Source: an uncultured Prevotellaceae bacterium
GTDB lineage: Bacteria > Bacteroidota > Bacteroidia > Bacteroidales > Bacteroidaceae
Reading direction: 5' to 3'
Assembly (NCBI GenBank): GCA_900319225.1
Contig: ONNV01000005.1
Location: 1 to 64,000 of the forward strand
Length of the DNA: 64,000 nt
In this document: one piece after another, positions 1 to 64,000 of the stretch
Layout of the letters: every line of letters starts with the position of its first letter
Numbering within the stretch: position 1 is the first letter of the stretch
Translations under genes and position numbers: made by a program
Notes under the pieces: model-generated
What the model saw: only the letters and a program-made list of their open reading frames with translations
What the model was told of the DNA's origin: nothing
Databases searched by the model: none

Positions 1-14
1 AATACTGAATGCCG

Positions 15-22
15 CAAAGATA
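15..22 (-). promoter_or_regulatory. Possible leftward -7 promoter element
   Basis: On the minus strand this reads TATCTTTG, matching the Bacteroidetes -7 consensus TAnnTTTG. No TTTG is visible 19 bp upstream, and the gene it would serve lies outside the window. The rest of bases 1-233 holds nothing else I can recognise. It is AT-rich and precedes the lipoprotein gene at 234. Confidence 0.3.
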
Positions 23-233
23 GTTCTTATTTACGGTATGACATAGCTTGATCCCTGCATTGTCATACTCTTGATTTACCGGCTTGTTGAGTTTACTCCG
101 GGCAAAGCGGGGAAGAGTTAATCATCTTAATGTTAATGGATTGTTTGCAATCCACGTTTTCTGATAATTATGAGAGATTACACTTTAGTGAGTTTAATTA
201 TAAGTCATTTAATAAATAACGGATAAAAGTTTT

Positions 234-893
234 ATGAATATTAAAAATTATCCGTTATTTGCAATTGTTTTGCTTGGTTCCTTATTGGTTGGTTGTACAG
301 ACGATTTTGATGGTTTTTATGAATTTGATGAGTATACACCATCAGTCATAATGCAAGCAAATCAGTTAATAGAGAGCGGTAAGATAAAAGTGTCCCTATT
401 GGATTTGGAGAGAGCTTATATGAGTGAAACTTCAAAAAACAGCAAGGCTAATTCTAAGAGAGATTTCTCCATTGAATGGAGCGATTATCGCGTTAAGACC
501 GAAGGGACGGTTGATGTAGTTTATGTTCCCATAAGACTGAACAAAAATAAGAATCAGATCTTTACTCTTCAAACAGAAGACGGACGCATGAAAGGATTCA
601 GCCATCAGTTTTATTGTACATTGATTATGGCATCCGGAAAAGATGGCAAAGGTTTTGAAGCCGTTATGGCTACTTATCTTTACGGTGGCAACATGAAAGA
701 AGATGATATAAAGCGGATGGGACGTGACTTTGAATCTTCAGGCTACAGCGGTTACTATATTACATCAACTCTGGATGGAACTATGCTGTCTGGCAGATAC
801 TTTGAAGATGGAGAGTGTAAGTTCAGATTCCGTCAGAATCCCTTGCCTCCAAGTGAAAGAAAGGAATTCCAGGATGACAAAAGGGTCAAATAA
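234..893 (+). CDS. Unknown lipoprotein, head of amidase islet
   Basis: A 219-residue protein of no family I recognise. Residues 1-20 are a hydrophobic signal peptide ending in a lipobox (LVGC, Cys21). It is followed by TDDFDG, an acidic stretch like the Bacteroidetes surface-lipoprotein export signal, so a surface location is plausible. The rest is a soluble beta-rich domain of about 150 residues. The 3' end overlaps the next gene by 20 bp in the +1 frame. That next gene lacks any signal peptide, so the two may be halves of one lipoprotein-toxin precursor (inference). Base composition is clearly more AT-rich than the DNA after 5.1 kb, which suggests acquisition by transfer. Confidence 0.8.
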   Translation: MNIKNYPLFAIVLLGSLLVGCTDDFDGFYEFDEYTPSVIMQANQLIESGKIKVSLLDLERAYMSETSKNSKANSKRDFSIEWSDYRVKTEGTVDVVYVPIRLNKNKNQIFTLQTEDGRMKGFSHQFYCTLIMASGKDGKGFEAVMATYLYGGNMKEDDIKRMGRDFESSGYSGYYITSTLDGTMLSGRYFEDGECKFRFRQNPLPPSERKEFQDDKRVK

Positions 894-1797
894 TGATATG
901 GAGTGGCTCATGACTCACTGCTCATTGTGCAACAAGTTTTATGAAGATTGCACATGCGTCACTGTAGAGGATTATCATCTGTGTCAGTATTGTCATACTG
1001 ATATTATAAATGGACGTTGTGGTCAAGCGTGTTTTTACTGTGATCTTTGTACGAAGGGCCCCTATCATACTCATCCTTATTATTCACCGGAATGGGGCGG
1101 GGGATATACTCCTCCTTCCAACGGTGGTAGCTCCACTGGAGGTGGCGGAGGTGGTGACACTGGAGGTGGCGGCACCTATTGGGGCGGCGATCCGGATCCG
1201 GAACCGGATCCGGAACCGGAACCAGAACCGGAACCAGAACCTGATTTTACAGTAGATCCTCAAATAATAACTAATTCAACTTCAACTGCATTAGCATATA
1301 TAGAGGGTTTACCCCCTGCTGATGTACCTAATGACAAAGGAAAATATCCGTCTAAGTGCAACAAGGGTTTTAGGAAAATGTTTGAATTGGTTGTTGGTTA
1401 TCTCCCAGATTATTTAGACGATAAGTGCGCAAATGATATTGCAACCGCCTTAGAAAGTCTATCTCAAATTGCGGACGGTCATTGGGTAAAATTAGAAAGA
1501 CCTTCCGAGACAGCTTCTGAAAACGATTGGCAGACTTTCTTTGACAACATGCAGAATCTGGCTAATAAAGGTTATTTTGTGGCGACTGCTCAATATAATC
1601 CAACTGGTCAAGGACATGTTACAGTCATTGTTCCTTGTGGCGATACCGCCAGACCAAAAAGTGGAGCTTGGCATGGCGCTATAGTTCCGACAAATTTTGA
1701 TACAGGTGCAATGAAAGTAAGATCAACTAAACAAACTCTCAGTGATAGTCATGGTACTGCTACAGCTGCTGATGTCAAATTTTATTACTATAGATAA
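874..1797 (+). CDS. Zn-ribbon / papain-like amidase, putative toxin
   Basis: About 307 residues from ATG 874; an ATG at 898, just after the upstream stop, is an alternative start. The N-terminal 60 residues are Cys-rich with three CxxC pairs (CSLC, CQYC, CDLC), probably zinc ribbons. Next comes a Gly-rich linker and a run of Pro-Glu/Pro-Asp repeats. The C-terminal domain has KCNKGF (Cys162) and GQGHVTVIVP (His248), the Cys-His pattern of NlpC/P60-CHAP-type peptidoglycan amidases. Such domains cut peptide bonds in the cell wall, so the substrate is expected in the periplasm, yet no signal peptide is present. The following gene encodes an exported protein 12 bp downstream, the usual order for an effector and its immunity protein. 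Amidase fold is likely; the toxin role is inference. Confidence 0.65.
   Translation: MTKGSNNDMEWLMTHCSLCNKFYEDCTCVTVEDYHLCQYCHTDIINGRCGQACFYCDLCTKGPYHTHPYYSPEWGGGYTPPSNGGSSTGGGGGGDTGGGGTYWGGDPDPEPDPEPEPEPEPEPDFTVDPQIITNSTSTALAYIEGLPPADVPNDKGKYPSKCNKGFRKMFELVVGYLPDYLDDKCANDIATALESLSQIADGHWVKLERPSETASENDWQTFFDNMQNLANKGYFVATAQYNPTGQGHVTVIVPCGDTARPKSGAWHGAIVPTNFDTGAMKVRSTKQTLSDSHGTATAADVKFYYYR
1191..1246 (+). repeat. In-frame Pro-Glu/Pro-Asp hexanucleotide repeat
   Basis: A low-complexity tract of ccggaa/ccggat/ccagaa hexamers encodes DPEPDPEPEPEPEP in the linker of the amidase-like protein. Such tracts can change length by replication slippage without breaking the frame. Length variation here has not been shown. 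Confidence 0.7.
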
Positions 1798-1809
1798 TAT
1801 TGTACTTAT

Positions 1810-2535
1810 ATGAAACAGTTAATTAAATTTGTATTTGCTTGTTTTGTCGTAGTAAATAGTTATGCTCAAAATATTCAGATTATTCAGGAGACAGACTTAT
1901 TTATCAGAACTACTGATGATGTAATACTGTCTAAACCTTCTTTTATTTTAATTAATAATCAGCCAAGTGGTAATCCGAACAGCTTAAATATGTATCACAA
2001 TTATCAGTTGCAATCTTTGAATCATCATTATAATTGGCAGGTAAAGATTATGGGTCAAGATGGTATATTGGAAACGGCAAGCCATTATTATGATTATTTT
2101 GATATTATTGGCAATACTGATTCAGTGATCCTTAGATGGTATGGTCAAGATATGTTAACAACAACGCAAGAGTTGACTCATATCAAAAACAGGAATAACT
2201 ATTTTGAAAAAATATCATTGAATAGTGATAGTTATGCATTGGTATTTTGTGGAATGCGTGATTCTTATTCAGATGTGCCAGGAGAGATGATAATTGTGGT
2301 TGTCAATAAAAATCAGGCAGTTGTTGTTTATGATGACTATGCTTCTGCCATTTCACCTACAAATTTTGATTCTGATACCTTTGCCATGTATTTTTTAAAA
2401 GATTTATCAGGCTTATATAATCCTAATATTGAGGATTACGATACTTCTCCTGTTAATCTTGGCGGGCGTACATTTTATCGCTTGCGTAAAGACAATGGTG
2501 TACTAAAGATAGCACAGTGTCGTTATACTAATTGA
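1810..2535 (+). CDS. Exported protein, candidate immunity factor
   Basis: A 241-residue protein with a type I signal peptide (cleavage after about residue 19, NSYA|QN). I do not recognise a family. The C-terminal half contains YALVFCG and IIVVVNKNQAVVVYDD, which line up with TAIVFLG and LTIFVMCNDEVKLVFNKDY in the lipoprotein at 4343-4987. The two are probably distant paralogues with the same beta-sheet core. It starts 12 bp after the amidase-like gene and the DNA is strongly AT-rich. Position and periplasmic targeting fit an immunity protein for a wall-cutting amidase. This is inference, not shown by sequence alone. Confidence 0.7.
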   Translation: MKQLIKFVFACFVVVNSYAQNIQIIQETDLFIRTTDDVILSKPSFILINNQPSGNPNSLNMYHNYQLQSLNHHYNWQVKIMGQDGILETASHYYDYFDIIGNTDSVILRWYGQDMLTTTQELTHIKNRNNYFEKISLNSDSYALVFCGMRDSYSDVPGEMIIVVVNKNQAVVVYDDYASAISPTNFDSDTFAMYFLKDLSGLYNPNIEDYDTSPVNLGGRTFYRLRKDNGVLKIAQCRYTN

Positions 2536-2549
2536 GTATTTCCAGACAG

Positions 2550-4256
2550 ATGTTTATTGGCTTCATCCGAATTTTGTTCCTAATATTGGTCTGCACGGCA
2601 ACAATGGCCGGCAGACCAATATTTGACTTGGATGAACATTTTATACTTGCAACCGGACTGGTTTCTTTTGCGGGATTGGTCCTACGCTCTAATACGAAAA
2701 ACCGCCTCAGAGTCATAGACATCCTGTTTCTTATGGCGATTGTTTATAGTCTTGCAAATCAAAGGGTATTCAATGTTGATCTGACTGTTAAGTATTTATC
2801 TATGGCTGGTGTGTGGTTCTTTGTTAAGGAATCAGACTCCCCACGTTTTGAAAGGGACTTGTTACAGGTTGTTGTACTTGCGGCTGTAGTACACGCCTTT
2901 GTTGCGGTTCTGCAGTCATTTGGCTTACTGTCAAATTACAATTATTTCTTCAAGACTACTGGGCTGTTTTCTAATCCAGGACCGTATGGATGCTATCTGT
3001 CTTTTGCATTGGCGGCTTTATTGCCTTGTGTGATATTTTATTACGGATCCTTCACTAAACCGCAAAAATTAATGTCCATTATTGCAGTCTTACTATTGCT
3101 GTATGGTATTATACTGTCAGACTCTCGTGCTGCATATCTTGCAGCTATTGTAATGGTTGTGATATGTCTATACTTGAGGTTCCGTTCAAAAATAAGAATA
3201 AAAAGGATACACTTGGGAGCACTGCTGCTTCTGCTTTCCGGAATATTGCTTGCGCTGTATATTCATAGACCATCATCTGCCAATGCGCGTCTGGGGATTT
3301 GGAAGATAACAGTTCAATCCATAGGACAGAAACCTTTGCTTGGTTATGGAACCGGCGGTTTTCAAAGTACTTACATGCTAAAACAGGCTGATTATCTGAC
3401 AAATGCAGATGAAGAGATGCGACGCAACGCCGATGAAGTAAAGACGGCGTTCAATGTGCCTTTGGAACTCCTGTATGAACAAGGTATAATAGGGTTGTTA
3501 CTTTGGGGTTCTATATTATATCTTTCAATAAAGGGGATACTTGAAGCATCTGATAAAAAGAATCCTCTATTGTTGTTCCCAATATTATCTTTCCTTGTTT
3601 TCTCGCTGTTTTCCTACCCTCATCAGATATGGGGCTTTACATGTCCTTTTATTGCTTTGTTAAGTCTAAGCGGAAAAGACAAATCATTTTTTAAAGTGGA
3701 GGGAAAGATAGACCGGAAGATATTATTGGGACTGGAAATATCATTGCTGTCCGTATTACTGATTTTGTGCGTGTCAAGAATACTGATTGACCGTAATTTG
3801 ATTAGATACAGCAGGTTTGATATGAATTATCAGGAAGTGGAATCATATCATACGGTAAACAGTATTTTGTACCATTCACCCAGTCTGTTGTTCTTTTATG
3901 CGGATAACCAAATGCTGTTGAATGATTATGAGAAGGTAATACCTACAATTATTCAATACAAAAAATACCGGAACTCTTATACAATTGAAAGGAATCTAGC
4001 CTATTCATATGAGATTACAGGAGATACGGTGAATGCCTTGGAACATTATGAGGTGGCACATGCCATGTGTCCAGGCTACTTGGAACCATTGTTCTCTATG
4101 TTCCTGATTCACAAATCCAGAAATGACAAACAAGCAATAGATTTTGCTAAAGAAATAAATAGTTTCTCTCCAAAAATTACCAACTCAAGAACTGATGCTA
4201 TGAAAAATAGGACAATTCAATTTCTGAGATCAATGAAAGCTTATTCCATACAATAG
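2550..4256 (+). CDS. O-antigen ligase/polymerase-like membrane protein with TPR tail
   Basis: A 568-residue protein of the O-antigen ligase (WaaL)/Wzy-like superfamily. It has roughly ten to twelve hydrophobic helices over residues 1-410, a loop with PLLGYGTGGF typical of the family, and a soluble tail (about 430-568) with tetratricopeptide-like helices (NLAYSYEITGDTVNALEHYEVAH). Family members transfer or polymerise lipid-linked glycans on the periplasmic face of the inner membrane. I chose ATG 2550; an in-frame TTG at 2532 would overlap the previous stop. It lies inside the AT-rich amidase islet, so it may have been acquired together with it. Its glycan substrate cannot be told from the sequence. 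Confidence 0.8.
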   Translation: MFIGFIRILFLILVCTATMAGRPIFDLDEHFILATGLVSFAGLVLRSNTKNRLRVIDILFLMAIVYSLANQRVFNVDLTVKYLSMAGVWFFVKESDSPRFERDLLQVVVLAAVVHAFVAVLQSFGLLSNYNYFFKTTGLFSNPGPYGCYLSFALAALLPCVIFYYGSFTKPQKLMSIIAVLLLLYGIILSDSRAAYLAAIVMVVICLYLRFRSKIRIKRIHLGALLLLLSGILLALYIHRPSSANARLGIWKITVQSIGQKPLLGYGTGGFQSTYMLKQADYLTNADEEMRRNADEVKTAFNVPLELLYEQGIIGLLLWGSILYLSIKGILEASDKKNPLLLFPILSFLVFSLFSYPHQIWGFTCPFIALLSLSGKDKSFFKVEGKIDRKILLGLEISLLSVLLILCVSRILIDRNLIRYSRFDMNYQEVESYHTVNSILYHSPSLLFFYADNQMLLNDYEKVIPTIIQYKKYRNSYTIERNLAYSYEITGDTVNALEHYEVAHAMCPGYLEPLFSMFLIHKSRNDKQAIDFAKEINSFSPKITNSRTDAMKNRTIQFLRSMKAYSIQ

Positions 4257-4306
4257 TCTAAACGTAAATTACCGACCAAAATTATATGCAGATATGCCCT
4301 TTTGTG

Positions 4307-4314
4307 TATATTTG
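4307..4314 (+). promoter_or_regulatory. Bacteroidetes -7 promoter element
   Basis: TATATTTG matches the -7 consensus TAnnTTTG and lies 28 bp before the ATG at 4343. No TTTG is seen at the ideal 19-bp spacing upstream. It suggests that the lipoprotein gene is transcribed separately from the genes before it. Confidence 0.45.
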
Positions 4315-4342
4315 CAATAGATAGTTTAAAACCAATATTATT

Positions 4343-4987
4343 ATGAAGAGAGTTGTCCTACACGTTTTTGTCCTTTTTGTGGTAGCTTTATGTACCTTGA
4401 GTTGCAAAGGTCCTTCATCTGCAGCCGGTAGTGCCGATACTCCAGCCGTTCATGAAATTGACTCTACAATGATAGATCCGTTCTATTCTATTGGTCGTCA
4501 TTCATTCCGGATTGCCGACACCCAGACCATTCCTGCCATTGAATCCGGCGATTATTCTGTCAGTTGGTATGTGGATACCGAGGAATGGGATTTTGACCCC
4601 GAGACCAACCATATTTTCTCAAAAATTGAATTCAAGAAAGGAAATAAGGTTATTGCTACATTTATTGACGATGAAGGATGGTCATACATTGGCGTTGAGA
4701 ATTCCAAGGCATTGATGTTCAGATCATTCAAGGTTGATGAGGATTGCACTGCTATTGTATTCTTGGGCGGAATATATGCTGCAGGAATACCTAAGTTGAC
4801 AATTTTTGTAATGTGTAATGATGAAGTTAAGCTTGTGTTCAACAAGGACTATTACATAAAAGAAATCACTGATGACAGAATTGCAATCAAGAGAGATTCT
4901 CAAGGCTCTGATGGCAATATAACCATATCGGATGGACATATCTCAATTGTCAATAAAGACTATCCTTCAGGAAAAATCATCTATTAG
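4343..4987 (+). CDS. Lipoprotein related to the exported protein at 1810
   Basis: A 214-residue predicted lipoprotein with lipobox TLSC (Cys21) followed by a Ser/Ala-rich linker. No named domain is recognised. The segment around TAIVFLGG and LTIFVMCNDEVKLVFNKDY resembles the C-terminal half of the protein at 1810-2535. This suggests a second, membrane-anchored member of the same family, perhaps an orphan or duplicated immunity protein (inference). It is the last gene of the AT-rich islet and ends 16 bp before the palindromic repeat at 5004. Confidence 0.7.
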   Translation: MKRVVLHVFVLFVVALCTLSCKGPSSAAGSADTPAVHEIDSTMIDPFYSIGRHSFRIADTQTIPAIESGDYSVSWYVDTEEWDFDPETNHIFSKIEFKKGNKVIATFIDDEGWSYIGVENSKALMFRSFKVDEDCTAIVFLGGIYAAGIPKLTIFVMCNDEVKLVFNKDYYIKEITDDRIAIKRDSQGSDGNITISDGHISIVNKDYPSGKIIY

Positions 4988-5003
4988 CTAGGTGCCAAAG
5001 GGG

Positions 5004-5124
5004 GCCAAAGGGGACGGTTCTGTTTGGCCCCTTTTATCTAACATAAACAGAAGCAGTGAAGGTTGATACCCTCACTGCTTTTTAATTATCTCAAAAGGGG
5101 CCAAACAGAACCGTCCCCTTTGGC
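5004..5124. repeat. 121-bp palindromic REP/MITE-like element, copy 1
   Basis: Perfect 32-bp inverted arms (5004-5035 and 5093-5124; GCCAAAGGGGACGGTTCTGT and onward) enclose a second hairpin (GCAGTGA 5053-5059 / TCACTGC 5072-5078) followed by a T run like an intrinsic terminator. A second copy with identical arms lies at 17571-17692 and a fragment sharing AAACAGAACCGTCCC is at 31043-31057. The arms resemble REP sequences mobilised by RAYT (TnpA-REP) transposases. No RAYT gene is in the window. Confidence 0.9.
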
Positions 5125-5169
5125 TCCCTTCCGGAAAAACTTAGTATATTCGCATCAAATTATAGAAAC

Positions 5170-5697
5170 ATGGAAAAATTCAGCGATCTTATTGCCAACA
5201 GGCGCAGCATGCGCAAGTTTACCGCACAAAAACTTACTGAGGAGCAGAAACGCACCATTCTGCGTGCGGCGCTCATATCACCTACAGCCAAGAATAACCG
5301 CGGCTGGGAGTTCGTGACGGTTGAGGACCCTGCATTGCTGGAGGCTCTCTCCAAGTGCCGTGCCATGGGATCAGGGTTCCTGGCCGATGCCGCATTTGCC
5401 GTTGTGGTGCTGGGTGATCCGTCCAAGACAGACTGCTGGATAGAGGATTGCGCCATTGCCGCTATCGATATGCAGTTGCAGGCCGAGGACCTGGGACTGG
5501 GCAGCTGCTGGTGCCATATGCGTGGCCGTGCCGATGCCGACGGCAAGACAACAAAGCAGGCCCTGATGGAGCTGCTGGGCGTGCCTGAGCAGTATGAGCC
5601 GGTTTGCATCATAGGCGTGGGCTACAAGGATATGGAGCGCAAGCCTTATGAGGATGACAAGATTGAGTGGACCAAGGTTCATCAGGGCAAGTTCTGA
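5170..5697 (+). CDS. Nitroreductase family flavoprotein
   Basis: A 175-residue FMN-dependent nitroreductase-like protein. It has the N-terminal family signature NRRSMRKF (phosphate-binding Arg residues) and PTAKNNRGWEFV, and the C-terminal AEDLGLGSCWCH segment. These enzymes reduce nitro groups, quinones or flavins with NAD(P)H in the cytoplasm; the substrate is unknown. The length is at the short end for the family. It is the first gene of a tight operon with the DUF2520, KdsC-like and Maf genes (gap of 3 bp to the next). A TATATTCG motif at 5145 could be a weak -7 element. Confidence 0.88.
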   Translation: MEKFSDLIANRRSMRKFTAQKLTEEQKRTILRAALISPTAKNNRGWEFVTVEDPALLEALSKCRAMGSGFLADAAFAVVVLGDPSKTDCWIEDCAIAAIDMQLQAEDLGLGSCWCHMRGRADADGKTTKQALMELLGVPEQYEPVCIIGVGYKDMERKPYEDDKIEWTKVHQGKF

Positions 5698-5700
5698 AAA

Positions 5701-6471
5701 ATGAGGATAGCGCTGATAGGATCAGGCCGAGTGGCATCATGCATGGGACCCCGCCTTAAGGAGGCCGGGCATACCATAGCAGGTGTCTATAGCCGTACCC
5801 TACAGAATGCGCAGCAGCTTGCCACGGTGCTGGGCGCCACTGCTACAGACAGCCTTGAACAGTTGCCCGATGCCGATATATACCTGACCATGCTCACTGA
5901 TGACGCTCTTGCGGAGCTTGCTCCCGCCATTGTAAAGGGTAGGGAGGCGGCTCTATTCCTGCATACAGCAGGCAGCGTATCAATCAATGTGTGGAGAGAG
6001 GCCGGAGCAGCGCGTTACGGAGTGATGTATGCCATGCAGACATTCTCCAAGGGCGCAGTCATAGAGTGGCCGCAGGTGCCGGTGTTTGTGGAGGGCAGTT
6101 CTCCGGCGGAACAGGAAATCATAATGTCTCTGGCTCATGACCTGTCGGGTAACGTTTCGGCCCTGAGTTCTAAAGGACGCAAGAAACTGCATATCGCGGC
6201 TGTCTTTGCCAGCAATTTCAGCAACCGCATGTATGCCATAAGTGAGCGGATCCTAAAAACCGAGGGTGTGCCGTTCAGCGTGATGCTGCCGCTGGTGCGT
6301 GAGACCGCCCGTAAGGTGGAGAGCATGAGCCCTGAGGATGCACAGACCGGGCCGGCCGTCCGCGGCGACCGCAAGGTGATAGATGAACACTTGCAGTTGC
6401 TTAAGGATTGTCCTGAGTATGCAGAGCTATACAGACTTATTTCTATTGACATAAACCATAACCTGAAATGA
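5701..6471 (+). CDS. Rossmann-like DUF2520 oxidoreductase
   Basis: A 256-residue protein with an N-terminal NAD(P)-binding Rossmann motif ([10 protein letters not shown]) and a C-terminal all-helical DUF2520-type domain. The architecture is that of 6-phosphogluconate-dehydrogenase-like or F420-dependent NADP reductases. The substrate is not established for this family. The motif LHTAGSVS and the conserved [14 protein letters not shown] segment fit DUF2520. It overlaps the next gene by 4 bp (ATGA), so it is translationally coupled with the KdsC-like phosphatase. Confidence 0.88.
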
Positions 6472-6986
6472 TAAATTACGACCTAAACTCTATCCGTGCC
6501 CTGATTTTTGATGTGGACGGTGTGCTGAGCAAACCAATAATGCCCCTGTCACCTACAGGTGATCCCGTACGTACTGTGAACGTAAAGGACGGTTATGCCA
6601 TGCAGCTGGCCGTAAAGATGGGCCTGCACCTGTGTATCATTACCGGTGCGCGTGTGGAGGAGGTGCGTAAGCGCTATGAAGGGCTTGGCATAAAGGATGT
6701 TTACATCTGCTCAAGTGTCAAGATAAATGACTTTAACCACTTTGTGGAGAAATATGGACTCAAGCATGAGGAGATTCTCTATATGGGCGATGACATCCCG
6801 GACTGGCAGGTTATGAGTCTGTGCGGACTGCCCTGCTGCCCTGCCGATGCATGTCAGGAGATACAGTCGGTATGCAAGTACGTTTCACCCTACAAGGGTG
6901 GTGAGGGCTGTGCCCGTGACGTGCTGGAGCAGGTGCTCAAGGTGCAGGGCAAGTGGATGAAAGATGAACACGCATTCGGCTGGTAA
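6468..6986 (+). CDS. kdsC: KdsC-like HAD phosphatase
   Basis: A 172-residue HAD-superfamily protein of the size of KdsC, which removes phosphate from KDO-8-phosphate in lipopolysaccharide core synthesis. Motif I is FDVDGVLS (first Asp is the nucleophile), motif II is ITGA, and motif IV is MGDDIPDW. It has no cap domain, as in the tetrameric KdsC/YrbI family. It starts inside the end of the DUF2520 gene and is followed 1 bp later by maf. A related small HAD phosphatase with another sugar substrate cannot be excluded. Confidence 0.82.
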
Positions 6987-6987
6987 T

Positions 6988-7566
6988 ATGGAGCTGCCCT
7001 ACAAGATAATACTGGCATCAAACTCCCCCCGCAGGCGTGAACTGCTGGGCGGACTGGGACTGGATTTCACGGTCAAGGTAATAAGCGGGATCGATGAATC
7101 CTGGCCCCATGAACTGAAAGGAGAGGATATACCGCTCTATATATCGCGTGAGAAAGCCGCCCCGTACAAGAGCATAATAGCTCCCGATGAGCTTGTCATC
7201 ACTGCCGATACCATAGTCTATGTGGACGGAGAGGTTCTGGGTAAACCTCATGACAAGGCCGATGCCCAGCGTATGCTGCACCTGATATCGGGCCGATGGC
7301 ATGAGGTGATTACGGGCGTAACGCTTATGACCGCACAGCGAGAGCGCAGTTTTGCCGTCACCACCAGAGTTAAGTTTGCCAACCTTACTGACAGCGAGAT
7401 AAACAGCTACGTGGAGAGCGGCCTGCCTATGGACAAGGCCGGTGCCTACGGAATCCAGGAGTGGATAGGCTATGTGGGCGTTGAGGCTATTGAGGGTAGT
7501 TATTTCAATGTGGTGGGGTTGCCGGTCCAGCGGCTTTACCGCGAACTTATGGAATTCATTAAGTAA
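6988..7566 (+). CDS. maf: Maf-like nucleotide pyrophosphatase
   Basis: A 192-residue Maf protein, which hydrolyses non-canonical or excess nucleoside triphosphates such as dTTP, UTP or m5UTP to monophosphates. Motifs are SNSPRRRELL near the start, the glutamate and lysine of SREKA, the ADT(I)V catalytic motif and the final GAYGIQ. I chose ATG 6988, just after the upstream stop, because family members begin directly before the LASNSPRR motif; an upstream in-frame ATG at 6964 would overlap the KdsC-like gene. It is the last gene of the short housekeeping operon. Confidence 0.92.
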   Translation: MELPYKIILASNSPRRRELLGGLGLDFTVKVISGIDESWPHELKGEDIPLYISREKAAPYKSIIAPDELVITADTIVYVDGEVLGKPHDKADAQRMLHLISGRWHEVITGVTLMTAQRERSFAVTTRVKFANLTDSEINSYVESGLPMDKAGAYGIQEWIGYVGVEAIEGSYFNVVGLPVQRLYRELMEFIK

Positions 7567-7586
7567 CAATAATCAAACTAACCAAT

Positions 7587-10292
7587 ATGATTAAAAAAGT
7601 AATTCTTTCAGCAACTTTAATGGGTACAGTACTCTGCGCCAATGCACAGAATCCCATTATCAGTACAATGTACACACCTGATCCCGCACCGTTCGTATAC
7701 GGTGACAAGGTCTATCTGTTTGTGGACCATGACGAGGACGGACGTAACCGTGATTTCAACATGAAGGACTGGGCCCTGTTCAGTACCGACGATATGGTAA
7801 ACTGGACTTATCTGGGTACCCAGGTCAATACGGCCGTATTCAAGTGGGCCCGTCAGGGACAGCGTGCCTGGGCAAGCCAGGGCGTGGAGCGTAACGGAAA
7901 GTGGTACTGGTATGTATGCTGCAACAAGGCCACCGGCGGTGACGCTCTGGCTGTTGCCGTGGCAGACGACCCCCAGGGACCGTGGACCGATGGTATAGGC
8001 GGCCCGCTGGCCGAAGGATTCGGGTTCATAGATCCTACCGTTTTTGTTGATGATGACGGCCGTGCATATCTGTTCTGGGGCAACAAGGGCCTCTGGTACG
8101 GAGAGTTGAACGATGATATGGTATCGTTCAAGAACGGCTGGCAGGAGGTTCCCGGTTATCATGATCCCGAGTGTTTTGGTGAGCTCCAGTCAAAGATGAA
8201 CTGGGCCAAGGGCCGGAACGAGATGATGACCCAGTATGAGGAGGGTCCGTGGCTCATGAAGCGTAACGGCACATACTATCTGTCATATCCCGCAGGCGGC
8301 GTGCCCGAGCATATGGCATACTCTACCGCTCCTACCATAAACGGCCCCTGGACATACCGCGGCAAGATTATGGGTGAGGCCGAGAACAGCTTTACCATTC
8401 ATGGCGGCAATATCACATTCAAGGGCCGTGACTTTATGTTCTACCATAATGGCGGACTGCCCGGCGGTGGCGGTTACAACCGCTCTGCCTGCGTTGAGGA
8501 GTTCAAATTCAATGAGGATGGCTCATTCCCGTTCATACCGTTCACAAAGGAGGGCGTCATTGAGCCTGTCAAAAACCTGGATCCCTACAAGCGTGTAGAG
8601 GCTGAGACCCAGGCCGAGTCACGTGGAGTCAAGGTGGACCGCCGTGCAGGTAAGGACCATTTTGTGACCGAAATCAGTGACGGTGACTGGATTCGCGTAC
8701 GCTCAGTTGACTTTAAGGATAAGGGACAGAAAGCCGTAGTGGTTGTAGTGGGAGAGCAGAAAGGAAATGGTGTGATAGAGTTCTATACCGACAATATGGA
8801 GGGTGATCCGTTCTGCAAGGTTCCGGTAAACAGGGATAATGCAGGATTCCGCACGGCAGCATTCACATATCTTATCGATACTAATGTTACGGGCATTCAT
8901 GACGTATATATCAAGTTCAGTTGTGAGATGGACAATCCATTCACATTTGACTGGTGGCAGTTCAACACCTATGCAAACATGCCTATCGTCCAGACCCGTT
9001 TCACTGCCGATCCCGCGCCCCTGGTTGTAGGTGACAAGGTATACCTCTATACTACTCATGATGAGGACGGAGCCCGCGGATTCCAGATGTTTGACTGGCT
9101 GCTCTATACATCGGAGGATATGGTGAACTGGCAGGATTACGGTCCCGTGGCATCACTTGATGACTTTAAGTATTATGACGGCAAGAACGGCGCATGGGCT
9201 GAGCAGGTGGTATATGAGAACGGTCAGTACTATATGTATTGCCCCATTCACGGACACGGTATAGGAGTGCTTATGTCAAGTACCCCTTACGGCCCGTTCA
9301 GTGACCCGCTGGGTGAGCCTCTGGTATGGCAGAAAGAGAACTGGGATGACATAGACCCCACTGTCTGGGTTGATGATGACGGTCAGGCCTACATGTACTG
9401 GGGTAACCCCAACCTCTACTCGGTAAAGCTGGGTAGGGATATGGTATCTCTGGCGGGCCCCATTACCAAACACCCCAAGATACAGGATTATCAGGAGGGA
9501 CCTTGGTTCTGGAAACATAACGGTCATTACTACATGGCATTTGCATCAACCTGCTGCCCCGAGGGTATAGGTTATGCGATGAGTGACGGCCCAGAGGGTC
9601 CGTGGGAGTATAAGGGCCATATCATGGACCATACCGTTCGTACCCGCGGCAACCATCCCGGAATAATTGAGTTCAAGGGCAGAAGTTATGTGTTCGGTCT
9701 TAACTATGACATTATGCATCTTAAGACTTTTGCCCATGCCGAGCAGCGTTCCGTTTCAGTTGCAGAGCTGCATTACAATGCCGACGGCACCATTCAGGAG
9801 GTTCCCTATTTCCTGGATAACGAGATTAAGCAGGTTAAGCCATTTGACCCGTACCGCCGTGATGACAAACTGTCAAGCCACCGTGTCGAGGCCGAGACAA
9901 TGGCCTGGGGTTACGGACTCAAGACATCATATGTGGATGAAGAGTATGAGTTTGACGACAATGTGGGTTATCTGCCCCGAAACATGTACGTGCATGATAT
10001 CGATGACGGAGAGTATCTGATGATTCGCGGCGTGAATTTTGGCCGTAAGGGAGCCAAGAAGATCATAGCCTCAATCGGATCGGACGGTCTGGGTTGCATG
10101 GAGATTCACCTGGACAGCCCTGACGGACCTGCAGTTGGCGTGATATCAGTTACACCTACCGGTGGCAAGAAGGAATTCAGTACATTCACCAAGAGATTCA
10201 AGAAACGCCTGCGCGGCGTCCATGACCTGTACTTTGTGTTTAACGGAGTAGGTAAGGACCTGTTTACCTTTGACTGGTGGAAGATGAAATGA
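7587..10292 (+). CDS. Duplicated GH43-CBM6-like glycosidase
   Basis: A 901-residue secreted enzyme with signal peptide (cleaved after NAQ, about residue 21). It contains two complete GH43 five-bladed propellers, each followed by a CBM6-like beta-sandwich: GH43 about 22-330, CBM 335-465, GH43 468-765, CBM 780-901. Both propellers keep the catalytic triad: Asp in TPDPAP/TADPAP, Asp in IDPTVFVDDDG/IDPTVWVDDDG, and Glu in EEGPWL/QEGPWF. The expected activity is on arabinofuranose or xylose side chains of plant polysaccharide in the periplasm or on the surface. The 3' end overlaps the convergent tatC gene by 29 bp. One ancestral GH43-CBM unit appears to have duplicated in tandem. Confidence 0.9.
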   Translation: MIKKVILSATLMGTVLCANAQNPIISTMYTPDPAPFVYGDKVYLFVDHDEDGRNRDFNMKDWALFSTDDMVNWTYLGTQVNTAVFKWARQGQRAWASQGVERNGKWYWYVCCNKATGGDALAVAVADDPQGPWTDGIGGPLAEGFGFIDPTVFVDDDGRAYLFWGNKGLWYGELNDDMVSFKNGWQEVPGYHDPECFGELQSKMNWAKGRNEMMTQYEEGPWLMKRNGTYYLSYPAGGVPEHMAYSTAPTINGPWTYRGKIMGEAENSFTIHGGNITFKGRDFMFYHNGGLPGGGGYNRSACVEEFKFNEDGSFPFIPFTKEGVIEPVKNLDPYKRVEAETQAESRGVKVDRRAGKDHFVTEISDGDWIRVRSVDFKDKGQKAVVVVVGEQKGNGVIEFYTDNMEGDPFCKVPVNRDNAGFRTAAFTYLIDTNVTGIHDVYIKFSCEMDNPFTFDWWQFNTYANMPIVQTRFTADPAPLVVGDKVYLYTTHDEDGARGFQMFDWLLYTSEDMVNWQDYGPVASLDDFKYYDGKNGAWAEQVVYENGQYYMYCPIHGHGIGVLMSSTPYGPFSDPLGEPLVWQKENWDDIDPTVWVDDDGQAYMYWGNPNLYSVKLGRDMVSLAGPITKHPKIQDYQEGPWFWKHNGHYYMAFASTCCPEGIGYAMSDGPEGPWEYKGHIMDHTVRTRGNHPGIIEFKGRSYVFGLNYDIMHLKTFAHAEQRSVSVAELHYNADGTIQEVPYFLDNEIKQVKPFDPYRRDDKLSSHRVEAETMAWGYGLKTSYVDEEYEFDDNVGYLPRNMYVHDIDDGEYLMIRGVNFGRKGAKKIIASIGSDGLGCMEIHLDSPDGPAVGVISVTPTGGKKEFSTFTKRFKKRLRGVHDLYFVFNGVGKDLFTFDWWKMK

Positions 10293-11061
10293 TGCCGATG
10301 CTTACCTCATACAGGAGGTAGATGGGCAGAGTTACGATCGTCAGTGTAAAGACATCGGTCGTAGGAGTTATTACTGCCGCTATGATCATAATTATTACTA
10401 TGGCATGGCGGCGGTATTTTTTCATCAGGCCGGCATTGATTATACCCAGTTTATTGAGGAACCAGGCCAGTACGGGCAGCTCAAAGAGCACACCCATGAG
10501 CAGTGTCAGTGTTATGAGCAGGTCGGTATAGGATTCCAGGGTGATGACGTTGGGAATCTGTTCACTCACCTGATATGTACCCAGGAACCGGAATGCCAGC
10601 GGGAATATAATGAGGTAGTCAATGACAATGCCTGTCATGAAAAGGATGTATGACCAGACTATGACTTTTGTGGAGCCTTTACGCTCATTCCGGTGAAGAG
10701 CCGGTTTTACGAATCCGAACAGCAGGTACAGCGTATAGGGCAGAATCACTATCAGACTTACGTAGAACGCCATTTTCATGTGAATCATGAACTGGGCCGT
10801 AAGGGTGGTGCTGAACATATCCACGTTAAAGTCCTGCAGCGCGGTGGCATCAAAACCGGCCATGTCTGCAAGGGCGGCTATCCATCGGTATAGGATAAAA
10901 TCGGGGCTGCTGGGAGCAAGTATAAGCCTGAACAGTGGCTCCTTGAGACTGAATGCGACGATGAACCCCGCCAAGGCAACGGCCAGGATACGGAAAATGA
11001 CACCTCTGAGAGCCTCCAGATGGTCCCAGAAAGTCATTGGCTTGTCATCGGGAGAAGCCAT
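10264..11061 (-). CDS. tatC: Twin-arginine translocase TatC
   Basis: A 265-residue integral membrane protein, the signal-peptide receptor of the Tat pathway that exports folded proteins. It has the N-terminal MTFWDHLEALR signature and about six membrane helices, ending with the ITPTTDVFT segment typical of TatC. It lies 14 bp after tatA on the same strand, so the two are probably co-transcribed. The last 29 bp overlap the convergent GH43 gene. A TatB gene is not seen. Many lineages work with a bifunctional TatA. Confidence 0.95.
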   Translation of the reverse strand: MASPDDKPMTFWDHLEALRGVIFRILAVALAGFIVAFSLKEPLFRLILAPSSPDFILYRWIAALADMAGFDATALQDFNVDMFSTTLTAQFMIHMKMAFYVSLIVILPYTLYLLFGFVKPALHRNERKGSTKVIVWSYILFMTGIVIDYLIIFPLAFRFLGTYQVSEQIPNVITLESYTDLLITLTLLMGVLFELPVLAWFLNKLGIINAGLMKKYRRHAIVIIMIIAAVITPTTDVFTLTIVTLPIYLLYEVSIGIISSSTSQR

Positions 11062-11075
11062 GAGGGGGGTACGGA

Positions 11076-11300
11076 TTACTTGGACTCGGATTCCTTAGAG
11101 GACTCTTCCTGGGGCTCAGCAGGAGCGTTGATCTCTTTCTCAACATCCTTCATACCCTCCTTGAAGCTCTTTACGCCCTTACCCATGCTTTTCATGAGAT
11201 CCGGAATGCGCTTGGCTCCAAACAGGAGCAGAATGACAAATACTATGAGAATGACCTCGGTGGTACCTATTCCTCCAAGTAAAAGCGGACAAAGTTTCAT
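11076..11300 (-). CDS. tatA: Twin-arginine translocase TatA
   Basis: A 74-residue protein starting at MKLCPLLLGGIG. It has one N-terminal membrane helix (TEVILIVFVILLLFGAKRIPD with the FGxKxxP hinge), an amphipathic helix (MGKGVKSFKEGMKD) and an acidic tail. This is the pore-forming TatA/E layout. I chose ATG 11300; an upstream in-frame ATG at 11357 would add 19 residues not found in the family. It precedes tatC in a two-gene operon. Confidence 0.93.
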   Translation of the reverse strand: MKLCPLLLGGIGTTEVILIVFVILLLFGAKRIPDLMKSMGKGVKSFKEGMKDVEKEINAPAEPQEESSKESESK

Positions 11301-11473
11301 TGCGTTTGGTTTAATGTAACATGCATGTAATACGCGAAAGTAATCATATTTGCTCAATATGCTAGGGTACGCTGCTCTTTTTTTGATAAGAGGGGGCTTT
11401 TTGGGTGGGTGCAGATTGCAGAAACCGCGGAAAATGAGTAATATTGCACCTTATTAAAAATAATATCAGAGAC

Positions 11474-12547
11474 ATGGATAGAGGCGATTTTTTTATTACC
11501 GGAATACAGCAGGTCGGTGTTGGAACCACATCGGTTTATGACTCATGGAAATGGTTCATTGAGATGTTCGGTGTGGACATCCGTGTGCTTGAGGATGATA
11601 CCGTAGCGGAACGTATGCTTCCGTATACCGGCGGTCAGGCACAGAAACGTCACGCTGCCATTGCCGTGAGCCTTCAGGGAGGCGGCGGATTTGAGATATG
11701 GCAGTACTCCGAGCGTAAGCCCAAGCCGGTGGATTTCCAGGTACAGGTAGGTGACCTGGGCATATTCTGCGCCAAGGTGAAATGCCGTAATACCGAGAGT
11801 GCACACAAGTATGTATCGGCCCGCTGGGACAAGGTAAGCCCCATCGTGACCGCCCCCGACGGCAGCAAGACATTCTACATCACAGACCCTGAAGGCAACT
11901 GGTTCCAGGCAGTCCAGGATGATTACCTGCTTCTGGATGAGGGTAAGGAGTTTGGCGGAATGATAGGCTGCATGATAGGTGTGACCGATATAGACAAGGC
12001 ACGTAAGGTATACTCTGACATACTGGGTTATGACAAGGTGATATATGATGAGAACGGCAACTTTGATGACCTGACCCCGCTTGCAGGTGGTGACGGCAGT
12101 TTCCGTAGGGTGCTGCTCAAATGGTCCAAGCCCAACAGCGGCGCATTCTCACCCATATTCCCCAGCGGATGCATTGAGCTGGTAAAGTGCAATGACCGTG
12201 AGCCCCGCAAGATATTCGAGGGCCGTTACTGGGGTGATCCCGGTTTCATCCAGATATGCTTTGACGTGACAGGCATGGATAATCTGGCCAAGTGGTGCGC
12301 AGAGAACGGCCATCCGTTCACCGTTGACAGCTGCCCCGACGGCAAGGTGTTCAACATGGGTGACGCATCGGGCCGTTTTACCTATATTGAGGACCCCGAC
12401 GGCACTCTGATTGAGTTCGTCGAGACCTACCGCATATCAGTAGCCAAAAAACTGGGCTGGTACATAAGTCTTCTTAAACGCGACCGCCGTAAGCCGCTCT
12501 CCAAGCTGCTGTTCCGCGTCATGAAGATGAACCGCAAGAAATTCTAA
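11474..12547 (+). CDS. Two-module VOC (glyoxalase-fold) protein
   Basis: About 357 residues from ATG 11474 with two VOC modules (about 5-145 and 155-315) and a basic C-terminal tail (RDRRKPLSKLLFRVMKMNRKKF). VOC proteins normally bind a metal with His/Glu residues, but the first His of each module is missing (IQQVGVG; GCMIGVT) and only DPDGTLIEFVE keeps the closing Glu. It may therefore have unusual metal binding or none. It lies 15 bp before the Hdr-like operon and is probably co-transcribed. The role is unknown; the basic tail could contact membrane or nucleic acid (inference). Confidence 0.8.
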   Translation: MDRGDFFITGIQQVGVGTTSVYDSWKWFIEMFGVDIRVLEDDTVAERMLPYTGGQAQKRHAAIAVSLQGGGGFEIWQYSERKPKPVDFQVQVGDLGIFCAKVKCRNTESAHKYVSARWDKVSPIVTAPDGSKTFYITDPEGNWFQAVQDDYLLLDEGKEFGGMIGCMIGVTDIDKARKVYSDILGYDKVIYDENGNFDDLTPLAGGDGSFRRVLLKWSKPNSGAFSPIFPSGCIELVKCNDREPRKIFEGRYWGDPGFIQICFDVTGMDNLAKWCAENGHPFTVDSCPDGKVFNMGDASGRFTYIEDPDGTLIEFVETYRISVAKKLGWYISLLKRDRRKPLSKLLFRVMKMNRKKF

Positions 12548-12562
12548 CCACCTTTCAAGCTT

Positions 12563-13180
12563 ATGGGAAACCTGATTGATCTGATAAGGTCCGATGTCCG
12601 GTATGAGGACTCGCTCAAGGCCTGCATGAACTGCGGTATATGTACCGCCATATGCCCGGCTGCAGAGTTCTATGACTATGACCCCCGCCGCATATGCGAC
12701 ACCGTACAGCGTGGTGATGAGGAGCAGGTGGAGAAACTGCTGCGCTCCGACACCATCTGGTACTGCGGTCAGTGTATGTCTTGCAAGCCCCGCTGCCCCC
12801 GCGGCAACATACCCGGAGCGGTAATCAACATACTGCGCAAGGTATCGCAGGATATGGGTTACTACAAGGACAGCCACATGGGCCGGCAGCAGGTTGACCT
12901 GATGGCCGGCATAGGTGACAACATCCTTAACATAGGTTACTGCGTACATCCCGATGTGGTATTCCCCGAGAAACACCCCGAGCAGGGACCTGTATGGGAG
13001 TGGTATGTAAAGAATATCAAGGCCGTATCGCCCAAATTCGGAGCCAACTACCACGGTGAGGGAGCCGGTGCGCTGCGCACTATCAACCCTGAGACAATGG
13101 AGGAACTCCGCAACATATTCCGCGTAACCGGAGGAATGGATTTCCATGATTCCATAAAAAACGGCCCGCACAATGAATAA
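12563..13180 (+). CDS. HdrC-like 4Fe-4S electron-transfer protein
   Basis: A 205-residue protein with two 4Fe-4S binding motifs: CMNCGICTAICP (Cys21-31) and CGQCMSCKPRCP (Cys68-78). This is the arrangement of the C subunit of heterodisulfide reductase-type complexes, which wires flavin to the Hdr catalytic cluster. It has a C-terminal extension of about 100 residues without known motifs. It overlaps the next gene by 8 bp. As the organism is not a methanogen, the partner substrate is not the CoM/CoB disulfide; the real electron donor and acceptor are unknown. Confidence 0.85.
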   Translation: MGNLIDLIRSDVRYEDSLKACMNCGICTAICPAAEFYDYDPRRICDTVQRGDEEQVEKLLRSDTIWYCGQCMSCKPRCPRGNIPGAVINILRKVSQDMGYYKDSHMGRQQVDLMAGIGDNILNIGYCVHPDVVFPEKHPEQGPVWEWYVKNIKAVSPKFGANYHGEGAGALRTINPETMEELRNIFRVTGGMDFHDSIKNGPHNE

Positions 13181-13508
13181 GTTCGGATTCGCCATCAAGA
13201 CTCCGCGATCGGAGAACATGGATAAGGTATCGCTGGAGCGTTACCATATGCTTCTGGACCGTGAGCCCTCATTCAAACGCTGTTTCCAGTGCGGATGCTG
13301 CAGTGCCACATGCTCGGCACGCCAGTTTACCGAATTCAGCATACGCCGCGTACACACATCTTTCCGTCGCGGAGAGTATGACGGCCTGGATCAGGAACTC
13401 CAGAAGTGCATGCTTTGCGGCAAATGCACACTGGTCTGCCCGCGTGGGGTAAACCTCAGGTCACTCATTATCAATATGCGTCAGATTCTTGACGAGACTA
13501 AACAGTAA
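13173..13508 (+). CDS. Second HdrC-like 4Fe-4S protein
   Basis: A 111-residue protein with two 4Fe-4S motifs: CFQCGCCSATC (Cys37-47) and CMLCGKCTLVCP (Cys79-89). It is shorter than the preceding HdrC-like protein and lacks its C-terminal extension. It starts within the end of that gene (8-bp overlap) and ends 6 bp before the membrane subunit, so the genes are tightly coupled. Two HdrC-type proteins in one cluster is a feature shared with the sHdr complexes of sulfur oxidisers (known from other phyla). Confidence 0.85.
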   Translation: MNKFGFAIKTPRSENMDKVSLERYHMLLDREPSFKRCFQCGCCSATCSARQFTEFSIRRVHTSFRRGEYDGLDQELQKCMLCGKCTLVCPRGVNLRSLIINMRQILDETKQ

Positions 13509-13514
13509 TCGGCC

Positions 13515-15470
13515 ATGAAAATACACGCATATCCTTATAATGACTTTGTGATACCGTTCCTGATTGGTACGGTACTGCTGTTTGCCATCATTATCTACAA
13601 GTACATACGCTGGATAAAGAAATTCAGCCCCGAGCAGCGCAAGGTGATACGCAGCAACTGGTACTCCTGGAAGATATTCCCGGCCATCTGGGAGATGATA
13701 CGTGAGGGATTGCTCCATGTACGCATACTCAAGAAGAACCTGCTGCTGGGTATCATGCACCAGGCATACGCCCTGGGTTGGTTTCTCCTTATAGTAGTGG
13801 GTGCCATAGAGAGTCGCGACGCTTTCTACACCATGCAGCATGAGCAGTCAATCGAGGCTGTACATGAACTGCAGCAACAGAACGGCTGGCACATCTACAA
13901 CACTGGTGAGGATAAGAATCCCGAGTACCTGAACCAGCGCCGCTACCGTGTTGAGACAGAGGACGGCATAGCCAGAATCCACTATCACCGTCCGTTCTAC
14001 GTAGGTATATTTTACCGCTACTTTGTACACAAGGCACCGGCATCGTTCCGTCAGCACAAGGCCTACTCCAACCTGATGGACGCACTGCTTCTGTACGTGT
14101 TCCTGGGTCTGACCATGGCCATCATCAAGATATTCTGGTCCAAGATACTGGGAATGCGCCGCACCACCAAGCACACCATCATAGACCGGTTCTCCAAGTT
14201 CTCGCTGTGGATGATATTCCCCATGCGTCTGCTTGCCGAGTCTATTACAGCCTGTCTGTACGGCAACGGCGGATTCTTTACACAGGCTGTGGGTAACCTG
14301 TTCGACCCCATGATTGTACGCGGCATGGAGACATCGGTCTGGATGCTTTATTCGCTGATGCTGGGTGTGTTCTTTGTAACCATGCCGTTCACCCGTTACA
14401 TGCATATCTTCACGGAACTGCTCCTTATATATTTCCGTAAGATAGGTGTACGTGAGGAGACCGGCAAGACCGGCTACACACTGTTTGAACTCAACGCCTG
14501 CTCACGTTGCGGTGTCTGCATATCAGGCTGCCCCATAGACCGTGTGCTTGAAAATCACGAGATACAGTCTGTATATCTTATCCGCAGCATCCGTAACCAA
14601 GAGCGCGGAAGCCGTCTGAGGATGATTGCCGACAACTGTCTTATGTGTGACCGATGCACGGTCGATTGCCCCGTAGGCATAGACCTGAGCGCACTGCGCC
14701 GTCAGACACGCGCCAAGGGTGCCATCGATACCACCGGCAACTACACATATCTGAACAAGCGTCAGACACCTTTCAACGCCATCGGCCGTGTAGCTTACTT
14801 TGGCGGCTGCATGTCACATCTCACTCCCGGCATAACCGAGTCCATGGAGCGCATATTCACCGCTGCCGGCCAGAAGTACTGGTACATGGATAAACTGGGT
14901 ACCATATGCTGCGGCAGGCCCTTGCAGCAGCAGGGATTCACCAACCAGGCGGCTGAACTGCGCCAGAAGAACACAGACCTGTTAGAGAAATCAGGAGCCA
15001 CCATGCTGGTTACCTCCTGCCCCATCTGCTACCAGTCATTCAAGAAAGAGTATAACCTGGATATTCCTATCATGCATCATACAGAGTATATAGACATGCT
15101 CATTAAGCAGGGTAGGATAAAGGTGCGTCATGATGACCATAAGGTATCATACCACGATCCCTGCGAGCTGGGCCGCGGATGCGGAATCTATGAAGAGCCG
15201 CGTCAGGTTCTGAGCGCAGTGACCAACCTGCAGAAGACCCGTTACCAGAGAGAGAAGAGTGTGTGCTGCGGATTCAACCTGGGCGATACAAAGCTCAGCA
15301 TTGAGGAGCAGACCAAGATAAGGAACGCATCACTTGCCAACCTGACAAGCAAGCCGGTTGACGCAATCGCCACCGCCTGCCCAATGTGTAAGAAAGCGTT
15401 CCAGCATGCCACAAATGACTACCCCGTAAGGGATATAGCCGAGATTGTGGCTGAGAACCTTATAGACTGA
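13515..15470 (+). CDS. Membrane Hdr-like Fe-S oxidoreductase
   Basis: A 651-residue protein combining an N-terminal membrane part (about residues 1-310, five or more hydrophobic helices, NarI/HdrE-like) with a soluble HdrD-like part. The soluble part has two 4Fe-4S motifs (CSRCGVCISGCP and CLMCDRCTVDCP) and two CCG-type cysteine-rich domains (CCGRP; DPCELGRGCG ... CCGFN; CPMC). Such proteins pass electrons between the quinone pool and a disulfide- or thiol-type substrate at a non-cubane Fe-S cluster. It sits between the HdrC-like and HdrB-like genes. Direction of electron flow and substrate are unknown. Confidence 0.85.
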   Translation: MKIHAYPYNDFVIPFLIGTVLLFAIIIYKYIRWIKKFSPEQRKVIRSNWYSWKIFPAIWEMIREGLLHVRILKKNLLLGIMHQAYALGWFLLIVVGAIESRDAFYTMQHEQSIEAVHELQQQNGWHIYNTGEDKNPEYLNQRRYRVETEDGIARIHYHRPFYVGIFYRYFVHKAPASFRQHKAYSNLMDALLLYVFLGLTMAIIKIFWSKILGMRRTTKHTIIDRFSKFSLWMIFPMRLLAESITACLYGNGGFFTQAVGNLFDPMIVRGMETSVWMLYSLMLGVFFVTMPFTRYMHIFTELLLIYFRKIGVREETGKTGYTLFELNACSRCGVCISGCPIDRVLENHEIQSVYLIRSIRNQERGSRLRMIADNCLMCDRCTVDCPVGIDLSALRRQTRAKGAIDTTGNYTYLNKRQTPFNAIGRVAYFGGCMSHLTPGITESMERIFTAAGQKYWYMDKLGTICCGRPLQQQGFTNQAAELRQKNTDLLEKSGATMLVTSCPICYQSFKKEYNLDIPIMHHTEYIDMLIKQGRIKVRHDDHKVSYHDPCELGRGCGIYEEPRQVLSAVTNLQKTRYQREKSVCCGFNLGDTKLSIEEQTKIRNASLANLTSKPVDAIATACPMCKKAFQHATNDYPVRDIAEIVAENLID

Positions 15471-15477
15471 TAAGATT

Positions 15478-16530
15478 ATGAACCGTTTTTGGAATGAATA
15501 TCAGAAAGCCATAGCTGATGACCACTACTTCTACGAGCGCAGCTGCATCCGCCAGACCTTTTTCCCGGGCTCCGAGACCGCATTCCTGCGTATGCTCCGT
15601 GAAGAGTTGAACAAGGACATCTTTGATGATTTCCGTCAGCACACCTGCACCGGTATAGGTTACCATACCGATGTCGTACCTCTGGAGACAACCATGACCG
15701 TGGTGGCCCGTCTGTTCTCACTCATGACCGAGCACGGCTATGAGAACTACGTGCCCTCATGCGTAACATCATTCGGCGTCTTCACCGAGATGTGCCATAT
15801 GTGGCAGGAGCATCCCGAGCTTCTTGAGAAGACCCGCGAGAACCTCTACAAGGCCTGCAAACGCGAGTTCAACATACCCAAGAACATAGCCCACCCATCG
15901 GACGTGATATATCATTTCCGCAATGAGCTGGCCCAGAAGATGAAATACCGTCTGGTAAACCGCTTTACCGGCCGTCCTCTTAAGGTAGTTGAGCACATAG
16001 GCTGCCACTACGCCAAGATATTCCCCGACAAGGGTGTGGGTAAGGCAGAGTTCCCCTACGTTCTGGCCGGTATGATTGAGGCCTGGGGCGGTGAGGTTGT
16101 GGATTATCCCGAGCGCCGTCACTGCTGCGGATTCGGATTCCGCCAGTACCTGGTTCAGGAGAACCGCGGTTACTCGGTATCCAACACCAAGAAGAAACTG
16201 GAGTCCATGGAGCCGTATGAGCCCGATTTCATTGTCTCCAACTGCCCCGGCTGCTCAATGTTCCTGGACCGCTGGCAGTACACCATAGCCGAGATGGAGC
16301 ACAAGACCTACGACCGCGAGGGCTACGGCATACCCGTACTCACCTATGAGGAGATGGCCGGCCTGCTGCTGGGTTATGACCCGTGGGAACTGGGTCTTCA
16401 GATACATCAGGTACAGTCCGAGCGCCTGCTTGACAAGATAGGCATACCGTATGATCCCAAGGCCAAGTACAGAGCAGCCGACGGCAAGATACTGCGTGCT
16501 CCCGAGAAACCCGAGAACCTTTTAGTCTAA
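15478..16530 (+). CDS. HdrB-like CCG-domain subunit
   Basis: A 350-residue protein related to HdrB, the catalytic subunit of heterodisulfide reductases. The first cysteine-rich domain is altered (SCIRQTFFPG ... HTCTGIGYHTD ... SCVTSFG). The second is canonical (GCHYAK ... CCGFGFR ... NCPGCSMF). It starts 7 bp after the membrane subunit. With the CCG domains of that subunit, this complex carries two HdrB-type catalytic units, again as in sHdr-like systems. The degenerate first domain may reflect a non-standard cluster. Confidence 0.83.
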   Translation: MNRFWNEYQKAIADDHYFYERSCIRQTFFPGSETAFLRMLREELNKDIFDDFRQHTCTGIGYHTDVVPLETTMTVVARLFSLMTEHGYENYVPSCVTSFGVFTEMCHMWQEHPELLEKTRENLYKACKREFNIPKNIAHPSDVIYHFRNELAQKMKYRLVNRFTGRPLKVVEHIGCHYAKIFPDKGVGKAEFPYVLAGMIEAWGGEVVDYPERRHCCGFGFRQYLVQENRGYSVSNTKKKLESMEPYEPDFIVSNCPGCSMFLDRWQYTIAEMEHKTYDREGYGIPVLTYEEMAGLLLGYDPWELGLQIHQVQSERLLDKIGIPYDPKAKYRAADGKILRAPEKPENLLV

Positions 16531-16538
16531 GTTTGATT

Positions 16539-17561
16539 ATGAGAAAAGTCGCAATAATAGGAGCCGGCCCCGCCGGCATAGAGGCCGCATCAGTACTGGC
16601 CAAGAACGGTATTGAGGTAACCCTTTTTGAGAAATCAGAGACTCCGCTCAAGAACCTGCAGGACAAGGCTTTCCTGTTCCCTAACTTCCAGGCTGCTCAG
16701 GAGATTGTTGATGAATTGAGCGGCAAACTGCTTACTGATGGTGTTACATCGGCATTTGGCGTTGATATCATTGATGTCAAGTGGCAGGGAACTGAATGGA
16801 AACTGGTTGATTCAAAGGAGCAGACATATGTGGCCGATGCAGTGCTGCTGGCCACCGGTTATCAGGTGTTTGACGCCCACCGCAAGGAGGAACTTGGCTA
16901 CGGTATATATAAAGGTGTAATCACATCGCTCGATATGGAGCAGATGATAAAGCACGGCAAGATCCTGAACGCCAACGGCGATGAGCCCAAGCGCATAACA
17001 TTCCTGCAGTGCGTGGGCTCCCGTGACGAGAAGAGCGGTAACCACTACTGCTCCAAGATATGCTGCGTCACTGCCGTTAAGCAGGCTATTGAGGTCCGCA
17101 AGCAGCTGCGGGGATGTGATGTATCGGTATTCTATATGGACTTGCGTATGTGGGGTCAGGGATTTGAGGAGATGTACCGCATGGCTCAGGAAAAGTACGG
17201 CATCAGCTTTGTACGCGGCCGTATATCGGAGGCTGCCTCCACCTTTGACGGACGTGTCCAGCTTAAGAGTGAGGACACCCTGATGGGACTTCCGCTCAAG
17301 ATGACCACAGACCTGCTTGTGCTTATGGTAGGTATGGAGGCATCGTGCGGCACCAAGGCGCTTGGCAAGTCCTGTGACATAAGCGGTGACTACGGCTTTA
17401 TCCGCACCGTCAACCCCCACCTCTACGACAACGAGACCGGAAAGCCCGGTCTGTTTGCCGCCGGCACCTGCAAGCGACCTATGAGCGTGAGCGACTCCAT
17501 CAACGATGCCCGCTCCGCCGCCCTTGCAATCAAAGACTACCTGGATACACTCCCTCAGTGA
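16539..17561 (+). CDS. Short HdrA-like FAD protein
   Basis: A 340-residue flavoprotein. The N-terminal FAD/NAD-binding motif is AIIGAGPAGIEAA, followed by the HdrA hallmark LQCVGSRDEKSGNHYCSKIC with Cys residues for a 4Fe-4S cluster, and a C-terminal GLFAAGTCKRPMSVSDSI flavin-binding segment. It lacks the extra ferredoxin and thioredoxin-reductase domains of electron-bifurcating HdrA, and its size matches the sHdrA group. I chose ATG 16539; the TTG at 16533 is less likely. It is the last gene of the Hdr-like operon and ends over a small hairpin at 17551-17570. Confidence 0.87.
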   Translation: MRKVAIIGAGPAGIEAASVLAKNGIEVTLFEKSETPLKNLQDKAFLFPNFQAAQEIVDELSGKLLTDGVTSAFGVDIIDVKWQGTEWKLVDSKEQTYVADAVLLATGYQVFDAHRKEELGYGIYKGVITSLDMEQMIKHGKILNANGDEPKRITFLQCVGSRDEKSGNHYCSKICCVTAVKQAIEVRKQLRGCDVSVFYMDLRMWGQGFEEMYRMAQEKYGISFVRGRISEAASTFDGRVQLKSEDTLMGLPLKMTTDLLVLMVGMEASCGTKALGKSCDISGDYGFIRTVNPHLYDNETGKPGLFAAGTCKRPMSVSDSINDARSAALAIKDYLDTLPQ

Positions 17562-17570
17562 GCTGAGGGA
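17551..17570 (+). terminator. Hairpin at end of Hdr-like operon
   Basis: TCCCTCAG/CTGAGGGA form an 8-bp stem with a TGAG loop that includes the stop codon of the HdrA-like gene. It directly abuts the palindromic repeat starting at 17571, whose internal hairpin and T run probably supply the actual termination for both convergent operons. Confidence 0.5.
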
Positions 17571-17692
17571 GCCAAAGGGGACGGTTCTGTTTGGCCCCTT
17601 TTATCAGACATAAACAGAAGCAGTGAAGGTAAAAACCCTCACTGCTTTTTAATTATCTGAAAAAGGGGCCAAACAGAACCGTCCCCTTTGGC
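17571..17692. repeat. 122-bp palindromic REP/MITE-like element, copy 2
   Basis: Second copy of the element at 5004-5124, with the same perfect 32-bp arms (17571-17602 and 17661-17692) and an internal GCAGTGA/TCACTGC hairpin followed by TTTTT. Only the central loop differs by a few bases. It fills the gap between two convergent operons, 4 bp before the stop codon of the oxaloacetate decarboxylase-like gene, and probably acts as a bidirectional terminator. Confidence 0.9.
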
Positions 17693-17696
17693 TCGC

Positions 17697-19478
17697 TTAC
17701 TTCTCGATCCAGCCGATAACCTCACCCTTTGATACCAGTGATCCGTGCTCCTTCTCAACTGATACCAGATGGCAGTCGTAGGGAGCGGTGGCGTTGTCGA
17801 TGAATGTGTTGCCGCTGGCCTGGATGCCGACCATCCAGTCACCCTTCTTGTACTGCTTGCCGAAGGGAGGATTGGTTGACTGATCCATGTAATCCAGATC
17901 CCAGATTACGCGACCGCTGACAGCAGCCTCGATGGGCTCTGCATCGGGATGCAGGATGGCACGCTTATCGGCAGCGGTGAAGTGCTTGACGGGTGCACCT
18001 GCGGTGCCGGCCTGAGCCTTCTCCATACGCTCCATAAGGTCCTTGTTGAACTGATCCTTGGCCTGGCCGCTCTTGTACTCGCGGTACTGCTTCTCATGCA
18101 TGGCGAACTCAAAGAGCTCCTCATCATCCTGGCCGCGGTCCCAACCGTTCTCCTCCATCTCCTTGATGAAACGGGGCAGGTCATTGGGATAGAGAACCTG
18201 AGGATCATCGGTATAGAACTCCTTACCCTGCTCCTTGGCCAGCTGAATGATCTCGGGAGCCAGCTCGCCGGGCAGCTTACCTGACTTACCAAGTACCATA
18301 CCCCACATGGCGGGATCCATACGGGTGAAGGGTTTCTCATCCATGGACTTTGAGTAGAGGTTCATAAGGGCGGCGTTCTTAACGTACTGGCTGAACGGGG
18401 TAACCAGACAGGGAGTACCCAGCATAGGCCATATGCGCTGTACCTCATCAAAGAGTTCTACAAGCAGCTCGTCCTCAGACAGCTCCTTTTCACCCTTCTT
18501 GCGGAGGTTGGCGTTAATGGCAGCGTGCATACCCTTGAGGTCAGCCATAAGTGAACCCATCATACCGCCGGGCAGGCCACAACCTACCAGCAGTGAACTC
18601 ATGATTGAGTTCTTGGGGTCGATCCAGTAGCCCAGGAAGTCATCCATGAAGCTCTGTGTGAGTGAACGAGCCTCCATGTAAGCCTTCATGTTGATATCCT
18701 TAACCAGGAATCCGGCATCCTTAAGCATAGCCTGGATGGTGATTACGTCCGGATGAACCTTGCCCCATGACAGAGGCTCCATAGCTACGTCCAGTACATC
18801 GGCACCGGCTCTTGCAACCTCAAGCATTGAAGCTACTGCAAATCCGGGACCGTTGTGGCCGTGGTACTGAATGATGATATCGGGATGTTTCTCCTTGATG
18901 GCGCGAACGATGGTGCCCAGCATGGCGGGACGACCGATACCGGCCATATCCTTGAGGCAGATCTCCTGTGCGCCGCCCTCGATGAGCTGCTCGGCCAGGT
19001 TGATGTAGTACTCGGCAGTGTGTACCTTGGAGTAGGTGATACACATGGTTGCCTGAGCGGTCATGCCGGCCTCCTTGGCCCACTTGATTGAGGGGATGAT
19101 GTTACGCGGATCGTTAAGACCGCAGAATATACGTGTGATGTCAACACCCTGAGCGTGCTTAACCTTATACATGAGCTGACGTACATCGGCAGGAACGGGG
19201 TTCATGCGCAGTGCGTTCAGACCACGGTCAAGCATGTGGGTCTTGATGCCTACTTCATTGAAAGGCTTTGTGAATGTACGTACGGCCTGGTTGGGGTTCT
19301 CGCCGTACAGAAGGTTTACCTGCTCCATGGCACCGCCGTTAGTCTCAACGCGGTCAAAGCAGCCCATATCGATAATTACCGGCGCAATCTTGGCCAGCTG
19401 GTCTTTACGGGGAACATACTTGCCTGATGACTGCCACATGTCACGGTACACAAGACTGAATTGAATCTCTTTTTTCAT
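17697..19478 (-). CDS. OadA/PycB-like carboxyltransferase lacking the biotin lysine
   Basis: A 593-residue homologue of the alpha subunit of oxaloacetate decarboxylase / subunit B of pyruvate carboxylase. The carboxyltransferase barrel is intact in outline: YRDMWQSSGKYVPR near the start, MNPVPADVR, CLKDMAGIGRP, and the metal-binding QYHGHNGPGF. The C-terminal biotinyl/lipoyl-type domain is present, but where biotin carriers have EAMKM this protein has QASGN (553-557), so the biotin acceptor lysine is gone. Either biotin is supplied by another protein or the enzyme works without it, for example as a lyase or decarboxylase of a keto acid. It is the last gene of the putative sulfonolipid operon, 24 bp after the SDR gene. 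Confidence 0.85.
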   Translation of the reverse strand: MKKEIQFSLVYRDMWQSSGKYVPRKDQLAKIAPVIIDMGCFDRVETNGGAMEQVNLLYGENPNQAVRTFTKPFNEVGIKTHMLDRGLNALRMNPVPADVRQLMYKVKHAQGVDITRIFCGLNDPRNIIPSIKWAKEAGMTAQATMCITYSKVHTAEYYINLAEQLIEGGAQEICLKDMAGIGRPAMLGTIVRAIKEKHPDIIIQYHGHNGPGFAVASMLEVARAGADVLDVAMEPLSWGKVHPDVITIQAMLKDAGFLVKDINMKAYMEARSLTQSFMDDFLGYWIDPKNSIMSSLLVGCGLPGGMMGSLMADLKGMHAAINANLRKKGEKELSEDELLVELFDEVQRIWPMLGTPCLVTPFSQYVKNAALMNLYSKSMDEKPFTRMDPAMWGMVLGKSGKLPGELAPEIIQLAKEQGKEFYTDDPQVLYPNDLPRFIKEMEENGWDRGQDDEELFEFAMHEKQYREYKSGQAKDQFNKDLMERMEKAQAGTAGAPVKHFTAADKRAILHPDAEPIEAAVSGRVIWDLDYMDQSTNPPFGKQYKKGDWMVGIQASGNTFIDNATAPYDCHLVSVEKEHGSLVSKGEVIGWIEK

Positions 19479-19502
19479 GCTGTTTATGTGTTTTTTAATT
19501 AT

Positions 19503-20303
19503 TTACATCGGATCTATTGTGCGGGCTATCCTGGCGCACAGGCCCGGGAAGAAACGCTTGATATAGACCATAAGCAGTTCCTTGCGTCCTACCAGGACTT
19601 CACGTTTTTTCCTGTAGACGGCCTTGACGATCTTGCGGGCAGCCTGATCGGGGGTGCAGCCACCGGCCTGACCGGCATCCATCTTGGCGTGCTGCTTTCC
19701 GTCTTTCTCCAACGCATAGAATGATATGCGGGTCTGTACACGTCCGGGACAAACTATGGTTACGCGGATGTTATCCTTATAATACTCAGCCTGGACTGTC
19801 TCAAAGAATCCGTACAGGGCATGCTTGGATGAGCTGTATGCGCAGCGCAGGGGGAATCCGAACCGTCCGTTGATGCTTGTGGTTACCATCAGCTGGCCAC
19901 CTCCGCGCTCAATCATCTTGGGCAGGATCACCTTGGTCATGATAACGGGTGCGAACCAGTTTATGTCCATGACCTTATTTATAACGCGCATCTCGGTCTC
20001 ACAGGTGGTGCCGCGCTGGCTTATGCCGGCATTGTTGTAGAATACGTCTATGTATCCGTAAACCTGCCATGCCTGCTCGGCCAGTCCTGCCACCTCATCC
20101 TTACGGGAGAGGTCAAAGGGCAGGGGACGGGCATCAGGGGCACCCAACTCCTTGCAGCGTGCGGCAACCTTTTCCAAGAGGTCTGCCTCAAGCGCAGTGA
20201 GTATGAGCTTGGCACCTTCACGGGCAAACTCATATGCGGTTGCCTCACCAATACCTGATGAAGAGCCTGTTATCCAAACTACCTTGTCCTTGAACTTGTT
20301 CAT
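19503..20303 (-). CDS. SDR, probable 3-keto lipid-base reductase
   Basis: A 266-residue classical short-chain dehydrogenase. The NAD(P)-binding motif is TGSSSGIG near residue 10, NNAG in strand 4, and the Ser-Tyr-Lys site appears as TSINGRFGFPLRCAYSSSKHA. The C-terminal RFFPGLCARIARTIDPM resembles the DHRS7/3-ketosphinganine reductase branch. It starts at ATG 20303 with a 4-bp ATGA overlap with the cysteate synthase-like gene. In context it would reduce the 3-keto intermediate (3-ketocapnine) made by the acyltransferase two genes upstream. Substrate is inferred from the neighbours. Confidence 0.75.
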   Translation of the reverse strand: MNKFKDKVVWITGSSSGIGEATAYEFAREGAKLILTALEADLLEKVAARCKELGAPDARPLPFDLSRKDEVAGLAEQAWQVYGYIDVFYNNAGISQRGTTCETEMRVINKVMDINWFAPVIMTKVILPKMIERGGGQLMVTTSINGRFGFPLRCAYSSSKHALYGFFETVQAEYYKDNIRVTIVCPGRVQTRISFYALEKDGKQHAKMDAGQAGGCTPDQAARKIVKAVYRKKREVLVGRKELLMVYIKRFFPGLCARIARTIDPM

Positions 20304-21523
20304 TTGCAGTTGTCTATTGCCTGTTTGAACCAGCGGGCGCGTTCGCAACCCTCACCGGTGTTGAGAAGTATAAGGTCTCCATCCTTGAGTTTGTTCTCCT
20401 CAAGAGCCTTGAAGAATCCTGCTATACATACTACCGATGCGGGGCCCATATATATGCCTGTGGCATCCTTTACCATACGGCCGTAACGCTCCAGACCCTC
20501 CTCTTTTACACGCAGGAATGAACCTCCGCTGTTCTTTACGATAGGTCCTACCAGCGGATACATGCCGGGAGTACCAGCGGTAAGAATAGATATGCTGGTT
20601 CTGGGTATTACAGTGGGGAAGTGCTTGTTCCAGCCCTGTGGGAAACCGTTCTCAATTGCCCATTCCCAAGCCTGGACCATAGGATCGCAGGTGTCCTGCT
20701 GAACCAGCAGCATACGAGGCATCTTGTGCTCGGGGTATGCATCGGCTATCTCACGCATTCCTTTTTCGAATGCAATGGGGCTTGTGCCGCCTGCAACAGC
20801 CTGCATATAGACATCGGGTATGCGACCCAGTTGGCGCATGCACTCAAAGACAAGTGTCTTCTTGGCCTCTACGCGAATAGGGTCTATATTACCGGCCGAT
20901 ATCATAACCTTCTGATTCTTATGGAAGTCGGCAGCCTCAGCTTTGGCCTGTCCGTAACCTCCTTCTGAAACTACCAGATTCTGGCCTACGGAACGGATGG
21001 CGTCCTGCGATTCCTGATACATGTCGCAGGGAGCGAATATATCAAACTTAACACCAGCCTTAGCCAGATATGTTGCATATGCGGTGGCTGCATTACCGGT
21101 CGATGCCAGGCAATACTCCTTTACGCCGTGTTTCTTGAACAGCGTTGCTGCCAGTGATGCGGCAATATCCTTGAATGTGCCACTGCCTCCGTTAAGGTCA
21201 TTACGGGCAACCACAACCTTGCAGTCAATACCGTAGTTATCCTTTGCATACTTGCTCAGGAACTCCCACTCCTCAATAGGTACTGCACCCTCACCGCAGG
21301 TTACCTGTTCATCGGCCTCGTCAAGGGGCAGGAAGGGCAGGTAGTGGTATAGGTTGTCTACCTTCTGACCGGGTTTGCAGAGTTCATCCAGCTGGCGGTA
21401 ATCAGAGCTGTAGACTACCTCTGCGTGATTGCTTCCGCACTCACACAGCTGGTCCTGGCTGAACCAGGCGGCAAAATCTCCTATTACCTTGCCGCACTTC
21501 TTGCAGACAAGCTGGTATTTCAT
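20300..21523 (-). CDS. Cysteate synthase-like PLP enzyme (threonine synthase family)
   Basis: A 407-residue fold-type II PLP enzyme. The N-terminal zinc-ribbon-like CKKCGK ... CECGSNH resembles threonine/cysteate synthases. The PLP lysine lies in GGSGTFKDIAA, and STGNAATAYA is the phosphate-binding loop. Archaeal cysteate synthase is a threonine synthase paralogue that makes L-cysteate from phosphoserine and sulfite. The genes on either side encode an alpha-oxoamine synthase and an SDR, the set expected for capnine (sulfonolipid) synthesis. It overlaps both neighbours by 4 bp (ATGA), so the three are translationally coupled. A true threonine synthase is the main alternative. Confidence 0.72.
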   Translation of the reverse strand: MKYQLVCKKCGKVIGDFAAWFSQDQLCECGSNHAEVVYSSDYRQLDELCKPGQKVDNLYHYLPFLPLDEADEQVTCGEGAVPIEEWEFLSKYAKDNYGIDCKVVVARNDLNGGSGTFKDIAASLAATLFKKHGVKEYCLASTGNAATAYATYLAKAGVKFDIFAPCDMYQESQDAIRSVGQNLVVSEGGYGQAKAEAADFHKNQKVMISAGNIDPIRVEAKKTLVFECMRQLGRIPDVYMQAVAGGTSPIAFEKGMREIADAYPEHKMPRMLLVQQDTCDPMVQAWEWAIENGFPQGWNKHFPTVIPRTSISILTAGTPGMYPLVGPIVKNSGGSFLRVKEEGLERYGRMVKDATGIYMGPASVVCIAGFFKALEENKLKDGDLILLNTGEGCERARWFKQAIDNCK

Positions 21524-22797
21524 CCTCTCTTTATCTGAGCACGCTTGAATACGTTCATATCCTGGATGGGGCCCTCATAGTAACCGGCCTTGAGCTTCTT
21601 CTGTACATCCTTGAATACCTCGATGGTACGCTTAACATGATCCAGAGTATGTGAAGCAGTAGGAATGATACGCAGCATGAGCTGGCCCTTGGGGATAACG
21701 GGATATGTAACGATTGAGCAGAAGATTCCGTAGTTCTCACGCAGGTCAACAACAACGTTGGTACCCTCATTGATACCACCCTCAAAGAATACGGGTGTTA
21801 CAGGTGACTCGGTTACGCCGATGTTGAAGCCTTCTGACTTGAGGCCGCCCTGCAGAGCGTTTACAACCTCCCACAGATGCTCGCGGTACTCGGGGTGAGC
21901 CTTGATCAGGTCCAGACGCTTCTGGTTACCGATAACCAGAGGCAGAGGCAGTGACTTGGCGTAGATCTGTGAACGCATGTTGCACTTCAGGTGGTCGATG
22001 ATCTCAGGCTCTGAGCTTACTACGCCACCGATTGATGCCATACTCTTGGCGAATGCGTCAAATATTACATCGATCTCATCGATTACGCCGTAGTGCTCGG
22101 CTGTACCGCGACCGTGTGCACCCATTGTACCGAAACCGTGTGCATCGTCAATAAGTATGCGGAACGGATATTTCTTCTTGAGTTCTACGATGTCAGCGAG
22201 ATGACCCAGGTCACCGGCCATACCGAACACACCCTCGGTGATAACCAGGACGCCGCCGCCCTGCTCATCGGCCAGCTTGCAGGCGTGGTTAAGCTGCTTC
22301 TCCAGGCTCTCCATGTTGTTGTGCTGGAAAGCAAAGCGCTTGGCCAGGCTCAGACGCATACCGTCCAGGATGCAGGCGTGGCTCTCTGAGTCGTAAACGA
22401 TAACGTCCTTGCGGCTGGTCAGTACGTCGATGATTGAGATCATGCCCTGATAACCGAAGTTGAGGCAGAGACCTGCCTTCTTGCCTACGAACTCTGAAAA
22501 GTCATTCTCAAACTTGATGTGATAATCAGTATTACCTGACATCATGCGGGCACCCATAGGAGCACCGAGACCAAACTTGGCGGCTGCCTCTGCATCGGCC
22601 TTTCTTACCTCGGGATGGTTAGCCAGACCCAGGTAGTTGTTAAGGCTCCAGTTCAGCACGGGCTTGCCGTTGAACTCCATCTCGGGACCGATCTCACCTA
22701 CCAGACGGGGGAACATGAAGTAACCGTCGCCGATTCCCTGATACTGTCCGAGCGGGCCCGGAGTCTCTTTGATTCTCTCAAAAATGTCTTTAATCAT
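21520..22797 (-). CDS. Alpha-oxoamine synthase, probable cysteate acyltransferase
   Basis: A 425-residue fold-type I PLP enzyme of the family of serine palmitoyltransferase, KAPA synthase and 2-amino-3-ketobutyrate ligase. Landmarks are NWSLNNYLGLANHP, GARMMSGNTDYH, the stacking His in SESHACILDG, the Asp-His pair in IDDAHGFG and the PLP lysine in FDAFAKSMAS. Together with the cysteate synthase-like and SDR genes, the best fit is the enzyme condensing cysteate with an acyl-ACP/CoA to 3-ketocapnine, as described in Alistipes and Chryseobacterium. Serine palmitoyltransferase is the close alternative. It is the first gene of the operon; a palindromic tandem array lies upstream. Confidence 0.75.
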   Translation of the reverse strand: MIKDIFERIKETPGPLGQYQGIGDGYFMFPRLVGEIGPEMEFNGKPVLNWSLNNYLGLANHPEVRKADAEAAAKFGLGAPMGARMMSGNTDYHIKFENDFSEFVGKKAGLCLNFGYQGMISIIDVLTSRKDVIVYDSESHACILDGMRLSLAKRFAFQHNNMESLEKQLNHACKLADEQGGGVLVITEGVFGMAGDLGHLADIVELKKKYPFRILIDDAHGFGTMGAHGRGTAEHYGVIDEIDVIFDAFAKSMASIGGVVSSEPEIIDHLKCNMRSQIYAKSLPLPLVIGNQKRLDLIKAHPEYREHLWEVVNALQGGLKSEGFNIGVTESPVTPVFFEGGINEGTNVVVDLRENYGIFCSIVTYPVIPKGQLMLRIIPTASHTLDHVKRTIEVFKDVQKKLKAGYYEGPIQDMNVFKRAQIKRG

Positions 22798-22958
22798 ACT
22801 GAAAATCTTTATTTATGTTTATTATATACAATTTAATACCTGCTATCAGAAACTGATACGCTTAAACTCCGCGAAATTAGTAAAAACTCTGCACTCACTA
22901 TTATAAAATAAGTTATAATTCTGCTATCTTACAGTTTGCTGCATTGCTGCTTCCACGG

Positions 22959-23279
22959 GCGTTACCCCCTCACCTTAGGGAGTCAGAACGCACGTAGGGC
23001 CATTTTCATCCCTAAGGTGCGCAGAAAAATCGCTTTTACCTGCGTTACTCCCTCACCTTAGGGAGTCACAACGCACGTAGGGCCATTTTCCTCCCTAAGG
23101 TGCGCAGAAAAATCGCTTTTACCTGCGTTACTCCCTCACCTTAGGGAGTCAGAACGCACGTAGGGCCATTTTCCTCCCTAAGGTGCGCAGAAAAATCGCT
23201 TTTACCTGCGTTACCCCCTCACCTTAGGGAGTCACAACTCACGTAGAGCCAATTCTATCCCTAAGGTGCGCACAAAAAT
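22959..23279. repeat. 83-bp x4 tandem array of palindromic units
   Basis: Four direct copies begin at 22959, 23042, 23125 and 23208, a constant 83-bp period. Copies 1-3 are nearly identical; copy 4 is degenerate. Every unit contains the inverted pair CACCTTAGGGA/TCCCTAAGGTG around a 25-30 nt loop, so each can fold into a hairpin. No ORF fits. The array occupies most of the 512-bp gap between the acyltransferase gene and the DMT transporter gene. There is no spacer diversity, so it is not CRISPR. Bases 22798-22958 show no other recognisable feature. Confidence 0.92.
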
Positions 23280-23287
23280 GTGGAAAA

Positions 23288-23300
23288 GGGGACTGTCCCC
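23288..23300. repeat. GGGGACTGTCCCC palindrome
   Basis: A 13-bp palindrome directly after the 83-bp array and 10 bp before the stop codon of the DMT transporter gene (minus strand). Its core also occurs in the long palindrome at 45366-45417. This sequence type is known from REP elements and may serve here as a hairpin at the end of the transporter transcript. Confidence 0.6.
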
Positions 23301-23309
23301 AATTTCACA

Positions 23310-24209
23310 TTATTGCAGGGAGCCGATAAGCAGGAAGAAGAGGCCCAGGAGGACCAGGATGAGGTCGATGACCTTGCTCCGTAGGTTTTTCTCGTGGAAG
23401 AGGAGGGCTCCGCAGAGGAAGCTTACTATTACGCTGCTGCGGCGGATCATGGAGACGATTGAGACCATGGAGGCGCTTTGGGCTAGGGATACAAAGTAAG
23501 CGTAGTCAGCGAGGGTTAGGAAGACGGCGATGAAGATTATGGGCCATTTCCATTGGAAGGGGGTGGTGTGCTTGCGGGTGGGCCACCAGAGGGTGAAGAG
23601 GATGACGGTCATCAGGGCTAACTGGTAGAAGTTGCTCCACGCCTGTACGAACATGTTGTTGAAGCGTCCAAGCAGGTACTTGTCAAACAGGGCGCTTACG
23701 GCTCCTAACAGAGTGGCCATGATTACGCAGAACACCCATTTGTTGTGAGTGAAACTGATACCCTCCTTCTTGCCGCTGATACTGAGCATGTAGAAAGAGA
23801 TTACGGCAATTATCACACCAATCCACTGATACAGGTTAAGGCGCTCGCCAAACAGCAGCAGGCCGCCCAGCAGAACGATGATGGGACGGGTGGCGTTGAT
23901 GGGCCCGAACAGCGTGATGGGCAGGTGTTTCATGCCAAAGTAGCCGAATATCCAGGAGCCAAGCACGATGAATGCCTTGAGCATGAGCAGGCGGTGCAGC
24001 TCCCAGCCGGCGGTAGGTACATAAAAGATGCTGCCATCCAGCACGCCTGTCTTCCATGACAGGAGCGTGAACGGCAGCATCAAGAGTGAGCAGAACAGTG
24101 TGTTGAACCAGAGAACGGGAATTACCGCGTTATCCTTGAGGGATTGCTTCTTGGATACGTCATACAAGCCCAGAAATAGGGCTGAAACGAGAGCGAACCC
24201 CAACCACAT
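23310..24209 (-). CDS. EamA/DMT-family transporter
   Basis: A 299-residue inner-membrane protein with about ten hydrophobic helices in two repeats of five, the EamA (drug/metabolite transporter) layout. Examples of conserved helix segments are GPINATRPIIVLLGGLLLFGE in the first half and SMIRRSSVIVSFLCGALLF in the second. The substrate is unknown; members export amino acids or metabolites or import sugars. It lies 18 bp downstream of the DUF3078 gene on the same strand. Confidence 0.85.
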   Translation of the reverse strand: MWLGFALVSALFLGLYDVSKKQSLKDNAVIPVLWFNTLFCSLLMLPFTLLSWKTGVLDGSIFYVPTAGWELHRLLMLKAFIVLGSWIFGYFGMKHLPITLFGPINATRPIIVLLGGLLLFGERLNLYQWIGVIIAVISFYMLSISGKKEGISFTHNKWVFCVIMATLLGAVSALFDKYLLGRFNNMFVQAWSNFYQLALMTVILFTLWWPTRKHTTPFQWKWPIIFIAVFLTLADYAYFVSLAQSASMVSIVSMIRRSSVIVSFLCGALLFHEKNLRSKVIDLILVLLGLFFLLIGSLQ

Positions 24210-24227
24210 GACTGCTATCCTTTAGTT

Positions 24228-25088
24228 TTAGAACTTGTAGCTCAAACCTACACCAAGAATCTCCTTGAACTGAACCTTGGCACCGTGAACGGTTCCGTCA
24301 TCGGCAAAGGTCTTGATGTCATCGTCATACTTCAGGGTTGACTGGAAGGTGACGGTGAGCAGGCTGGTTACGTTAAGACCAACCAGGACATCCCAGTTAA
24401 CATCAATCATGCCGAATGAGTCGTCATATGCGGTAAAGAGGTCAAGTGTTGACTTTACCGTAAGCTTGTCATTGAGCAGACTGTAGTTAACGGTACCCTT
24501 AAAGCTTGAACCAAGCTCAAAACGGGTCTTCTTGCCGGCATCCAGTCCGTAACGGGTAGAGAAGAGGGTATCACTTACCATTGTCATCTTGCCCGATACA
24601 GGTGAGTAGTAGACGCTCAGATGATCATTGGGCTTGTAGTCAAGACCTACTGATATGTTCAGGTAACCAGGAACCAGGAACTTTGATATAAGTTCACGTT
24701 CATCGGATGAGTAGTCATAGCCGTAACCCATCTGGGTCTTGAAATCAAGCAGTGCTGCATAGTACAGCTTATCTGATATCTGACGTCCGAACTTGGATGA
24801 AAGATTCAGGTTATCGATGTTCTTGCGCCACTTGGTGGCATCAGTGTAGTTCAAACCGTAATTGGCACTCAAATCATTGTCCCAGGCATTCTTGCCCTCC
24901 TTGTAGTTGAGAGAACCGTTGAAATAAACATTGGTTGCAATTGAGTTCTCACCACCTTCACTCCAGTTGGTAAAAGATGTCTGCGAGAAATTGATACCTG
25001 CCAGGCCGCTGTGTGACCAGGCGGATTCCTCCTGAGCTGAGAGGCTCAGCGGCAGCAGTGCTGCCAGAAAGAATAATGTTTTCTTCAT
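24228..25088 (-). CDS. DUF3078 outer-membrane beta-barrel protein
   Basis: A 286-residue protein with signal peptide (cleaved after LSAQ, residue 19) and a barrel of alternating strands ending in an aromatic residue (GVGLSYKF), as expected for outer-membrane insertion. SQTSFTNWSEGGENSIA near the N terminus is typical of the DUF3078 family of Bacteroidetes. Function unknown. It precedes the DMT transporter gene, with which it may be co-transcribed. Confidence 0.88.
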   Translation of the reverse strand: MKKTLFFLAALLPLSLSAQEESAWSHSGLAGINFSQTSFTNWSEGGENSIATNVYFNGSLNYKEGKNAWDNDLSANYGLNYTDATKWRKNIDNLNLSSKFGRQISDKLYYAALLDFKTQMGYGYDYSSDERELISKFLVPGYLNISVGLDYKPNDHLSVYYSPVSGKMTMVSDTLFSTRYGLDAGKKTRFELGSSFKGTVNYSLLNDKLTVKSTLDLFTAYDDSFGMIDVNWDVLVGLNVTSLLTVTFQSTLKYDDDIKTFADDGTVHGAKVQFKEILGVGLSYKF

Positions 25089-25144
25089 AACCGATTTGTT
25101 TAGGATTATTGTGCCGTAAAGGTAACTAAAAATCGGATTGGGTG

Positions 25145-26404
25145 TTATTTCTTGCCTTTTATGGCGTAACCGGCCATGTAGCAGATTATGGCAACGACCA
25201 TACCGTTGATTGATGCGATACCCCAGGGAAGGAGGTTGGCAACAACAGCACCCAGAACAACACCGATAACCGATGCCCAGTTGACGGTCTCAATCTTGAC
25301 GTCATCGGCCAGATACTCATTCTTGTTCATGAAATAGCTGATGATAAGGATTGCGCCGATGGGGGGCAGAGTGCAGTTCAGTACGTTGAGCCATCCGCAG
25401 AAGTTCCAGTAGAGCCATACAGCAGATACTGTGCCGATGATACCGGCAATCAGTACCATGGTCTTCTTGGAGAGTCCGAATATGTTGCAAAGACCCAGAC
25501 CTGATGAGTAGAGGGCGTTGTCATTGGTGGTCCAGATGTTGAGACCCAGCACAAGAACAGCCATGTAGAAGAGGTTCAGGTTGAGCATTACCTCAAAGAT
25601 GTCGTTTCCACCTACGTAGATGCTGGATGAAGCACCAAAGAAGAACATGAGTGAGTTACCCAGGAAGAAAGCTACAACGGTAACGATGCAGCCGATCTTT
25701 CCGTTTCTTGAGAAACGTGCGAAGTTAGGTGTTGCGGTACCTCCCGATACAAAGCTACCGATAACCAGACCTGCGCCGGCTACGACTGTGAGTGAACCGT
25801 CATTGATGCTGTTGAACTGCTCGATCAGGGTTGAGTCACCGCGCTTGATGGCCATGATCATGGCAACGGTACCCAGTACACCTACCAGAGGAACAGCAAT
25901 CCAGCTGATGATGGTAAGACTCTTGATTCCGTAATATGCGCTGGCGGTCATGAGCAGACCGGCTACGGCTACCAGGATATATCCCTGATAGGGCATATGG
26001 TCAGGAGTAACGTCCAGATGGAGCAGCTCCTTGGCTACGGGGATGGCGAACATGGCCAGACCTACGCCGAACCAGCCCATCTGAGTGAAACTGATCATGG
26101 CGCTGGGCAGCCAGCTACCCTTACGGCCAAAACTGCGGTGTGACAGCATGTCGAGTGTGAGACCGGTCTTGGCGCCGATAAATCCAAGTGCACCTGTGTA
26201 TGCGCCCAGGATGATACCACCCAGGATAAGTGCGCCGATAAACTGTCCGAAGTTAAGGCCTGCAGCCAGGTTCTGGCCGGCCCACATGCTTGCTGAGAAG
26301 AAGGTGAATCCCAGCATTACCATGAACATGCTGATGTCGCTCTTGCGTCCGCTCATGGGAACTCTGCTTGATGTGAAATCCACATCCGGTTTCTTGTATG
26401 CCAT
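25145..26404 (-). CDS. codB: CodB-like cytosine permease (NCS1 family)
   Basis: About 419 residues and twelve membrane helices. The sequence is strikingly like E. coli CodB: GFTFFSASMWAGQ, KGSWLPSAMISFTQMGWFGV, VIGSFVSGGT, GLNIWTTNDNALYSSGLG. It imports cytosine or a related base with a cation. I chose ATG 26404 (MAYKKPDVDF); an upstream ATG at 26431 adjoins the PRTase stop. It is directly downstream of the phosphoribosyltransferase-like gene, suggesting base salvage. An alternative is transport of the thiamine precursor HMP, since NCS1 relatives (CytX) do this and a thiamine locus is next door. Confidence 0.85.
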   Translation of the reverse strand: MAYKKPDVDFTSSRVPMSGRKSDISMFMVMLGFTFFSASMWAGQNLAAGLNFGQFIGALILGGIILGAYTGALGFIGAKTGLTLDMLSHRSFGRKGSWLPSAMISFTQMGWFGVGLAMFAIPVAKELLHLDVTPDHMPYQGYILVAVAGLLMTASAYYGIKSLTIISWIAVPLVGVLGTVAMIMAIKRGDSTLIEQFNSINDGSLTVVAGAGLVIGSFVSGGTATPNFARFSRNGKIGCIVTVVAFFLGNSLMFFFGASSSIYVGGNDIFEVMLNLNLFYMAVLVLGLNIWTTNDNALYSSGLGLCNIFGLSKKTMVLIAGIIGTVSAVWLYWNFCGWLNVLNCTLPPIGAILIISYFMNKNEYLADDVKIETVNWASVIGVVLGAVVANLLPWGIASINGMVVAIICYMAGYAIKGKK

Positions 26405-26431
26405 AAATTTAATGTTTAGGAATGTTATCAA

Positions 26432-27529
26432 TCAATGTGCGTATTCTTTCAATGCCTTGCGGAACTCCTTGAGACGGCGGTCTGCAATATCGCGGATTGA
26501 GAGGTCGGCCGATTTGGCTGCGAAATCCTTCTCCATTGCAAACAGTCCTGCCATCTCATCCTGGTCCAGCTGTTGGTAATGGTTAAGCTCAAGCCATTTC
26601 TTCTGGCTGATGGGGCTGCGATATCCCAGTTTCTCATCCAGGAAATCCTTGAACTCAAAGTTGTCGGCCACCTTGCGGATATTCTCCCAATACTCAGTCA
26701 CCTCATGGTAATGGTCAGGGATCTCATATCGGCGGGCACCTCCGTCATAGATGATGCACTTTTCAAAGAGGGCGTCATCATCGGACAGAACATAGCTGCG
26801 GAACTGGGGTGATATCACGCCGTCCTTCCAGAAGAAATCAATCTGGGGCCAGCTGATTCCGGTCACGCCCTTGTCCTTGTATGCTGAGAATATACCCTCA
26901 TAGAATATGCAGGTAAAGCCCTCAAACTCAGGCCAGTGGAATCGGAACTCAGGGGTGAGCTCCTCAAACAGCTCAATGGCACGGGTACCTCCGATGGTAA
27001 AGAACACCACGCGGCGTATGCTTCCGCCCAGGCGCTTGAACTCAGCTATGATATAGCGGATGCAGCGGGCCAGCGTCTCGCCCGAGGCAATGATATCACC
27101 TATCATGAGGGTGATGTCCTTGGGGGCGCTGAGCTTGGTGTATCGGATGTCAAGACCGGTGATCTGGTTGTTGCGGATAACGCGCTCACAGGATATGAAA
27201 TCCATGTTGTTGACGCGGATTCCGTTGCGGAAACAGCACTCCTCGAGCGGGTAGTTCAGACCGCCGCGCAGGATGGTCATGATATCGGCACTGCTGCCTA
27301 TGGCCTGCTGCTGTTTGAGCCAGCCAAGCATGTCACTTGTGGCACCGCACATGGCCAGGTACGAGTCATATCCTATAACCTCGGGTGAGGCCAGGAGATG
27401 GCGTGTGCCTTCATTGCTGATAATGAAATATTTACCGGTAAATTTGCCGCCGTCCAGGCGGTAGATGTCTGTCCCGTTGAATTTGCCCAGGGACGTCAGA
27501 AATGTATCTTCCAGATAAGGCTGCATCAT
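26432..27529 (-). CDS. Phosphoribosyltransferase-like protein
   Basis: A 365-residue protein with a type I PRTase PRPP-binding motif (LMIGDIIASGETL, residues about 140-152) and an ILRGGLNYP segment upstream, as in purine/pyrimidine PRTases. It is much longer than simple PRTases, with a C-terminal helical part of about 120 residues of no recognised family. The product is unknown; proximity to the CodB-like permease suggests salvage of an imported base. It has its own -7 element upstream, so it is probably not purely dependent on the thiamine promoter. Confidence 0.72.
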   Translation of the reverse strand: MMQPYLEDTFLTSLGKFNGTDIYRLDGGKFTGKYFIISNEGTRHLLASPEVIGYDSYLAMCGATSDMLGWLKQQQAIGSSADIMTILRGGLNYPLEECCFRNGIRVNNMDFISCERVIRNNQITGLDIRYTKLSAPKDITLMIGDIIASGETLARCIRYIIAEFKRLGGSIRRVVFFTIGGTRAIELFEELTPEFRFHWPEFEGFTCIFYEGIFSAYKDKGVTGISWPQIDFFWKDGVISPQFRSYVLSDDDALFEKCIIYDGGARRYEIPDHYHEVTEYWENIRKVADNFEFKDFLDEKLGYRSPISQKKWLELNHYQQLDQDEMAGLFAMEKDFAAKSADLSIRDIADRRLKEFRKALKEYAH

Positions 27530-27551
27530 GCTTTTGCTTTATTCTGGAATC

Positions 27552-27559
27552 CAAAGGTA
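27552..27559 (-). promoter_or_regulatory. Possible -7 promoter element before PRTase-codB
   Basis: On the minus strand TACCTTTG matches TAnnTTTG and lies 22 bp before the PRTase start. No TTTG occurs at 19-20 bp spacing. It suggests a separate transcription start for the PRTase-codB pair. Confidence 0.4.
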
Positions 27560-27611
27560 CTTATATCACACGGGTTGGCGGTAGCCTATGGGGTAAAAGT
27601 TATCAACAGCT

Positions 27612-28238
27612 TTAAATCATCAGCGTGCCGCGTCTGCGCCACTTGATATATCCGTAAACTGATGCACCCAGATAGAAACTGTACAGCAGGATGGTTGTAA
27701 GATGCAATCCTCTACGGCAATATATATAAATGGAGATGGCGTTGACCAGGAACCAGATGCCCCAGACCTCAATGATTTTCTGGGCAAGCACCCATGTGCC
27801 CACTATGTTGAGCATGGTGGTCAGGGCGTCAAGTGCGGGGACTGGAGAATCAGTGAGGAACCTGAGGATGCAGAATATGGCACCCCAAATCAGGGCCGAT
27901 ACGCCCAGCACGCCCACAAACTCTGAGGCGCGGAAATGGCGGTATGTAATATCATGCGATGCGCGTTTACGGTCACTATGGAGCCATTTTATAAAACCGT
28001 AAACGCACATGCAGATATTGAAGCAACTGAATCCCATATCGGCATATATCTTGCTGTGAAAGTATACACTGGCATAGATCATGGAGCACATGGCGCTGAT
28101 TACCCACATCAGGGGTTTCTGACGGAACTCAAGCCACAGGTAAATGAAACTGAGTATGAGCCCAACTGTCTGGATGGTGTCCCAGAAATCCATGCCGGTA
28201 AACTGACCGGCGATATACTGCCAGATATTGGATAACAT
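27612..28238 (-). CDS. pnuT: PnuT-like thiamine transporter (PnuC family)
   Basis: A 208-residue inner-membrane protein with about seven helices, of the PnuC family. Landmarks include GLILSFIYLWLEFRQKPLMW and the C-terminal WGIWFLVNAISIYIYCRRG ... YLGASVYGYIKW. The family takes up nicotinamide riboside, riboflavin or, as PnuT, thiamine. It starts 6 bp after a TonB-dependent receptor controlled by a TPP riboswitch, which points to thiamine. The imported thiamine would be trapped by phosphorylation; the kinase gene is not here. Confidence 0.85.
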   Translation of the reverse strand: MLSNIWQYIAGQFTGMDFWDTIQTVGLILSFIYLWLEFRQKPLMWVISAMCSMIYASVYFHSKIYADMGFSCFNICMCVYGFIKWLHSDRKRASHDITYRHFRASEFVGVLGVSALIWGAIFCILRFLTDSPVPALDALTTMLNIVGTWVLAQKIIEVWGIWFLVNAISIYIYCRRGLHLTTILLYSFYLGASVYGYIKWRRRGTLMI

Positions 28239-28244
28239 TGCTGA

Positions 28245-30707
28245 TTAGAAATAAAGTGTTACATGGGCTATTGCAGAGAAGGGTGCGGCCGGAATGAAAC
28301 CTATCTGATAGTAACGGTCGTTTTCCGGGTGAACATCGCCCAGTATTGCAGAATATACCCAACCGCTTGTTGCGCAGCGTGCATTAAGTACGTTGTTGAA
28401 ATCAGCACCTACTGTCATGCTGCTGAACAGCTTTTGGTTTGGAATGGAGTATGAGAACGAGAAATCTGAGAGAGAGTAGGCCGGCAGTGAACGGTCCTTA
28501 TTCTCAGTGTTGTCCAGATACTGACGGCTTACATAACCGGTATGCCAGGTTGCTCTGAAGTTTCCGAATTTGAGGTTTACGAATCCGTTCAGTATGGTGC
28601 TGGGTGAGAATGCCAGTGTTGAATTGTCATAATGGACTGTGGTGGTAGTCTCATGTCCCCACCATGCGTCATATGTGGCAACTACCTCATCAAAGTCTTT
28701 AACCTTGTTGCTGCTGAGTGCCGCGTTGGCCTCAAACTCCAACCATGAGAGAGGTGCTACGGCGGCTGTCAGTTCAACGCCGGCACGGTAGGAACTCTTG
28801 ATGTTGGTGGTAAGGTTTTCACCTATATCACTTTTTGCTCCGGTCTGTACGAACTGGTTGTTGTAATCCATGAAGTAGATGTTTGCTCCAGCACTCCATA
28901 TATCACCCTGGAAACTGTAACCGGCCTCATAGTCTATCATGTATTCCGGTTTGGGAGCGGGGTAGATACCGTTGTCCGTAAAGTTGTTACGCTCGGGTTC
29001 ACGACCTGCAGTTGCGGCCAGTGCGTGCAGCTTGTGGCCACCTTTAATCCATGTCAGTCCGACCTTGGCATTCAGGAAATCATACTTTTTGTCGATGTCA
29101 AGCATGTGCTTTGAGCTTGTACCATCGGCATTTGTATAGTACTTGTCATTGTAACCGTCAGTGAAATAACCTACGTGGCGGTACTGTGCGTCGGCAAAGG
29201 CATGCAGGCTCTCTGTAAAACTGTAACCGGCTTTCAGGTATGCGCTAAGGTCTGTCTTGGTGGCATCGGATTTATAATAGGTGTACTTGCCGTCAGAGAG
29301 CAGATAGTCACTCATGGCATCATCCTTAATGTAGGTGATGTGACCAAAGTGGTTGCCCTTGAACTGCTGGAATGACAGGCCGCTGCGCAGATCCAGACGT
29401 CCCTGTGTGTAGTTTGTGTTCCAGATGGCGCCGTAAGTGTGCTGCTCCAGACCTTTCTTGCGTACAAAGTCAGTTTTCTTTACTGTTTTAGCGGGATCGA
29501 CGGGTGATGTCCAGATGGGGTCACCATCAGCGTTGAGTGAGTTTGACAGTCCGAACTTCTTTACCTTATTCTTGTAACGGAACTCCTCATAGTAACCGTA
29601 TCCGTAGGTGTAGTGGGCTGTGAGTGAAGTTGAGAGATTCTCATTCAAGCTCCATGCCAGTGAAAGTATGTTGTGGTCCTGCCAGAAATTATCAGTTGTG
29701 CGGTCCCACACTGTTCCGTCCTTCATATCATAACGTGCAGTCTGGTATTTTCCGCTTACTGAGTCCATCACAAACATACCGTTGTCATCTGTCAGAAGGC
29801 GCTCGTAGAGAGAGTTGAACTGGCCAAGCCCATGCTTGTACATGTCTGTGTAATCCTTTATTCCGGTAGGCTGGTTGTAGTTCCAGTTCTCGTCAATATA
29901 AGAACCGTCCATAAGGCTGATGTCATCATTACCTGCTGTGGCGCCGTTCCAGGCCTGACCGGTGACCTCAAAGTTGCCTATGTTGCGGTAACGTATCATC
30001 AGGTTGTCGTTAGGTGTCCAGAGCAGGCCGCCGTAGTAGCTGCCGGCCTTGCCTTTGGTGCCGTGCATGAAACCGTCGGTACGGGTCATATTGAAAGCAC
30101 CGTCCACGATAACGCTGTTAAGGATTGTACCGGTTGAGAATGAGCCGCCCACACGCTGTGTGTTGAATGATCCTACTGATGCTGTAATCTCAGCGCTCTT
30201 TTCAGGGTTGGGTAGCTTGCTTGAAAGTGCAATTGAACCTCCGAACGCACCGTCACCTACGGTCGATGTGCCCAGACCGCGCTGGATCTGTACGCTTCCC
30301 AGCAGTGATGCGTAGCTGTTCATGTTGACCCAGAATACACACTGGTCCTCAGGGGAGTTGAGTGCCACACCGTCAAGTGTAACGTTGATACGTGAATCGG
30401 CAGCGCCGCGAATACGCATATAGGTGGTTCCAATTCCGGTTCCGTTCTCACTCCATGCGGTCACGCCGGGTGTGCGTGACAGAAGGAATGGCAGTTCACG
30501 GCCGTTCTTGGAGTAGCTGTCCAGCTCCTGACGGCTTATCTCTGTTGTGGCAAACGGTTCGTTTTCATGGGCACGGACACCGTTGATGATTACTTCATTG
30601 AGCTGTTGCAGGCGCAGTGAATCTGCGTCGGATTCTACGTTTTCATTACCCGCCTTGACTGTAAGGCTTGTGATTAGGGTTAATGACAAAAATAATACCT
30701 TCTTCAT
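28245..30707 (-). CDS. TonB-dependent receptor for thiamine
   Basis: An 820-residue outer-membrane receptor. Residues 1-19 are the signal peptide, LNEVIINGVRA is a TonB-box-like segment, and the plug runs over about 45-160 (RTPGVTAWSENGTG, RIRGAADSRINVTLDG, GAFGGSIALSS). The 22-strand barrel follows and ends in an aromatic residue (AHVTLYF). It is preceded by a TPP riboswitch and followed by pnuT, so thiamine or thiamine pyrophosphate is the likely ligand. It lacks the N-terminal CarboxypepD_reg domain of SusC-type receptors. Confidence 0.92.
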   Translation of the reverse strand: MKKVLFLSLTLITSLTVKAGNENVESDADSLRLQQLNEVIINGVRAHENEPFATTEISRQELDSYSKNGRELPFLLSRTPGVTAWSENGTGIGTTYMRIRGAADSRINVTLDGVALNSPEDQCVFWVNMNSYASLLGSVQIQRGLGTSTVGDGAFGGSIALSSKLPNPEKSAEITASVGSFNTQRVGGSFSTGTILNSVIVDGAFNMTRTDGFMHGTKGKAGSYYGGLLWTPNDNLMIRYRNIGNFEVTGQAWNGATAGNDDISLMDGSYIDENWNYNQPTGIKDYTDMYKHGLGQFNSLYERLLTDDNGMFVMDSVSGKYQTARYDMKDGTVWDRTTDNFWQDHNILSLAWSLNENLSTSLTAHYTYGYGYYEEFRYKNKVKKFGLSNSLNADGDPIWTSPVDPAKTVKKTDFVRKKGLEQHTYGAIWNTNYTQGRLDLRSGLSFQQFKGNHFGHITYIKDDAMSDYLLSDGKYTYYKSDATKTDLSAYLKAGYSFTESLHAFADAQYRHVGYFTDGYNDKYYTNADGTSSKHMLDIDKKYDFLNAKVGLTWIKGGHKLHALAATAGREPERNNFTDNGIYPAPKPEYMIDYEAGYSFQGDIWSAGANIYFMDYNNQFVQTGAKSDIGENLTTNIKSSYRAGVELTAAVAPLSWLEFEANAALSSNKVKDFDEVVATYDAWWGHETTTTVHYDNSTLAFSPSTILNGFVNLKFGNFRATWHTGYVSRQYLDNTENKDRSLPAYSLSDFSFSYSIPNQKLFSSMTVGADFNNVLNARCATSGWVYSAILGDVHPENDRYYQIGFIPAAPFSAIAHVTLYF

Positions 30708-30757
30708 ATAGATTTAATTAGTTAATCCAAATGAAAAAGGGTACACTAATAACTTGA

Positions 30758-30834
30758 ATTCCAGTCCCTCCGCCGGCACTGTCCGGATCAGGTTCATAGG
30801 GTATAATCTCAGCCCTGTGGGCACCCCCTTTCAT
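30758..30834 (-). ncRNA. TPP riboswitch (thi-box)
   Basis: On the minus strand the sequence contains the conserved thi-box parts in order: GGGGGTGCCC, GGGCTGAGATTATACCC, GAACCTGATCCGGACAGT and the closing GGAGGGACT. TPP binding would fold this leader and shut down expression of the thiamine receptor and pnuT. It lies 50 bp before the receptor ATG. A -7 promoter element is found just upstream at 30843-30850. Confidence 0.95.
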
Positions 30835-30887
30835 TCAGGGCGCAAAGGTAGAGCAAACTTTCCGGATTTTCACAGCCCTGAATGAAA
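30829..30887. repeat. 12-bp inverted repeat flanking the thiamine promoter
   Basis: TTTCATTCAGGG (30829-30840) and CCCTGAATGAAA (30876-30887) are perfect inverted copies 35 bp apart. Between them, on the minus strand, lies TACCTTTG (30843-30850), a -7 element for the TPP-controlled transcript. One arm overlaps the 5' edge of the riboswitch. It may be an operator or an alternative stem. The loop looks too short for a typical invertible promoter. Confidence 0.7.
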
Positions 30888-30896
30888 TTTTTTTAT

Positions 30897-31060
30897 TTCG
30901 CTCCGCGAAAGGCGGCCTCCGGCCGGTTCGGGCTTCGCCCTCATGTCAGTTCGCTGGGGTCGTTTGATTATGCTGTGCTAAACATTCTGTTTGCGTAAAC
31001 GCTCTTTTTTTTCCAATTATTTAATTTTTTTATCAATTTACGCAAACAGAACCGTCCCTA
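30897..31060. repeat. Intergenic palindromes and fragment of the REP-like element
   Basis: This non-coding stretch has short GC-rich palindromes (CGCTCCGCG, GGCCTCCGGCC, GGGCTTCGCCC at 30897-30942). A 13-bp inverted pair follows: CTGTTTGCGTAAA 30987-30999 and TTTACGCAAACAG 31037-31049. The bases AAACAGAACCGTCCC at 31043-31057 are identical to part of the arm of the elements at 5004 and 17571, so this looks like a decayed or related copy. Confidence 0.65.
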
Positions 31061-31065
31061 TTGCG

Positions 31066-31073
31066 TATATTTG
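31066..31073 (+). promoter_or_regulatory. Bacteroidetes -7 promoter element
   Basis: TATATTTG fits TAnnTTTG and lies 30 bp before the ATG at 31104 of the kinase-like gene. No good TTTG is found upstream at the expected spacing. Confidence 0.45.
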
Positions 31074-31103
31074 CTATTGTTCAATACCAAAATGCCAATA
31101 GTT

Positions 31104-31745
31104 ATGGAATTATCAAACAAGTATGTCATTACTATCAATCGTGAGATAGGCTCAGGCGGAAAGACTGTTGCCAAGCTGCTGGCTAAGAAGCTTGGTGTGC
31201 CTTTTTATGATAAGGCTCATTTAAAGACAGTTGAGGACGAGGGCCTGAATGAGGAAAAAATTGAGAGTCTCAAGTCCAAGAAACGTACATGGTGGCCGGA
31301 CCTGAAAAAGATCGTCGAGCTGGGTGGCGGTTTTGCAGTCTCCATTTTTGACAACCTGCCCAATTATGCAGTTCCGGAGGACAATGATACTGACAAGAAG
31401 TACCAGACGGAGCAGGAGATACTTAAAGGTATTGCCGATGCCGAGTCATGCGTAGTAGTTGGACGTTGCAGCTTTGTAACATTCAAGGATCATCCCAATC
31501 ACCTTAATATATGGATACAGTCTCCCTTGGAGTCCCGTGTGGAGAGAGTCATGAAAAAGAAAGGCATCGCCTCCAAGGCTGAGGCTGAGAAGTTTATTAA
31601 GGAGGTTGATAAGCTTTGTGATGACTATGCCAAGCGCCATGCAGGTGTAAGCCGATATGATCCCCGCAACTATGACCTTGTAATCTCAATGAAGGACCGC
31701 ACCGAGGAGGAGGCGGTGGATCTTATCCTCAAATACATAGGCTGA
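31104..31745 (+). CDS. Cytidylate kinase-like protein
   Basis: A 213-residue P-loop-type kinase of the cytidylate kinase-like family. The N terminus has ITINREIGSGGKTVAKLLAKKL, a variant nucleotide-binding loop, followed by GVPFYDK. VVVGRCSFV and a LID-like segment rich in Arg/Lys come later. Many Bacteroidetes carry this family beside true CMP kinase; its substrate is not established. I chose ATG 31104 (MELSNKYV); 31092 is also in frame. The last 17 bp overlap the convergent VKOR-DsbA gene. Confidence 0.82.
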   Translation: MELSNKYVITINREIGSGGKTVAKLLAKKLGVPFYDKAHLKTVEDEGLNEEKIESLKSKKRTWWPDLKKIVELGGGFAVSIFDNLPNYAVPEDNDTDKKYQTEQEILKGIADAESCVVVGRCSFVTFKDHPNHLNIWIQSPLESRVERVMKKKGIASKAEAEKFIKEVDKLCDDYAKRHAGVSRYDPRNYDLVISMKDRTEEEAVDLILKYIG

Positions 31746-32868
31746 GGAGCAGGGCTGCAAGGTCCGATGGGGTATCGGCTTCCGGGATGAGTATGTGCCC
31801 GTTGTAGATTAGACGGGGAATCGCGGCAACCGTACCACGCGATGTGCGGCCAAAGAGTTCGTTCACCGTATCGGTGTAATGGTCAAACCAACGGTCCCGG
31901 AGTGCTGTGTCAAGTGCTTCGGGACCTATCAGTTCCTGCGCCTTTGATGTGGCCTGGTCAACTGTATGCGGATGCCAGGCTTCATTGATGTCAGTGCCCC
32001 AGAACCACTGCTCATACTCTGAATACTTGCTCTTGTCGGTACGCCATACGGCAAGGCCGATGCGCATGAACTGGCATGATCCGCGGAAACGGTCTATGCC
32101 CTGCGGCATGTGGGGGTTGCATTCACGGCTCATGGAGATGGGGCAGCAGACTACTGCTATGCTGTCACCCAATTGCTCTACTGCCTCAGGTAACTGGAGG
32201 TGCAGCCTGCGGCAGTGTGAGCACTGCCAGTCAAAGAGCAGGGTAATAAGATGCTCTGCATCGGGATTGCCTACAATGGGCATCTCTGCGGGGTTGGGGT
32301 ATCGGAGCTGCTCATCGGTAAAACCGCGCTCGGCAAGTGAGCGGGGAGTTGTAAAGAACTGTACAACAGCCAATAACACTGCCAGCAGGATGCCTGCGCA
32401 GATATTCAATGCTATGCGTCCGGTCTTTTGCCATACGCACCAGATTACTGTAAGTGCTGATATGCCGATACCCAGCACGTGGGCTGTCATACAGTACGGG
32501 CAGAATGCATGTATCATGCTGTACTGCAGGTATATGAACCAGGCGGCACAGCCTGTTACCGCTCCGCATACCAACAGTATGGCTTTATAGAGGAATGCCT
32601 TTTCCTGCTGAGCGGTACTATCTGAATTAATAAGGAGAATGCAAGCCAGCAGGGTAAGGTATGCTCCTATAGCCAGTGCGCTTACCGGAATTATGCCGAA
32701 CAGGAATGACCACTTGCTGCCCAGCACCTGATTGCAACTGGTGCCCTGTGTGCAGCCTATCAGACCGTGTCCTGAGATGGAGTGGATGCACAGGATAACG
32801 GACAAAAGAAGGACAATGGCGGTAAGCACCACCATTGTCTTTCTGAGTATTCCGGTATCTCTGCCCAT
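31729..32868 (-). CDS. VKOR-DsbA fusion (disulfide bond formation)
   Basis: A 379-residue protein. The N-terminal half has four to five membrane helices with the loop pair CTQGTSC and the CPYC redox centre of the vitamin K epoxide reductase family, the quinone-linked counterpart of DsbB. The C-terminal periplasmic half is a thioredoxin/DsbA-like domain with WQCSHCRR and a later PRLIYNG cis-Pro-like region. Together they would oxidise thiols in exported proteins and pass electrons to quinone. It starts 6 bp after the GH54 gene, whose product carries the disulfide cysteines of this family, suggesting a dedicated partnership. Confidence 0.88.
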   Translation of the reverse strand: MGRDTGILRKTMVVLTAIVLLLSVILCIHSISGHGLIGCTQGTSCNQVLGSKWSFLFGIIPVSALAIGAYLTLLACILLINSDSTAQQEKAFLYKAILLVCGAVTGCAAWFIYLQYSMIHAFCPYCMTAHVLGIGISALTVIWCVWQKTGRIALNICAGILLAVLLAVVQFFTTPRSLAERGFTDEQLRYPNPAEMPIVGNPDAEHLITLLFDWQCSHCRRLHLQLPEAVEQLGDSIAVVCCPISMSRECNPHMPQGIDRFRGSCQFMRIGLAVWRTDKSKYSEYEQWFWGTDINEAWHPHTVDQATSKAQELIGPEALDTALRDRWFDHYTDTVNELFGRTSRGTVAAIPRLIYNGHILIPEADTPSDLAALLLSLCI

Positions 32869-32874
32869 GCCCGG

Positions 32875-35800
32875 TTAACGGATGTTGGATTTGCCGGGAG
32901 TGGCCACAGATGCGCTGAATGCATCGCCTGCTCCGTGATTAACGGTTACGGGAGCTCCCAGTGTGATTCCGCTTCCGGTCAGGTAACTGCCTGCGGCAAC
33001 ACTCTCCTTTAGTCCGGTGGCAAGCGTGATGACATCGGGCTGGGCGGGCTGCTGCGGACGGCCCCAACCGCCACGGCGCGGAGTCATCTGGATGGCGCTG
33101 ATTATATAACTGTCAGAGCCGATGGTTATGGTCTGGCCGTTCTGGAATCCCTGTGCGCTGGCTACGGATATTTTGGTCTCGTTCCTGGCGGCATCGGCCG
33201 AAATGGTTGTGGCACCTGCGGTACCGATAGTGGCAATCCTTACTTTCTCCATAGTACTGCCTGAGCCCAGATACATAACCTGACCTATTGAGAGTCCCTG
33301 AACGGATGTAACCTTTACGTTATCCTGTCCGGCCTGTACGGGTGCGGCTATGGTCATGGCCTGTCCGGTGTGGAAATCCAGCTTGTTGTCATCAGTGTCA
33401 AAACCGTCGGGGTAACGGCCTGTGCTCAGATCCGGACCTGCTGCGGGTGCTGCGGGAGCGGCTCCGAATGCGCCGAATCCGCCACGGCCGCGTCCTGACT
33501 GCGGAACGGGAGCATATGCGCCCTCGGCACCTGCACCTGAATCACCGTGATAACCCTCGGCCAGCCACGGGTCAACCAGACCGCCGTAGTTCATGGCGTC
33601 CACAATCAGACCCTTGCCGTTGCGCAGTGTCATGTTGCCGCGTGAACCGTCCAGAACCGGGCCTCCGAACAGCAGGTCGGGCTCTGCATCACCCTGATAA
33701 CCTGCATTCTGAACCTTTACATCCAGGACCACGCTGTTGATGGCGTGCTTTTTGGCAAGCGGCTTGTCAAGCTCAATTGCGTATATAAGAGGCAGTACAG
33801 GCTCGTTGCTGGAGTGGTCAAACCTGGTTGCGGGCTCAAATGTGATACCTGTTCCGTTTACAGCGAACGGCATGTTGCTTGAGTGGTCAAACTTGAGCGG
33901 CTCCTCCAGTTCAAGACCGGTGCCGGGGTTGTCATTGGGTCCCAGCGGGCCGTTGAACGTGTTGCGTGACGACTGCGTGCCTACGCTCTTTACGGTAACC
34001 CACTCAACGCCGTGACCCTCGGAGTCTATGTCAAGACGGATCTTATCGCCGGCGGTGATGTTCTGGGTGCTTGAAACCTTGATGTTGGTATCACCCTTCT
34101 TGGCATCGGCCGATAACCATGCCTGCGTGCCGGGCTTGCCTACCTCGGTTACAGTCACAACCTCATACTTCTCAAGTGAATTGGAGACAGCGGGGTAGGT
34201 CGAGCCGTATCCGATGGCCATCTTCTGACCTGCCTGGAATCCGGCTGTGCTGGTTACGGGGATGTTGGTGGAGCCTGCAGGGATGGTGATAACCGGACCC
34301 TCGGGCAGAGGCTGCCATACGGTGGTGGGATTGCCTGCGGGAGCTGCGCCGCGGAACATACCCTGCTGCGGCTGCTGTGCCTGAGGCTGGATGATGTTCT
34401 TTACGGTACGCACCTCGGCCTCACTGCCTGTGCCGATGGTAATCTCGTGGCCGGCCTCGATTCCGGCAACACTGCGTACATAAATCACGTTGTCACCCTT
34501 GGCTGCATCAACTGATAGGCCTGAGTTGCTTATTCCCATCAGATAGAATGACTTGGGCGCAAGTTTGGTGCCCTTGGGGATGTTTATTGATGAGAAGTAG
34601 GGCAGGTTGACTGCGTGGTGAGTGAATGTCCAGCCCGACAGGTTGACAGCCTTCTCACCGGCGTTGTAAAGCTCAATGAATGAGTTGGTCTGGTTGCCGC
34701 TGCCATCGGCTATGCGGAACTCGTTTATCTTGACGGGCTCCACATTACGTACCTTCTGGGCGGCTGTCCACTGGCTCTTGCCTGCGTCCCAGCTGGCCTT
34801 TGCTGAAAGGTCGGCGTTGATGAGTTTCTTGCCCGATGTAACCGAGAATGTTACTGCAACGCTCTGGCCCGGCTCAACCGGGAATCCTATCTTGCGTACC
34901 TTGCCCTTGCCGTTTGCCACAACGCTCTTCCAGCATCTGGGGGTTACCAGACTGATTTCAAGGTCGTTGATGGTCTGGCCCGATGTGTTGGTGAAGACTG
35001 CGGTTACGTTCTGAGTGGTCTTGGGTGCGAATGTCTGCAGCAGGTTGGGCTTGTCAACCTTGTTTGCGGCGCTTATGCTGAGCATTGAAACGTCATATCC
35101 GGCTGCTACCACATTTGCCTGGATAGCCTGGTTGGTCTCAAGAGTGGGGAATGTGCCGGGAGCGGTCATGGCACCCTCGTAGAATGTGCCCGATGAGCCG
35201 TTGGAGTTGTCACCGCCGTTACCCAGCAGGATGGCGCCCTGCTTGCGCATGGGATCGTAACTGCTGCGTGGGTTCTGGATGCGCTGTCCGTCATACATTA
35301 TCTGTAGGCTGCCGCCCTGGGCGTTGCCGCCCATGGAACGCCAGTGGTGAGGCTCACCATCGGCTGTGGCGGTTACGAAGCGCCAGCTTATGCTGGGCAG
35401 GTCGGCGCAGTACTTGTCGTTGGGATCGGGGTTGACGCAACCTACCAGGTTGTTCTCCTGGTCGGTCATGATCCACGGGCCTGGAGCCTGTCCGTGATAC
35501 CATGAGGGCTGGTTGCCGTAGTATGTGGTCTCCATCGTACCGTCACCGTCGTCGCGGCTGTCGGTCTCGGCGTTACCGTAGTCAAAGCAGCAGCCGGTGT
35601 TGTAGTGGTGGCCGTTTATGACCCAGTACTGGCCTTCGGCCTGGTCATCGACCGCGGTGCCGTGGGTATCGTTCCAGCGCAGTCCCATACCGGCGGTGAT
35701 GAACACACCATAGACCTTGTGGCCCATCAGTGTTACGGGAGCCCAATCGGCCATCGGCACATTATTGAATCCGCCCATTGCCTGGCCGCTGAATCCTCCG

Positions 35801-36189
35801 CGCGGGGCCTGCTGCAGATGGTTCTCCTTGCCTGACTGGTCATAGATTACGGTTATCCAGCAGTAGGTGTCCTTGCAGAAGCGGTCCTGTGCGGCGGCAT
35901 CGGCATAACCTCCGGGGTCACCGGCCGATGGCTGAACCACGCCTATGTCAAGTGTCTTACCGTCGCTCTGGCGCATTACCTGATAGAGCGGGCCGTTGTA
36001 GGATTTGTAGAGAGCGCGGGTGGTTGAATGCGCTGCAACGCAGGGCGCACCACCTTTGGCATAGACATCACAAGGCCCGTCGGGGCGCTGCGGGATGCGG
36101 CTGTCACCTGCCGCAACGGCTACGGTGGCAATTAGGACCGGGGCTAAGGCTACTCCGGCCAACAAAAGGACAATAGATGATTTTTTCAT
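32875..36189 (-). CDS. GH54 alpha-L-arabinofuranosidase with LTD and repeat modules
   Basis: An 1104-residue secreted enzyme. Residues 1-27 are the signal peptide. Residues 38-370 are a GH54 catalytic domain (GPCDVYAKGGAPCVAAHSTT) with the expected nucleophile Glu220 in TMETTYYG and acid/base Asp327 in GGDNS. Cys40/Cys50, Cys105/Cys110 and vicinal Cys200-Cys201 match the disulfides known in Aspergillus AbfB. A NEW3-like beta domain (about 380-480) and a lamin-tail-like domain (about 487-570) follow. Five repeats of about 35-40 residues, of the form GxTxIxVxSxxGFxxGQxxxIG, come next. The CBM42 of fungal enzymes is absent. It should release arabinose from arabinan or arabinoxylan. GH54 is mainly known from fungi and actinobacteria, so transfer is likely. 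Confidence 0.88.
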   Translation of the reverse strand: MKKSSIVLLLAGVALAPVLIATVAVAAGDSRIPQRPDGPCDVYAKGGAPCVAAHSTTRALYKSYNGPLYQVMRQSDGKTLDIGVVQPSAGDPGGYADAAAQDRFCKDTYCWITVIYDQSGKENHLQQAPRGGFSGQAMGGFNNVPMADWAPVTLMGHKVYGVFITAGMGLRWNDTHGTAVDDQAEGQYWVINGHHYNTGCCFDYGNAETDSRDDGDGTMETTYYGNQPSWYHGQAPGPWIMTDQENNLVGCVNPDPNDKYCADLPSISWRFVTATADGEPHHWRSMGGNAQGGSLQIMYDGQRIQNPRSSYDPMRKQGAILLGNGGDNSNGSSGTFYEGAMTAPGTFPTLETNQAIQANVVAAGYDVSMLSISAANKVDKPNLLQTFAPKTTQNVTAVFTNTSGQTINDLEISLVTPRCWKSVVANGKGKVRKIGFPVEPGQSVAVTFSVTSGKKLINADLSAKASWDAGKSQWTAAQKVRNVEPVKINEFRIADGSGNQTNSFIELYNAGEKAVNLSGWTFTHHAVNLPYFSSINIPKGTKLAPKSFYLMGISNSGLSVDAAKGDNVIYVRSVAGIEAGHEITIGTGSEAEVRTVKNIIQPQAQQPQQGMFRGAAPAGNPTTVWQPLPEGPVITIPAGSTNIPVTSTAGFQAGQKMAIGYGSTYPAVSNSLEKYEVVTVTEVGKPGTQAWLSADAKKGDTNIKVSSTQNITAGDKIRLDIDSEGHGVEWVTVKSVGTQSSRNTFNGPLGPNDNPGTGLELEEPLKFDHSSNMPFAVNGTGITFEPATRFDHSSNEPVLPLIYAIELDKPLAKKHAINSVVLDVKVQNAGYQGDAEPDLLFGGPVLDGSRGNMTLRNGKGLIVDAMNYGGLVDPWLAEGYHGDSGAGAEGAYAPVPQSGRGRGGFGAFGAAPAAPAAGPDLSTGRYPDGFDTDDNKLDFHTGQAMTIAAPVQAGQDNVKVTSVQGLSIGQVMYLGSGSTMEKVRIATIGTAGATTISADAARNETKISVASAQGFQNGQTITIGSDSYIISAIQMTPRRGGWGRPQQPAQPDVITLATGLKESVAAGSYLTGSGITLGAPVTVNHGAGDAFSASVATPGKSNIR

Positions 36190-36201
36190 AAGATTATTGG
36201 G

Positions 36202-37701
36202 TTAGTAAGTTATTACGGGCGGGATTGCAACGCGGGCGGGCTCGGTGCGGCCGGGCAGGCCGAATGCGGTGAACTCTATCACTCCAAGCTGGGTGCCGGG
36301 CCATTCTGTAACGGTCAGTCGGACAAAACGGGCCTCTACCGGCTTGAACTCCTCAAAGATGGTGTTGCGCTGCTCCGCGTTGGAGGTCTTGTCAAGGACA
36401 GTGGTGTAGGTATCACCGTCAAGCGATACATCTACCTTATATTTATATACAGTTCCGATGCCACCGCCACCGCCGAATCCTCGGCGGCCGCCGGCGTTGA
36501 ACATTATGCGTACTGCATCCACGTCAAAGAGCTGGACCTCGTCAAAACGGGTGGCGGGTGAGAGTTCTATGGTGATGGAAGGCTCCGGGTCCTGAGGATC
36601 GGGCTCCCAGACGGTGCCGCTGGAGTTATCCACAGCGTATGATGCGTATCGGCCCGGCTGCTGTGACGAGAACTTGGAGAGCGCGTTCATGGCGTTCATC
36701 TTGTTGATGGTCACGGGCAGTGATGCACGGGCTGATTTGACTCCGGGTGCGGGCTGGGGAGTGTCGGTAATCTGTACGGACCAGCGGCCCTTCTTGTCAA
36801 CATCGATGCGGTCCATGCCTATGCGGCGGCCTCCGGGCGGGTTGGAGAGTACAATGGTGTAGAACTGCCACAGACCACCATCGGGACCTTCCACAACGCT
36901 GCCGTGGGCGGTGCCGGTTACAAGTCCTTCGGTCTTGCGCAGGAGCGGGTTGTTATCGGCATAAGTGTAGGGACCCAGCGGGTGCTTGGCGGTGTAGTAG
37001 CCCTCGGCGTATGTTTTCCATTGGGTGCCCGATGCCGAATACTGCATGTAATAGGTGCCTTTGTATTTGAAGAGCCAGGGGCCTTCTATCCATGCCACAC
37101 CGGTATATTCGTTCATCTCGCCGTAACGCTCCCACTCGTGTTTGGGGTTGAAACTGAACAGGTGGGTGGGCTTATCGGCAAAACGGTTCAGGTGGTCAGG
37201 GTCAAGAGGCACTCCGAATATGCCGCTTATGCCTCGGCCCGAGTAGAACAGATAGGGCTTGTCATCATCTATGAAAATGTGCATATCAAACGGCTCGTTC
37301 CAGCCGCCCTCCACATCGGGGGTGTTCTCCCATTCGCCCAGGACGGAGTAGGGGCCCAGCGGGTTATCGGCCACATATAGCGGGCAATCATTGCCGGACA
37401 TGTAGTATTTGCCACGGAATTTGACCACATCGGGAGCCACGGGCACGCGCTGCACGGGTGTGAATTCCCAGTCCAGCATGTTGTCGCTGTGCCAGGCGCC
37501 GCCTCCGGTGCAGAACATGTAGTATCGGCCGTCATCGTCACGCATTACCGATACGTCGCCCGATGCGTTGCCGCCCGGACCTATCACCATAGGCAGCGGA
37601 TTGCAGTACCTGCGGCCATCGGTCACATCATTATTCACGCTCTGCTGTGCTCCTGTGCAGGATACCAGCATGATGGTCAGTAATATAAGGCTCTTTTTCA
37701 T
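36202..37701 (-). CDS. GH43 glycosidase with C-terminal F5/8-type domain, lipoprotein
   Basis: A 499-residue lipoprotein (lipobox LVSC at about residue 15). The GH43 five-bladed propeller covers about 25-320, with catalytic Asp in SGDVSVMRDDDG, Asp in FDMHIFIDDD and Glu in WIEGPWLF. A discoidin (F5/8 type C) carbohydrate-binding domain covers about 340-485. Xylosidase or arabinofuranosidase activity is expected. I chose ATG 37701, at the signal peptide. It lies 12 bp upstream of the GH54 gene and heads the arabinose-releasing operon. Confidence 0.88.
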   Translation of the reverse strand: MKKSLILLTIMLVSCTGAQQSVNNDVTDGRRYCNPLPMVIGPGGNASGDVSVMRDDDGRYYMFCTGGGAWHSDNMLDWEFTPVQRVPVAPDVVKFRGKYYMSGNDCPLYVADNPLGPYSVLGEWENTPDVEGGWNEPFDMHIFIDDDKPYLFYSGRGISGIFGVPLDPDHLNRFADKPTHLFSFNPKHEWERYGEMNEYTGVAWIEGPWLFKYKGTYYMQYSASGTQWKTYAEGYYTAKHPLGPYTYADNNPLLRKTEGLVTGTAHGSVVEGPDGGLWQFYTIVLSNPPGGRRIGMDRIDVDKKGRWSVQITDTPQPAPGVKSARASLPVTINKMNAMNALSKFSSQQPGRYASYAVDNSSGTVWEPDPQDPEPSITIELSPATRFDEVQLFDVDAVRIMFNAGGRRGFGGGGGIGTVYKYKVDVSLDGDTYTTVLDKTSNAEQRNTIFEEFKPVEARFVRLTVTEWPGTQLGVIEFTAFGLPGRTEPARVAIPPVITY

Positions 37702-37726
37702 ACTGCGAATATATGAAAAATGATGC

Positions 37727-37765
37727 AAAGTGACGCAAAACGAAACGACCCCTTTGCGTCACTTT
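37727..37765. terminator. 13-bp stem hairpin between uup and GH43
   Basis: AAAGTGACGCAAA (37727-37739) and TTTGCGTCACTTT (37753-37765) form a perfect 13-bp stem. On the minus strand it lies across the stop codon of the ABC-F gene and is followed by a T-containing run, so it probably ends that transcript before the GH43 operon starts. It also resembles a REP unit. Confidence 0.6.
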
Positions 37766-39534
37766 TCGCTCAGCTCGAGCCAGCGCATGGTGATAGTGTC
37801 GGTGCGATCCATTATTTGGCCGATGCGGGCGGATTTCTGCTGGAGTTGGTCGTAGGGGAGGGTACCGCTGTTAAGTTCCTGCTCAAGTTGGGCTTTCTCC
37901 TCCTCAAGCTGCTGGAGTTCCTGCTCAATCTGCTCCATTTCACGTTTCTCCTTGAAGGTGAGTTTTACGGGCCTGTTAGTGGTTGCTGTGGGTTGCTGCG
38001 CTGTAGTGGCTGGCTTGCTCTTGGCGGCTGCGGCGGCTTTCTCCTCATCCTCCTTGAGCACCTTGTACTCCATGTAGTCGCTGTACGACGATGGGAAGTT
38101 GGTAACCTTGCCGTCACCCTCAAATACCAGCAGATGATGGGCAATCTTGTCCATGAAGTATCGGTCATGTGATACCACTATCACACATCCCTTGAACTGT
38201 GCAATATACTCCTCAAGTACCTGGAGCGTCATAATGTCCAGGTCATTGGTGGGCTCGTCCAGAATCAGGAAATTGGGGCTCTGCATCAGGATGGTGCACA
38301 GATATAATCTGCGGCGCTCGCCTCCGCTCAGCTTGCTCACGTAACTGTACTGCGTCTTGGGCGTAAAGAGAAATTTCTGCAGGAACTGCCCGGCCGACAT
38401 TCGGCGCCCGTCATCCAGGACTATGTGATCGGCAATGGCGGTCACCACGTCAATCACCTTGGCATCGTCGGGAAATGTGAGTCCACCCTGTGAGTAGTAA
38501 CCTATCTTAAGAGTGGTTCCACGATCTATAACACCGCTGTCGGGCTGCTCAATGCCCAAAAGCAGCTTGAGGAAAGTGGATTTGCCTACGCCGTTTTCAC
38601 CTATTATACCAAGTTTCTCGTAGCGGGTAAAGATGTAGCTGAAATCCTTGAGTATTATCTTGTCACCGAACGCCTTGCTAAGGTGTTCAATATCAAATAT
38701 CTTTTTGCCGATGTACGATGCCTTGACATCCAGGGCCACGCTCTGCTCGTCGCGGCGGTGCTGCAGGCGCTCCTCAAGTTGATGGAACGATTCTTTGCGG
38801 TAGCGGGCCTTGCCTCCGCGGGCGCAGGGCATGCGGCGCATCCAGTCCAGTTCGCGTCGGTAGAGGTTCAGGTCACTCTCGCGCTGCGATGACTCGGCAT
38901 CCAGGCGCTCCTGGCGTTTTTCCAGATAGTAGCTGTAATTGCCGGAATAGGAGTAGGCGCGGAAATCATCAATCTCTATGATGCGGTTGCACACGCGGTC
39001 CAGCAGATATCGGTCGTGAGTAACCATGAACAGGGTCAGGCGGCTGGCTGTCAGGTAATCCTCGAGCCATTCCGTGACCTCTACGTCCAGGTGGTTGGTG
39101 GGCTCGTCCAGAATCAGGAAATCGGGCTCCTGCATCAGTGCCTGGGCCAATGCAACCCGTTTGGCCTGGCCTCCGGAGAGCTGGTCTATGGGTTTGTCAA
39201 AATGGGACACGCCCAGTTTTGTAAGCAGCTGGCGGGCACGCAGCAGTTTCTCGTCATCGGACTCCGGGCAACATGCGGTCAGCACGTTGGCGCCCTTGGG
39301 GAATACCGGGGTCTGCACCAGATAGGCGGTGCGGATGTCACGGCGGAAGGTGATTGTGCCGCTGCGGTAATCGGCCTTACCGGCAATCACGTCCAGCAGG
39401 GTGCTTTTGCCCTGGCCGTTGCGTGCTATAAGTCCCACCTTCTCACTCTGGTTGATATTGAGTGAGAGGCCGTCAAAAATCACGCGGTCGCCGAATGACT
39501 TGCTCAGTCCGTCTATCTGCAGAAAACTCTCCAT
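37759..39534 (-). CDS. uup: ABC-F ATPase, Uup-like
   Basis: About 591 residues with two ABC ATPase domains and no membrane segments. Walker A motifs are ARNGQGKST and GENGVGKST, signatures LSGGQAKRV and LSGGERRRL, and Walker B motifs LILDEPTNHLD and LILDEPTNDLD. The inter-domain linker is the ABC-F type. The C-terminal Lys/Glu-rich coiled coil (about 520-590) is typical of Uup. These proteins act on ribosomes or on replication intermediates. I chose ATG 39534; an in-frame ATG at 39579 adds residues outside the family. Confidence 0.92.
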   Translation of the reverse strand: MESFLQIDGLSKSFGDRVIFDGLSLNINQSEKVGLIARNGQGKSTLLDVIAGKADYRSGTITFRRDIRTAYLVQTPVFPKGANVLTACCPESDDEKLLRARQLLTKLGVSHFDKPIDQLSGGQAKRVALAQALMQEPDFLILDEPTNHLDVEVTEWLEDYLTASRLTLFMVTHDRYLLDRVCNRIIEIDDFRAYSYSGNYSYYLEKRQERLDAESSQRESDLNLYRRELDWMRRMPCARGGKARYRKESFHQLEERLQHRRDEQSVALDVKASYIGKKIFDIEHLSKAFGDKIILKDFSYIFTRYEKLGIIGENGVGKSTFLKLLLGIEQPDSGVIDRGTTLKIGYYSQGGLTFPDDAKVIDVVTAIADHIVLDDGRRMSAGQFLQKFLFTPKTQYSYVSKLSGGERRRLYLCTILMQSPNFLILDEPTNDLDIMTLQVLEEYIAQFKGCVIVVSHDRYFMDKIAHHLLVFEGDGKVTNFPSSYSDYMEYKVLKEDEEKAAAAAKSKPATTAQQPTATTNRPVKLTFKEKREMEQIEQELQQLEEEKAQLEQELNSGTLPYDQLQQKSARIGQIMDRTDTITMRWLELSEK

Positions 39535-39543
39535 ATCGGTCCG

Positions 39544-39551
39544 CAAAGATA
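39544..39551 (-). promoter_or_regulatory. -7 promoter element of uup
   Basis: On the minus strand TATCTTTG matches TAnnTTTG and lies 9 bp before the chosen ATG. A nearby palindromic element begins at 39562, so the upstream promoter half may fall within the repeat. Confidence 0.5.
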
Positions 39552-39561
39552 GCACATTTCC

Positions 39562-39703
39562 CGCCAAAGTGTCCCACAACCACCCGCGTAAGAGCGTATT
39601 CCCGTTGGGTTGATTGTGTTACATCACCTCATACAGAGGGTGTGTCCCACAGTAAAATGGCTCACACGCCTCAGAAAGCGTCCGTTTGTGGGACACTTTG
39701 GCG
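39562..39703. repeat. 142-bp palindrome-ended element, copy 1
   Basis: Perfect 18-bp terminal inverted arms CGCCAAAGTGTCCCACAA (39562-39579; mirror 39686-39703). A conserved core TGTGTTACAT ... CCTCAT ... GGGTGTGTCCCAC is shared with a second copy of exactly the same length at 43530-43671. The remaining interior differs between copies. It lies between the divergent uup and CE2 esterase genes. A non-autonomous mobile repeat is the simplest reading. Confidence 0.9.
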
Positions 39704-39711
39704 AAAAAGAG

Positions 39712-39719
39712 TATATTTG
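39712..39719 (+). promoter_or_regulatory. -7 promoter element of the CE2 operon
   Basis: TATATTTG matches the consensus and lies 22 bp before ATG 39742. TTTG copies occur upstream, inside the arm of the palindromic element, at 23 bp and 11 bp spacing rather than 19. The repeat may thus contribute to the promoter. Confidence 0.45.
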
Positions 39720-39741
39720 CGTATCGTAACCATTATTCAAA

Positions 39742-40860
39742 ATGAGATTATCTGCGTTTCCACTGATTCTTGCTCTTACGGCAGCAGTGCCTGTATCCGC
39801 TGTTCAGACTACCCCGGCATCGGACGGCCGCATCACATACGTGGGCCGTACCCTGGCGGCTGACGGCGACGTGAGTTTTGACTGGAGTTCCACTTACGCT
39901 AAGATATCGTTCCAGGGCGATTATCTGGCCGTGCGTGCATCGGACACGGGTAAGGACTATTTCAATGTCTGGATTGACCGTGAAATGAGCGCCGAAGCTG
40001 ACAAGGTGCTTTGTATAAACTCGGCCGATACCATTCTCACGATTGTAAGCAGTGCCGATTTCAGCAAGAAGGGCAAGAAGCAGGCCAGCCATTCGGTGAT
40101 AATCCAGAAACGCACCGAGGCCGATCAGGGCCGTACCACATTCCATGAGTTCGTGACTGATAAGGGGCTGCTGCAGGCGGCGCCGGTCAAGGAGCGCCTG
40201 ATTGAGTTTGTGGGCGATTCATACACCTGCGGTTATGGCATTGAGAATAGCATCTCGCGTAACCGATACACCCCTGAAACCCAGAACACATCCAAAACAT
40301 ATTGTGCACTGCTGGCCCGTTATTTCGATGCCGATTTCATAACGGTGTCGCATTCGGGAATGGGAATCAGCCGTAACTATGATGATAGGGACAAGAATGC
40401 CCGCTGGTATATGCCTGACCGATACACCTGCACTTTTGACAATGCACGCCAGCCCAAATGGGAGCCGGGTGACCTTAACCCCGATATCACCATGATTTAT
40501 CTGGGGCAGAACGATTTCTCGACCGAGCGCCAGCCCATGCGAGATCCGTTCAAGCGCAATTACAAGCGTCTTATCAAGGCCATCAAGGATTATTACGGTG
40601 AGGATCACCCCATACTGTGCGTATCGACCAAGGTTGACAAACTGCTGTTTGACTTTGTGCGCGAGTGCGTTGAGGAGTGCGGCTACAAGAACGTCTATTA
40701 CGACGGAATGTTCCAGGCCGTGCATCTGGACAATGACCGGGAGCTTGGCGCAGACTGGCATCCCAACTGGAAGGCTCACATAAAGCTGGCCTATGCCCTG
40801 ATTCCCTATTTTTCTACTATAACCGGCTGGGATATGCAGCCTTCAAAACCTATAGAATAG
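39742..40860 (+). CDS. CE2-type acetyl esterase (SGNH hydrolase)
   Basis: A 372-residue secreted esterase with signal peptide (about residues 1-20). An N-terminal jelly-roll domain of about 130 residues is followed by an SGNH hydrolase domain with catalytic Ser in GDSYTCGYG, the GxND-type block YLGQNDF, and Asp-His in DWHPNW. This two-domain order is that of carbohydrate esterase family 2, which removes acetyl groups from xylan and other glycans. It lies 1 bp before an MBL hydrolase gene. It may assist the GH43/GH54 enzymes nearby. Confidence 0.9.
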   Translation: MRLSAFPLILALTAAVPVSAVQTTPASDGRITYVGRTLAADGDVSFDWSSTYAKISFQGDYLAVRASDTGKDYFNVWIDREMSAEADKVLCINSADTILTIVSSADFSKKGKKQASHSVIIQKRTEADQGRTTFHEFVTDKGLLQAAPVKERLIEFVGDSYTCGYGIENSISRNRYTPETQNTSKTYCALLARYFDADFITVSHSGMGISRNYDDRDKNARWYMPDRYTCTFDNARQPKWEPGDLNPDITMIYLGQNDFSTERQPMRDPFKRNYKRLIKAIKDYYGEDHPILCVSTKVDKLLFDFVRECVEECGYKNVYYDGMFQAVHLDNDRELGADWHPNWKAHIKLAYALIPYFSTITGWDMQPSKPIE

Positions 40861-40861
40861 T

Positions 40862-41701
40862 ATGAAAAATAATATTCTTGCAGCAATTCTGCTTTGCCTT
40901 ATTGCCGGGCCGATGTCGGCTCAGGAGAGTGATGTCAACAGCCGTGACCTTCGCGGTAAAGTGGTTTATGAAGATGACGAGGTGGTGTTCCGCCAGCTGG
41001 ACGAGCATACCTGGATAGGAAACGGACACCGCACTTATAACGAGTCCCTCTATCTGGTGGAGGGAAATGACCGGGCCGTGCTGATTGATGCCGGCACACG
41101 CGTTCCCGGACTGGACAAGATTGTAGCCGGAATCACTTCAAAACCCGTAACGATGATACTCACGCACGGTCATGGAGACCATGTGGGCGGTATAGGCCCG
41201 TTCCCTGAGGTCTGGGTCTGCCAGGCCGATGAAAGGCTCATGCGGAACAGCCAGCGCAATTATTCTGGTCAGGTCAAATACTTTACCGATGGCCAGATTA
41301 TTGATTTGGGTGGACGTGAGCTGGAAGTGATGTTCACTCCCGGACATACGGACGGCAGTGTCACATTCTTTGACAAGGCCAACCACTACGGATTCAGCGG
41401 TGACGCATTCGGATCGACCAACCTGCTTGTGTTCACCTACCTGTCAAACGTTATTTCATCGGCCGCAAAGGTTGAGAAATATATTAAGGAGAATGATATC
41501 AGGTTCCTGTTCCCGGGACATTACAGCGGTGACAACCTGGAGTCTCCTCAGCGCGTGACCGATATAAAGGAGATGTGCCAGGAGGTACTTGACGGCAAGC
41601 GCCAGCCTGTCAAGAGCGACGGCAATAACGGCGGCAACGACCTGATGATTGATGACAAGGGCGTCCGCATTACATTCAGCAGCCGCAACGGAATGAAATG
41701 A
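40862..41701 (+). CDS. Secreted metallo-beta-lactamase-fold hydrolase
   Basis: A 279-residue protein with signal peptide (cleaved after SAQ, residue 20). The metal site is THGHGDHVGG (HxHxDH), then PGHTDGS, FSGDAFG and FPGHYSG, giving a full two-metal MBL centre. The fold hydrolyses thioesters, lactones, phosphodiesters or beta-lactams; this sequence does not show which. It directly follows the CE2 gene, so they form a two-gene transcript ended by the hairpin at 41726. Confidence 0.85.
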   Translation: MKNNILAAILLCLIAGPMSAQESDVNSRDLRGKVVYEDDEVVFRQLDEHTWIGNGHRTYNESLYLVEGNDRAVLIDAGTRVPGLDKIVAGITSKPVTMILTHGHGDHVGGIGPFPEVWVCQADERLMRNSQRNYSGQVKYFTDGQIIDLGGRELEVMFTPGHTDGSVTFFDKANHYGFSGDAFGSTNLLVFTYLSNVISSAAKVEKYIKENDIRFLFPGHYSGDNLESPQRVTDIKEMCQEVLDGKRQPVKSDGNNGGNDLMIDDKGVRITFSSRNGMK

Positions 41702-41725
41702 TCATTTTAACATTTACCGTATCAA

Positions 41726-41759
41726 CCCCGTCCGCCAAACAGGTGTGACGGGGTTTTTA
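41726..41759 (+). terminator. Intrinsic terminator after CE2-MBL genes
   Basis: AACCCCGTC and GACGGGGTT form a 9-bp GC-rich stem followed by TTTTAT. It lies 24 bp after the MBL stop codon. Confidence 0.85.
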
Positions 41760-41779
41760 TGTTAAAATCGGAAATTTGT

Positions 41780-41810
41780 TTTGCCGTTAGGAATATCGCC
41801 CTTACATTTG
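41780..41810 (+). promoter_or_regulatory. Bacteroidetes consensus promoter of the SPFH gene
   Basis: TTTG at 41780-41783 and TACATTTG at 41803-41810 are separated by exactly 19 bp, the canonical primary sigma factor promoter of Bacteroidetes (TTTG-N19-TAnnTTTG). It lies 45 bp before the ATG at 41856. Confidence 0.85.
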
Positions 41811-41855
41811 CGATATCAAATTGATATCAAAACAACATTAAAACAATAAAGGATT

Positions 41856-42788
41856 ATGGAAACAAAAGAATTTGAATTTAAGGGATTTAAGATGAGTGGC
41901 TTTATGGGAATCCTCCTGATGTTTGCCCTGCTTGCAATCATTATCGTAGGTTCAATTTATCTACCGTATTATATTATGAGGCCTTTCAGACCTGTTGCGG
42001 TAGTACTGATAATCATATTGGCACTTGGATTCGTTCAGTTGGAGCCCAACGTGGCCCGCGCCATGGTATTCTTTGGCAAGTACAAAGGCACCCTGCGTGA
42101 GAACGGTTTCTGGTGGGTCAACCCCCTTTACATTAAGAAAAAGATTTCACTGCGCGCCCGCAACCTCAATGCCGATGCCATCAAGGTGAACGATAAGAGC
42201 GGTAACCCCATCATGATCGGTCTTGTAATGGTATGGAAGATCAAGGACGTATACAAGGCTCTCTTTGAGATTGACTCACAGACCATGGGCCAGACTCCCG
42301 GCGGCGTAGCAACACTCAATGCCACAATGAGAGCATTTGAGAACTTCGTTGCAGTTCAGTCCGATGCAGCCCTGCGTCAGGTAGCCGGCCGTTACAACTA
42401 TGATGAGAACGGCGGTGGTGACAGCATGGTAACCCTGCGTTCAGGTGCCGATGAAATTAACGAGGCTCTCAAGCAGACCCTTAACGAGCGCCTGGCAATT
42501 GCCGGAATCGAGGCTGTCGAGGCCCGCATCAACTACCTGGCATACGCCCCCGAGATTGCAGCAGTAATGCTGCGCCGCCAGCAGGCCGACGCCATAATAT
42601 CGGCCCGTGAGAAGATAGTTGAAGGCGCCGTTTCAATGGTTAAGATGGCTCTTGACAACCTTAAGAATGACGGTGTAGTTGACCTGGATGAGGAGCGAAA
42701 GGCCGCAATGGTAAGCAACCTGCTCGTAGTCCTGTGCGGTGACGAGCCTGCACAGCCTGTAGTAAACACCGGTACATTGTATAATTAA
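41856..42788 (+). CDS. SPFH/Band 7 (stomatin-like) membrane protein
   Basis: A 310-residue protein with two N-terminal membrane helices (about 15-37 and 44-60) and an SPFH domain (about 62-245: GFWWVNPLYIKKKISLRARN, NDKSGNPIMIGLVMVWKI). A helical C-terminal region includes EAVEARINYLAYAPEIA and MLRRQQADAIISAREKIVEGAV. Such proteins oligomerise in membrane microdomains. It is followed 12 bp later by a tiny ribbon-helix-helix-type protein, a pairing I believe recurs with this SPFH type in other bacteria. Confidence 0.9.
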   Translation: METKEFEFKGFKMSGFMGILLMFALLAIIIVGSIYLPYYIMRPFRPVAVVLIIILALGFVQLEPNVARAMVFFGKYKGTLRENGFWWVNPLYIKKKISLRARNLNADAIKVNDKSGNPIMIGLVMVWKIKDVYKALFEIDSQTMGQTPGGVATLNATMRAFENFVAVQSDAALRQVAGRYNYDENGGGDSMVTLRSGADEINEALKQTLNERLAIAGIEAVEARINYLAYAPEIAAVMLRRQQADAIISAREKIVEGAVSMVKMALDNLKNDGVVDLDEERKAAMVSNLLVVLCGDEPAQPVVNTGTLYN

Positions 42789-42800
42789 TAACAGACACAG

Positions 42801-42965
42801 ATGGCTAAAGACGCTGATTCAAAAAGCTTTCTGCTCCGGGTGGACTCGGCAACGATGACGGCCCTTGAAGAATGGGCCGCCAGCGAGTTCCGCAGCGTGA
42901 ACGGCCAGCTGCAATGGATCATTGCCGATGCGTTGCGTCGCGCCGGCCGCAAACCTAAACAGTGA
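42801..42965 (+). CDS. Small Arc-like ribbon-helix-helix protein
   Basis: A 54-residue protein (MAKDADSKSFLLRVDSATMT start). The first part SFLLRVDSATMTALEEWA is a beta strand followed by helix, and VNGQLQWIIADALRRAG is a second helix, the ribbon-helix-helix pattern of Arc-type proteins. It is positively charged at the end. It lies 12 bp after the SPFH gene and 2 bp before the next, so the three are co-transcribed. Classic RHH proteins bind DNA as dimers; in the SPFH context the role could be regulation of this operon (inference). Confidence 0.8.
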   Translation: MAKDADSKSFLLRVDSATMTALEEWAASEFRSVNGQLQWIIADALRRAGRKPKQ

Positions 42966-42967
42966 TT

Positions 42968-43525
42968 ATGGGACAGACTAAATTAATACACGAGCACTAC
43001 GACAGCAAGCCTTGGGCCAGTATCATAAGCGCAACGCTTCTGGGTGTTTTAGCAATAATAAAACTGGCTTCTGAGATAAGTGAACGTTCATGGTTTTCAA
43101 TTGTGTTATTCTGCATTATCCTGCTGCCCTCTATCGTCCTGGTGGTGATGGATATCATTTGGAAAAAGAAACCGATGGCCGTTATTTACAATGACCGCGT
43201 AGAGGTCAGAAGACCTTTCAGCTCCAAAATAACGGAGATACTGTATTCTGAAATCAAGAATATGGCTCTGGAGTCAGGACAGTTGCGTATCTGGGTTGAT
43301 GAATTCTCGAAGCCTGCATGCTACAACCTGGGAGCAAATATGGGCAAGGCTCAGGAGTCTTACGACATTCTGCGCACCGCTTATGACCAGTACAACCAGG
43401 AACACAACCTCAAACCCGTTCCTCTTTGGGATCTGCCCAAGAGAAAACTGACCACGCAGGTTCTGATCATGATAGTTACGTTCTGTCTGATTTCTCTCTT
43501 CCTGATTATAGAGCACTTTCGTTGA
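42968..43525 (+). CDS. Unknown small membrane protein
   Basis: A 185-residue protein with two N-terminal membrane helices (about 17-35 and 41-62), a cytoplasmic domain resembling a bacterial PH-like sheet (VIYNDRVEVRRPFSSKITEILYSEIKNM), and a third membrane helix at the C terminus (LTTQVLIMIVTFCLISLFLII). I recognise no named family with confidence. It is the third gene of the SPFH operon. I start at ATG 42968; the GTG at 42962 overlaps the previous stop. Confidence 0.7.
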   Translation: MGQTKLIHEHYDSKPWASIISATLLGVLAIIKLASEISERSWFSIVLFCIILLPSIVLVVMDIIWKKKPMAVIYNDRVEVRRPFSSKITEILYSEIKNMALESGQLRIWVDEFSKPACYNLGANMGKAQESYDILRTAYDQYNQEHNLKPVPLWDLPKRKLTTQVLIMIVTFCLISLFLIIEHFR

Positions 43526-43529
43526 CTCT

Positions 43530-43671
43530 CGCCAAAGTGTCCCACAACGAACCCCGCCACAAGCTCTGTAGCGGGGTTCTCTGTGTTACATACCCTCATT
43601 TTGGGGGTGTGTCCCACGCTCATCGGCCCCAGAGAGGGCTCTCGCGGGGGTGCTTGTGGGACACTTTGGCG
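43530..43671. repeat. 142-bp palindrome-ended element, copy 2
   Basis: Same 18-bp arms as the copy at 39562 (43530-43547 and 43654-43671) and the same overall length. The core TGTGTTACATACCCTCAT ... GGGGGTGTGTCCCAC is shared; an internal stem GAACCCCGC/GCGGGGTTC is specific to this copy. It fills the gap between convergent genes, so it can also act as a terminator. Confidence 0.9.
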
Positions 43672-43674
43672 GGA

Positions 43675-44199
43675 TTATAGGTAGCGGACGGTCTCTGACA
43701 GGGGCTTGCGCTTGGGGTGACGGTCCGATGCTACGCCATCCGGGGCAGCATAACCGATGGGCATCAGGGCTACGGGCTTGATGTTGGGCGGCAGGTTGAA
43801 CAGCTGGCGGGTGGCCTTGAAGTCAAAGCTGCAGACCCAGCATGAGCCTATTCCCAGTTCCCAGGCCTGGAGCATCATGTGGGTGAGCACGATGGTGGCA
43901 TCCATCTCGCCGGCGGAGTGACCCTCCTCCTCATGCTTGCGGTTTTTCCAGCAGATATCCTCGTCATAGCACACCAGCAGAGCCTGCGGAGCATGGAACA
44001 TGTACGGTGTTACGCTGGCCATCTTAGCCACGGCATCGGGACTCTGCAGCACATAAATCACCTGCGGCTGGAAGTTCACGGCAGTAGGCGCCACGCGGCC
44101 GGCCTCCAGTATCTTTTCAAGTTTCTCAGGCTCCACCTTGCGGTCCGAGAACGAGCGCACCGAGTAGCGCGCCTTGCATAATTCAAGAAAGTCTGTCAT
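43675..44199 (-). CDS. Nitroreductase family flavoprotein
   Basis: A 174-residue FMN-dependent nitroreductase-like protein. It starts MTDFLELCKARYSVRSFSDR, has APTAVNFQPQ (flavin-binding) and AWELGIGSCWVCSF near the C terminus. Substrate unknown. I chose ATG 44199 because the upstream in-frame extension to 44430 reads through the divergent gene's region and shows no family similarity. It is distinct from the nitroreductase at 5170 (only family-level similarity). Confidence 0.9.
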   Translation of the reverse strand: MTDFLELCKARYSVRSFSDRKVEPEKLEKILEAGRVAPTAVNFQPQVIYVLQSPDAVAKMASVTPYMFHAPQALLVCYDEDICWKNRKHEEEGHSAGEMDATIVLTHMMLQAWELGIGSCWVCSFDFKATRQLFNLPPNIKPVALMPIGYAAPDGVASDRHPKRKPLSETVRYL

Positions 44200-44277
44200 A
44201 GCGGTAAAGGTTTTGGTAAAACTCTTATCGGCAAAAGTAAACAATAGGATTTGAAAAAGCACTATCTTCGCAGTGCT

Positions 44278-44679
44278 ATGAAAGAATATCTGTTTACTAC
44301 CGAACTTGAGACCCGCGATTACGAATGTGACCTGCAGGGTGTGGTCAATAATGCCAATTACCAGCATTACCTTGAATATACGCGTCACAAATGGCTGCAG
44401 AGCCGCGGCCAGTCGTTCCAGCAGTGGCACGAGAAGGGCATTGACGCCATGGTATCGGAGATAAATATCAAATATAAGAGCCCGTTGCGCGGACAGGAGG
44501 AGTTCCTGTCATGCCTTAACCTGCACCGTGAGGGCGCCAGGTTCATATTTGAGCAGGATATATATCGTAAGCAGGACCTTAAACTCTGCATCCAGGCCAC
44601 CGTTACCGTGGTTAGCGTGGTGAACGGACGTCTGAGCAAGGGTGATGAGATTGCATTCCTTCTGGGAGATGTTCAGTAA
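44278..44679 (+). CDS. Hotdog-fold acyl-CoA thioesterase
   Basis: A 133-residue 4-hydroxybenzoyl-CoA thioesterase-like protein. TRDYECDLQGVVNNANYQHYLEYTR carries the catalytic Asp-type motif of the YbgC/FadM group (D-x-G-V-x-x-x-x-Y). It would hydrolyse short or medium acyl-CoA in the cytoplasm. The 3' end overlaps the next gene by 11 bp, so the pair is co-translated. Confidence 0.88.
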   Translation: MKEYLFTTELETRDYECDLQGVVNNANYQHYLEYTRHKWLQSRGQSFQQWHEKGIDAMVSEINIKYKSPLRGQEEFLSCLNLHREGARFIFEQDIYRKQDLKLCIQATVTVVSVVNGRLSKGDEIAFLLGDVQ

Positions 44680-45361
44680 GGATAGTATAACAACCGTCTT
44701 CATGGATGTGGATGACACGCTCCTGGATTTCAAGGAGTGTGCCAGGGAGAATGTGCGCGGATGCTGCCGCAAAAACGGCATCGAATACTCTGACCATCTG
44801 TTTGATTTCTTCCTGAACCGCAACATCATCCTCTGGAAACGCATCGAGGACGGCCTGCTTACTGTCGATGAACTGCACCGCACCCGTTGGGCCGGAATCT
44901 TCCATGACCTGGGCATAGAGGCCGATGGTCCCGCGTTCGAGCTGGATTTCATAGCAGGACTGCGCGATACATCGGTCCCGGTGGCCGGAGCGCATGAGGT
45001 GATGAAGTATCTCCATGACCGGTACAAGCTGTATGTGGTGAGCAACGCCTCAAACCTGCAGCAGTCCACGCGGCTGGGCAAGGCCGGGCTGATGCAGTAT
45101 GTGGACGGGGTTTTCGGCTCACTGGACATAGGCTTCAACAAACCGTCACATGAATATTTTGACTACTGTTTCAGCCAGTTGCCCTGCTCCCGTCCGGACC
45201 AGACCGTAATAGTTGGTGATTCCCTGAACGCCGATATCAGCGGCGGCCAGGCGTACGGCCTGCACACCATCTGGTTCAACATCCGTGGCGTCGAGCCATC
45301 AGACACCGTAATCCCCGATTACACCATCCGCTCCCTCTCAGAAATAACAGCCGTACTTTGA
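44669..45361 (+). CDS. yjjG: YjjG-type HAD nucleotidase
   Basis: A 230-residue HAD hydrolase with motif I FMDVDDTLLDF, a helical cap (C1) domain and motif IV VIVGDSLNADISGGQAYG. This pattern matches YjjG, a 5'-nucleotidase acting on non-canonical pyrimidine monophosphates. I chose ATG 44669, within the end of the thioesterase gene. A strong palindrome follows its stop. Confidence 0.85.
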   Translation: MFSKDSITTVFMDVDDTLLDFKECARENVRGCCRKNGIEYSDHLFDFFLNRNIILWKRIEDGLLTVDELHRTRWAGIFHDLGIEADGPAFELDFIAGLRDTSVPVAGAHEVMKYLHDRYKLYVVSNASNLQQSTRLGKAGLMQYVDGVFGSLDIGFNKPSHEYFDYCFSQLPCSRPDQTVIVGDSLNADISGGQAYGLHTIWFNIRGVEPSDTVIPDYTIRSLSEITAVL

Positions 45362-45365
45362 AGAC

Positions 45366-45417
45366 AGGGACAGTCCCCCTGTGCCATTTTGAAAAATGGC
45401 ACAGGGGGACTGTCCCT
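45366..45417. terminator. 25-bp perfect palindrome between convergent genes
   Basis: AGGGACAGTCCCCCTGTGCC (arm 45366-45390) is mirrored without mismatch at 45393-45417, leaving a 2-nt centre. It lies between the convergent yjjG-like and phosphatase genes and can terminate both. Its GGGACAGTCCCC core matches the palindrome at 23288 and is typical of REP sequences. Confidence 0.8.
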
Positions 45418-45423
45418 AATGGG

Positions 45424-46677
45424 TCACTCAGCGATGAGAGCTGAGTAGTACTGATAAAAATCACTCCACTTGTAGTAGGGATAGTTGTCGGTATCGAGCG
45501 GGAGGGATGCCTCGTAGCCGTTCTGCAGGCACTTGACCAGAATCTCGGGGTTCTTCTTGCTTCTGTAGAATATGAACTGCAGGTTGGCAGCCTTGCCTAT
45601 CTGGAAATCCTGGAAGTAGTACTTGAGCTGGTTGGGGTCCGATACGCCCTCCTTGGGCATGTTGATGCCCATCAGGATGGTGAGGGGTCCCAGGTTGGTG
45701 TCATGGCCGAAACGCAGGGATGCGATGTCACTGCAGTCTCCGTTTATTACCAGCTTGGCCTGCTCAAGGATATCGGCCAGGATGGGTTTCATGACGTTTA
45801 TGTCCCTGTACCAGTTGCGGTATGAGTTCAGGTTGTTGCGCTCCCATCCGGCAGTGAGCTCATCATCCGAGAAGAGTCCCTGCAGCAGCTCCTCATGATC
45901 AATGCTGGGCAGTGATGTGTAGAGGTTCTTGAGGTTGCTGAATATGCGGCGTGAGTTGCGTGAGAGGCCCTCGGTGCTGGTGAACAGGCGGCCTACGATA
46001 TCATCGTTGGATCCCACCTGTACGGTCTGGGGGTTGAATCCGCTCATATCCATCTGGAGTCTTGCACGGGGAGCATTGGTCTTATATGGGTTATCATCGG
46101 CATCGGGCTTTACAGCGGGAAGGGTGGCACGGCCTGCCTGCTCATAGATGTCAATCTTGGGGTTGCACTGTACCATGGCCTGGCAGAATGCGCTCATGCT
46201 GATTATGCATCGGCCTGTAGTGGATGAAATGGCACGGACGGTACCGCCGTTCTTGAATACCTCGGGGAAACTCTTATACATCATGCGTGCAATGCCCTGA
46301 TGCTGGTCCCAACCTACGTGGGTAAGTTCACCCATGCCGGCCATGAACTCGGGGTAGAGAGCCTTGTACTGGGTGTAGAACTTCTCGCCGTCGGGGGTGA
46401 GCAGATGCTTCTCATGAGCCTCGGTCATGATGGTGTCCAGCTCCAGATAGAGAGAGTTGTTCCAGTAGTAACGTGAGCCGTGACGTGCGTAATGGCTTAT
46501 GTAGAAGGGCTTGTAACCCTTGGGTGACTTGGTCAGGGCCGGAGCGTCAAACGTGTAGGGGTAGTCCGTTCCGTATGCTTTCTGTGGATTGGCCTTGATC
46601 TCATCTAGTACGTTCATACGCTGGGCGTATGAGAATGCGCACGTAAACAGCGCAATGGCAAGCAGGATTCTCTTCAT
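45424..46677 (-). CDS. Histidine acid phosphatase (phytase/MINPP-like)
   Basis: A 417-residue secreted phosphatase with signal peptide (cleaved after SYAQ, residue 19). The catalytic motif YARHGSR supplies the nucleophilic His, and GHDTNLGP (residues about 325) supplies the HD proton-donor pair of the histidine acid phosphatase family. Bacteroides MINPP enzymes of this class degrade inositol phosphates such as phytate; a His-Ala-Glu donor is usual in MINPP, while HD here is closer to acid phosphatases. It acts in the periplasm or outside. Confidence 0.85.
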   Translation of the reverse strand: MKRILLAIALFTCAFSYAQRMNVLDEIKANPQKAYGTDYPYTFDAPALTKSPKGYKPFYISHYARHGSRYYWNNSLYLELDTIMTEAHEKHLLTPDGEKFYTQYKALYPEFMAGMGELTHVGWDQHQGIARMMYKSFPEVFKNGGTVRAISSTTGRCIISMSAFCQAMVQCNPKIDIYEQAGRATLPAVKPDADDNPYKTNAPRARLQMDMSGFNPQTVQVGSNDDIVGRLFTSTEGLSRNSRRIFSNLKNLYTSLPSIDHEELLQGLFSDDELTAGWERNNLNSYRNWYRDINVMKPILADILEQAKLVINGDCSDIASLRFGHDTNLGPLTILMGINMPKEGVSDPNQLKYYFQDFQIGKAANLQFIFYRSKKNPEILVKCLQNGYEASLPLDTDNYPYYKWSDFYQYYSALIAE

Positions 46678-46714
46678 AATGGTTATAGTTGGTTAGTCAA
46701 AAAACAAAAAGGTC

Positions 46715-47839
46715 TTACTGCGGTATCACGTAACTCCAGCAGCGGCGACGGCGATGGGTGTAGTGCTCAAAGTGTTTCCAGATGTTCTGCACATTGGCGT
46801 TATCCTCAAGCATGGGACCGGTCTGGCAGTCTATGCCTCCGTGTGACTGGATGGCCTTGATGCCCTCACGCAGAATGATGCACTCCACGCCTTTCTTCTG
46901 GTCCTCGGGGCGTACACCTATCATATAGAAATCAATGTGACGGTGGTCATTGAGGTCTCCCAGTACCTTGAGGGCCGATATCAGACCATGCTTACCCTTG
47001 CTGGCACGGATGCCGCGGCTTATGGAGGGGGCTATGAAACCGAATCCCACCAGATCACCCTGCTGGTTCTGAACCATGAGCGAATACTCGGGGCGGCCTA
47101 CCAGAGCAATGAGATGCTCCATGTTGTCAATCTGCTTGGTAGAAAGTGGTACCACGCCGTGCAGCTTGGCAAAGGCGATATTGATAATCTCCATGGCCTT
47201 CCTGACGTAGGGGCGTACCTCCTTCATATTGCGGAACTTCTTGATGGAGTAGCCGTAACGCTTCTCGGATATATCGGCAATCTGGTCCATCTTGGGCGGA
47301 ACCTGATCCGGAACTATCACCTTGGTCTCGGTCCAGTCCCATTTCTTGGTCAGGCCCAGACGTTTCATATGCTCAATGTAGTAGGGGTAGTTGTAGAGCG
47401 TGATGTACATGTCAAGCTGGTCAAAACCGTCAACCAGCATACCCTGTTTGTCCAGATTTGAGAATCCCAGCGGACCCACCAGCTCAGTCATTCCAAGCTC
47501 TCGGGCCCAGGCTACGACCGTATCGAACAGAGCCTTTGAAACCTCATAGTCATCAATGAAGTCAAAACGGGTAAACCTGAGCTGCTTGACGTTATCCTTC
47601 TCATTGGCGGCACGGTTCAGTATGGCACCTATACGGCCTACAATCTTTCCGTCACGCAGAGCCAGCCACAAACGGCTGTCAGCATAGCTGTAGGCCCCGT
47701 TCTTCTTGGGGTTGAAGGTATCCATCTCATCGCCGATAAGTACCGGCACATACATATCGCACTCCCTGTAAAGGTCTATAGGGAACCTGAACAGCTTCTT
47801 CTTATCCTTGTCTGTAAGGACCTCCTTAATCTGAATCAT
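46715..47839 (-). CDS. GNAT-fold acetyltransferase-like protein
   Basis: A 374-residue protein resembling the YghO family, with a duplicated GNAT-like fold. The first half has LWLALRDGKIVGRIGAILNRAANE (acetyl-CoA-binding-like strand and loop). The second half has LMVQNQQGDLVGFGFIAPSISRG and YMIGVRPEDQKKGVECIILREG. The acceptor is unknown. It ends just upstream of the phosphatase gene (37-bp gap) on the same strand and could be co-transcribed with it. Confidence 0.78.
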   Translation of the reverse strand: MIQIKEVLTDKDKKKLFRFPIDLYRECDMYVPVLIGDEMDTFNPKKNGAYSYADSRLWLALRDGKIVGRIGAILNRAANEKDNVKQLRFTRFDFIDDYEVSKALFDTVVAWARELGMTELVGPLGFSNLDKQGMLVDGFDQLDMYITLYNYPYYIEHMKRLGLTKKWDWTETKVIVPDQVPPKMDQIADISEKRYGYSIKKFRNMKEVRPYVRKAMEIINIAFAKLHGVVPLSTKQIDNMEHLIALVGRPEYSLMVQNQQGDLVGFGFIAPSISRGIRASKGKHGLISALKVLGDLNDHRHIDFYMIGVRPEDQKKGVECIILREGIKAIQSHGGIDCQTGPMLEDNANVQNIWKHFEHYTHRRRRCWSYVIPQ

Positions 47840-47961
47840 GATGTAGTGTTACCGGCAGAGGCCTGATATCCTTGTTCATCAGGTTACTGTCCGTGTTGTC
47901 AGGATGCAAAAATAACTAAAAAAAGCAAGCGGCAAAGAGGGTACGCCCAATTACGCGCGCA

Positions 47962-47994
47962 AAGAAAAGCATCCCGTCCGGGAAGACAGGATGC
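47962..47994 (-). terminator. Intrinsic terminator after barrel protein gene
   Basis: On the minus strand GCATCCTGTC ... GACGGGATGC forms an inverted stem followed by TTTTCTTT. It lies 31 bp past the stop codon of the gene at 48025-48888. Confidence 0.75.
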
Positions 47995-48024
47995 TCTCTA
48001 TGATTTTTCTTACAAACAAGCAGA

Positions 48025-48888
48025 TCAGAATGAGGTTGATATGGCTATCATGAACGGGTAGGTCTGGAGAGGTTCATCTTTCAGGAAGAGGCTTGTAACA
48101 GAGTAGCGAGCCATTATTCCGAAATCATTGATACCTATGCGTGCCACCATGTTCAGTCCAAGGGGATTTACGTTGACACCCTTTATCTTCTCTGATCCGC
48201 CGCCGTAGAACTGCACTTTTGATACGTCGGCAAAACGATACTCCAGCTCAGGTCCGAAAGCCAGGAACGGTCCGCGCCTTGATGCGGAACTAATCTCCAT
48301 ACATATGGGGACCCTCAAACTCCAGTAACGCAGATAACCCTGCTTGACTTCACGGTCATCATACAGGTCATCCGTGACGGCAAGCTTTCCGGCTGCGTTG
48401 TAGTCAAGATATTTGTGACCGTCTAACCAGTAACGGGAACGTGTCAGGTAGAATGCGGTATTTACGCCCAGGTTCTTGGTCATGTGGTAACCCCACTGTC
48501 CCAATGCAAAACCGAACTCAAATCCCTTACCGGCTTTCTGGGGCAGACCGTCGGGCATTACGGGAGGCTTGTCGGTGCACAGGAGATTAATTCCAAAATA
48601 AAAGTCAGGGGTGTGGCCGGGGCCGTAATAACGGTAGCTTTTGCTTACATTATTATTCTTGTTGCTGCTATTGTCTGACTTGTTATTATTCTTCTTGCCG
48701 TTGTCATCAACCACCTCGTAATACTCGGCACCTATCAGACCGTCTACAAAATTATGGGCAAAACGGCGGGCCCAGCCTTCGCTGCGGCCAACCTTGCCGT
48801 ATTCATCATACTCATAAAACCTTTCAGACTGTGCAAACGCCGGCAGAGCAATCAAAACTGCAAATGCCGCAACCAGATACTTTTTCAT
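48025..48888 (-). CDS. Outer-membrane beta-barrel protein, PorT-like
   Basis: A 287-residue protein with signal peptide (cleaved after AFAQ, residue 20). A low-complexity Asn/Lys/Ser stretch lies around residues 62-85 (GKKNNNKSDNSSNKNNN), followed by amphipathic beta strands ending in an aromatic residue (MIAISTSF). The pattern is that of Bacteroidetes outer-membrane beta-barrel domain proteins. Function unknown. It follows the aromatic operon but its intergenic gap of 71 bp and own terminator suggest a separate transcript. Confidence 0.75.
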   Translation of the reverse strand: MKKYLVAAFAVLIALPAFAQSERFYEYDEYGKVGRSEGWARRFAHNFVDGLIGAEYYEVVDDNGKKNNNKSDNSSNKNNNVSKSYRYYGPGHTPDFYFGINLLCTDKPPVMPDGLPQKAGKGFEFGFALGQWGYHMTKNLGVNTAFYLTRSRYWLDGHKYLDYNAAGKLAVTDDLYDDREVKQGYLRYWSLRVPICMEISSASRRGPFLAFGPELEYRFADVSKVQFYGGGSEKIKGVNVNPLGLNMVARIGINDFGIMARYSVTSLFLKDEPLQTYPFMIAISTSF

Positions 48889-48959
48889 TTTCTAGGGATA
48901 ATGGTTTTACCTATAGACGCATAAGATGCAAAAATGTTGGGGCGGCAAGTCAAAAAAAA

Positions 48960-49391
48960 TTATTTTGCTGTTGCCAGATACTCCAGAGCCTCCTTGTAAC
49001 CGTCAAATCCGTGTCCCTTGATCACCTTGCTGGCATAGAGTGACACGTATGAACGCTGGCGGAATTCCTCACGTGAGTCCACATCGCTTATATGGACCTC
49101 GACGGTGGGGATTGCCACGGCTTTGAGCGCATCCAGTATGGCTACGCTGGTGTGGGTGTAGGCGGCCGGGTTTATCACGATGCCGTCAAATACGCCGTAA
49201 GCCTGCTGTATGCAGTCCACTATCGCACCCTCGTGGTTGGATTGGAAACATTCAACCTCCAGGCCCAGTCCTGCAGCAGACTCCTTTATGAATGCCAGCA
49301 GTGAATTGTAGTCACGGCTGCCGTAAATGGCCGGCTCGCGCAGACCCAGCAGGTTCAGATTGGGGCCGTTTATGACAAGAACCTTTTTCAT
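48960..49391 (-). CDS. aroQ: Type II 3-dehydroquinate dehydratase
   Basis: A 143-residue cytoplasmic enzyme of the shikimate pathway, converting 3-dehydroquinate to 3-dehydroshikimate. Diagnostic parts are INGPNLNLLGLREP at the start, SNHEGAIVDCIQ, INPAAYTHTSVAI (catalytic region) and VEVHISDVDSREEFR. It starts 3 bp after pheA and is the last gene of the aromatic amino acid operon. Confidence 0.96.
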   Translation of the reverse strand: MKKVLVINGPNLNLLGLREPAIYGSRDYNSLLAFIKESAAGLGLEVECFQSNHEGAIVDCIQQAYGVFDGIVINPAAYTHTSVAILDALKAVAIPTVEVHISDVDSREEFRQRSYVSLYASKVIKGHGFDGYKEALEYLATAK

Positions 49392-49394
49392 GAC

Positions 49395-50537
49395 TTATAT
49401 AATTTCCTGATAAGTGCCAAAGTATTTGAACTGCTCGCCGCAGTGGTCAAGCTCACTGATTAGTGATGCGAACTTGTTGTCATAGATGGAGAGCTCAATG
49501 TCAAAGTAGAACATGAACTCAAAGTCGCGGCCCGGGATGGGACGGCTCTCCAGCTTTACCAGGTTAGCACCTGTGGCGTTGAACTTTGAGAGGACGCTGA
49601 ACAGGGTACCCGGCTTGTGGTTTACCACCATCATGATACTGGTGCGGTTGGCACCGGGGTATATATGAGCATCCTTGGCGATGCAGATGAAACGGGTGTG
49701 GTTGCTGTCAAAGTTCTGTATATCCTGAGCCAGCACCTCCATGTTATAGAGGTCAATACAACTCTTGGATGAAATAGAGGCCGATGTACGGGTGGGGTCT
49801 TTGGCAACCTTCTGCGCAGCCATGGCGGTGTTGTCAAACGGGATGATCTCAACATCCTTCATCGCGCTCAGGAAATGTGAGCACTGGTTGATGGCCTGCG
49901 GGTGAGAATAGATGGTCTTGATGTCCTGGAACTTGGCGCCTTTGGCGGCAAGCAGCTGGTGGTCAACCCTTACGCGTGTGCTGCGAACGATATGTACGTT
50001 GTATCTTATAAGCAGGTCATAGATCTCATTCACAGAACCGGCAGTGGAGTTCTCGATAGGCAGTATGCCGTACTCGCACAGTCCGTCATTCACCATACGG
50101 ATTACACCCTCAAAGGTGTTGTTGAACATGATCTCAGGTACCTCAAAGAGTTTCTCGGCAGCAATCTGGGAGTATGCGCCCTCACGTCCCTGACAGGCCA
50201 CTACGGCACGCTTGGGGAACGGAGTGGGCTGGGCGTTGATAAGGCTGGACAGGGCCTTGTAGAGTGGGGAGTCTTTCTCCTTGTACATGGCCTCATATGC
50301 CTTGCTTATATCAAAGATGGAGCGGTACAGCACGCGCCCGAAATCCTCCAGGTCCTGGGGCAGTTGTTTGGATACTCGCGCCAGCACCTCACGCTCGCGT
50401 GAACTGTTGCTTACCGGTACGTCATGCTCGCGTTTGAACTCGCCGATCTGGTTCACCACTCTCATGCGCTCTGTGAAGAGACGGCAAATCTCATCGTCAA
50501 TGTTGTTGATCTGTTCTCTGTAATCTGTAAGGTCCAT
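49395..50537 (-). CDS. pheA: Chorismate mutase-prephenate dehydratase
   Basis: A 380-residue bifunctional enzyme for phenylalanine synthesis. Residues 1-90 are an AroQ-class chorismate mutase (YREQINNIDDEICRLFTERM). Residues about 110-285 are prephenate dehydratase (QGREGAYSQIAAEKLF, GILPIENSTAGSVNEIYDLL). Residues 295-380 are an ACT domain (HKPGTLFSVLSKFNATGANL, ESRPIPGRDFEFMFY) for feedback by phenylalanine. It is in the operon between aroA and aroQ. Confidence 0.96.
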   Translation of the reverse strand: MDLTDYREQINNIDDEICRLFTERMRVVNQIGEFKREHDVPVSNSSREREVLARVSKQLPQDLEDFGRVLYRSIFDISKAYEAMYKEKDSPLYKALSSLINAQPTPFPKRAVVACQGREGAYSQIAAEKLFEVPEIMFNNTFEGVIRMVNDGLCEYGILPIENSTAGSVNEIYDLLIRYNVHIVRSTRVRVDHQLLAAKGAKFQDIKTIYSHPQAINQCSHFLSAMKDVEIIPFDNTAMAAQKVAKDPTRTSASISSKSCIDLYNMEVLAQDIQNFDSNHTRFICIAKDAHIYPGANRTSIMMVVNHKPGTLFSVLSKFNATGANLVKLESRPIPGRDFEFMFYFDIELSIYDNKFASLISELDHCGEQFKYFGTYQEII

Positions 50538-50559
50538 AGATCTTTATCGTGTTATTGTG

Positions 50560-51819
50560 TTATCGGTTTACTGTTCCGCCCAGCGCATTGAAATCATCAA
50601 AGAATGCCGGGTAGGACTTGGATGTACACTCCGCATCGGTGATGGTGACGCTTATGTTCATGACCGATGACAGGACGGCGGCGGCCATAGCCATACGGTG
50701 GTCGTTACTGGGGTCATAACAGAAACTGCGTGCCGGACCGCCGGTGACGGAGAGTGTGTTGTCCGTGGCGTAGGCACTGATGCCTGCTCCTGACAGCATC
50801 TTGAGTATGGATTCCACGCGGTCACTCTCCTTGATGCGCAGACGCTTTATATTGTCAAATACCGTGGTTCCCTGGGCTGTGGCGGCTGCTACGGCCATGA
50901 CGGGTACCAGATCAGGGATATCGGCACAGTCAATGACACAGCCCGTAAGGGCCGACGGGCGCGCTGTGACGCCGTCCGGGGTTGTCAGTATGTCGGCGCC
51001 CATGCGGCGCATCATATCCACAATGCGGCGGTCACCCTGGGCCGAGCCCTGATAATCCAGACCTTTGCAGGTTATGCTCTTGCTGCCGGCTACGCCTGCC
51101 ACAATCCAGAATGCAGCGCCTGACCAGTCGGACTCGACGGTCACTTTTGCGGCGGGTGTGACATAACCCTGGCCTCCGGGTATGCGGTAACCGTTGCCGG
51201 CCTCAATGACCTCTATGCCGAACGTGCGTAAGGCGTTTAGAGTGAGTCCTATATATGATGCGCTCTCCAGATGGCCGGTTATGGTGATGGTGCTCTCCTT
51301 ACCGCTCAGGGGCAGAGCCATAAGCAGTCCGGATATGAACTGTGACGATACGCCTCCGTCAATGGTGTAGTTGCCTGCGGGCAGCGTGCCCTGGCATACG
51401 AGTGGCATGTGACCGTTTGCAGACATCTTTATGCCGTGGGCTGTCATCTCCTCATAGAGGGGTGAAAGGGGGCGTTCCGGCAGACGGCCCTGTCCGGTGA
51501 ATACGGCATCGGCTCCCAGTGCGGCTGCAACGGGCAGCAGGAACCTCAGGGTGGATCCGCTCTCGCCGCAGTCAAGTGTGGCGCCACGGGTGGGCTTGGA
51601 TATGGGTGTCACCTTGAATACGCCGCCGTCATAAGTTATGTCGGCTCCCAGCGCGTTCAGGCATGCGGCGGTTGCCTCCATGTCACGGTTCACGCTGTGG
51701 CACACTATGGTGCAGGGCTCACTGGCCAGCGCGGCACAGATGAGCATGCGGTGCGCCACTGATTTGGATGGCGGCACCTGTACCGTACCTGATAGCGTTC
51801 CCTGTGTGGTGACTGTCAT
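50560..51819 (-). CDS. aroA: EPSP synthase
   Basis: A 419-residue 3-phosphoshikimate 1-carboxyvinyltransferase. VPPSKSVAHRMLICAAL carries the phosphate-binding Lys/Ser, CGESGSTLRFLLPVAAALG is the usual substrate loop, GVSSQFISGLLMALPL and RIKESDRVESI come later, and DHRMAMAAAVLS closes the site. It overlaps aroB by 4 bp (ATGA), so the two are translationally coupled. Confidence 0.96.
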   Translation of the reverse strand: MTVTTQGTLSGTVQVPPSKSVAHRMLICAALASEPCTIVCHSVNRDMEATAACLNALGADITYDGGVFKVTPISKPTRGATLDCGESGSTLRFLLPVAAALGADAVFTGQGRLPERPLSPLYEEMTAHGIKMSANGHMPLVCQGTLPAGNYTIDGGVSSQFISGLLMALPLSGKESTITITGHLESASYIGLTLNALRTFGIEVIEAGNGYRIPGGQGYVTPAAKVTVESDWSGAAFWIVAGVAGSKSITCKGLDYQGSAQGDRRIVDMMRRMGADILTTPDGVTARPSALTGCVIDCADIPDLVPVMAVAAATAQGTTVFDNIKRLRIKESDRVESILKMLSGAGISAYATDNTLSVTGGPARSFCYDPSNDHRMAMAAAVLSSVMNISVTITDAECTSKSYPAFFDDFNALGGTVNR

Positions 51820-52871
51820 AATCCTATCTTTTTCATCAGTTCCAGAACCTGGGTGGCGGGCATTTTCTGCAGTATGCAGTGTCCAACGGACTCGGGCAGT
51901 ACGAGTGTAATGTCACCGGCGCTGCGTTTCTTGTCCGACAGGATTACCTGATACATCTGCTCTGCAGAGAAGGGACATGAAAGGTCAAAACCGTAGTCTC
52001 TTACCACCTGACTCACAGCTTCTGTAAGGTCAGGCAGTCCGTATGCTGCACCCACCTTGGCTGCAATCACCATTCCGCGGGCCACAGCACTGCCGTGGCT
52101 GATGGTGAATCCGCTCAGTTTCTCAATGGCGTGACCGAACGTGTGTCCAAAGTTGAGAAGTCCGCGCATTCCGCGGTCAAACTCATCCTGCTCCACTACG
52201 TCACGCTTTATGCTTATGCATCGGGCAATCACCTGCTCCAGGTCAAATGTTCCGGGCTTGGCAATAACCTGTGCCAGCTCACTGTCAAGTATGAATCCGT
52301 ATTTTATCACCTCGGCAAATCCGTCACGCAGCACATCGGGATCCAATGTTGAGAGCGTGTCGGTGTCAAGATATACCAGTGCAGGCTGGTGGAATGCTCC
52401 CACAAGGTTCTTGCCGGCGCTTATGTCAACGGCTGTCTTTCCGCCTACCGATGAGTCGACTGCAGCCAGCAGGGTGGTGGGTACCTGTATGAAAGGTATG
52501 CCGCGCAGATAGATGGCTGCGGCGAATCCCGCCATATCACCTACAACACCGCCACCCAAAGCCAGAACCAGATCCGTGCGTGTTACCTGCGCCTGGACCA
52601 TGGTGCCTATGAATGCGGTCACGTTATCCAGGGTCTTGCTCTGCTCGCCGTTCTCAATCACGTGGCTCACCACGGTGAATCCGGCTTTTTCAAGTGAATC
52701 GGTTACGGTCTTGCCGTAAAGCGGGAACACCTTGTCATCACTCAGTATGGCAATCTTGCAGGGCTTGAACTGCTCTTTTGCAGCCTGGCCTATGCCTGAC
52801 AGACCACCTTTGCGGAGCAGTATGTCATAGGTGCCGGATGCGTGGACGGTGATTCGGGTAGGGGTCTCCAT
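51816..52871 (-). CDS. aroB: 3-dehydroquinate synthase
   Basis: A 351-residue enzyme that cyclises DAHP to 3-dehydroquinate using NAD and a divalent metal. Motifs are ENGEQSKTLDNV, ALGGGVVGDMAGFAAAIYLRG (NAD binding), PTTLLAAVDSSVGGKTAVD, and the metal ligands in LNFGHTFGHAIE and SHGSAVARGM. It lies between tyrA and aroA in the operon. Confidence 0.96.
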   Translation of the reverse strand: METPTRITVHASGTYDILLRKGGLSGIGQAAKEQFKPCKIAILSDDKVFPLYGKTVTDSLEKAGFTVVSHVIENGEQSKTLDNVTAFIGTMVQAQVTRTDLVLALGGGVVGDMAGFAAAIYLRGIPFIQVPTTLLAAVDSSVGGKTAVDISAGKNLVGAFHQPALVYLDTDTLSTLDPDVLRDGFAEVIKYGFILDSELAQVIAKPGTFDLEQVIARCISIKRDVVEQDEFDRGMRGLLNFGHTFGHAIEKLSGFTISHGSAVARGMVIAAKVGAAYGLPDLTEAVSQVVRDYGFDLSCPFSAEQMYQVILSDKKRSAGDITLVLPESVGHCILQKMPATQVLELMKKIGL

Positions 52872-52872
52872 A

Positions 52873-53706
52873 TTATTTGTCGGAAAGTTCTTTTGCTATA
52901 CGTCCGTCACGCAACAGTGCGCAGAGCGTGGCGGCGTCATCGGCCTCCATGGCATTTGCGTACTGCGTGAGGTTGTCAATCAAGGTATGTATCTCTCGGA
53001 GCAGGTTGTCCTTGTTGTCAAGGAACAGCTCTGTCCACATATTCTCGTTAAGCCAGGCTACGCGTGTAAGGTCGCGGAAACTGCCTGCGCTGTAGCCCTT
53101 GTGCTGCTGGGCTGTGGGGCTCTTGATGAAGGCGTTTGACACTACGTGTGCCAGCTGTGACGTGAAGGCAATCATGCGGTCATGGTCATCGGCCGATGTG
53201 AATACCACACGCTTAAGCTGCATGGGCTCCAAGAGGCTCTTTATGCGGTCCAGCAACTCTATGTCATCATGAGTGGGCGGAACGATTATCATCGATGCGT
53301 TCTGGAACATGGTGGCACGTGAGTTCTTGTAACCGGAGAGGTGTGTGCCTGCCATGGGGTGTCCGCCGGCATATGTGAATCCGTATTTGGCTGCCACCTC
53401 CATGCCGCACTCCACGACCTTGCGCTTGGTTCCGCAGTCATCTATGACTACGGTGTGTTTGGCAATCTCCATGCCGTGCTCACGGAGCCACTGGCATGCG
53501 GCGCCGGGTGTGACAGCTATATGTATAAGGTCACACTGCTTTATGTTCTTGCTGTCCAGTATGCCGCTGAGCGTGCCCTCCAGCTCCGCAAAACGGCTTA
53601 CTGACTCATTCAGGTCAAAACCAAGTACGGTCCAGCCGGCCTCATGATATGTTTTGGCCAGCGATCCGCCTATAAGGCCCAATCCTACAACACCTACCGT
53701 GTTCAT
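52873..53706 (-). CDS. tyrA: Prephenate dehydrogenase
   Basis: A 277-residue NAD(P)-dependent enzyme of tyrosine synthesis. The N-terminal dinucleotide motif is GVVGLGLIGGSLAKTYHEAG. GGHPMAGTHLSG contains the catalytic His, and the helical dimerisation domain has QLAHVVSNAFIKS and SAGSFRDLTRVA. It has no fused chorismate mutase or ACT domain. It starts 1 bp after aroF. Confidence 0.95.
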   Translation of the reverse strand: MNTVGVVGLGLIGGSLAKTYHEAGWTVLGFDLNESVSRFAELEGTLSGILDSKNIKQCDLIHIAVTPGAACQWLREHGMEIAKHTVVIDDCGTKRKVVECGMEVAAKYGFTYAGGHPMAGTHLSGYKNSRATMFQNASMIIVPPTHDDIELLDRIKSLLEPMQLKRVVFTSADDHDRMIAFTSQLAHVVSNAFIKSPTAQQHKGYSAGSFRDLTRVAWLNENMWTELFLDNKDNLLREIHTLIDNLTQYANAMEADDAATLCALLRDGRIAKELSDK

Positions 53707-53707
53707 A

Positions 53708-54718
53708 TCAGATTATCTGCTTGAGTGCCATTACCTTCTTGGCAACCTCATCAAACTGTGCGGGAGTGAGTGACTGGGCACCGTCGCAAAGGGCGTGGAT
53801 GGGGTCGTTGTGTACCTCTATGATAAGACCGTCGGCGCCTGCGGCTGCTGCAGCCAGTGACATGGACGGAACCAGACGAGACTTTCCGGTGGCATGGCTG
53901 GGGTCAACTATGATGGGCAGATGAGACAGCTCCTTTACAACCGGTATGGCTGACAGGTCAAGCACGTTACGGGTGTATGTGTCATAGCTGCGGATACCGC
54001 GCTCGCACAGTACGATGTTCTCATTACCGCCGGCCATGATGTACTCGGCGCTCATGAGCCACTCCTTGATGGTGCTGGCTATGCCACGCTTGAGCAGGAT
54101 GGGTTTGCGGGTACGTCCCAGAGCCTTGAGCAGCTCAAAGTTCTGCATGTTGCGTGCACCTACCTGAAGCATGTCGACATCCTCAAAGAGTTCCAGATGA
54201 CGTTCGCTCATGATCTCGGTGACAATGGGCAGACCTGTTGCCTTGCGTGCCTTACGCAGCAGTTCCAGACCGTCGGCACCCATTCCCTGGAAATCATACG
54301 GGCTGGTACGGGGCTTGAATGCGCCGCCGCGCAGGAGTGTGGCGCCCGATGCCTTGACTGCCTTGGCAATCTCTGTGATCTGCTCCTCTGACTCTACTGA
54401 GCAGGGACCGGCAATCATGGCAAAGTTGCCGCCGCCAATCTTGACCTTGTTTTCACCCTCACCGATCTCAACTACGGTATCGGCCGGATGGAAACGGCGG
54501 TTGGCGCATTTGAAAGGCTCGGTTATGCGGGTTACGCTGTCAATAATGTCCAGACCGCTCAACAGGTCGGGGTCAATACGGCTGGTATCACCTATAAGGC
54601 CAATTACCGTCTGGAACTGACCCTCGGATATGTGTACGCCTACACCCTGGCCTTTGAGCCAGTTGATGAGGTTTTTCTTTTGAGTCTCTGAGACTCCTGC
54701 TTTGAGTACTGCTATCAT
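53708..54718 (-). CDS. aroF: DAHP synthase
   Basis: A 336-residue 3-deoxy-7-phosphoheptulonate synthase, the first step of aromatic synthesis, of the class I-beta type. The N-terminal 70 residues are the ferredoxin-like regulatory domain (MIAVLKAGVSETQKKNLINW). The barrel has MIAGPCSVESEEQI, RGGAFKPRTSPYDFQGMG, LLKRGIAST and VDPSHATGKS. It is the first structural gene of the operon, 42 bp after the intrinsic terminator of the leader. Confidence 0.96.
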   Translation of the reverse strand: MIAVLKAGVSETQKKNLINWLKGQGVGVHISEGQFQTVIGLIGDTSRIDPDLLSGLDIIDSVTRITEPFKCANRRFHPADTVVEIGEGENKVKIGGGNFAMIAGPCSVESEEQITEIAKAVKASGATLLRGGAFKPRTSPYDFQGMGADGLELLRKARKATGLPIVTEIMSERHLELFEDVDMLQVGARNMQNFELLKALGRTRKPILLKRGIASTIKEWLMSAEYIMAGGNENIVLCERGIRSYDTYTRNVLDLSAIPVVKELSHLPIIVDPSHATGKSRLVPSMSLAAAAAGADGLIIEVHNDPIHALCDGAQSLTPAQFDEVAKKVMALKQII

Positions 54719-54759
54719 AGTCTTATGTTTTTGTTTCTTTCTTTATTCCGGTTTGCAAC

Positions 54760-54785
54760 AAAAAAGCCCGGATATCTGTCCGGGC
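54760..54785 (-). terminator. Attenuator terminator in aro operon leader
   Basis: On the minus strand GCCCGGA (54785-54779), loop CAGATA, TCCGGGC (54772-54766), then TTTTTT: a standard intrinsic terminator placed between the promoter and aroF. CCGGG at 54828-54824, at the end of the leader peptide reading frame, can pair with CCCGG of the 5' arm and act as antiterminator. Another stem (ACGCATAC 54867-54860 with GTATGCGT 54814-54807) can form across the leader. Confidence 0.9.
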
Positions 54786-54820
54786 TCTCTGTTATTTCTT
54801 ATTTGTACGCATACAACAAA

Positions 54821-54880
54821 TTACCCGGCATATTGTCTGGTAAACCAAAAGTAATAAAAGTATGCGTTGAATGATCTCAT
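54821..54880 (-). CDS. Aromatic-rich leader peptide of the aro operon
   Basis: A 19-codon reading frame encoding MRSFNAYFYYFWFTRQYAG. Ten of the 19 residues from position 4 to 17 include Phe x4, Tyr x4 and Trp x1, far above chance, directly before an intrinsic terminator and the six aromatic biosynthesis genes. The design is that of classical transcription attenuation: shortage of charged Phe/Tyr/Trp tRNA stalls the ribosome early, leaving CCGGG free to open the terminator, whereas complete translation covers it. A -7 element (TACCTTTG, 54896-54889) lies 8 bp upstream, so the leader may be almost leaderless. Confidence 0.88.
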   Translation of the reverse strand: MRSFNAYFYYFWFTRQYAG

Positions 54881-54888
54881 ATCGGCCG

Positions 54889-54896
54889 CAAAGGTA
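54889..54896 (-). promoter_or_regulatory. -7 promoter element of the aro operon
   Basis: On the minus strand TACCTTTG matches TAnnTTTG and sits 8 bp before the leader-peptide ATG. I find no TTTG 19-20 bp upstream. Confidence 0.6.
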
Positions 54897-54989
54897 TATA
54901 ACTTTTTGTTCCGTTGTAATGGAGCGCCCTGCTTTTTTTTGATAAAATACCTACTTATGGGTAGTTTAGGTTTTTTTATAAGGGCCCCG

Positions 54990-55021
54990 TTTGGACGATT
55001 GCCGGTATTGACTTAAGTTTG
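54990..55021 (+). promoter_or_regulatory. Bacteroidetes-type promoter of the 55052 lipoprotein
   Basis: TTTG at 54990-54993 and TAAGTTTG at 55014-55021, spaced by 20 bp, close to the canonical 19. It lies 30 bp before ATG 55052 and diverges from the aro operon promoter. Confidence 0.7.
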
Positions 55022-55051
55022 CCGCCAGTATTTACCTATTAAATCCTTGTT

Positions 55052-56233
55052 ATGAAGAAATCGATACTCCTTTTTGCGGCAGTCCTGCTTATGGTGCCGT
55101 TTCTGGCGGGTTCATGTAAAAGCAAAAAACGTTTCTTATTAGATGTGGTTGAGCAGGATTATGTAAACAAGTCCTCTCAGACGGTCCATGGTGTAGAGGT
55201 CAAGGAACAGCTGCCTCTGGGTGCGTCCGATATATTCGTATGCGATACATTCATTGTGGTTATGACAAATGGCGGACAGCAGCCAAGAATGCATGTCTAT
55301 TCCACAAACTGGCAGCCGCTTGGCGAGTTCTGCAACATAGGACGTGCCAGGAATGAGTTCCTAAGTTATCCCAAGCTGCTGTCCGGACAGTATTACAGGA
55401 AACCGGACGGTACCGTACTCATTCCCCTTATGGACGGCGCTTCGAATGGAGTCAAGATGATGGACCTTACAGAATCTGTAAAACGTCAGACTACAGTCAT
55501 AACCCGGTTTAGGGAAGACCTTAAGGGTATCTGGACGGTCATAGCCAACCGGGATAACATGAAGATAAAATTCGGATCCAGAAGGGATGTCATATTGCTC
55601 AATGAGGATATGAACCTTACGTTTGAGTACAATAACTCTGTCAATGATTATCCCGATTACTATGGCGAACCGTATTTTGGCGTGCGTCAGGATACCACAG
55701 AGATAAGGAGGATCAGGTTGCTCCAAGAGGTAGAAGGAGAGGAGATGGAATATTTTGGAGGCCGAATTATAAAACATCCCCACCGTAACCTGATTGTGCA
55801 GCCATTATCCAGTCTGGACTATATCCTGTTCTTTGACATGGACAATGACCATATGTTTGCCGTGCACCAGAAAGGATCTGCCTCTTTTGACGGAAAACTT
55901 CCTGAATATGTCCGTACAGAGGGCGTGACCGAGGACGGTACACCTTATTATGAGGATAATCTGGTGGAACATTTCGGGTATCCCGCATTTGCGGAGTCAT
56001 ACTTTATGGTGCTTTACTATGCCGGTGATTACGGTGCCGGATCGGCCGATCCCGAGAACCCGGTTGCGGAACTGATGTTCTTTGACTGGGACGGCAAGTT
56101 CCTCAAGTCCGTAAAACTTGATACTTCAGTCTGGAGCATAACCTATGATGAGAACAACCATATCCTTTATGGAATGGATATGTTCACGGAGAGCCTGTAC
56201 AGCTTTGACCTGACATCGGTCTTGCCGGACTGA
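55052..56233 (+). CDS. 6-bladed beta-propeller lipoprotein (BF3164-like)
   Basis: A 393-residue lipoprotein (lipobox AGSC, Cys22). The rest is rich in beta strands in a repeating pattern (MHVYSTNWQPLGEFCNIGRARNE, LMFFDWDGKFLKSVKL, ITYDENNHILYGMD), as in the BF3164-like / DUF4934 six-bladed beta-propeller lipoproteins of Bacteroidetes. Function unknown; such proteins sit on the cell surface or in the periplasm and are often linked to secreted peptides. It has its own promoter and a palindrome at its 3' side. Confidence 0.8.
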   Translation: MKKSILLFAAVLLMVPFLAGSCKSKKRFLLDVVEQDYVNKSSQTVHGVEVKEQLPLGASDIFVCDTFIVVMTNGGQQPRMHVYSTNWQPLGEFCNIGRARNEFLSYPKLLSGQYYRKPDGTVLIPLMDGASNGVKMMDLTESVKRQTTVITRFREDLKGIWTVIANRDNMKIKFGSRRDVILLNEDMNLTFEYNNSVNDYPDYYGEPYFGVRQDTTEIRRIRLLQEVEGEEMEYFGGRIIKHPHRNLIVQPLSSLDYILFFDMDNDHMFAVHQKGSASFDGKLPEYVRTEGVTEDGTPYYEDNLVEHFGYPAFAESYFMVLYYAGDYGAGSADPENPVAELMFFDWDGKFLKSVKLDTSVWSITYDENNHILYGMDMFTESLYSFDLTSVLPD

Positions 56234-56274
56234 CACATTTTGATTACCTTTGACGCGTTGGAATCGTTTTAAAG

Positions 56275-56312
56275 TGCACCCCAAAAGTTAGACAAAAAAC
56301 TTTTGGGGTGCA
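56275..56312. repeat. IS3-end-like palindrome / terminator
   Basis: TGCACCCCAAAAGTT (56275-56289) and AACTTTTGGGGTGCA (56298-56312) are perfect 15-bp inverted copies with an 8-nt loop. The arm plus AGACA closely resembles terminal inverted repeats of IS3-family (IS150 group) elements. Here two ends face each other with no transposase between. It lies between two convergent genes and can work as a bidirectional terminator. Confidence 0.75.
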
Positions 56313-56314
56313 TT

Positions 56315-58483
56315 TCATTTCCCAACGCGTCCAAAAAATTCGCCCATGGTGTTGTTATAAACGTTTCCGTACACGCTTGCGTTGTAAACTGTGACGTGAG
56401 ATCCGGTAGTGTTGGTTGCAACCGTATAATAGAGGTCGCGGATGGATATGTCTGGATCATGTGCAATGGCAGCCTGGAAACCGCGGGTGAATCCGTTTGA
56501 CAGGTAAACGCCGATTTCCTCGCTCCACATATCGGCATGGCTGGCCTCCCAAGGGGTGGCTGCCGTGATGAACAGGGCACCGGGTACTCCCTGACTGGTC
56601 TGGCCCAGACCTCCGCTGTAGCATGATTCTATGGCGAACATTATCTTGCGGTGAGGCGTCTGGAGCAGTATGTCACGCATTTGGGCGTATTTCATCTTCT
56701 GCGAGTCTCCGAAACAGAGGCTTCCCACATTGCCGTGACCGCTCCAGAATATGAAAATGTTGTCATTCGGAGTGGCGTTGATCACGTGTGGCAGACGTTC
56801 CGATGCCCGTCCCTGAAGTATGTCTCCAAGGTCAGCAGGTGTCAGGTCACTGAGTATATAGTCTATGGCATCGTGTTCATAGACGTTGGGGCTGTCAGGA
56901 GTGATGAAAAGCTGGCCCGGGTATATGTTCTCTTTGTTATCGGCCAGGTCATCCTGACATATGAGAATAATGTGGTCGTCATCATAACCCTGATGCCTGA
57001 GCATCTTGTATGTGGCAAAGACATCGGCCTGGAAACGGTAGTTTGCCCAACCTGATGAGGCGGCAATCAGCAGTGCCCAACGGTCTTTAAGTGCAGGGTA
57101 GGTAGCGGTGGTGTCGTTTTCATTGAAATTCTGCATACGATCTGCCTTGAAGGTACCTATGTCCTTGGCCGATGTGGTGCGCTGGTTTCCGTCGGTGGAT
57201 ATGTACTCCACGGTGATATACTGACCTTCATAGAGTCTCCAGCGGCGGAATGTGCTGCCTATGACAGTGTTGCATTTCTTATAGGAGTTGCTGAATGTCC
57301 AGGAGCCGCTCACTCCGTCTATATCTGGTGTTACTCCCTGTGCCAACAGGCTGAAATTGCGGCTCATGTCATCGGGAAGCCATGAACCGCCACCGGTGGC
57401 GCGGCCGTCAATGACTGAGCGTATGGCATCGTTCAGCTGCTGGCCGGTCTGGGCCGACAGAACCGATGCGTATGCTACGATACAGAGTGCATCGTAGAAC
57501 TGGGGCTCGCCCTCAACGGGTTCCTGGCCGAACCGTTGACGATAGGCGTGACTGAATCCGGATTCTGGCGATGAGCAGAACTCAACTCCTTCATATACGG
57601 CGTTGCGGACATTGGCTGCGATGCTGTCCGATACAAAACCGTTACTGCTGTAAAACTGTGGCGTGAACAATGTTTCGCCAGCCTTGAGTGCGGCTTGGAG
57701 TTTCCCGATCTCATCATCCAGGGCAATAGCCGCTGATGCCGATGAGGGGCTGAACAGAAGCGCTCTGCGAGCATATGAAGGGTCGGTGCCGCAGACGTCA
57801 CGTACATATGACCGCAGTTCGGCCTCGCTCTTGTACAGATATACTCCCTGAACGGATATGCCATACTCCTGGGCGATGAAACCGAACCACTCGGCGTAGG
57901 CGTTGCGCGCCTCATTGTCATCGTCCGGTGCAAGGAGAATCATAGGCACCGAATCGTTGTATTGGGTGCTGGCCACACATGAAACCAGCACCTCTATCTG
58001 GTAGATGTCACTCTGGGAGAGGTTCCAGATGTAGGGTATATCGGCAAAAAGACGCTGGTACTCAACATTCGTGGCGCAGGGAGTGAGCATGGGTTTCTTC
58101 TCTCTGTTTCGGTTGATGGCTTTGGCCATCTGCTCGGCATGGGCCGATGTGGTGGGCCCCACGATGGCGGCAATATCCGGATCCTGGGCTATTGTGCGCA
58201 TATAATCCTCAATGTCCGGATCATCCTGGTTCTTGAAGGTGAGTTCAAGCCCTATTTTCGCGCTGCTGCCCCTTTGGGCGTAGAGTATGTTGGAAAGCGC
58301 CCAGTCCGATGTACGCTCCCAGCGGGCCTGCTCGTGGCTGTCCATGATGACGGCAACCTTGACCCTGCGGGCGGCGTCATCCTGCGGTGCAGGATTCTTT
58401 ATCTCATCCGTGCAACTGCAAACGAGCAGAGCCATCATGATGAAGGCCGATACAGTCAGGTTATGTCGATGGGGGCGTTTCAT
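56315..58483 (-). CDS. Type-1 binding domain fused to C13 legumain-like protease
   Basis: A 722-residue lipoprotein (Cys24, VCSC). Residues about 40-400 form a type-1 periplasmic ligand-binding fold like that of amino-acid ABC receptors (VKVAVIMDSHEQARW, IAAIVGPTTSAHAEQMA, FYDALCIVAYASVL). Residues about 465-722 are a clan CD cysteine peptidase of the C13 (legumain) type: RWALLIAASSGWANYRFQAD, YDDDHIILICQDDLADN, catalytic His583 in FIFWSGHGNVG, catalytic Cys621 in AIESCYSGG. It is the last gene of a five-gene run with a MACPF pore-former. Sensing by the binding domain may control proteolysis (inference). I know no characterised protein with this architecture. Confidence 0.85.
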   Translation of the reverse strand: MKRPHRHNLTVSAFIMMALLVCSCTDEIKNPAPQDDAARRVKVAVIMDSHEQARWERTSDWALSNILYAQRGSSAKIGLELTFKNQDDPDIEDYMRTIAQDPDIAAIVGPTTSAHAEQMAKAINRNREKKPMLTPCATNVEYQRLFADIPYIWNLSQSDIYQIEVLVSCVASTQYNDSVPMILLAPDDDNEARNAYAEWFGFIAQEYGISVQGVYLYKSEAELRSYVRDVCGTDPSYARRALLFSPSSASAAIALDDEIGKLQAALKAGETLFTPQFYSSNGFVSDSIAANVRNAVYEGVEFCSSPESGFSHAYRQRFGQEPVEGEPQFYDALCIVAYASVLSAQTGQQLNDAIRSVIDGRATGGGSWLPDDMSRNFSLLAQGVTPDIDGVSGSWTFSNSYKKCNTVIGSTFRRWRLYEGQYITVEYISTDGNQRTTSAKDIGTFKADRMQNFNENDTTATYPALKDRWALLIAASSGWANYRFQADVFATYKMLRHQGYDDDHIILICQDDLADNKENIYPGQLFITPDSPNVYEHDAIDYILSDLTPADLGDILQGRASERLPHVINATPNDNIFIFWSGHGNVGSLCFGDSQKMKYAQMRDILLQTPHRKIMFAIESCYSGGLGQTSQGVPGALFITAATPWEASHADMWSEEIGVYLSNGFTRGFQAAIAHDPDISIRDLYYTVATNTTGSHVTVYNASVYGNVYNNTMGEFFGRVGK

Positions 58484-58495
58484 ATACTGTGGGGC

Positions 58496-59551
58496 TTATT
58501 GTTCACGTTCGGCTCTTATCGCCTCGTCAAGATACTGTTCATACAGACGGCTGAATGTATCGGCCTGGTCATAACGGTCATCCCAGACGCAGATATGTTT
58601 CCTGAATTGGGGGGCTATCTCCACATCGGCCATACCCTCTTCAAGTCCCAGACGTCTGGTCTGCGGCCATTCAATACCGGACAGCCACTCCGTCAGACAT
58701 TCATTGACGACACGGCCTATATGTATTACGACCGAGAAAGGTATGCGGGAGCTCATACCGCTCATGTTCACCTCCATTCCTACCATGAGGGCGCTTGTGA
58801 GCGCGTTGTCGTTGAGGTACCTGATCACTCCCGTCTGAGCGCCGCGCAGCAGAGGGAATATGAATTCGTCATAGGCTTCATATTCCATAGCCCGTCTGAC
58901 CATAAAACGATAGGCTGAGTCCGGCATGCTGAAACCTGCCTCATCATGGGTCAGGATATTGATGCTGGTGGTACATTCCTTGCCGTTGTGGCTGCCGGGA
59001 TGGGCTTTACGGCCGTCAATGAATCCTTTTATTGATTCGTCTATAACCTCATATCGGGGGGCGGCGGCAAGTATGAGTGCGTCAAAATTGCTTGTCATTG
59101 CACCTGCCAGCCAGGATACTCCATAACGGTTTATGGATATGGTTGACACTCCCTGCAGGGTGTCATTGCTTTCAAGAAGCAGGATTCTGCTTCCCTTACC
59201 GCTAAGGGCGGGTGTGTTGCGTTGCACCGCGTTTATATACCAGGTGTTGCCTAAAATGAGGACAGTCGAGTCCTGCGACTTGTTGTCCAGGAGCCATTGG
59301 TCATACATGCTTATGGCTTGGGTCGTATCATTAGGCAGCAGAAGTCTGAGTTTTACTCCGCTTTCCTGTGCGAAAGCGAACACTCCCTCAATCATGGCGT
59401 CGTTAAAACCATTGTCACCCAGACCGGCGGGACTGGCCAGGACAGTCACGGTGGCTTGACGTGACTGTTCCCATGACAACCTATCAGGGCCGTCATGGGA
59501 ACAGGATGCAAGTATCAGGATAACTGCCGCCCAGATGATTTTTTGACGCAT
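58496..59551 (-). CDS. BMP-family (PnrA-like) binding lipoprotein
   Basis: A 351-residue lipoprotein (lipobox LASC, about Cys17). It has a type-1 periplasmic binding fold with features of the BMP/PnrA (Med) family: ATVTVLASPAGLGDNGFNDAMIEGVFAF near the start and SWLAGAMTS later. BMP proteins usually bind nucleosides for ABC import, but no permease or ATPase is next to it, so it may serve as a ligand sensor. It lies 12 bp before the C13 protease fusion gene and 22 bp after the unknown lipoprotein gene, that is, inside the same operon. Confidence 0.8.
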   Translation of the reverse strand: MRQKIIWAAVILILASCSHDGPDRLSWEQSRQATVTVLASPAGLGDNGFNDAMIEGVFAFAQESGVKLRLLLPNDTTQAISMYDQWLLDNKSQDSTVLILGNTWYINAVQRNTPALSGKGSRILLLESNDTLQGVSTISINRYGVSWLAGAMTSNFDALILAAAPRYEVIDESIKGFIDGRKAHPGSHNGKECTTSINILTHDEAGFSMPDSAYRFMVRRAMEYEAYDEFIFPLLRGAQTGVIRYLNDNALTSALMVGMEVNMSGMSSRIPFSVVIHIGRVVNECLTEWLSGIEWPQTRRLGLEEGMADVEIAPQFRKHICVWDDRYDQADTFSRLYEQYLDEAIRAEREQ

Positions 59552-59573
59552 CTTTTTCCTATTTGTTTTAAAC

Positions 59574-60926
59574 CTAATTCAATATCAATGGTTTATAGCC
59601 GTCCCGGTACTCAACTTTACCTTCCAGCTCGTTTATCCTGCCAAAGTCACCGTGAAAGCGATAGGCTTTGACCGCGACGTATTTCTGGTCGTATTTCTGA
59701 TCGTGATTACGGCTGCTGCTATAGTAGTTTTCATCATAGACCTTTTCTCCTTTATAGTTCAGGACGTGACTGTCGCCGTTGTAACATCTGTATGAATTCC
59801 AGTAGTCATCTTTCAACTCGCTGCTCATCCAGTTGGAGTGCATTACGAACCAACGGTTACCCATGAATATGTAATTCAGCTTGTCATCGGCCTCTTTCCA
59901 TTTCTTTTTCTTCTGGCTGTAGTAATAACGTTTGTATTTGTGCTTGTTACTGGTCCAGTACATCCAGCTGTTGTCTCCGCAAAGATAATATGCTCCATCG
60001 GTAAATACGTTTTTATATAAGCTGTTCGGCATAAATTTTTCATTTCCTAATATCTTGTCGGCCATGTCGTTTTTCTGCCCGTTGTAAGTATTATAAAGGA
60101 AGCGGTTGAGTATCAGAAGTTCCTCTGATTTGGCATAACTGGAACTGTGGACGTAACCTTGCCAATCCCGGTCATCGAAGTAATGTGAATAGTGCCAGCC
60201 TTCCATACCTTGCTGACCGTTGCATGCGGGATCAAAATAGGGGGTGATGTCATTACGGTTATCATCAAAAGTTACAAGCAGACCATACTCCGTGCCTCCT
60301 TCACATGACTGCACGCATATCCAACGTCTGCCGTCGCTTGTCTTGAAGGTATCTCCCACGTTGACTCCTCCGTCCGAGTCATTATGCGGCCATGCCTGGG
60401 GAGACAAGAATATTATCTGTGTCAAATCAGGAATCAAAGGCATGTCAATATCTATGACCGCCACTTTTCCCTGACCTCTTTCGGGCCTGAATGTCAGTTT
60501 TCCCCTGCTGCCGAAATCAATTGTGACTGTGTCGCTCTGTGCCGATATGCCGGTAAATAACATCACCCGTCCGAAATCTGCCATGAATTTGGCCTTGGCG
60601 TCTTCAAAATCCTGTGCAATTCTGTAACGTGCCGATGGCGTTGATTCGTACAGGAGTTGTCCGTAGTCGGCCTTGCGTTGTCGTGAAGGGCTTTCAAGCG
60701 TTGTTACTGTAACAGAGTCATTGTCGCATAACAGGTTTGAGAAAAGGTGTAGTGCTATTGCTATCGAGTCCTCTCTGGTCAGTCCTTCATCAGAGGTGTC
60801 GCCGGTTATGGATTCATCTTCATCATCCGTGTTCAGGTTGACCTTGTCGTTCGGGTCACAGGATGTCATGTTGAAGAGAGTCATACATAACATCAGAAAG
60901 CAAATAGGGAAAAGGGTTTTCTTCAT
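59574..60926 (-). CDS. Unknown acidic-leader lipoprotein in MACPF operon
   Basis: A 450-residue lipoprotein (Cys23, MTSC) followed by an acidic segment NTDDEDESITGDTSDEG, which resembles the surface export signal of Bacteroidetes lipoproteins. No named domain is recognised. The middle contains GDTFKTSDGRRWICVQSCEGGTEY and the C-terminal half is very rich in Tyr, Asn and Lys (WMYWTSNKHKYKRYYYSQKKKK). It lies 24 bp after the MACPF gene and 22 bp before the BMP-like gene. Confidence 0.75.
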   Translation of the reverse strand: MKKTLFPICFLMLCMTLFNMTSCDPNDKVNLNTDDEDESITGDTSDEGLTREDSIAIALHLFSNLLCDNDSVTVTTLESPSRQRKADYGQLLYESTPSARYRIAQDFEDAKAKFMADFGRVMLFTGISAQSDTVTIDFGSRGKLTFRPERGQGKVAVIDIDMPLIPDLTQIIFLSPQAWPHNDSDGGVNVGDTFKTSDGRRWICVQSCEGGTEYGLLVTFDDNRNDITPYFDPACNGQQGMEGWHYSHYFDDRDWQGYVHSSSYAKSEELLILNRFLYNTYNGQKNDMADKILGNEKFMPNSLYKNVFTDGAYYLCGDNSWMYWTSNKHKYKRYYYSQKKKKWKEADDKLNYIFMGNRWFVMHSNWMSSELKDDYWNSYRCYNGDSHVLNYKGEKVYDENYYSSSRNHDQKYDQKYVAVKAYRFHGDFGRINELEGKVEYRDGYKPLILN

Positions 60927-60950
60927 ATCTTAATCTTTGTTGCTGTTTCG

Positions 60951-63320
60951 TTACTGTTCCAGTTGAGGATGAGTGTATCCTGAATTGCGGTAAAGCCTTA
61001 CGGGATACCAGTTCTTGTATTCCTTGTCAATAGGACATATCTCTACGGAGTAATCCGGCGACAACATCAAAGCGCTGCCGCCCGTGGTCTTATCATCGCG
61101 TGTGTTCTTGAACGGGATGAAACACTTCTCGCCGCGATAGCACAGGATCCTGTCATCAAGCTCCTTTCCGGATATAAAGTCGTGATACATCATGCATCCG
61201 TCAAAAGTGGCTTCAAATCCTGTCTGCTGATTCATGAACAGGCTTTTGGGGTTGTTGCCCACATACTTTATCAGGGCATCCAGGTCTTTCTGGGTGGGCA
61301 GATACCATATTCCGTCGTCTATGGCTCCAACCTGTGACTCCTCGGTTCCTAAATCATAACACTTATATGCGAGCGGGTTACGGGGATCGAAAATGTTGGT
61401 ATAGAGTACATGGTTGAGTATCAGCTCCTGATAATGCCAGTCTGTAAGGCTGAAACGTTCTCCGAATCCAAGTTGGGTATCGGCATTCCTGCGTACCCAG
61501 AATCCGGGGCCTATCTTGACTATGGGGTAGGGATCATGCAAGGGTATCCTGACCCACTCATTCCTTACTTCCATTTTGTAATCCGGGATGTTGATGCCAA
61601 GGCTGTTTGAATAGAATGCGCCGTCTATATAATATAAGGTGGTGATTATGTCGCCGGGATGGAAGCCATCCAACGGACGGATATAACAGCCTCCTGCTTT
61701 ATCAAAGGTAACCTCGGACGGAGGATTATCTCCGTCACCTATGAATATGCCGCGTCTGATGTTGGTGCGGTTCCTGAAAATAGGGTAGTAGATGTTGACC
61801 CTTCGGTCGGAGCGCAGTTCAGGGACGTATTCATGACAGATCTCCACTTTGGGCAGCTTGTCATAATAGACCACTTTGGCAAAGGTGCTGTCCTGGGACT
61901 CACTGAATCTTTCCATCTCATCGGTGACGGTAAAACAGTAGTAATTGTCAAGTGACAGCTCCTGGAGCCGTTCACCTACCAGACCAGCCTCGTAATATGC
62001 TATCTCAAGAATGTGGTTTATGATTTCTGTGCGAGCCTTTTCATTTGTGAATAACTGCCAAATGGGTTGCAGCAGACATCGTACCAAAGATACGCTCTGA
62101 GGGTTATCGGGATCAATGCTCTTGAGCCAGTTACCCAGTTCCACCTCATCGATTTGTGAGTAGGGGTCTTTTGTGTTGGGGTGTTTTATCAGTGAACTGA
62201 CGGCTTCATCGGTACCTCCGTATATGTCAAAATGAAGCCCGTCTTTAGTATTGCATATGGAGTGCGATGTCTCTTTGTTCTCCCAGGATTCCTGAGCATC
62301 TCCGTTCTTGTACTTCATGTACCTGTTGATCTCTTCTTTACTGGTCTCTTCAGACTTGAAGTTGGCACTGTAGTCCAATCGTCCGCCAAGATCGGAATAG
62401 ATAACCATATGCGTCCCGTACTTGCTGACCAGTTTCTTTACATTCTCCCGGGTGGGGTTGTCGTTTACCTGGTCGTAAAGGTCACGGAACGCGTTTGTGA
62501 AGATGTCCTGACCTTCACGTATGATGCTTTGGACCTTGCCTTCGTCAAGGTAGCGTGTGGCAACTACTTTGGTCAGGGAGCTGTATCCGAAAGACTGCTG
62601 ACTCAGGTCATACTCATGAGTGCTCTCGAATTTTGTCACACTCTTGTTGCAGAACAGGAACTTGACTTCAGTGGTGGTTTGTTTGCTCATCCACAGGGAC
62701 ATCTCCTCAATGCTGTATGAACTGTGCAGATCCAGGCTTTGCATGGCACGCCCCTCCTGAGAGATGACTGTTCCCCATTTGAGCTCGGCCTGAAGGAGTT
62801 TGTCATAATCCAGAATGGGCTCCGTGACACTCTTGGGGTCCATATAGTCCATAGTCATGTCATAACCGAATCCCACACGTGCCTTACGTCCTATGGAGTC
62901 GTCCGGCAATGAGTTGCTGCTCTCATCGGACTGACTGCGCTGATGTACGGTAATCTGTGCGTTGACAGGTGCGGACGGTGACTGATTCCTGAGTTGAATG
63001 TCAATTGTTCCTTCGCGGCTGCGGGTGTTATCGTTGGGGCTTACGTAGAAAGTAAGCCTTCCGTTGCGACTTACCGTATCGGCCTCAAGTCCTATCCAGC
63101 TGCAGTCAGTGGTGGCCATAAGATTGTCATAATTCAGGTCCTCAGTGTTTAGCTGTACCGTTATGTTGTAGTAGCGCCCAAGATAGCTTATGTCGATGTC
63201 CTGTTCGCTTGTAATGATCGCGTTCTCCTGATCCGGACGTTCTGGCTTCTCAAAACAGGAAGACAGCAGGCAGACTGCAGTCAGAATCAATATTGAATAT
63301 GAACTGATTATTCTTTTCAT
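60951..63320 (-). CDS. BACON-MACPF pore-forming lipoprotein
   Basis: A 789-residue lipoprotein (Cys22, LSSC). Residues about 40-128 resemble a BACON/Ig-like domain (CSWIGLEADTVSRNGRLTFYVSPNDNTRSREG). Residues about 150-480 form a MACPF domain, with the signature KYGTHMVIYSDLGG (YGTH at 301-304). The C-terminal 300 residues contain WYLPTQKDLDALIKYVG and end in a Fibrobacter-type sulfatase-modifying-like fold (low confidence). Some Bacteroides MACPF lipoproteins (BSAPs) kill related strains by pore formation. It is the second gene of the operon and its product could be the pore component of the locus. Confidence 0.85.
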   Translation of the reverse strand: MKRIISSYSILILTAVCLLSSCFEKPERPDQENAIITSEQDIDISYLGRYYNITVQLNTEDLNYDNLMATTDCSWIGLEADTVSRNGRLTFYVSPNDNTRSREGTIDIQLRNQSPSAPVNAQITVHQRSQSDESSNSLPDDSIGRKARVGFGYDMTMDYMDPKSVTEPILDYDKLLQAELKWGTVISQEGRAMQSLDLHSSYSIEEMSLWMSKQTTTEVKFLFCNKSVTKFESTHEYDLSQQSFGYSSLTKVVATRYLDEGKVQSIIREGQDIFTNAFRDLYDQVNDNPTRENVKKLVSKYGTHMVIYSDLGGRLDYSANFKSEETSKEEINRYMKYKNGDAQESWENKETSHSICNTKDGLHFDIYGGTDEAVSSLIKHPNTKDPYSQIDEVELGNWLKSIDPDNPQSVSLVRCLLQPIWQLFTNEKARTEIINHILEIAYYEAGLVGERLQELSLDNYYCFTVTDEMERFSESQDSTFAKVVYYDKLPKVEICHEYVPELRSDRRVNIYYPIFRNRTNIRRGIFIGDGDNPPSEVTFDKAGGCYIRPLDGFHPGDIITTLYYIDGAFYSNSLGINIPDYKMEVRNEWVRIPLHDPYPIVKIGPGFWVRRNADTQLGFGERFSLTDWHYQELILNHVLYTNIFDPRNPLAYKCYDLGTEESQVGAIDDGIWYLPTQKDLDALIKYVGNNPKSLFMNQQTGFEATFDGCMMYHDFISGKELDDRILCYRGEKCFIPFKNTRDDKTTGGSALMLSPDYSVEICPIDKEYKNWYPVRLYRNSGYTHPQLEQ

Positions 63321-63341
63321 ATTTGTAAGAATCAGGTCCGG

Positions 63342-64000
63342 TTAGAAGGAGACTTCCTGTGGGTTCCAGTAATAGAAGTATTTGCTCTCCTTGCTACGTA
63401 CCATGCGTCCGTTCATGAGGTTCCAGCCCGGCAGTCCCTCAATATCGCCTTCCTGCGGTGTTCCGTCAGTCTTTTTTAGAAGAAAATCCTTTCCTTCCTT
63501 ATAAACAAGGTAATACGGCTTTGAGGAATCCAATTGTCCGTCAAGGGTGATGGAGTACGGCCATTCGTAGCCTATTACGGTGTAGCTTGGCTGGTATGAT
63601 ACGTTCAACAGACTCAATGAACCCGGTATGCCGTTGTTCATGTAAATGATGCTGTCTGTCGGTGCAGGGTAGATGCTGTCCTTCTCAACAAAACAACGGC
63701 CGTTGAGCCAGCATACGTTATAGGCGGCATCACCGTAGAATGTGTAGCCGCAACTCAGGTTGACATGCTGGTTGTATATGGGATAGACCACATGTACCAG
63801 TTTGATTCCTATGTCGGGCAGTTCTACCTTTTCGCGGCATACCGTGGCAACATAACGTCCGGCCGATACTATATTGCATACATCGGGCTGGTCAAATGTG
63901 ACGGTATCCTTGCCCATATTGCATGTTACGCTGCCGGGAATCCTGAAACTAGTGTTGCAGTAGTTGAAATATCCGGCTTCTTTTATCAGTTCCTGAGCGG
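63342..64000 (-). CDS. Partial unknown exported protein in MACPF operon
   Basis: The frame is open from 63342 to the window edge (no stop in the 83 bases beyond ATG 63917), so the gene starts outside the window. Visible are about 219 residues, beta-rich, with many Tyr and several Cys (GYFNYCNTSFRIPGS, LSCGYTFYGD, NVCWLNGRCF, GYEWPYSITLDG). No domain is recognised. It ends 21 bp before the MACPF gene on the same strand and thus belongs to the same operon. Confidence 0.7.
   Translation of the reverse strand, partial: AQELIKEAGYFNYCNTSFRIPGSVTCNMGKDTVTFDQPDVCNIVSAGRYVATVCREKVELPDIGIKLVHVVYPIYNQHVNLSCGYTFYGDAAYNVCWLNGRCFVEKDSIYPAPTDSIIYMNNGIPGSLSLLNVSYQPSYTVIGYEWPYSITLDGQLDSSKPYYLVYKEGKDFLLKKTDGTPQEGDIEGLPGWNLMNGRMVRSKESKYFYYWNPQEVSF

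What the first reader, a model, noticed from the sequence alone, without database searches (positions are those of the whole stretch)
56315..64000. Candidate new system: MACPF pore, C13 protease and two binding-domain proteins in one lipoprotein operon
Five genes in a row on the minus strand with gaps of only 21, 24, 22 and 12 bp encode lipoprotein-like products: partial unknown, BACON-MACPF, unknown acidic-leader lipoprotein, BMP-type binding protein, and a type-1 binding domain fused to a legumain-type protease. A pore former, a caspase-like protease and ligand-binding modules together suggest a sensed and proteolytically triggered surface weapon or defence. MACPF and C13 families are known separately. 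The combination is not one I recognise, and the link between the parts is inference.
Basis: partly seen in the sequence, partly recalled or inferred. Interest (0 to 1): 0.88.

Follow-up and report, generated by a model that had tools for sequence, protein, structure and literature searches.

The report
Bacterial legumain-linked triple perforin operon
Gut and rumen bacteria carry a conserved run of six genes for three perforin-like proteins, a protease resembling human legumain and two other partner proteins, which is likely a cell-surface weapon whose pores the protease is predicted to switch on.

Summary
The five genes, strand and gaps (21, 24, 22, 12 bp) are confirmed. Beyond the window, the "partial unknown" proves to be a second MACPF protein; upstream of it lie a divergent third MACPF-class gene and a membrane AraC regulator. 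In 201 same-family genomes, 16 of 25 MACPF matches lie within 10 kb of such a gene (0.15 expected). The stable core is a Bmp-like protein plus the ANF-C13 fusion (83 of 94). Partners vary: MACPF (41), an unknown 750-aa family (12), DUF4421 (8), lipase-like (7), none recognised in many. Catalytic His and Cys are kept wherever covered (93 of 95). Best reading: a surface pore-forming weapon with its own ligand-gated protease. Cleavage, gating and killing are inferred. Legumain processing of perforin-2 and C11 activation of CDCLs are published parallels. New variant of a known kind; interest 0.72.

The parts
56315..58483 (-). ANF-C13: lipoprotein with an N-terminal type-1 periplasmic-binding (ANF receptor-like) domain fused to a legumain-type C13 peptidase, 722 aa; last gene of the operon
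   Evidence: profile of 20 members hits human legumain 2.9e-55 and 4gnr (branched-chain amino-acid binding) 2.7e-11
57134..58360 (-). approximate ANF/type-1 binding domain, residues about 42-450
   Evidence: domain edges are approximate
56378..57082 (-). C13 (legumain-type) peptidase domain, residues 468-702
   Evidence: Pfam 3e-47; same place
56735..56737 (-). predicted catalytic His583 codon (SGHG motif)
   Evidence: Invariant in 20 of 20; 93 of 95 unique sequences, the other 2 are gaps
56621..56623 (-). predicted catalytic Cys621 codon (ESCYSG motif)
   Evidence: Invariant in 20 of 20; 93 of 95 unique sequences, the other 2 are gaps
58496..59551 (-). BMP: Bmp/PnrA-like binding lipoprotein, 351 aa
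   Evidence: Pfam Bmp 0.0029; profile of 24 members hits Lbp 7x0r 4.4e-19 and TmpC/PnrA 2fqw 1.5e-14
59574..60926 (-). U: 450-aa lipoprotein of a family without a Pfam match, shared by the MACPF and CL6 versions of the module
   Evidence: fold model pLDDT 66 without a PDB match
60951..63320 (-). mC: BACON + MACPF lipoprotein, 789 aa
   Evidence: Pfam MACPF 7.5e-7; 24 of 24 class members match MACPF
62025..62507 (-). MACPF domain of mC, residues 272-432
62940..63113 (-). BACON-like domain of mC, residues 70-127
   Evidence: Pfam 1.4e-4, 22.2 bits, under the 25-bit cut-off
63342..64000 (-). mB: 3' part of the second MACPF lipoprotein (582 aa, goes on to contig 65090). Beyond the window on the same strand: mA 65096-66556 and an AraC-type regulator 66735-67799, with conserved repeats in between
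   Evidence: 19 of 19 class members match MACPF

Best explanation
This is a conserved six-gene lipoprotein operon (three MACPF-class proteins, a family-U lipoprotein, a Bmp/PnrA-like protein and an ANF-receptor/legumain fusion) that likely forms a mixed pore on competing bacteria, predicted to be switched on when the legumain domain, itself likely gated by ligand binding, cleaves its co-encoded partners. Shown: the genes, their order and conservation, lipoprotein leaders, MACPF and C13 homology, conservation of the catalytic residues, and a recurring Bmp + ANF-C13 pair with exchangeable partners. Inferred: the products sit on the outer surface; the Bmp-like and ANF domains bind small molecules (nucleoside-like and amino-acid-like by family) and gate C13; C13 cuts after Asn or Asp in a MACPF or in U and so arms or releases the pore subunits; U is an immunity, inhibitor or scaffold lipoprotein; the AraC-type regulator acts on the repeats upstream of mA.
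For: Order and proximity far above chance: 16 of 25 MACPF matches in the family sample and 9 of 33 in the order sample lie within 10 kb of a full-length ANF-C13 gene, 0.15 and 0.08 expected. mA, mB, mC together beside 21 of 94 unique ANF-C13 genes, mA first in all 21. Many neighbouring frames overlap or nearly touch. MACPF matches: mC 24/24, mB 19/19, mA 10/21. Catalytic His/Cys kept in 93 of 95, other 2 gaps; S1-pocket Arg in 94 of 95, other a gap. Acidic residues after the lipid Cys in most MACPF and U members, like the surface-export signal of PMC5080379. Precedents: legumain cleaves the MACPF perforin-2 (PMC7614779); CDCLs are activated by a surface C11 protease and their operon has an immunity lipoprotein (PMC11169675); MACPF lipoproteins (BSAPs) kill Bacteroidales (PMC12853789).
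Against: 53 of 94 unique ANF-C13 genes have no MACPF nearby, and many have no recognised partner, so C13 is not dedicated to MACPFs. 9 of 25 and 24 of 33 MACPF matches have no C13 neighbour. U is missing beside 17 of 41 MACPF-linked C13 genes and BMP beside 11 of 94 (some loci are cut by contig ends). This genome's own mA, and 11 of 21 mA members, do not match Pfam MACPF. The Asp231 equivalent of legumain's S1 pocket is Asn in 82 of 95, so specificity may differ. About half of the BMP and ANF-C13 members lack two acidic residues after the lipid Cys by my simple count. No cleavage site, ligand, pore or killing was tested. The perforin-2 cut by legumain is reported as not needed for pores in vitro and may even inactivate them.
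Confidence: 0.42

Rival explanations
1. The Bmp + ANF-C13 pair is a general surface sensor-protease module that rides with many secreted lipoproteins; here it is only co-expressed with the MACPFs and acts on other proteins (host, dietary or its own surface proteins).
For: Partners change: MACPF 41, CL6 12, DUF4421 8, lipase-like 7 of 94 unique genes, others without a recognised partner. A second pair in this genome sits with lipase-like lipoproteins and an efflux set.
Against: Three-MACPF operons with U, BMP and C13 in fixed order recur in several families, and partner classes follow the C13 tree far better than shuffled labels.
Confidence: 0.3
2. The operon is a surface binding or foraging complex: the MACPF-class proteins, with BACON domains, bind glycans or cells instead of killing, and Bmp/ANF domains sense nutrients.
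For: BACON matches in 16/21 mA and 17/24 mC members. The abstract start of PMC2954219 (listing) suggests a Bacteroides MACPF helps adaptation to the gut.
Against: No SusC/D-like or ABC transporter gene was recognised among the six structural genes. Several MACPF paralogues side by side and the BSAP and CDCL precedents fit pores better.
Confidence: 0.15
3. The C13 domain works as a transamidase or ligase (like GPI transamidase or plant peptide ligases) that couples the co-encoded lipoproteins to each other or to the surface, not as an activating protease.
For: The profile also hits GPI transamidase (2e-48) and plant asparaginyl ligases.
Against: The best hits are legumains (2.9e-55). Looking by eye at the partner alignments I saw no shared C-terminal sorting motif.
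Confidence: 0.07

Closest known systems
BSAPs, Bacteroidales secreted antimicrobial proteins (PMC12853789, passages; PMC4999547, search listing only)
   Same: Lipoproteins of Bacteroidales with a MACPF domain and an extra C-terminal part; acidic export signals.
   Different: Described as single toxins; here three MACPF classes lie in one operon with a C13 protease and two binding-domain proteins.
CDCL two- and three-component pore formers of Bacteroidota (PMC11169675, abstract and passages)
   Same: Adjacent genes for several related pore subunits, lipoprotein leaders, proteolytic activation by a caspase-clan surface protease, an immunity lipoprotein in the operon, complement-like pore.
   Different: CDC-like (PF01289) not MACPF by Pfam; the C11 protease is encoded elsewhere, acts on the target cell and cuts after Arg or Lys.
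BcpT and C11 proteases (doripains, fragipain) (PMC9308784, passages)
   Same: A Bacteroidales toxin that needs cleavage by surface lipoprotein proteases.
   Different: Those proteases are C11, cut after Arg and are not in the toxin's operon; BcpT is not presented as a MACPF operon.
Mammalian perforin-2 matured by asparagine endopeptidase/legumain (PMC7614779, passages)
   Same: A legumain cleaves a MACPF protein.
   Different: Animal endolysosomal system, separate genes; the cut is reported as not needed for pores in vitro.
Legumain and GPI transamidase (C13 family)
   Same: C13 domain with catalytic His/Cys and the S1 Arg.
   Different: N-terminal ANF-type domain, lipoprotein, no legumain-type C-terminal prodomain, Asn in place of Asp231 in most.
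PnrA/TmpC, Lbp and other Bmp nucleoside-binding lipoproteins
   Same: Profile similarity along nearly the whole domain.
   Different: No ABC permease among the operon's six structural genes; paired with a C13 fusion instead.

Membership tests
MACPF superfamily (PF01823) | Match to the MACPF domain model | tested here: met
   mC 24/24, mB 19/19 at E up to 0.01; mA only 10/21, own mA not
MACPF superfamily (PF01823) | Forms membrane pores | not testable with these tools
   Needs purified proteins
BSAP | Surface-type lipoprotein leader with acidic export signal | tested here: met
   Two or more acidic residues in +2..+6: mA 15/20, mB 14/18, mC 17/23 distinct leaders
BSAP | Stand-alone toxin gene | tested here: not met
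   Three MACPF classes in one operon with C13
BSAP | Receptor-specific killing of related strains | not testable with these tools
   Needs co-culture
CDCL | PF01289 (thiol-activated cytolysin) motif | tested here: not met
   No PF01289 match at E up to 0.01 among 64 mA, mB, mC members
CDCL | Two or three adjacent pore-subunit genes | tested here: met
CDCL | Proteolytic activation and immunity lipoprotein | not testable with these tools
   U is a candidate by position only
Peptidase C13 (legumain) | C13 domain with catalytic His and Cys | tested here: met
   Pfam 3e-47; 93 of 95, 2 gaps
Peptidase C13 (legumain) | S1 pocket Arg44, Glu187, Asp231 (human numbering recalled) | tested here: inconclusive
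   Arg 94/95; Glu 78, Asp 15; Asp231 equivalent Asn 82, Asp 11
Peptidase C13 (legumain) | C-terminal prodomain after the C13 domain | tested here: not met
   C13 ends at residue 702 of 722
Bmp/PnrA binding protein | Bmp-type domain | tested here: met
   Profile hits 7x0r 4.4e-19, 2fqw 1.5e-14
Bmp/PnrA binding protein | ABC transporter genes in the operon | tested here: not met
   Pfam on the operon proteins shows no permease or ATPase among the six structural genes
Known anti-phage defence systems | Match to a PADLOC model | tested here: not met
   0 of 7 proteins at E up to 0.01

The most novel reading that the evidence does not exclude
A bacterial complement: a self-contained surface membrane-attack system in which a ligand-gated legumain 'convertase' (Bmp + ANF-C13) arms a three-subunit MACPF pore, one version of a wider plug-in sensor-protease module that is reused with lipase-like and other lipoproteins across Bacteroidota and in Fibrobacterales.
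Probability: 0.25. Interest if true: 0.92.

Novelty: new variant of a known kind. Interest (0 to 1): 0.72.

Why it matters
If true, a protease, its sensor and the pore that it arms are inherited as one bacterial unit, so sensed proteolytic triggering of a multi-subunit MACPF pore, known in outline from complement and perforin-2, becomes testable in commensals of gut and rumen. The recurring Bmp + ANF-C13 pair is a handle for finding further surface effectors, and the U and CL6 families, which have no Pfam name, become concrete targets.

Tried and rejected

Print: searches (terms: MACPF, Bacteroid, C13 peptidase; legumain, Bacteroidetes, lipoprotein; MACPF, caspase-like, Bacteroidales, operon; peptidase C13, legumain-like, substrate-binding protein; MACPF, legumain; MACPF, Prevotella, Paraprevotella, peptidase; C13 family, caspase-like, periplasmic binding protein; Perforin-2, asparagine endopeptidase). 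No listed paper describes this operon by title, abstract start or the passages opened; only the top rows of the longer lists were shown, and the library lacks most subscription journals and bioRxiv. PMC9045265 on Prevotella and Paraprevotella peptidases holds neither 'C13' nor 'legumain' in its main text.
Full report
WHAT IS THERE. The window cuts the fifth gene. Reading on in the same contig, this gene is the end of a 582-aa MACPF lipoprotein (mB; 20.4 bits, 22 bits). Five bases above it ends a 486-aa BACON-type lipoprotein (mA, contig 65096-66556), and 178 bp above that ends a 354-aa AraC-type regulator whose N-terminal half looks membrane-spanning by eye (HTH_18 4.5e-10). A gene on the other strand (55052-56233) converges on the last one. 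In order: mA, mB, mC (789 aa, BACON + MACPF), U (450 aa, no Pfam match), BMP (Bmp/PnrA-like) and ANF-C13 (type-1 binding domain fused to a legumain-type peptidase). One transcript is likely from the spacing, but was not tested.

HOW SURE THE PARTS ARE. C13 matches Pfam at 3e-47. A profile of 20 ANF-C13 proteins hits human legumain at 2.9e-55, GPI transamidase at 2e-48 and plant asparaginyl ligases; its N-terminal half hits branched-chain amino-acid-binding proteins at 2.7e-11. Of 95 unique sequences aligned without selecting for the active site, 93 have the catalytic His and 93 the Cys (other 2 gaps), 94 the Arg44 equivalent (other a gap); the Glu187 equivalent is Glu in 78 and Asp in 15, the Asp231 equivalent Asn in 82 and Asp in 11 (human numbering recalled). 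The BMP profile hits Lbp at 4.4e-19 and TmpC/PnrA at 1.5e-14. Pfam MACPF matches at E up to 0.01: mC 24 of 24, mB 19 of 19, mA 10 of 21, and this genome's mA is among the 11 without, so mA is a divergent class. Two or more acidic residues in the five places after the lipid Cys are seen in 15/20 (mA), 14/18 (mB), 17/23 (mC), 23/32 (U), 12/22 (BMP) and 10/20 (ANF-C13) distinct leaders by a simple motif search that sometimes picks the wrong Cys. The export signal proposed for B. fragilis is SDDDD (PMC5080379, passages). Surface location is likely, not shown.

CONSERVATION. I fetched 33 stretches around C13 hits in same-family genomes and 79 loci from genome contigs (the best 80 of 460, so biased towards window-like sequences). 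With profiles free of signal peptides, same strand, within 9 kb and at least 40% profile coverage: 94 unique ANF-C13 genes (exact duplicates removed, near-identical ones such as L050 and L052 kept; L092 counted for each of its two genes); BMP beside 83; any MACPF 41; mA, mB and mC together 21; U 38; MACPF with U 24; CL6 12, all with U; DUF4421 (CL8) 8; lipase-like 7. In the less biased family sample (31 genes; of 35 loci, four C13 loci without an ANF part were dropped, and ten weak or short rows were not fetched): BMP 27, MACPF 7 (all seven with three or more MACPF genes, six with all three classes), U 12, CL6 7. Loci cut by contig ends count as lacking partners. mA comes first in all 21 three-class operons; mB and mC swap places. 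Spacing in 19 of these operons is mostly between -74 and +54 bp; larger values occur (108, 126, 199), and two (691, 1079) arise where my gene caller missed genes. Named carriers: Prevotella communis E15-14 (complete genome, L043) and Paraprevotella xylaniphila YIT 11841 (L073); Parabacteroides distasonis An897 (L075) has BMP, ANF-C13 and one MACPF. Four Fibrobacterales MAG loci (L059-L062) carry one MACPF, BMP and ANF-C13; Pfam was run on two of these MACPFs (1e-12, 1.1e-13).

CHANCE. In 201 genomes of the family, C13 matches are found in 38 and MACPF in 15 (25 matches). Seven of the 24 genomes with a full-length C13 gene also have MACPF (p 5e-4), and in all seven they lie within 10 kb: 16 of 25 MACPF matches against 0.15 expected at random places. 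In 374 genomes of the order, 7 have full-length C13 and 24 MACPF (33 matches); four have both, all within 10 kb: 9 of 33 matches, 0.08 expected, in four different families (this genome is in both samples). The other 9 of 25 and 24 of 33 MACPF matches have no such neighbour.

A CORE WITH EXCHANGEABLE PARTNERS. The same genome has a second BMP + ANF-C13 pair on contig C4 with three lipase-like lipoproteins (one over Pfam's cut-off for secretory lipase, two by homology to it), an AMP-binding enzyme and, by eye, a TolC/HlyD/RND efflux set. On a quick 94-tip C13 tree the partner label changes 19 times and the MACPF label 8 times, against means of 45 and 31 in 200 shuffles. Partner sets are thus mostly inherited with C13 but have changed several times; truncated loci inflate the count. 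U is shared by MACPF and CL6 versions and sometimes multiplied (two in L043; one plus four larger ones in L025), with a conserved N-terminal and a variable C-terminal part. That would fit an immunity or targeting protein, but is no proof. CL6 has 114 homologues in a capped search, none with a Pfam domain listed.

REGULATION. Two close MAG contigs (L050, L052) repeat the order AraC, mA, mB, mC, U, BMP, ANF-C13. Their AraC-mA space shares 55 of 59 bases with ours in one block and 76% overall (L050), while AraC, mA and mB genes are 60, 56 and 65% identical in DNA. By eye the block holds three TTTCAT(A/T)TTTG repeats 21 and 22 bp apart and a GTCCCA...TGGGAC palindrome. The regulator's next relatives (E about 1e-95) lie beside ANF-C13 in L087, L091 and L093. 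A binding site for the regulator is an inference.

HOW IT MOST LIKELY WORKS. The six products are likely anchored on the outer face. The Bmp-like and ANF domains are predicted to bind small molecules and to gate C13, which would cut a MACPF or U after Asn or Asp and so start assembly of a mixed pore on a neighbour. This rests on linkage and family precedent only. Legumain cleaves the MACPF perforin-2, though that cut is reported as not needed for pores in vitro (PMC7614779, passages). [quoted passage not shown] BcpT is activated by C11 proteases (PMC9308784, passages). BSAPs are MACPF lipoproteins that kill Bacteroidales (PMC12853789, passages).

MEMBERSHIP AND NOVELTY. The pore proteins are MACPF members, BSAP-like in build, and not CDCLs by PF01289. 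The protease is a C13 member without legumain's C-terminal prodomain and with an added binding domain. No PADLOC or NCBIfam family names the set, and no paper listed in the searches given above describes it. Several adjacent pore genes and protease activation are known separately in Bacteroidota; a legumain-type sensor-protease encoded with the pore is what is new. I therefore call it a new variant of a known kind and leave the bolder reading, a bacterial complement with its own ligand-gated convertase, as the novel case.

Noticed in passing
L007 (contig C4 of the same genome), 4982-19999: A second BMP + ANF-C13 pair with lipase-like lipoproteins, an AMP-binding enzyme, an unknown lipoprotein and, by eye, TolC/HlyD/RND efflux genes.
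   Followed up: partly
L003 6557-6734 (contig 66557-66734), outside the window: Conserved repeats and a palindrome between the AraC-type gene and mA, better kept in L050 and L052 than the neighbouring coding DNA.
   Followed up: partly
L012 13593-15824 and relatives (CL6): A 750-aa lipoprotein family without a Pfam name that takes the MACPF place beside U, BMP and ANF-C13; BACON-like start, otherwise unassigned fold, low-confidence Gly/Ala/Ser-rich helices at about 331-441.
   Followed up: partly
L047 5406-8960 and L048 4646-8203: mB enlarged to about 1185 aa; in L047 the added part has beta-helix repeats (Pfam 1.1e-11), and U is absent from both operons.
   Followed up: partly
L025 10669-19650: Four further U-family proteins (464-850 aa) in tandem behind ANF-C13, perhaps an immunity or targeting array.
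   Followed up: no
L017 and L018, upstream of mA: In two Paraprevotella records the operon starts a few hundred bases behind what looks by eye like the end of a 5S rRNA gene, where the contig ends.
   Followed up: no
L068 and L069: The ANF-C13 loci lie near genes that look by eye like phage-tail or contractile-injection parts; in L069 the ANF and C13 parts are in separate frames.
   Followed up: no
window 55052-56233 (+): Convergent neighbour with a weak TolB_like propeller match (0.0021, under the cut-off); a similar-looking protein lies at L003 17382-18518.
   Followed up: no
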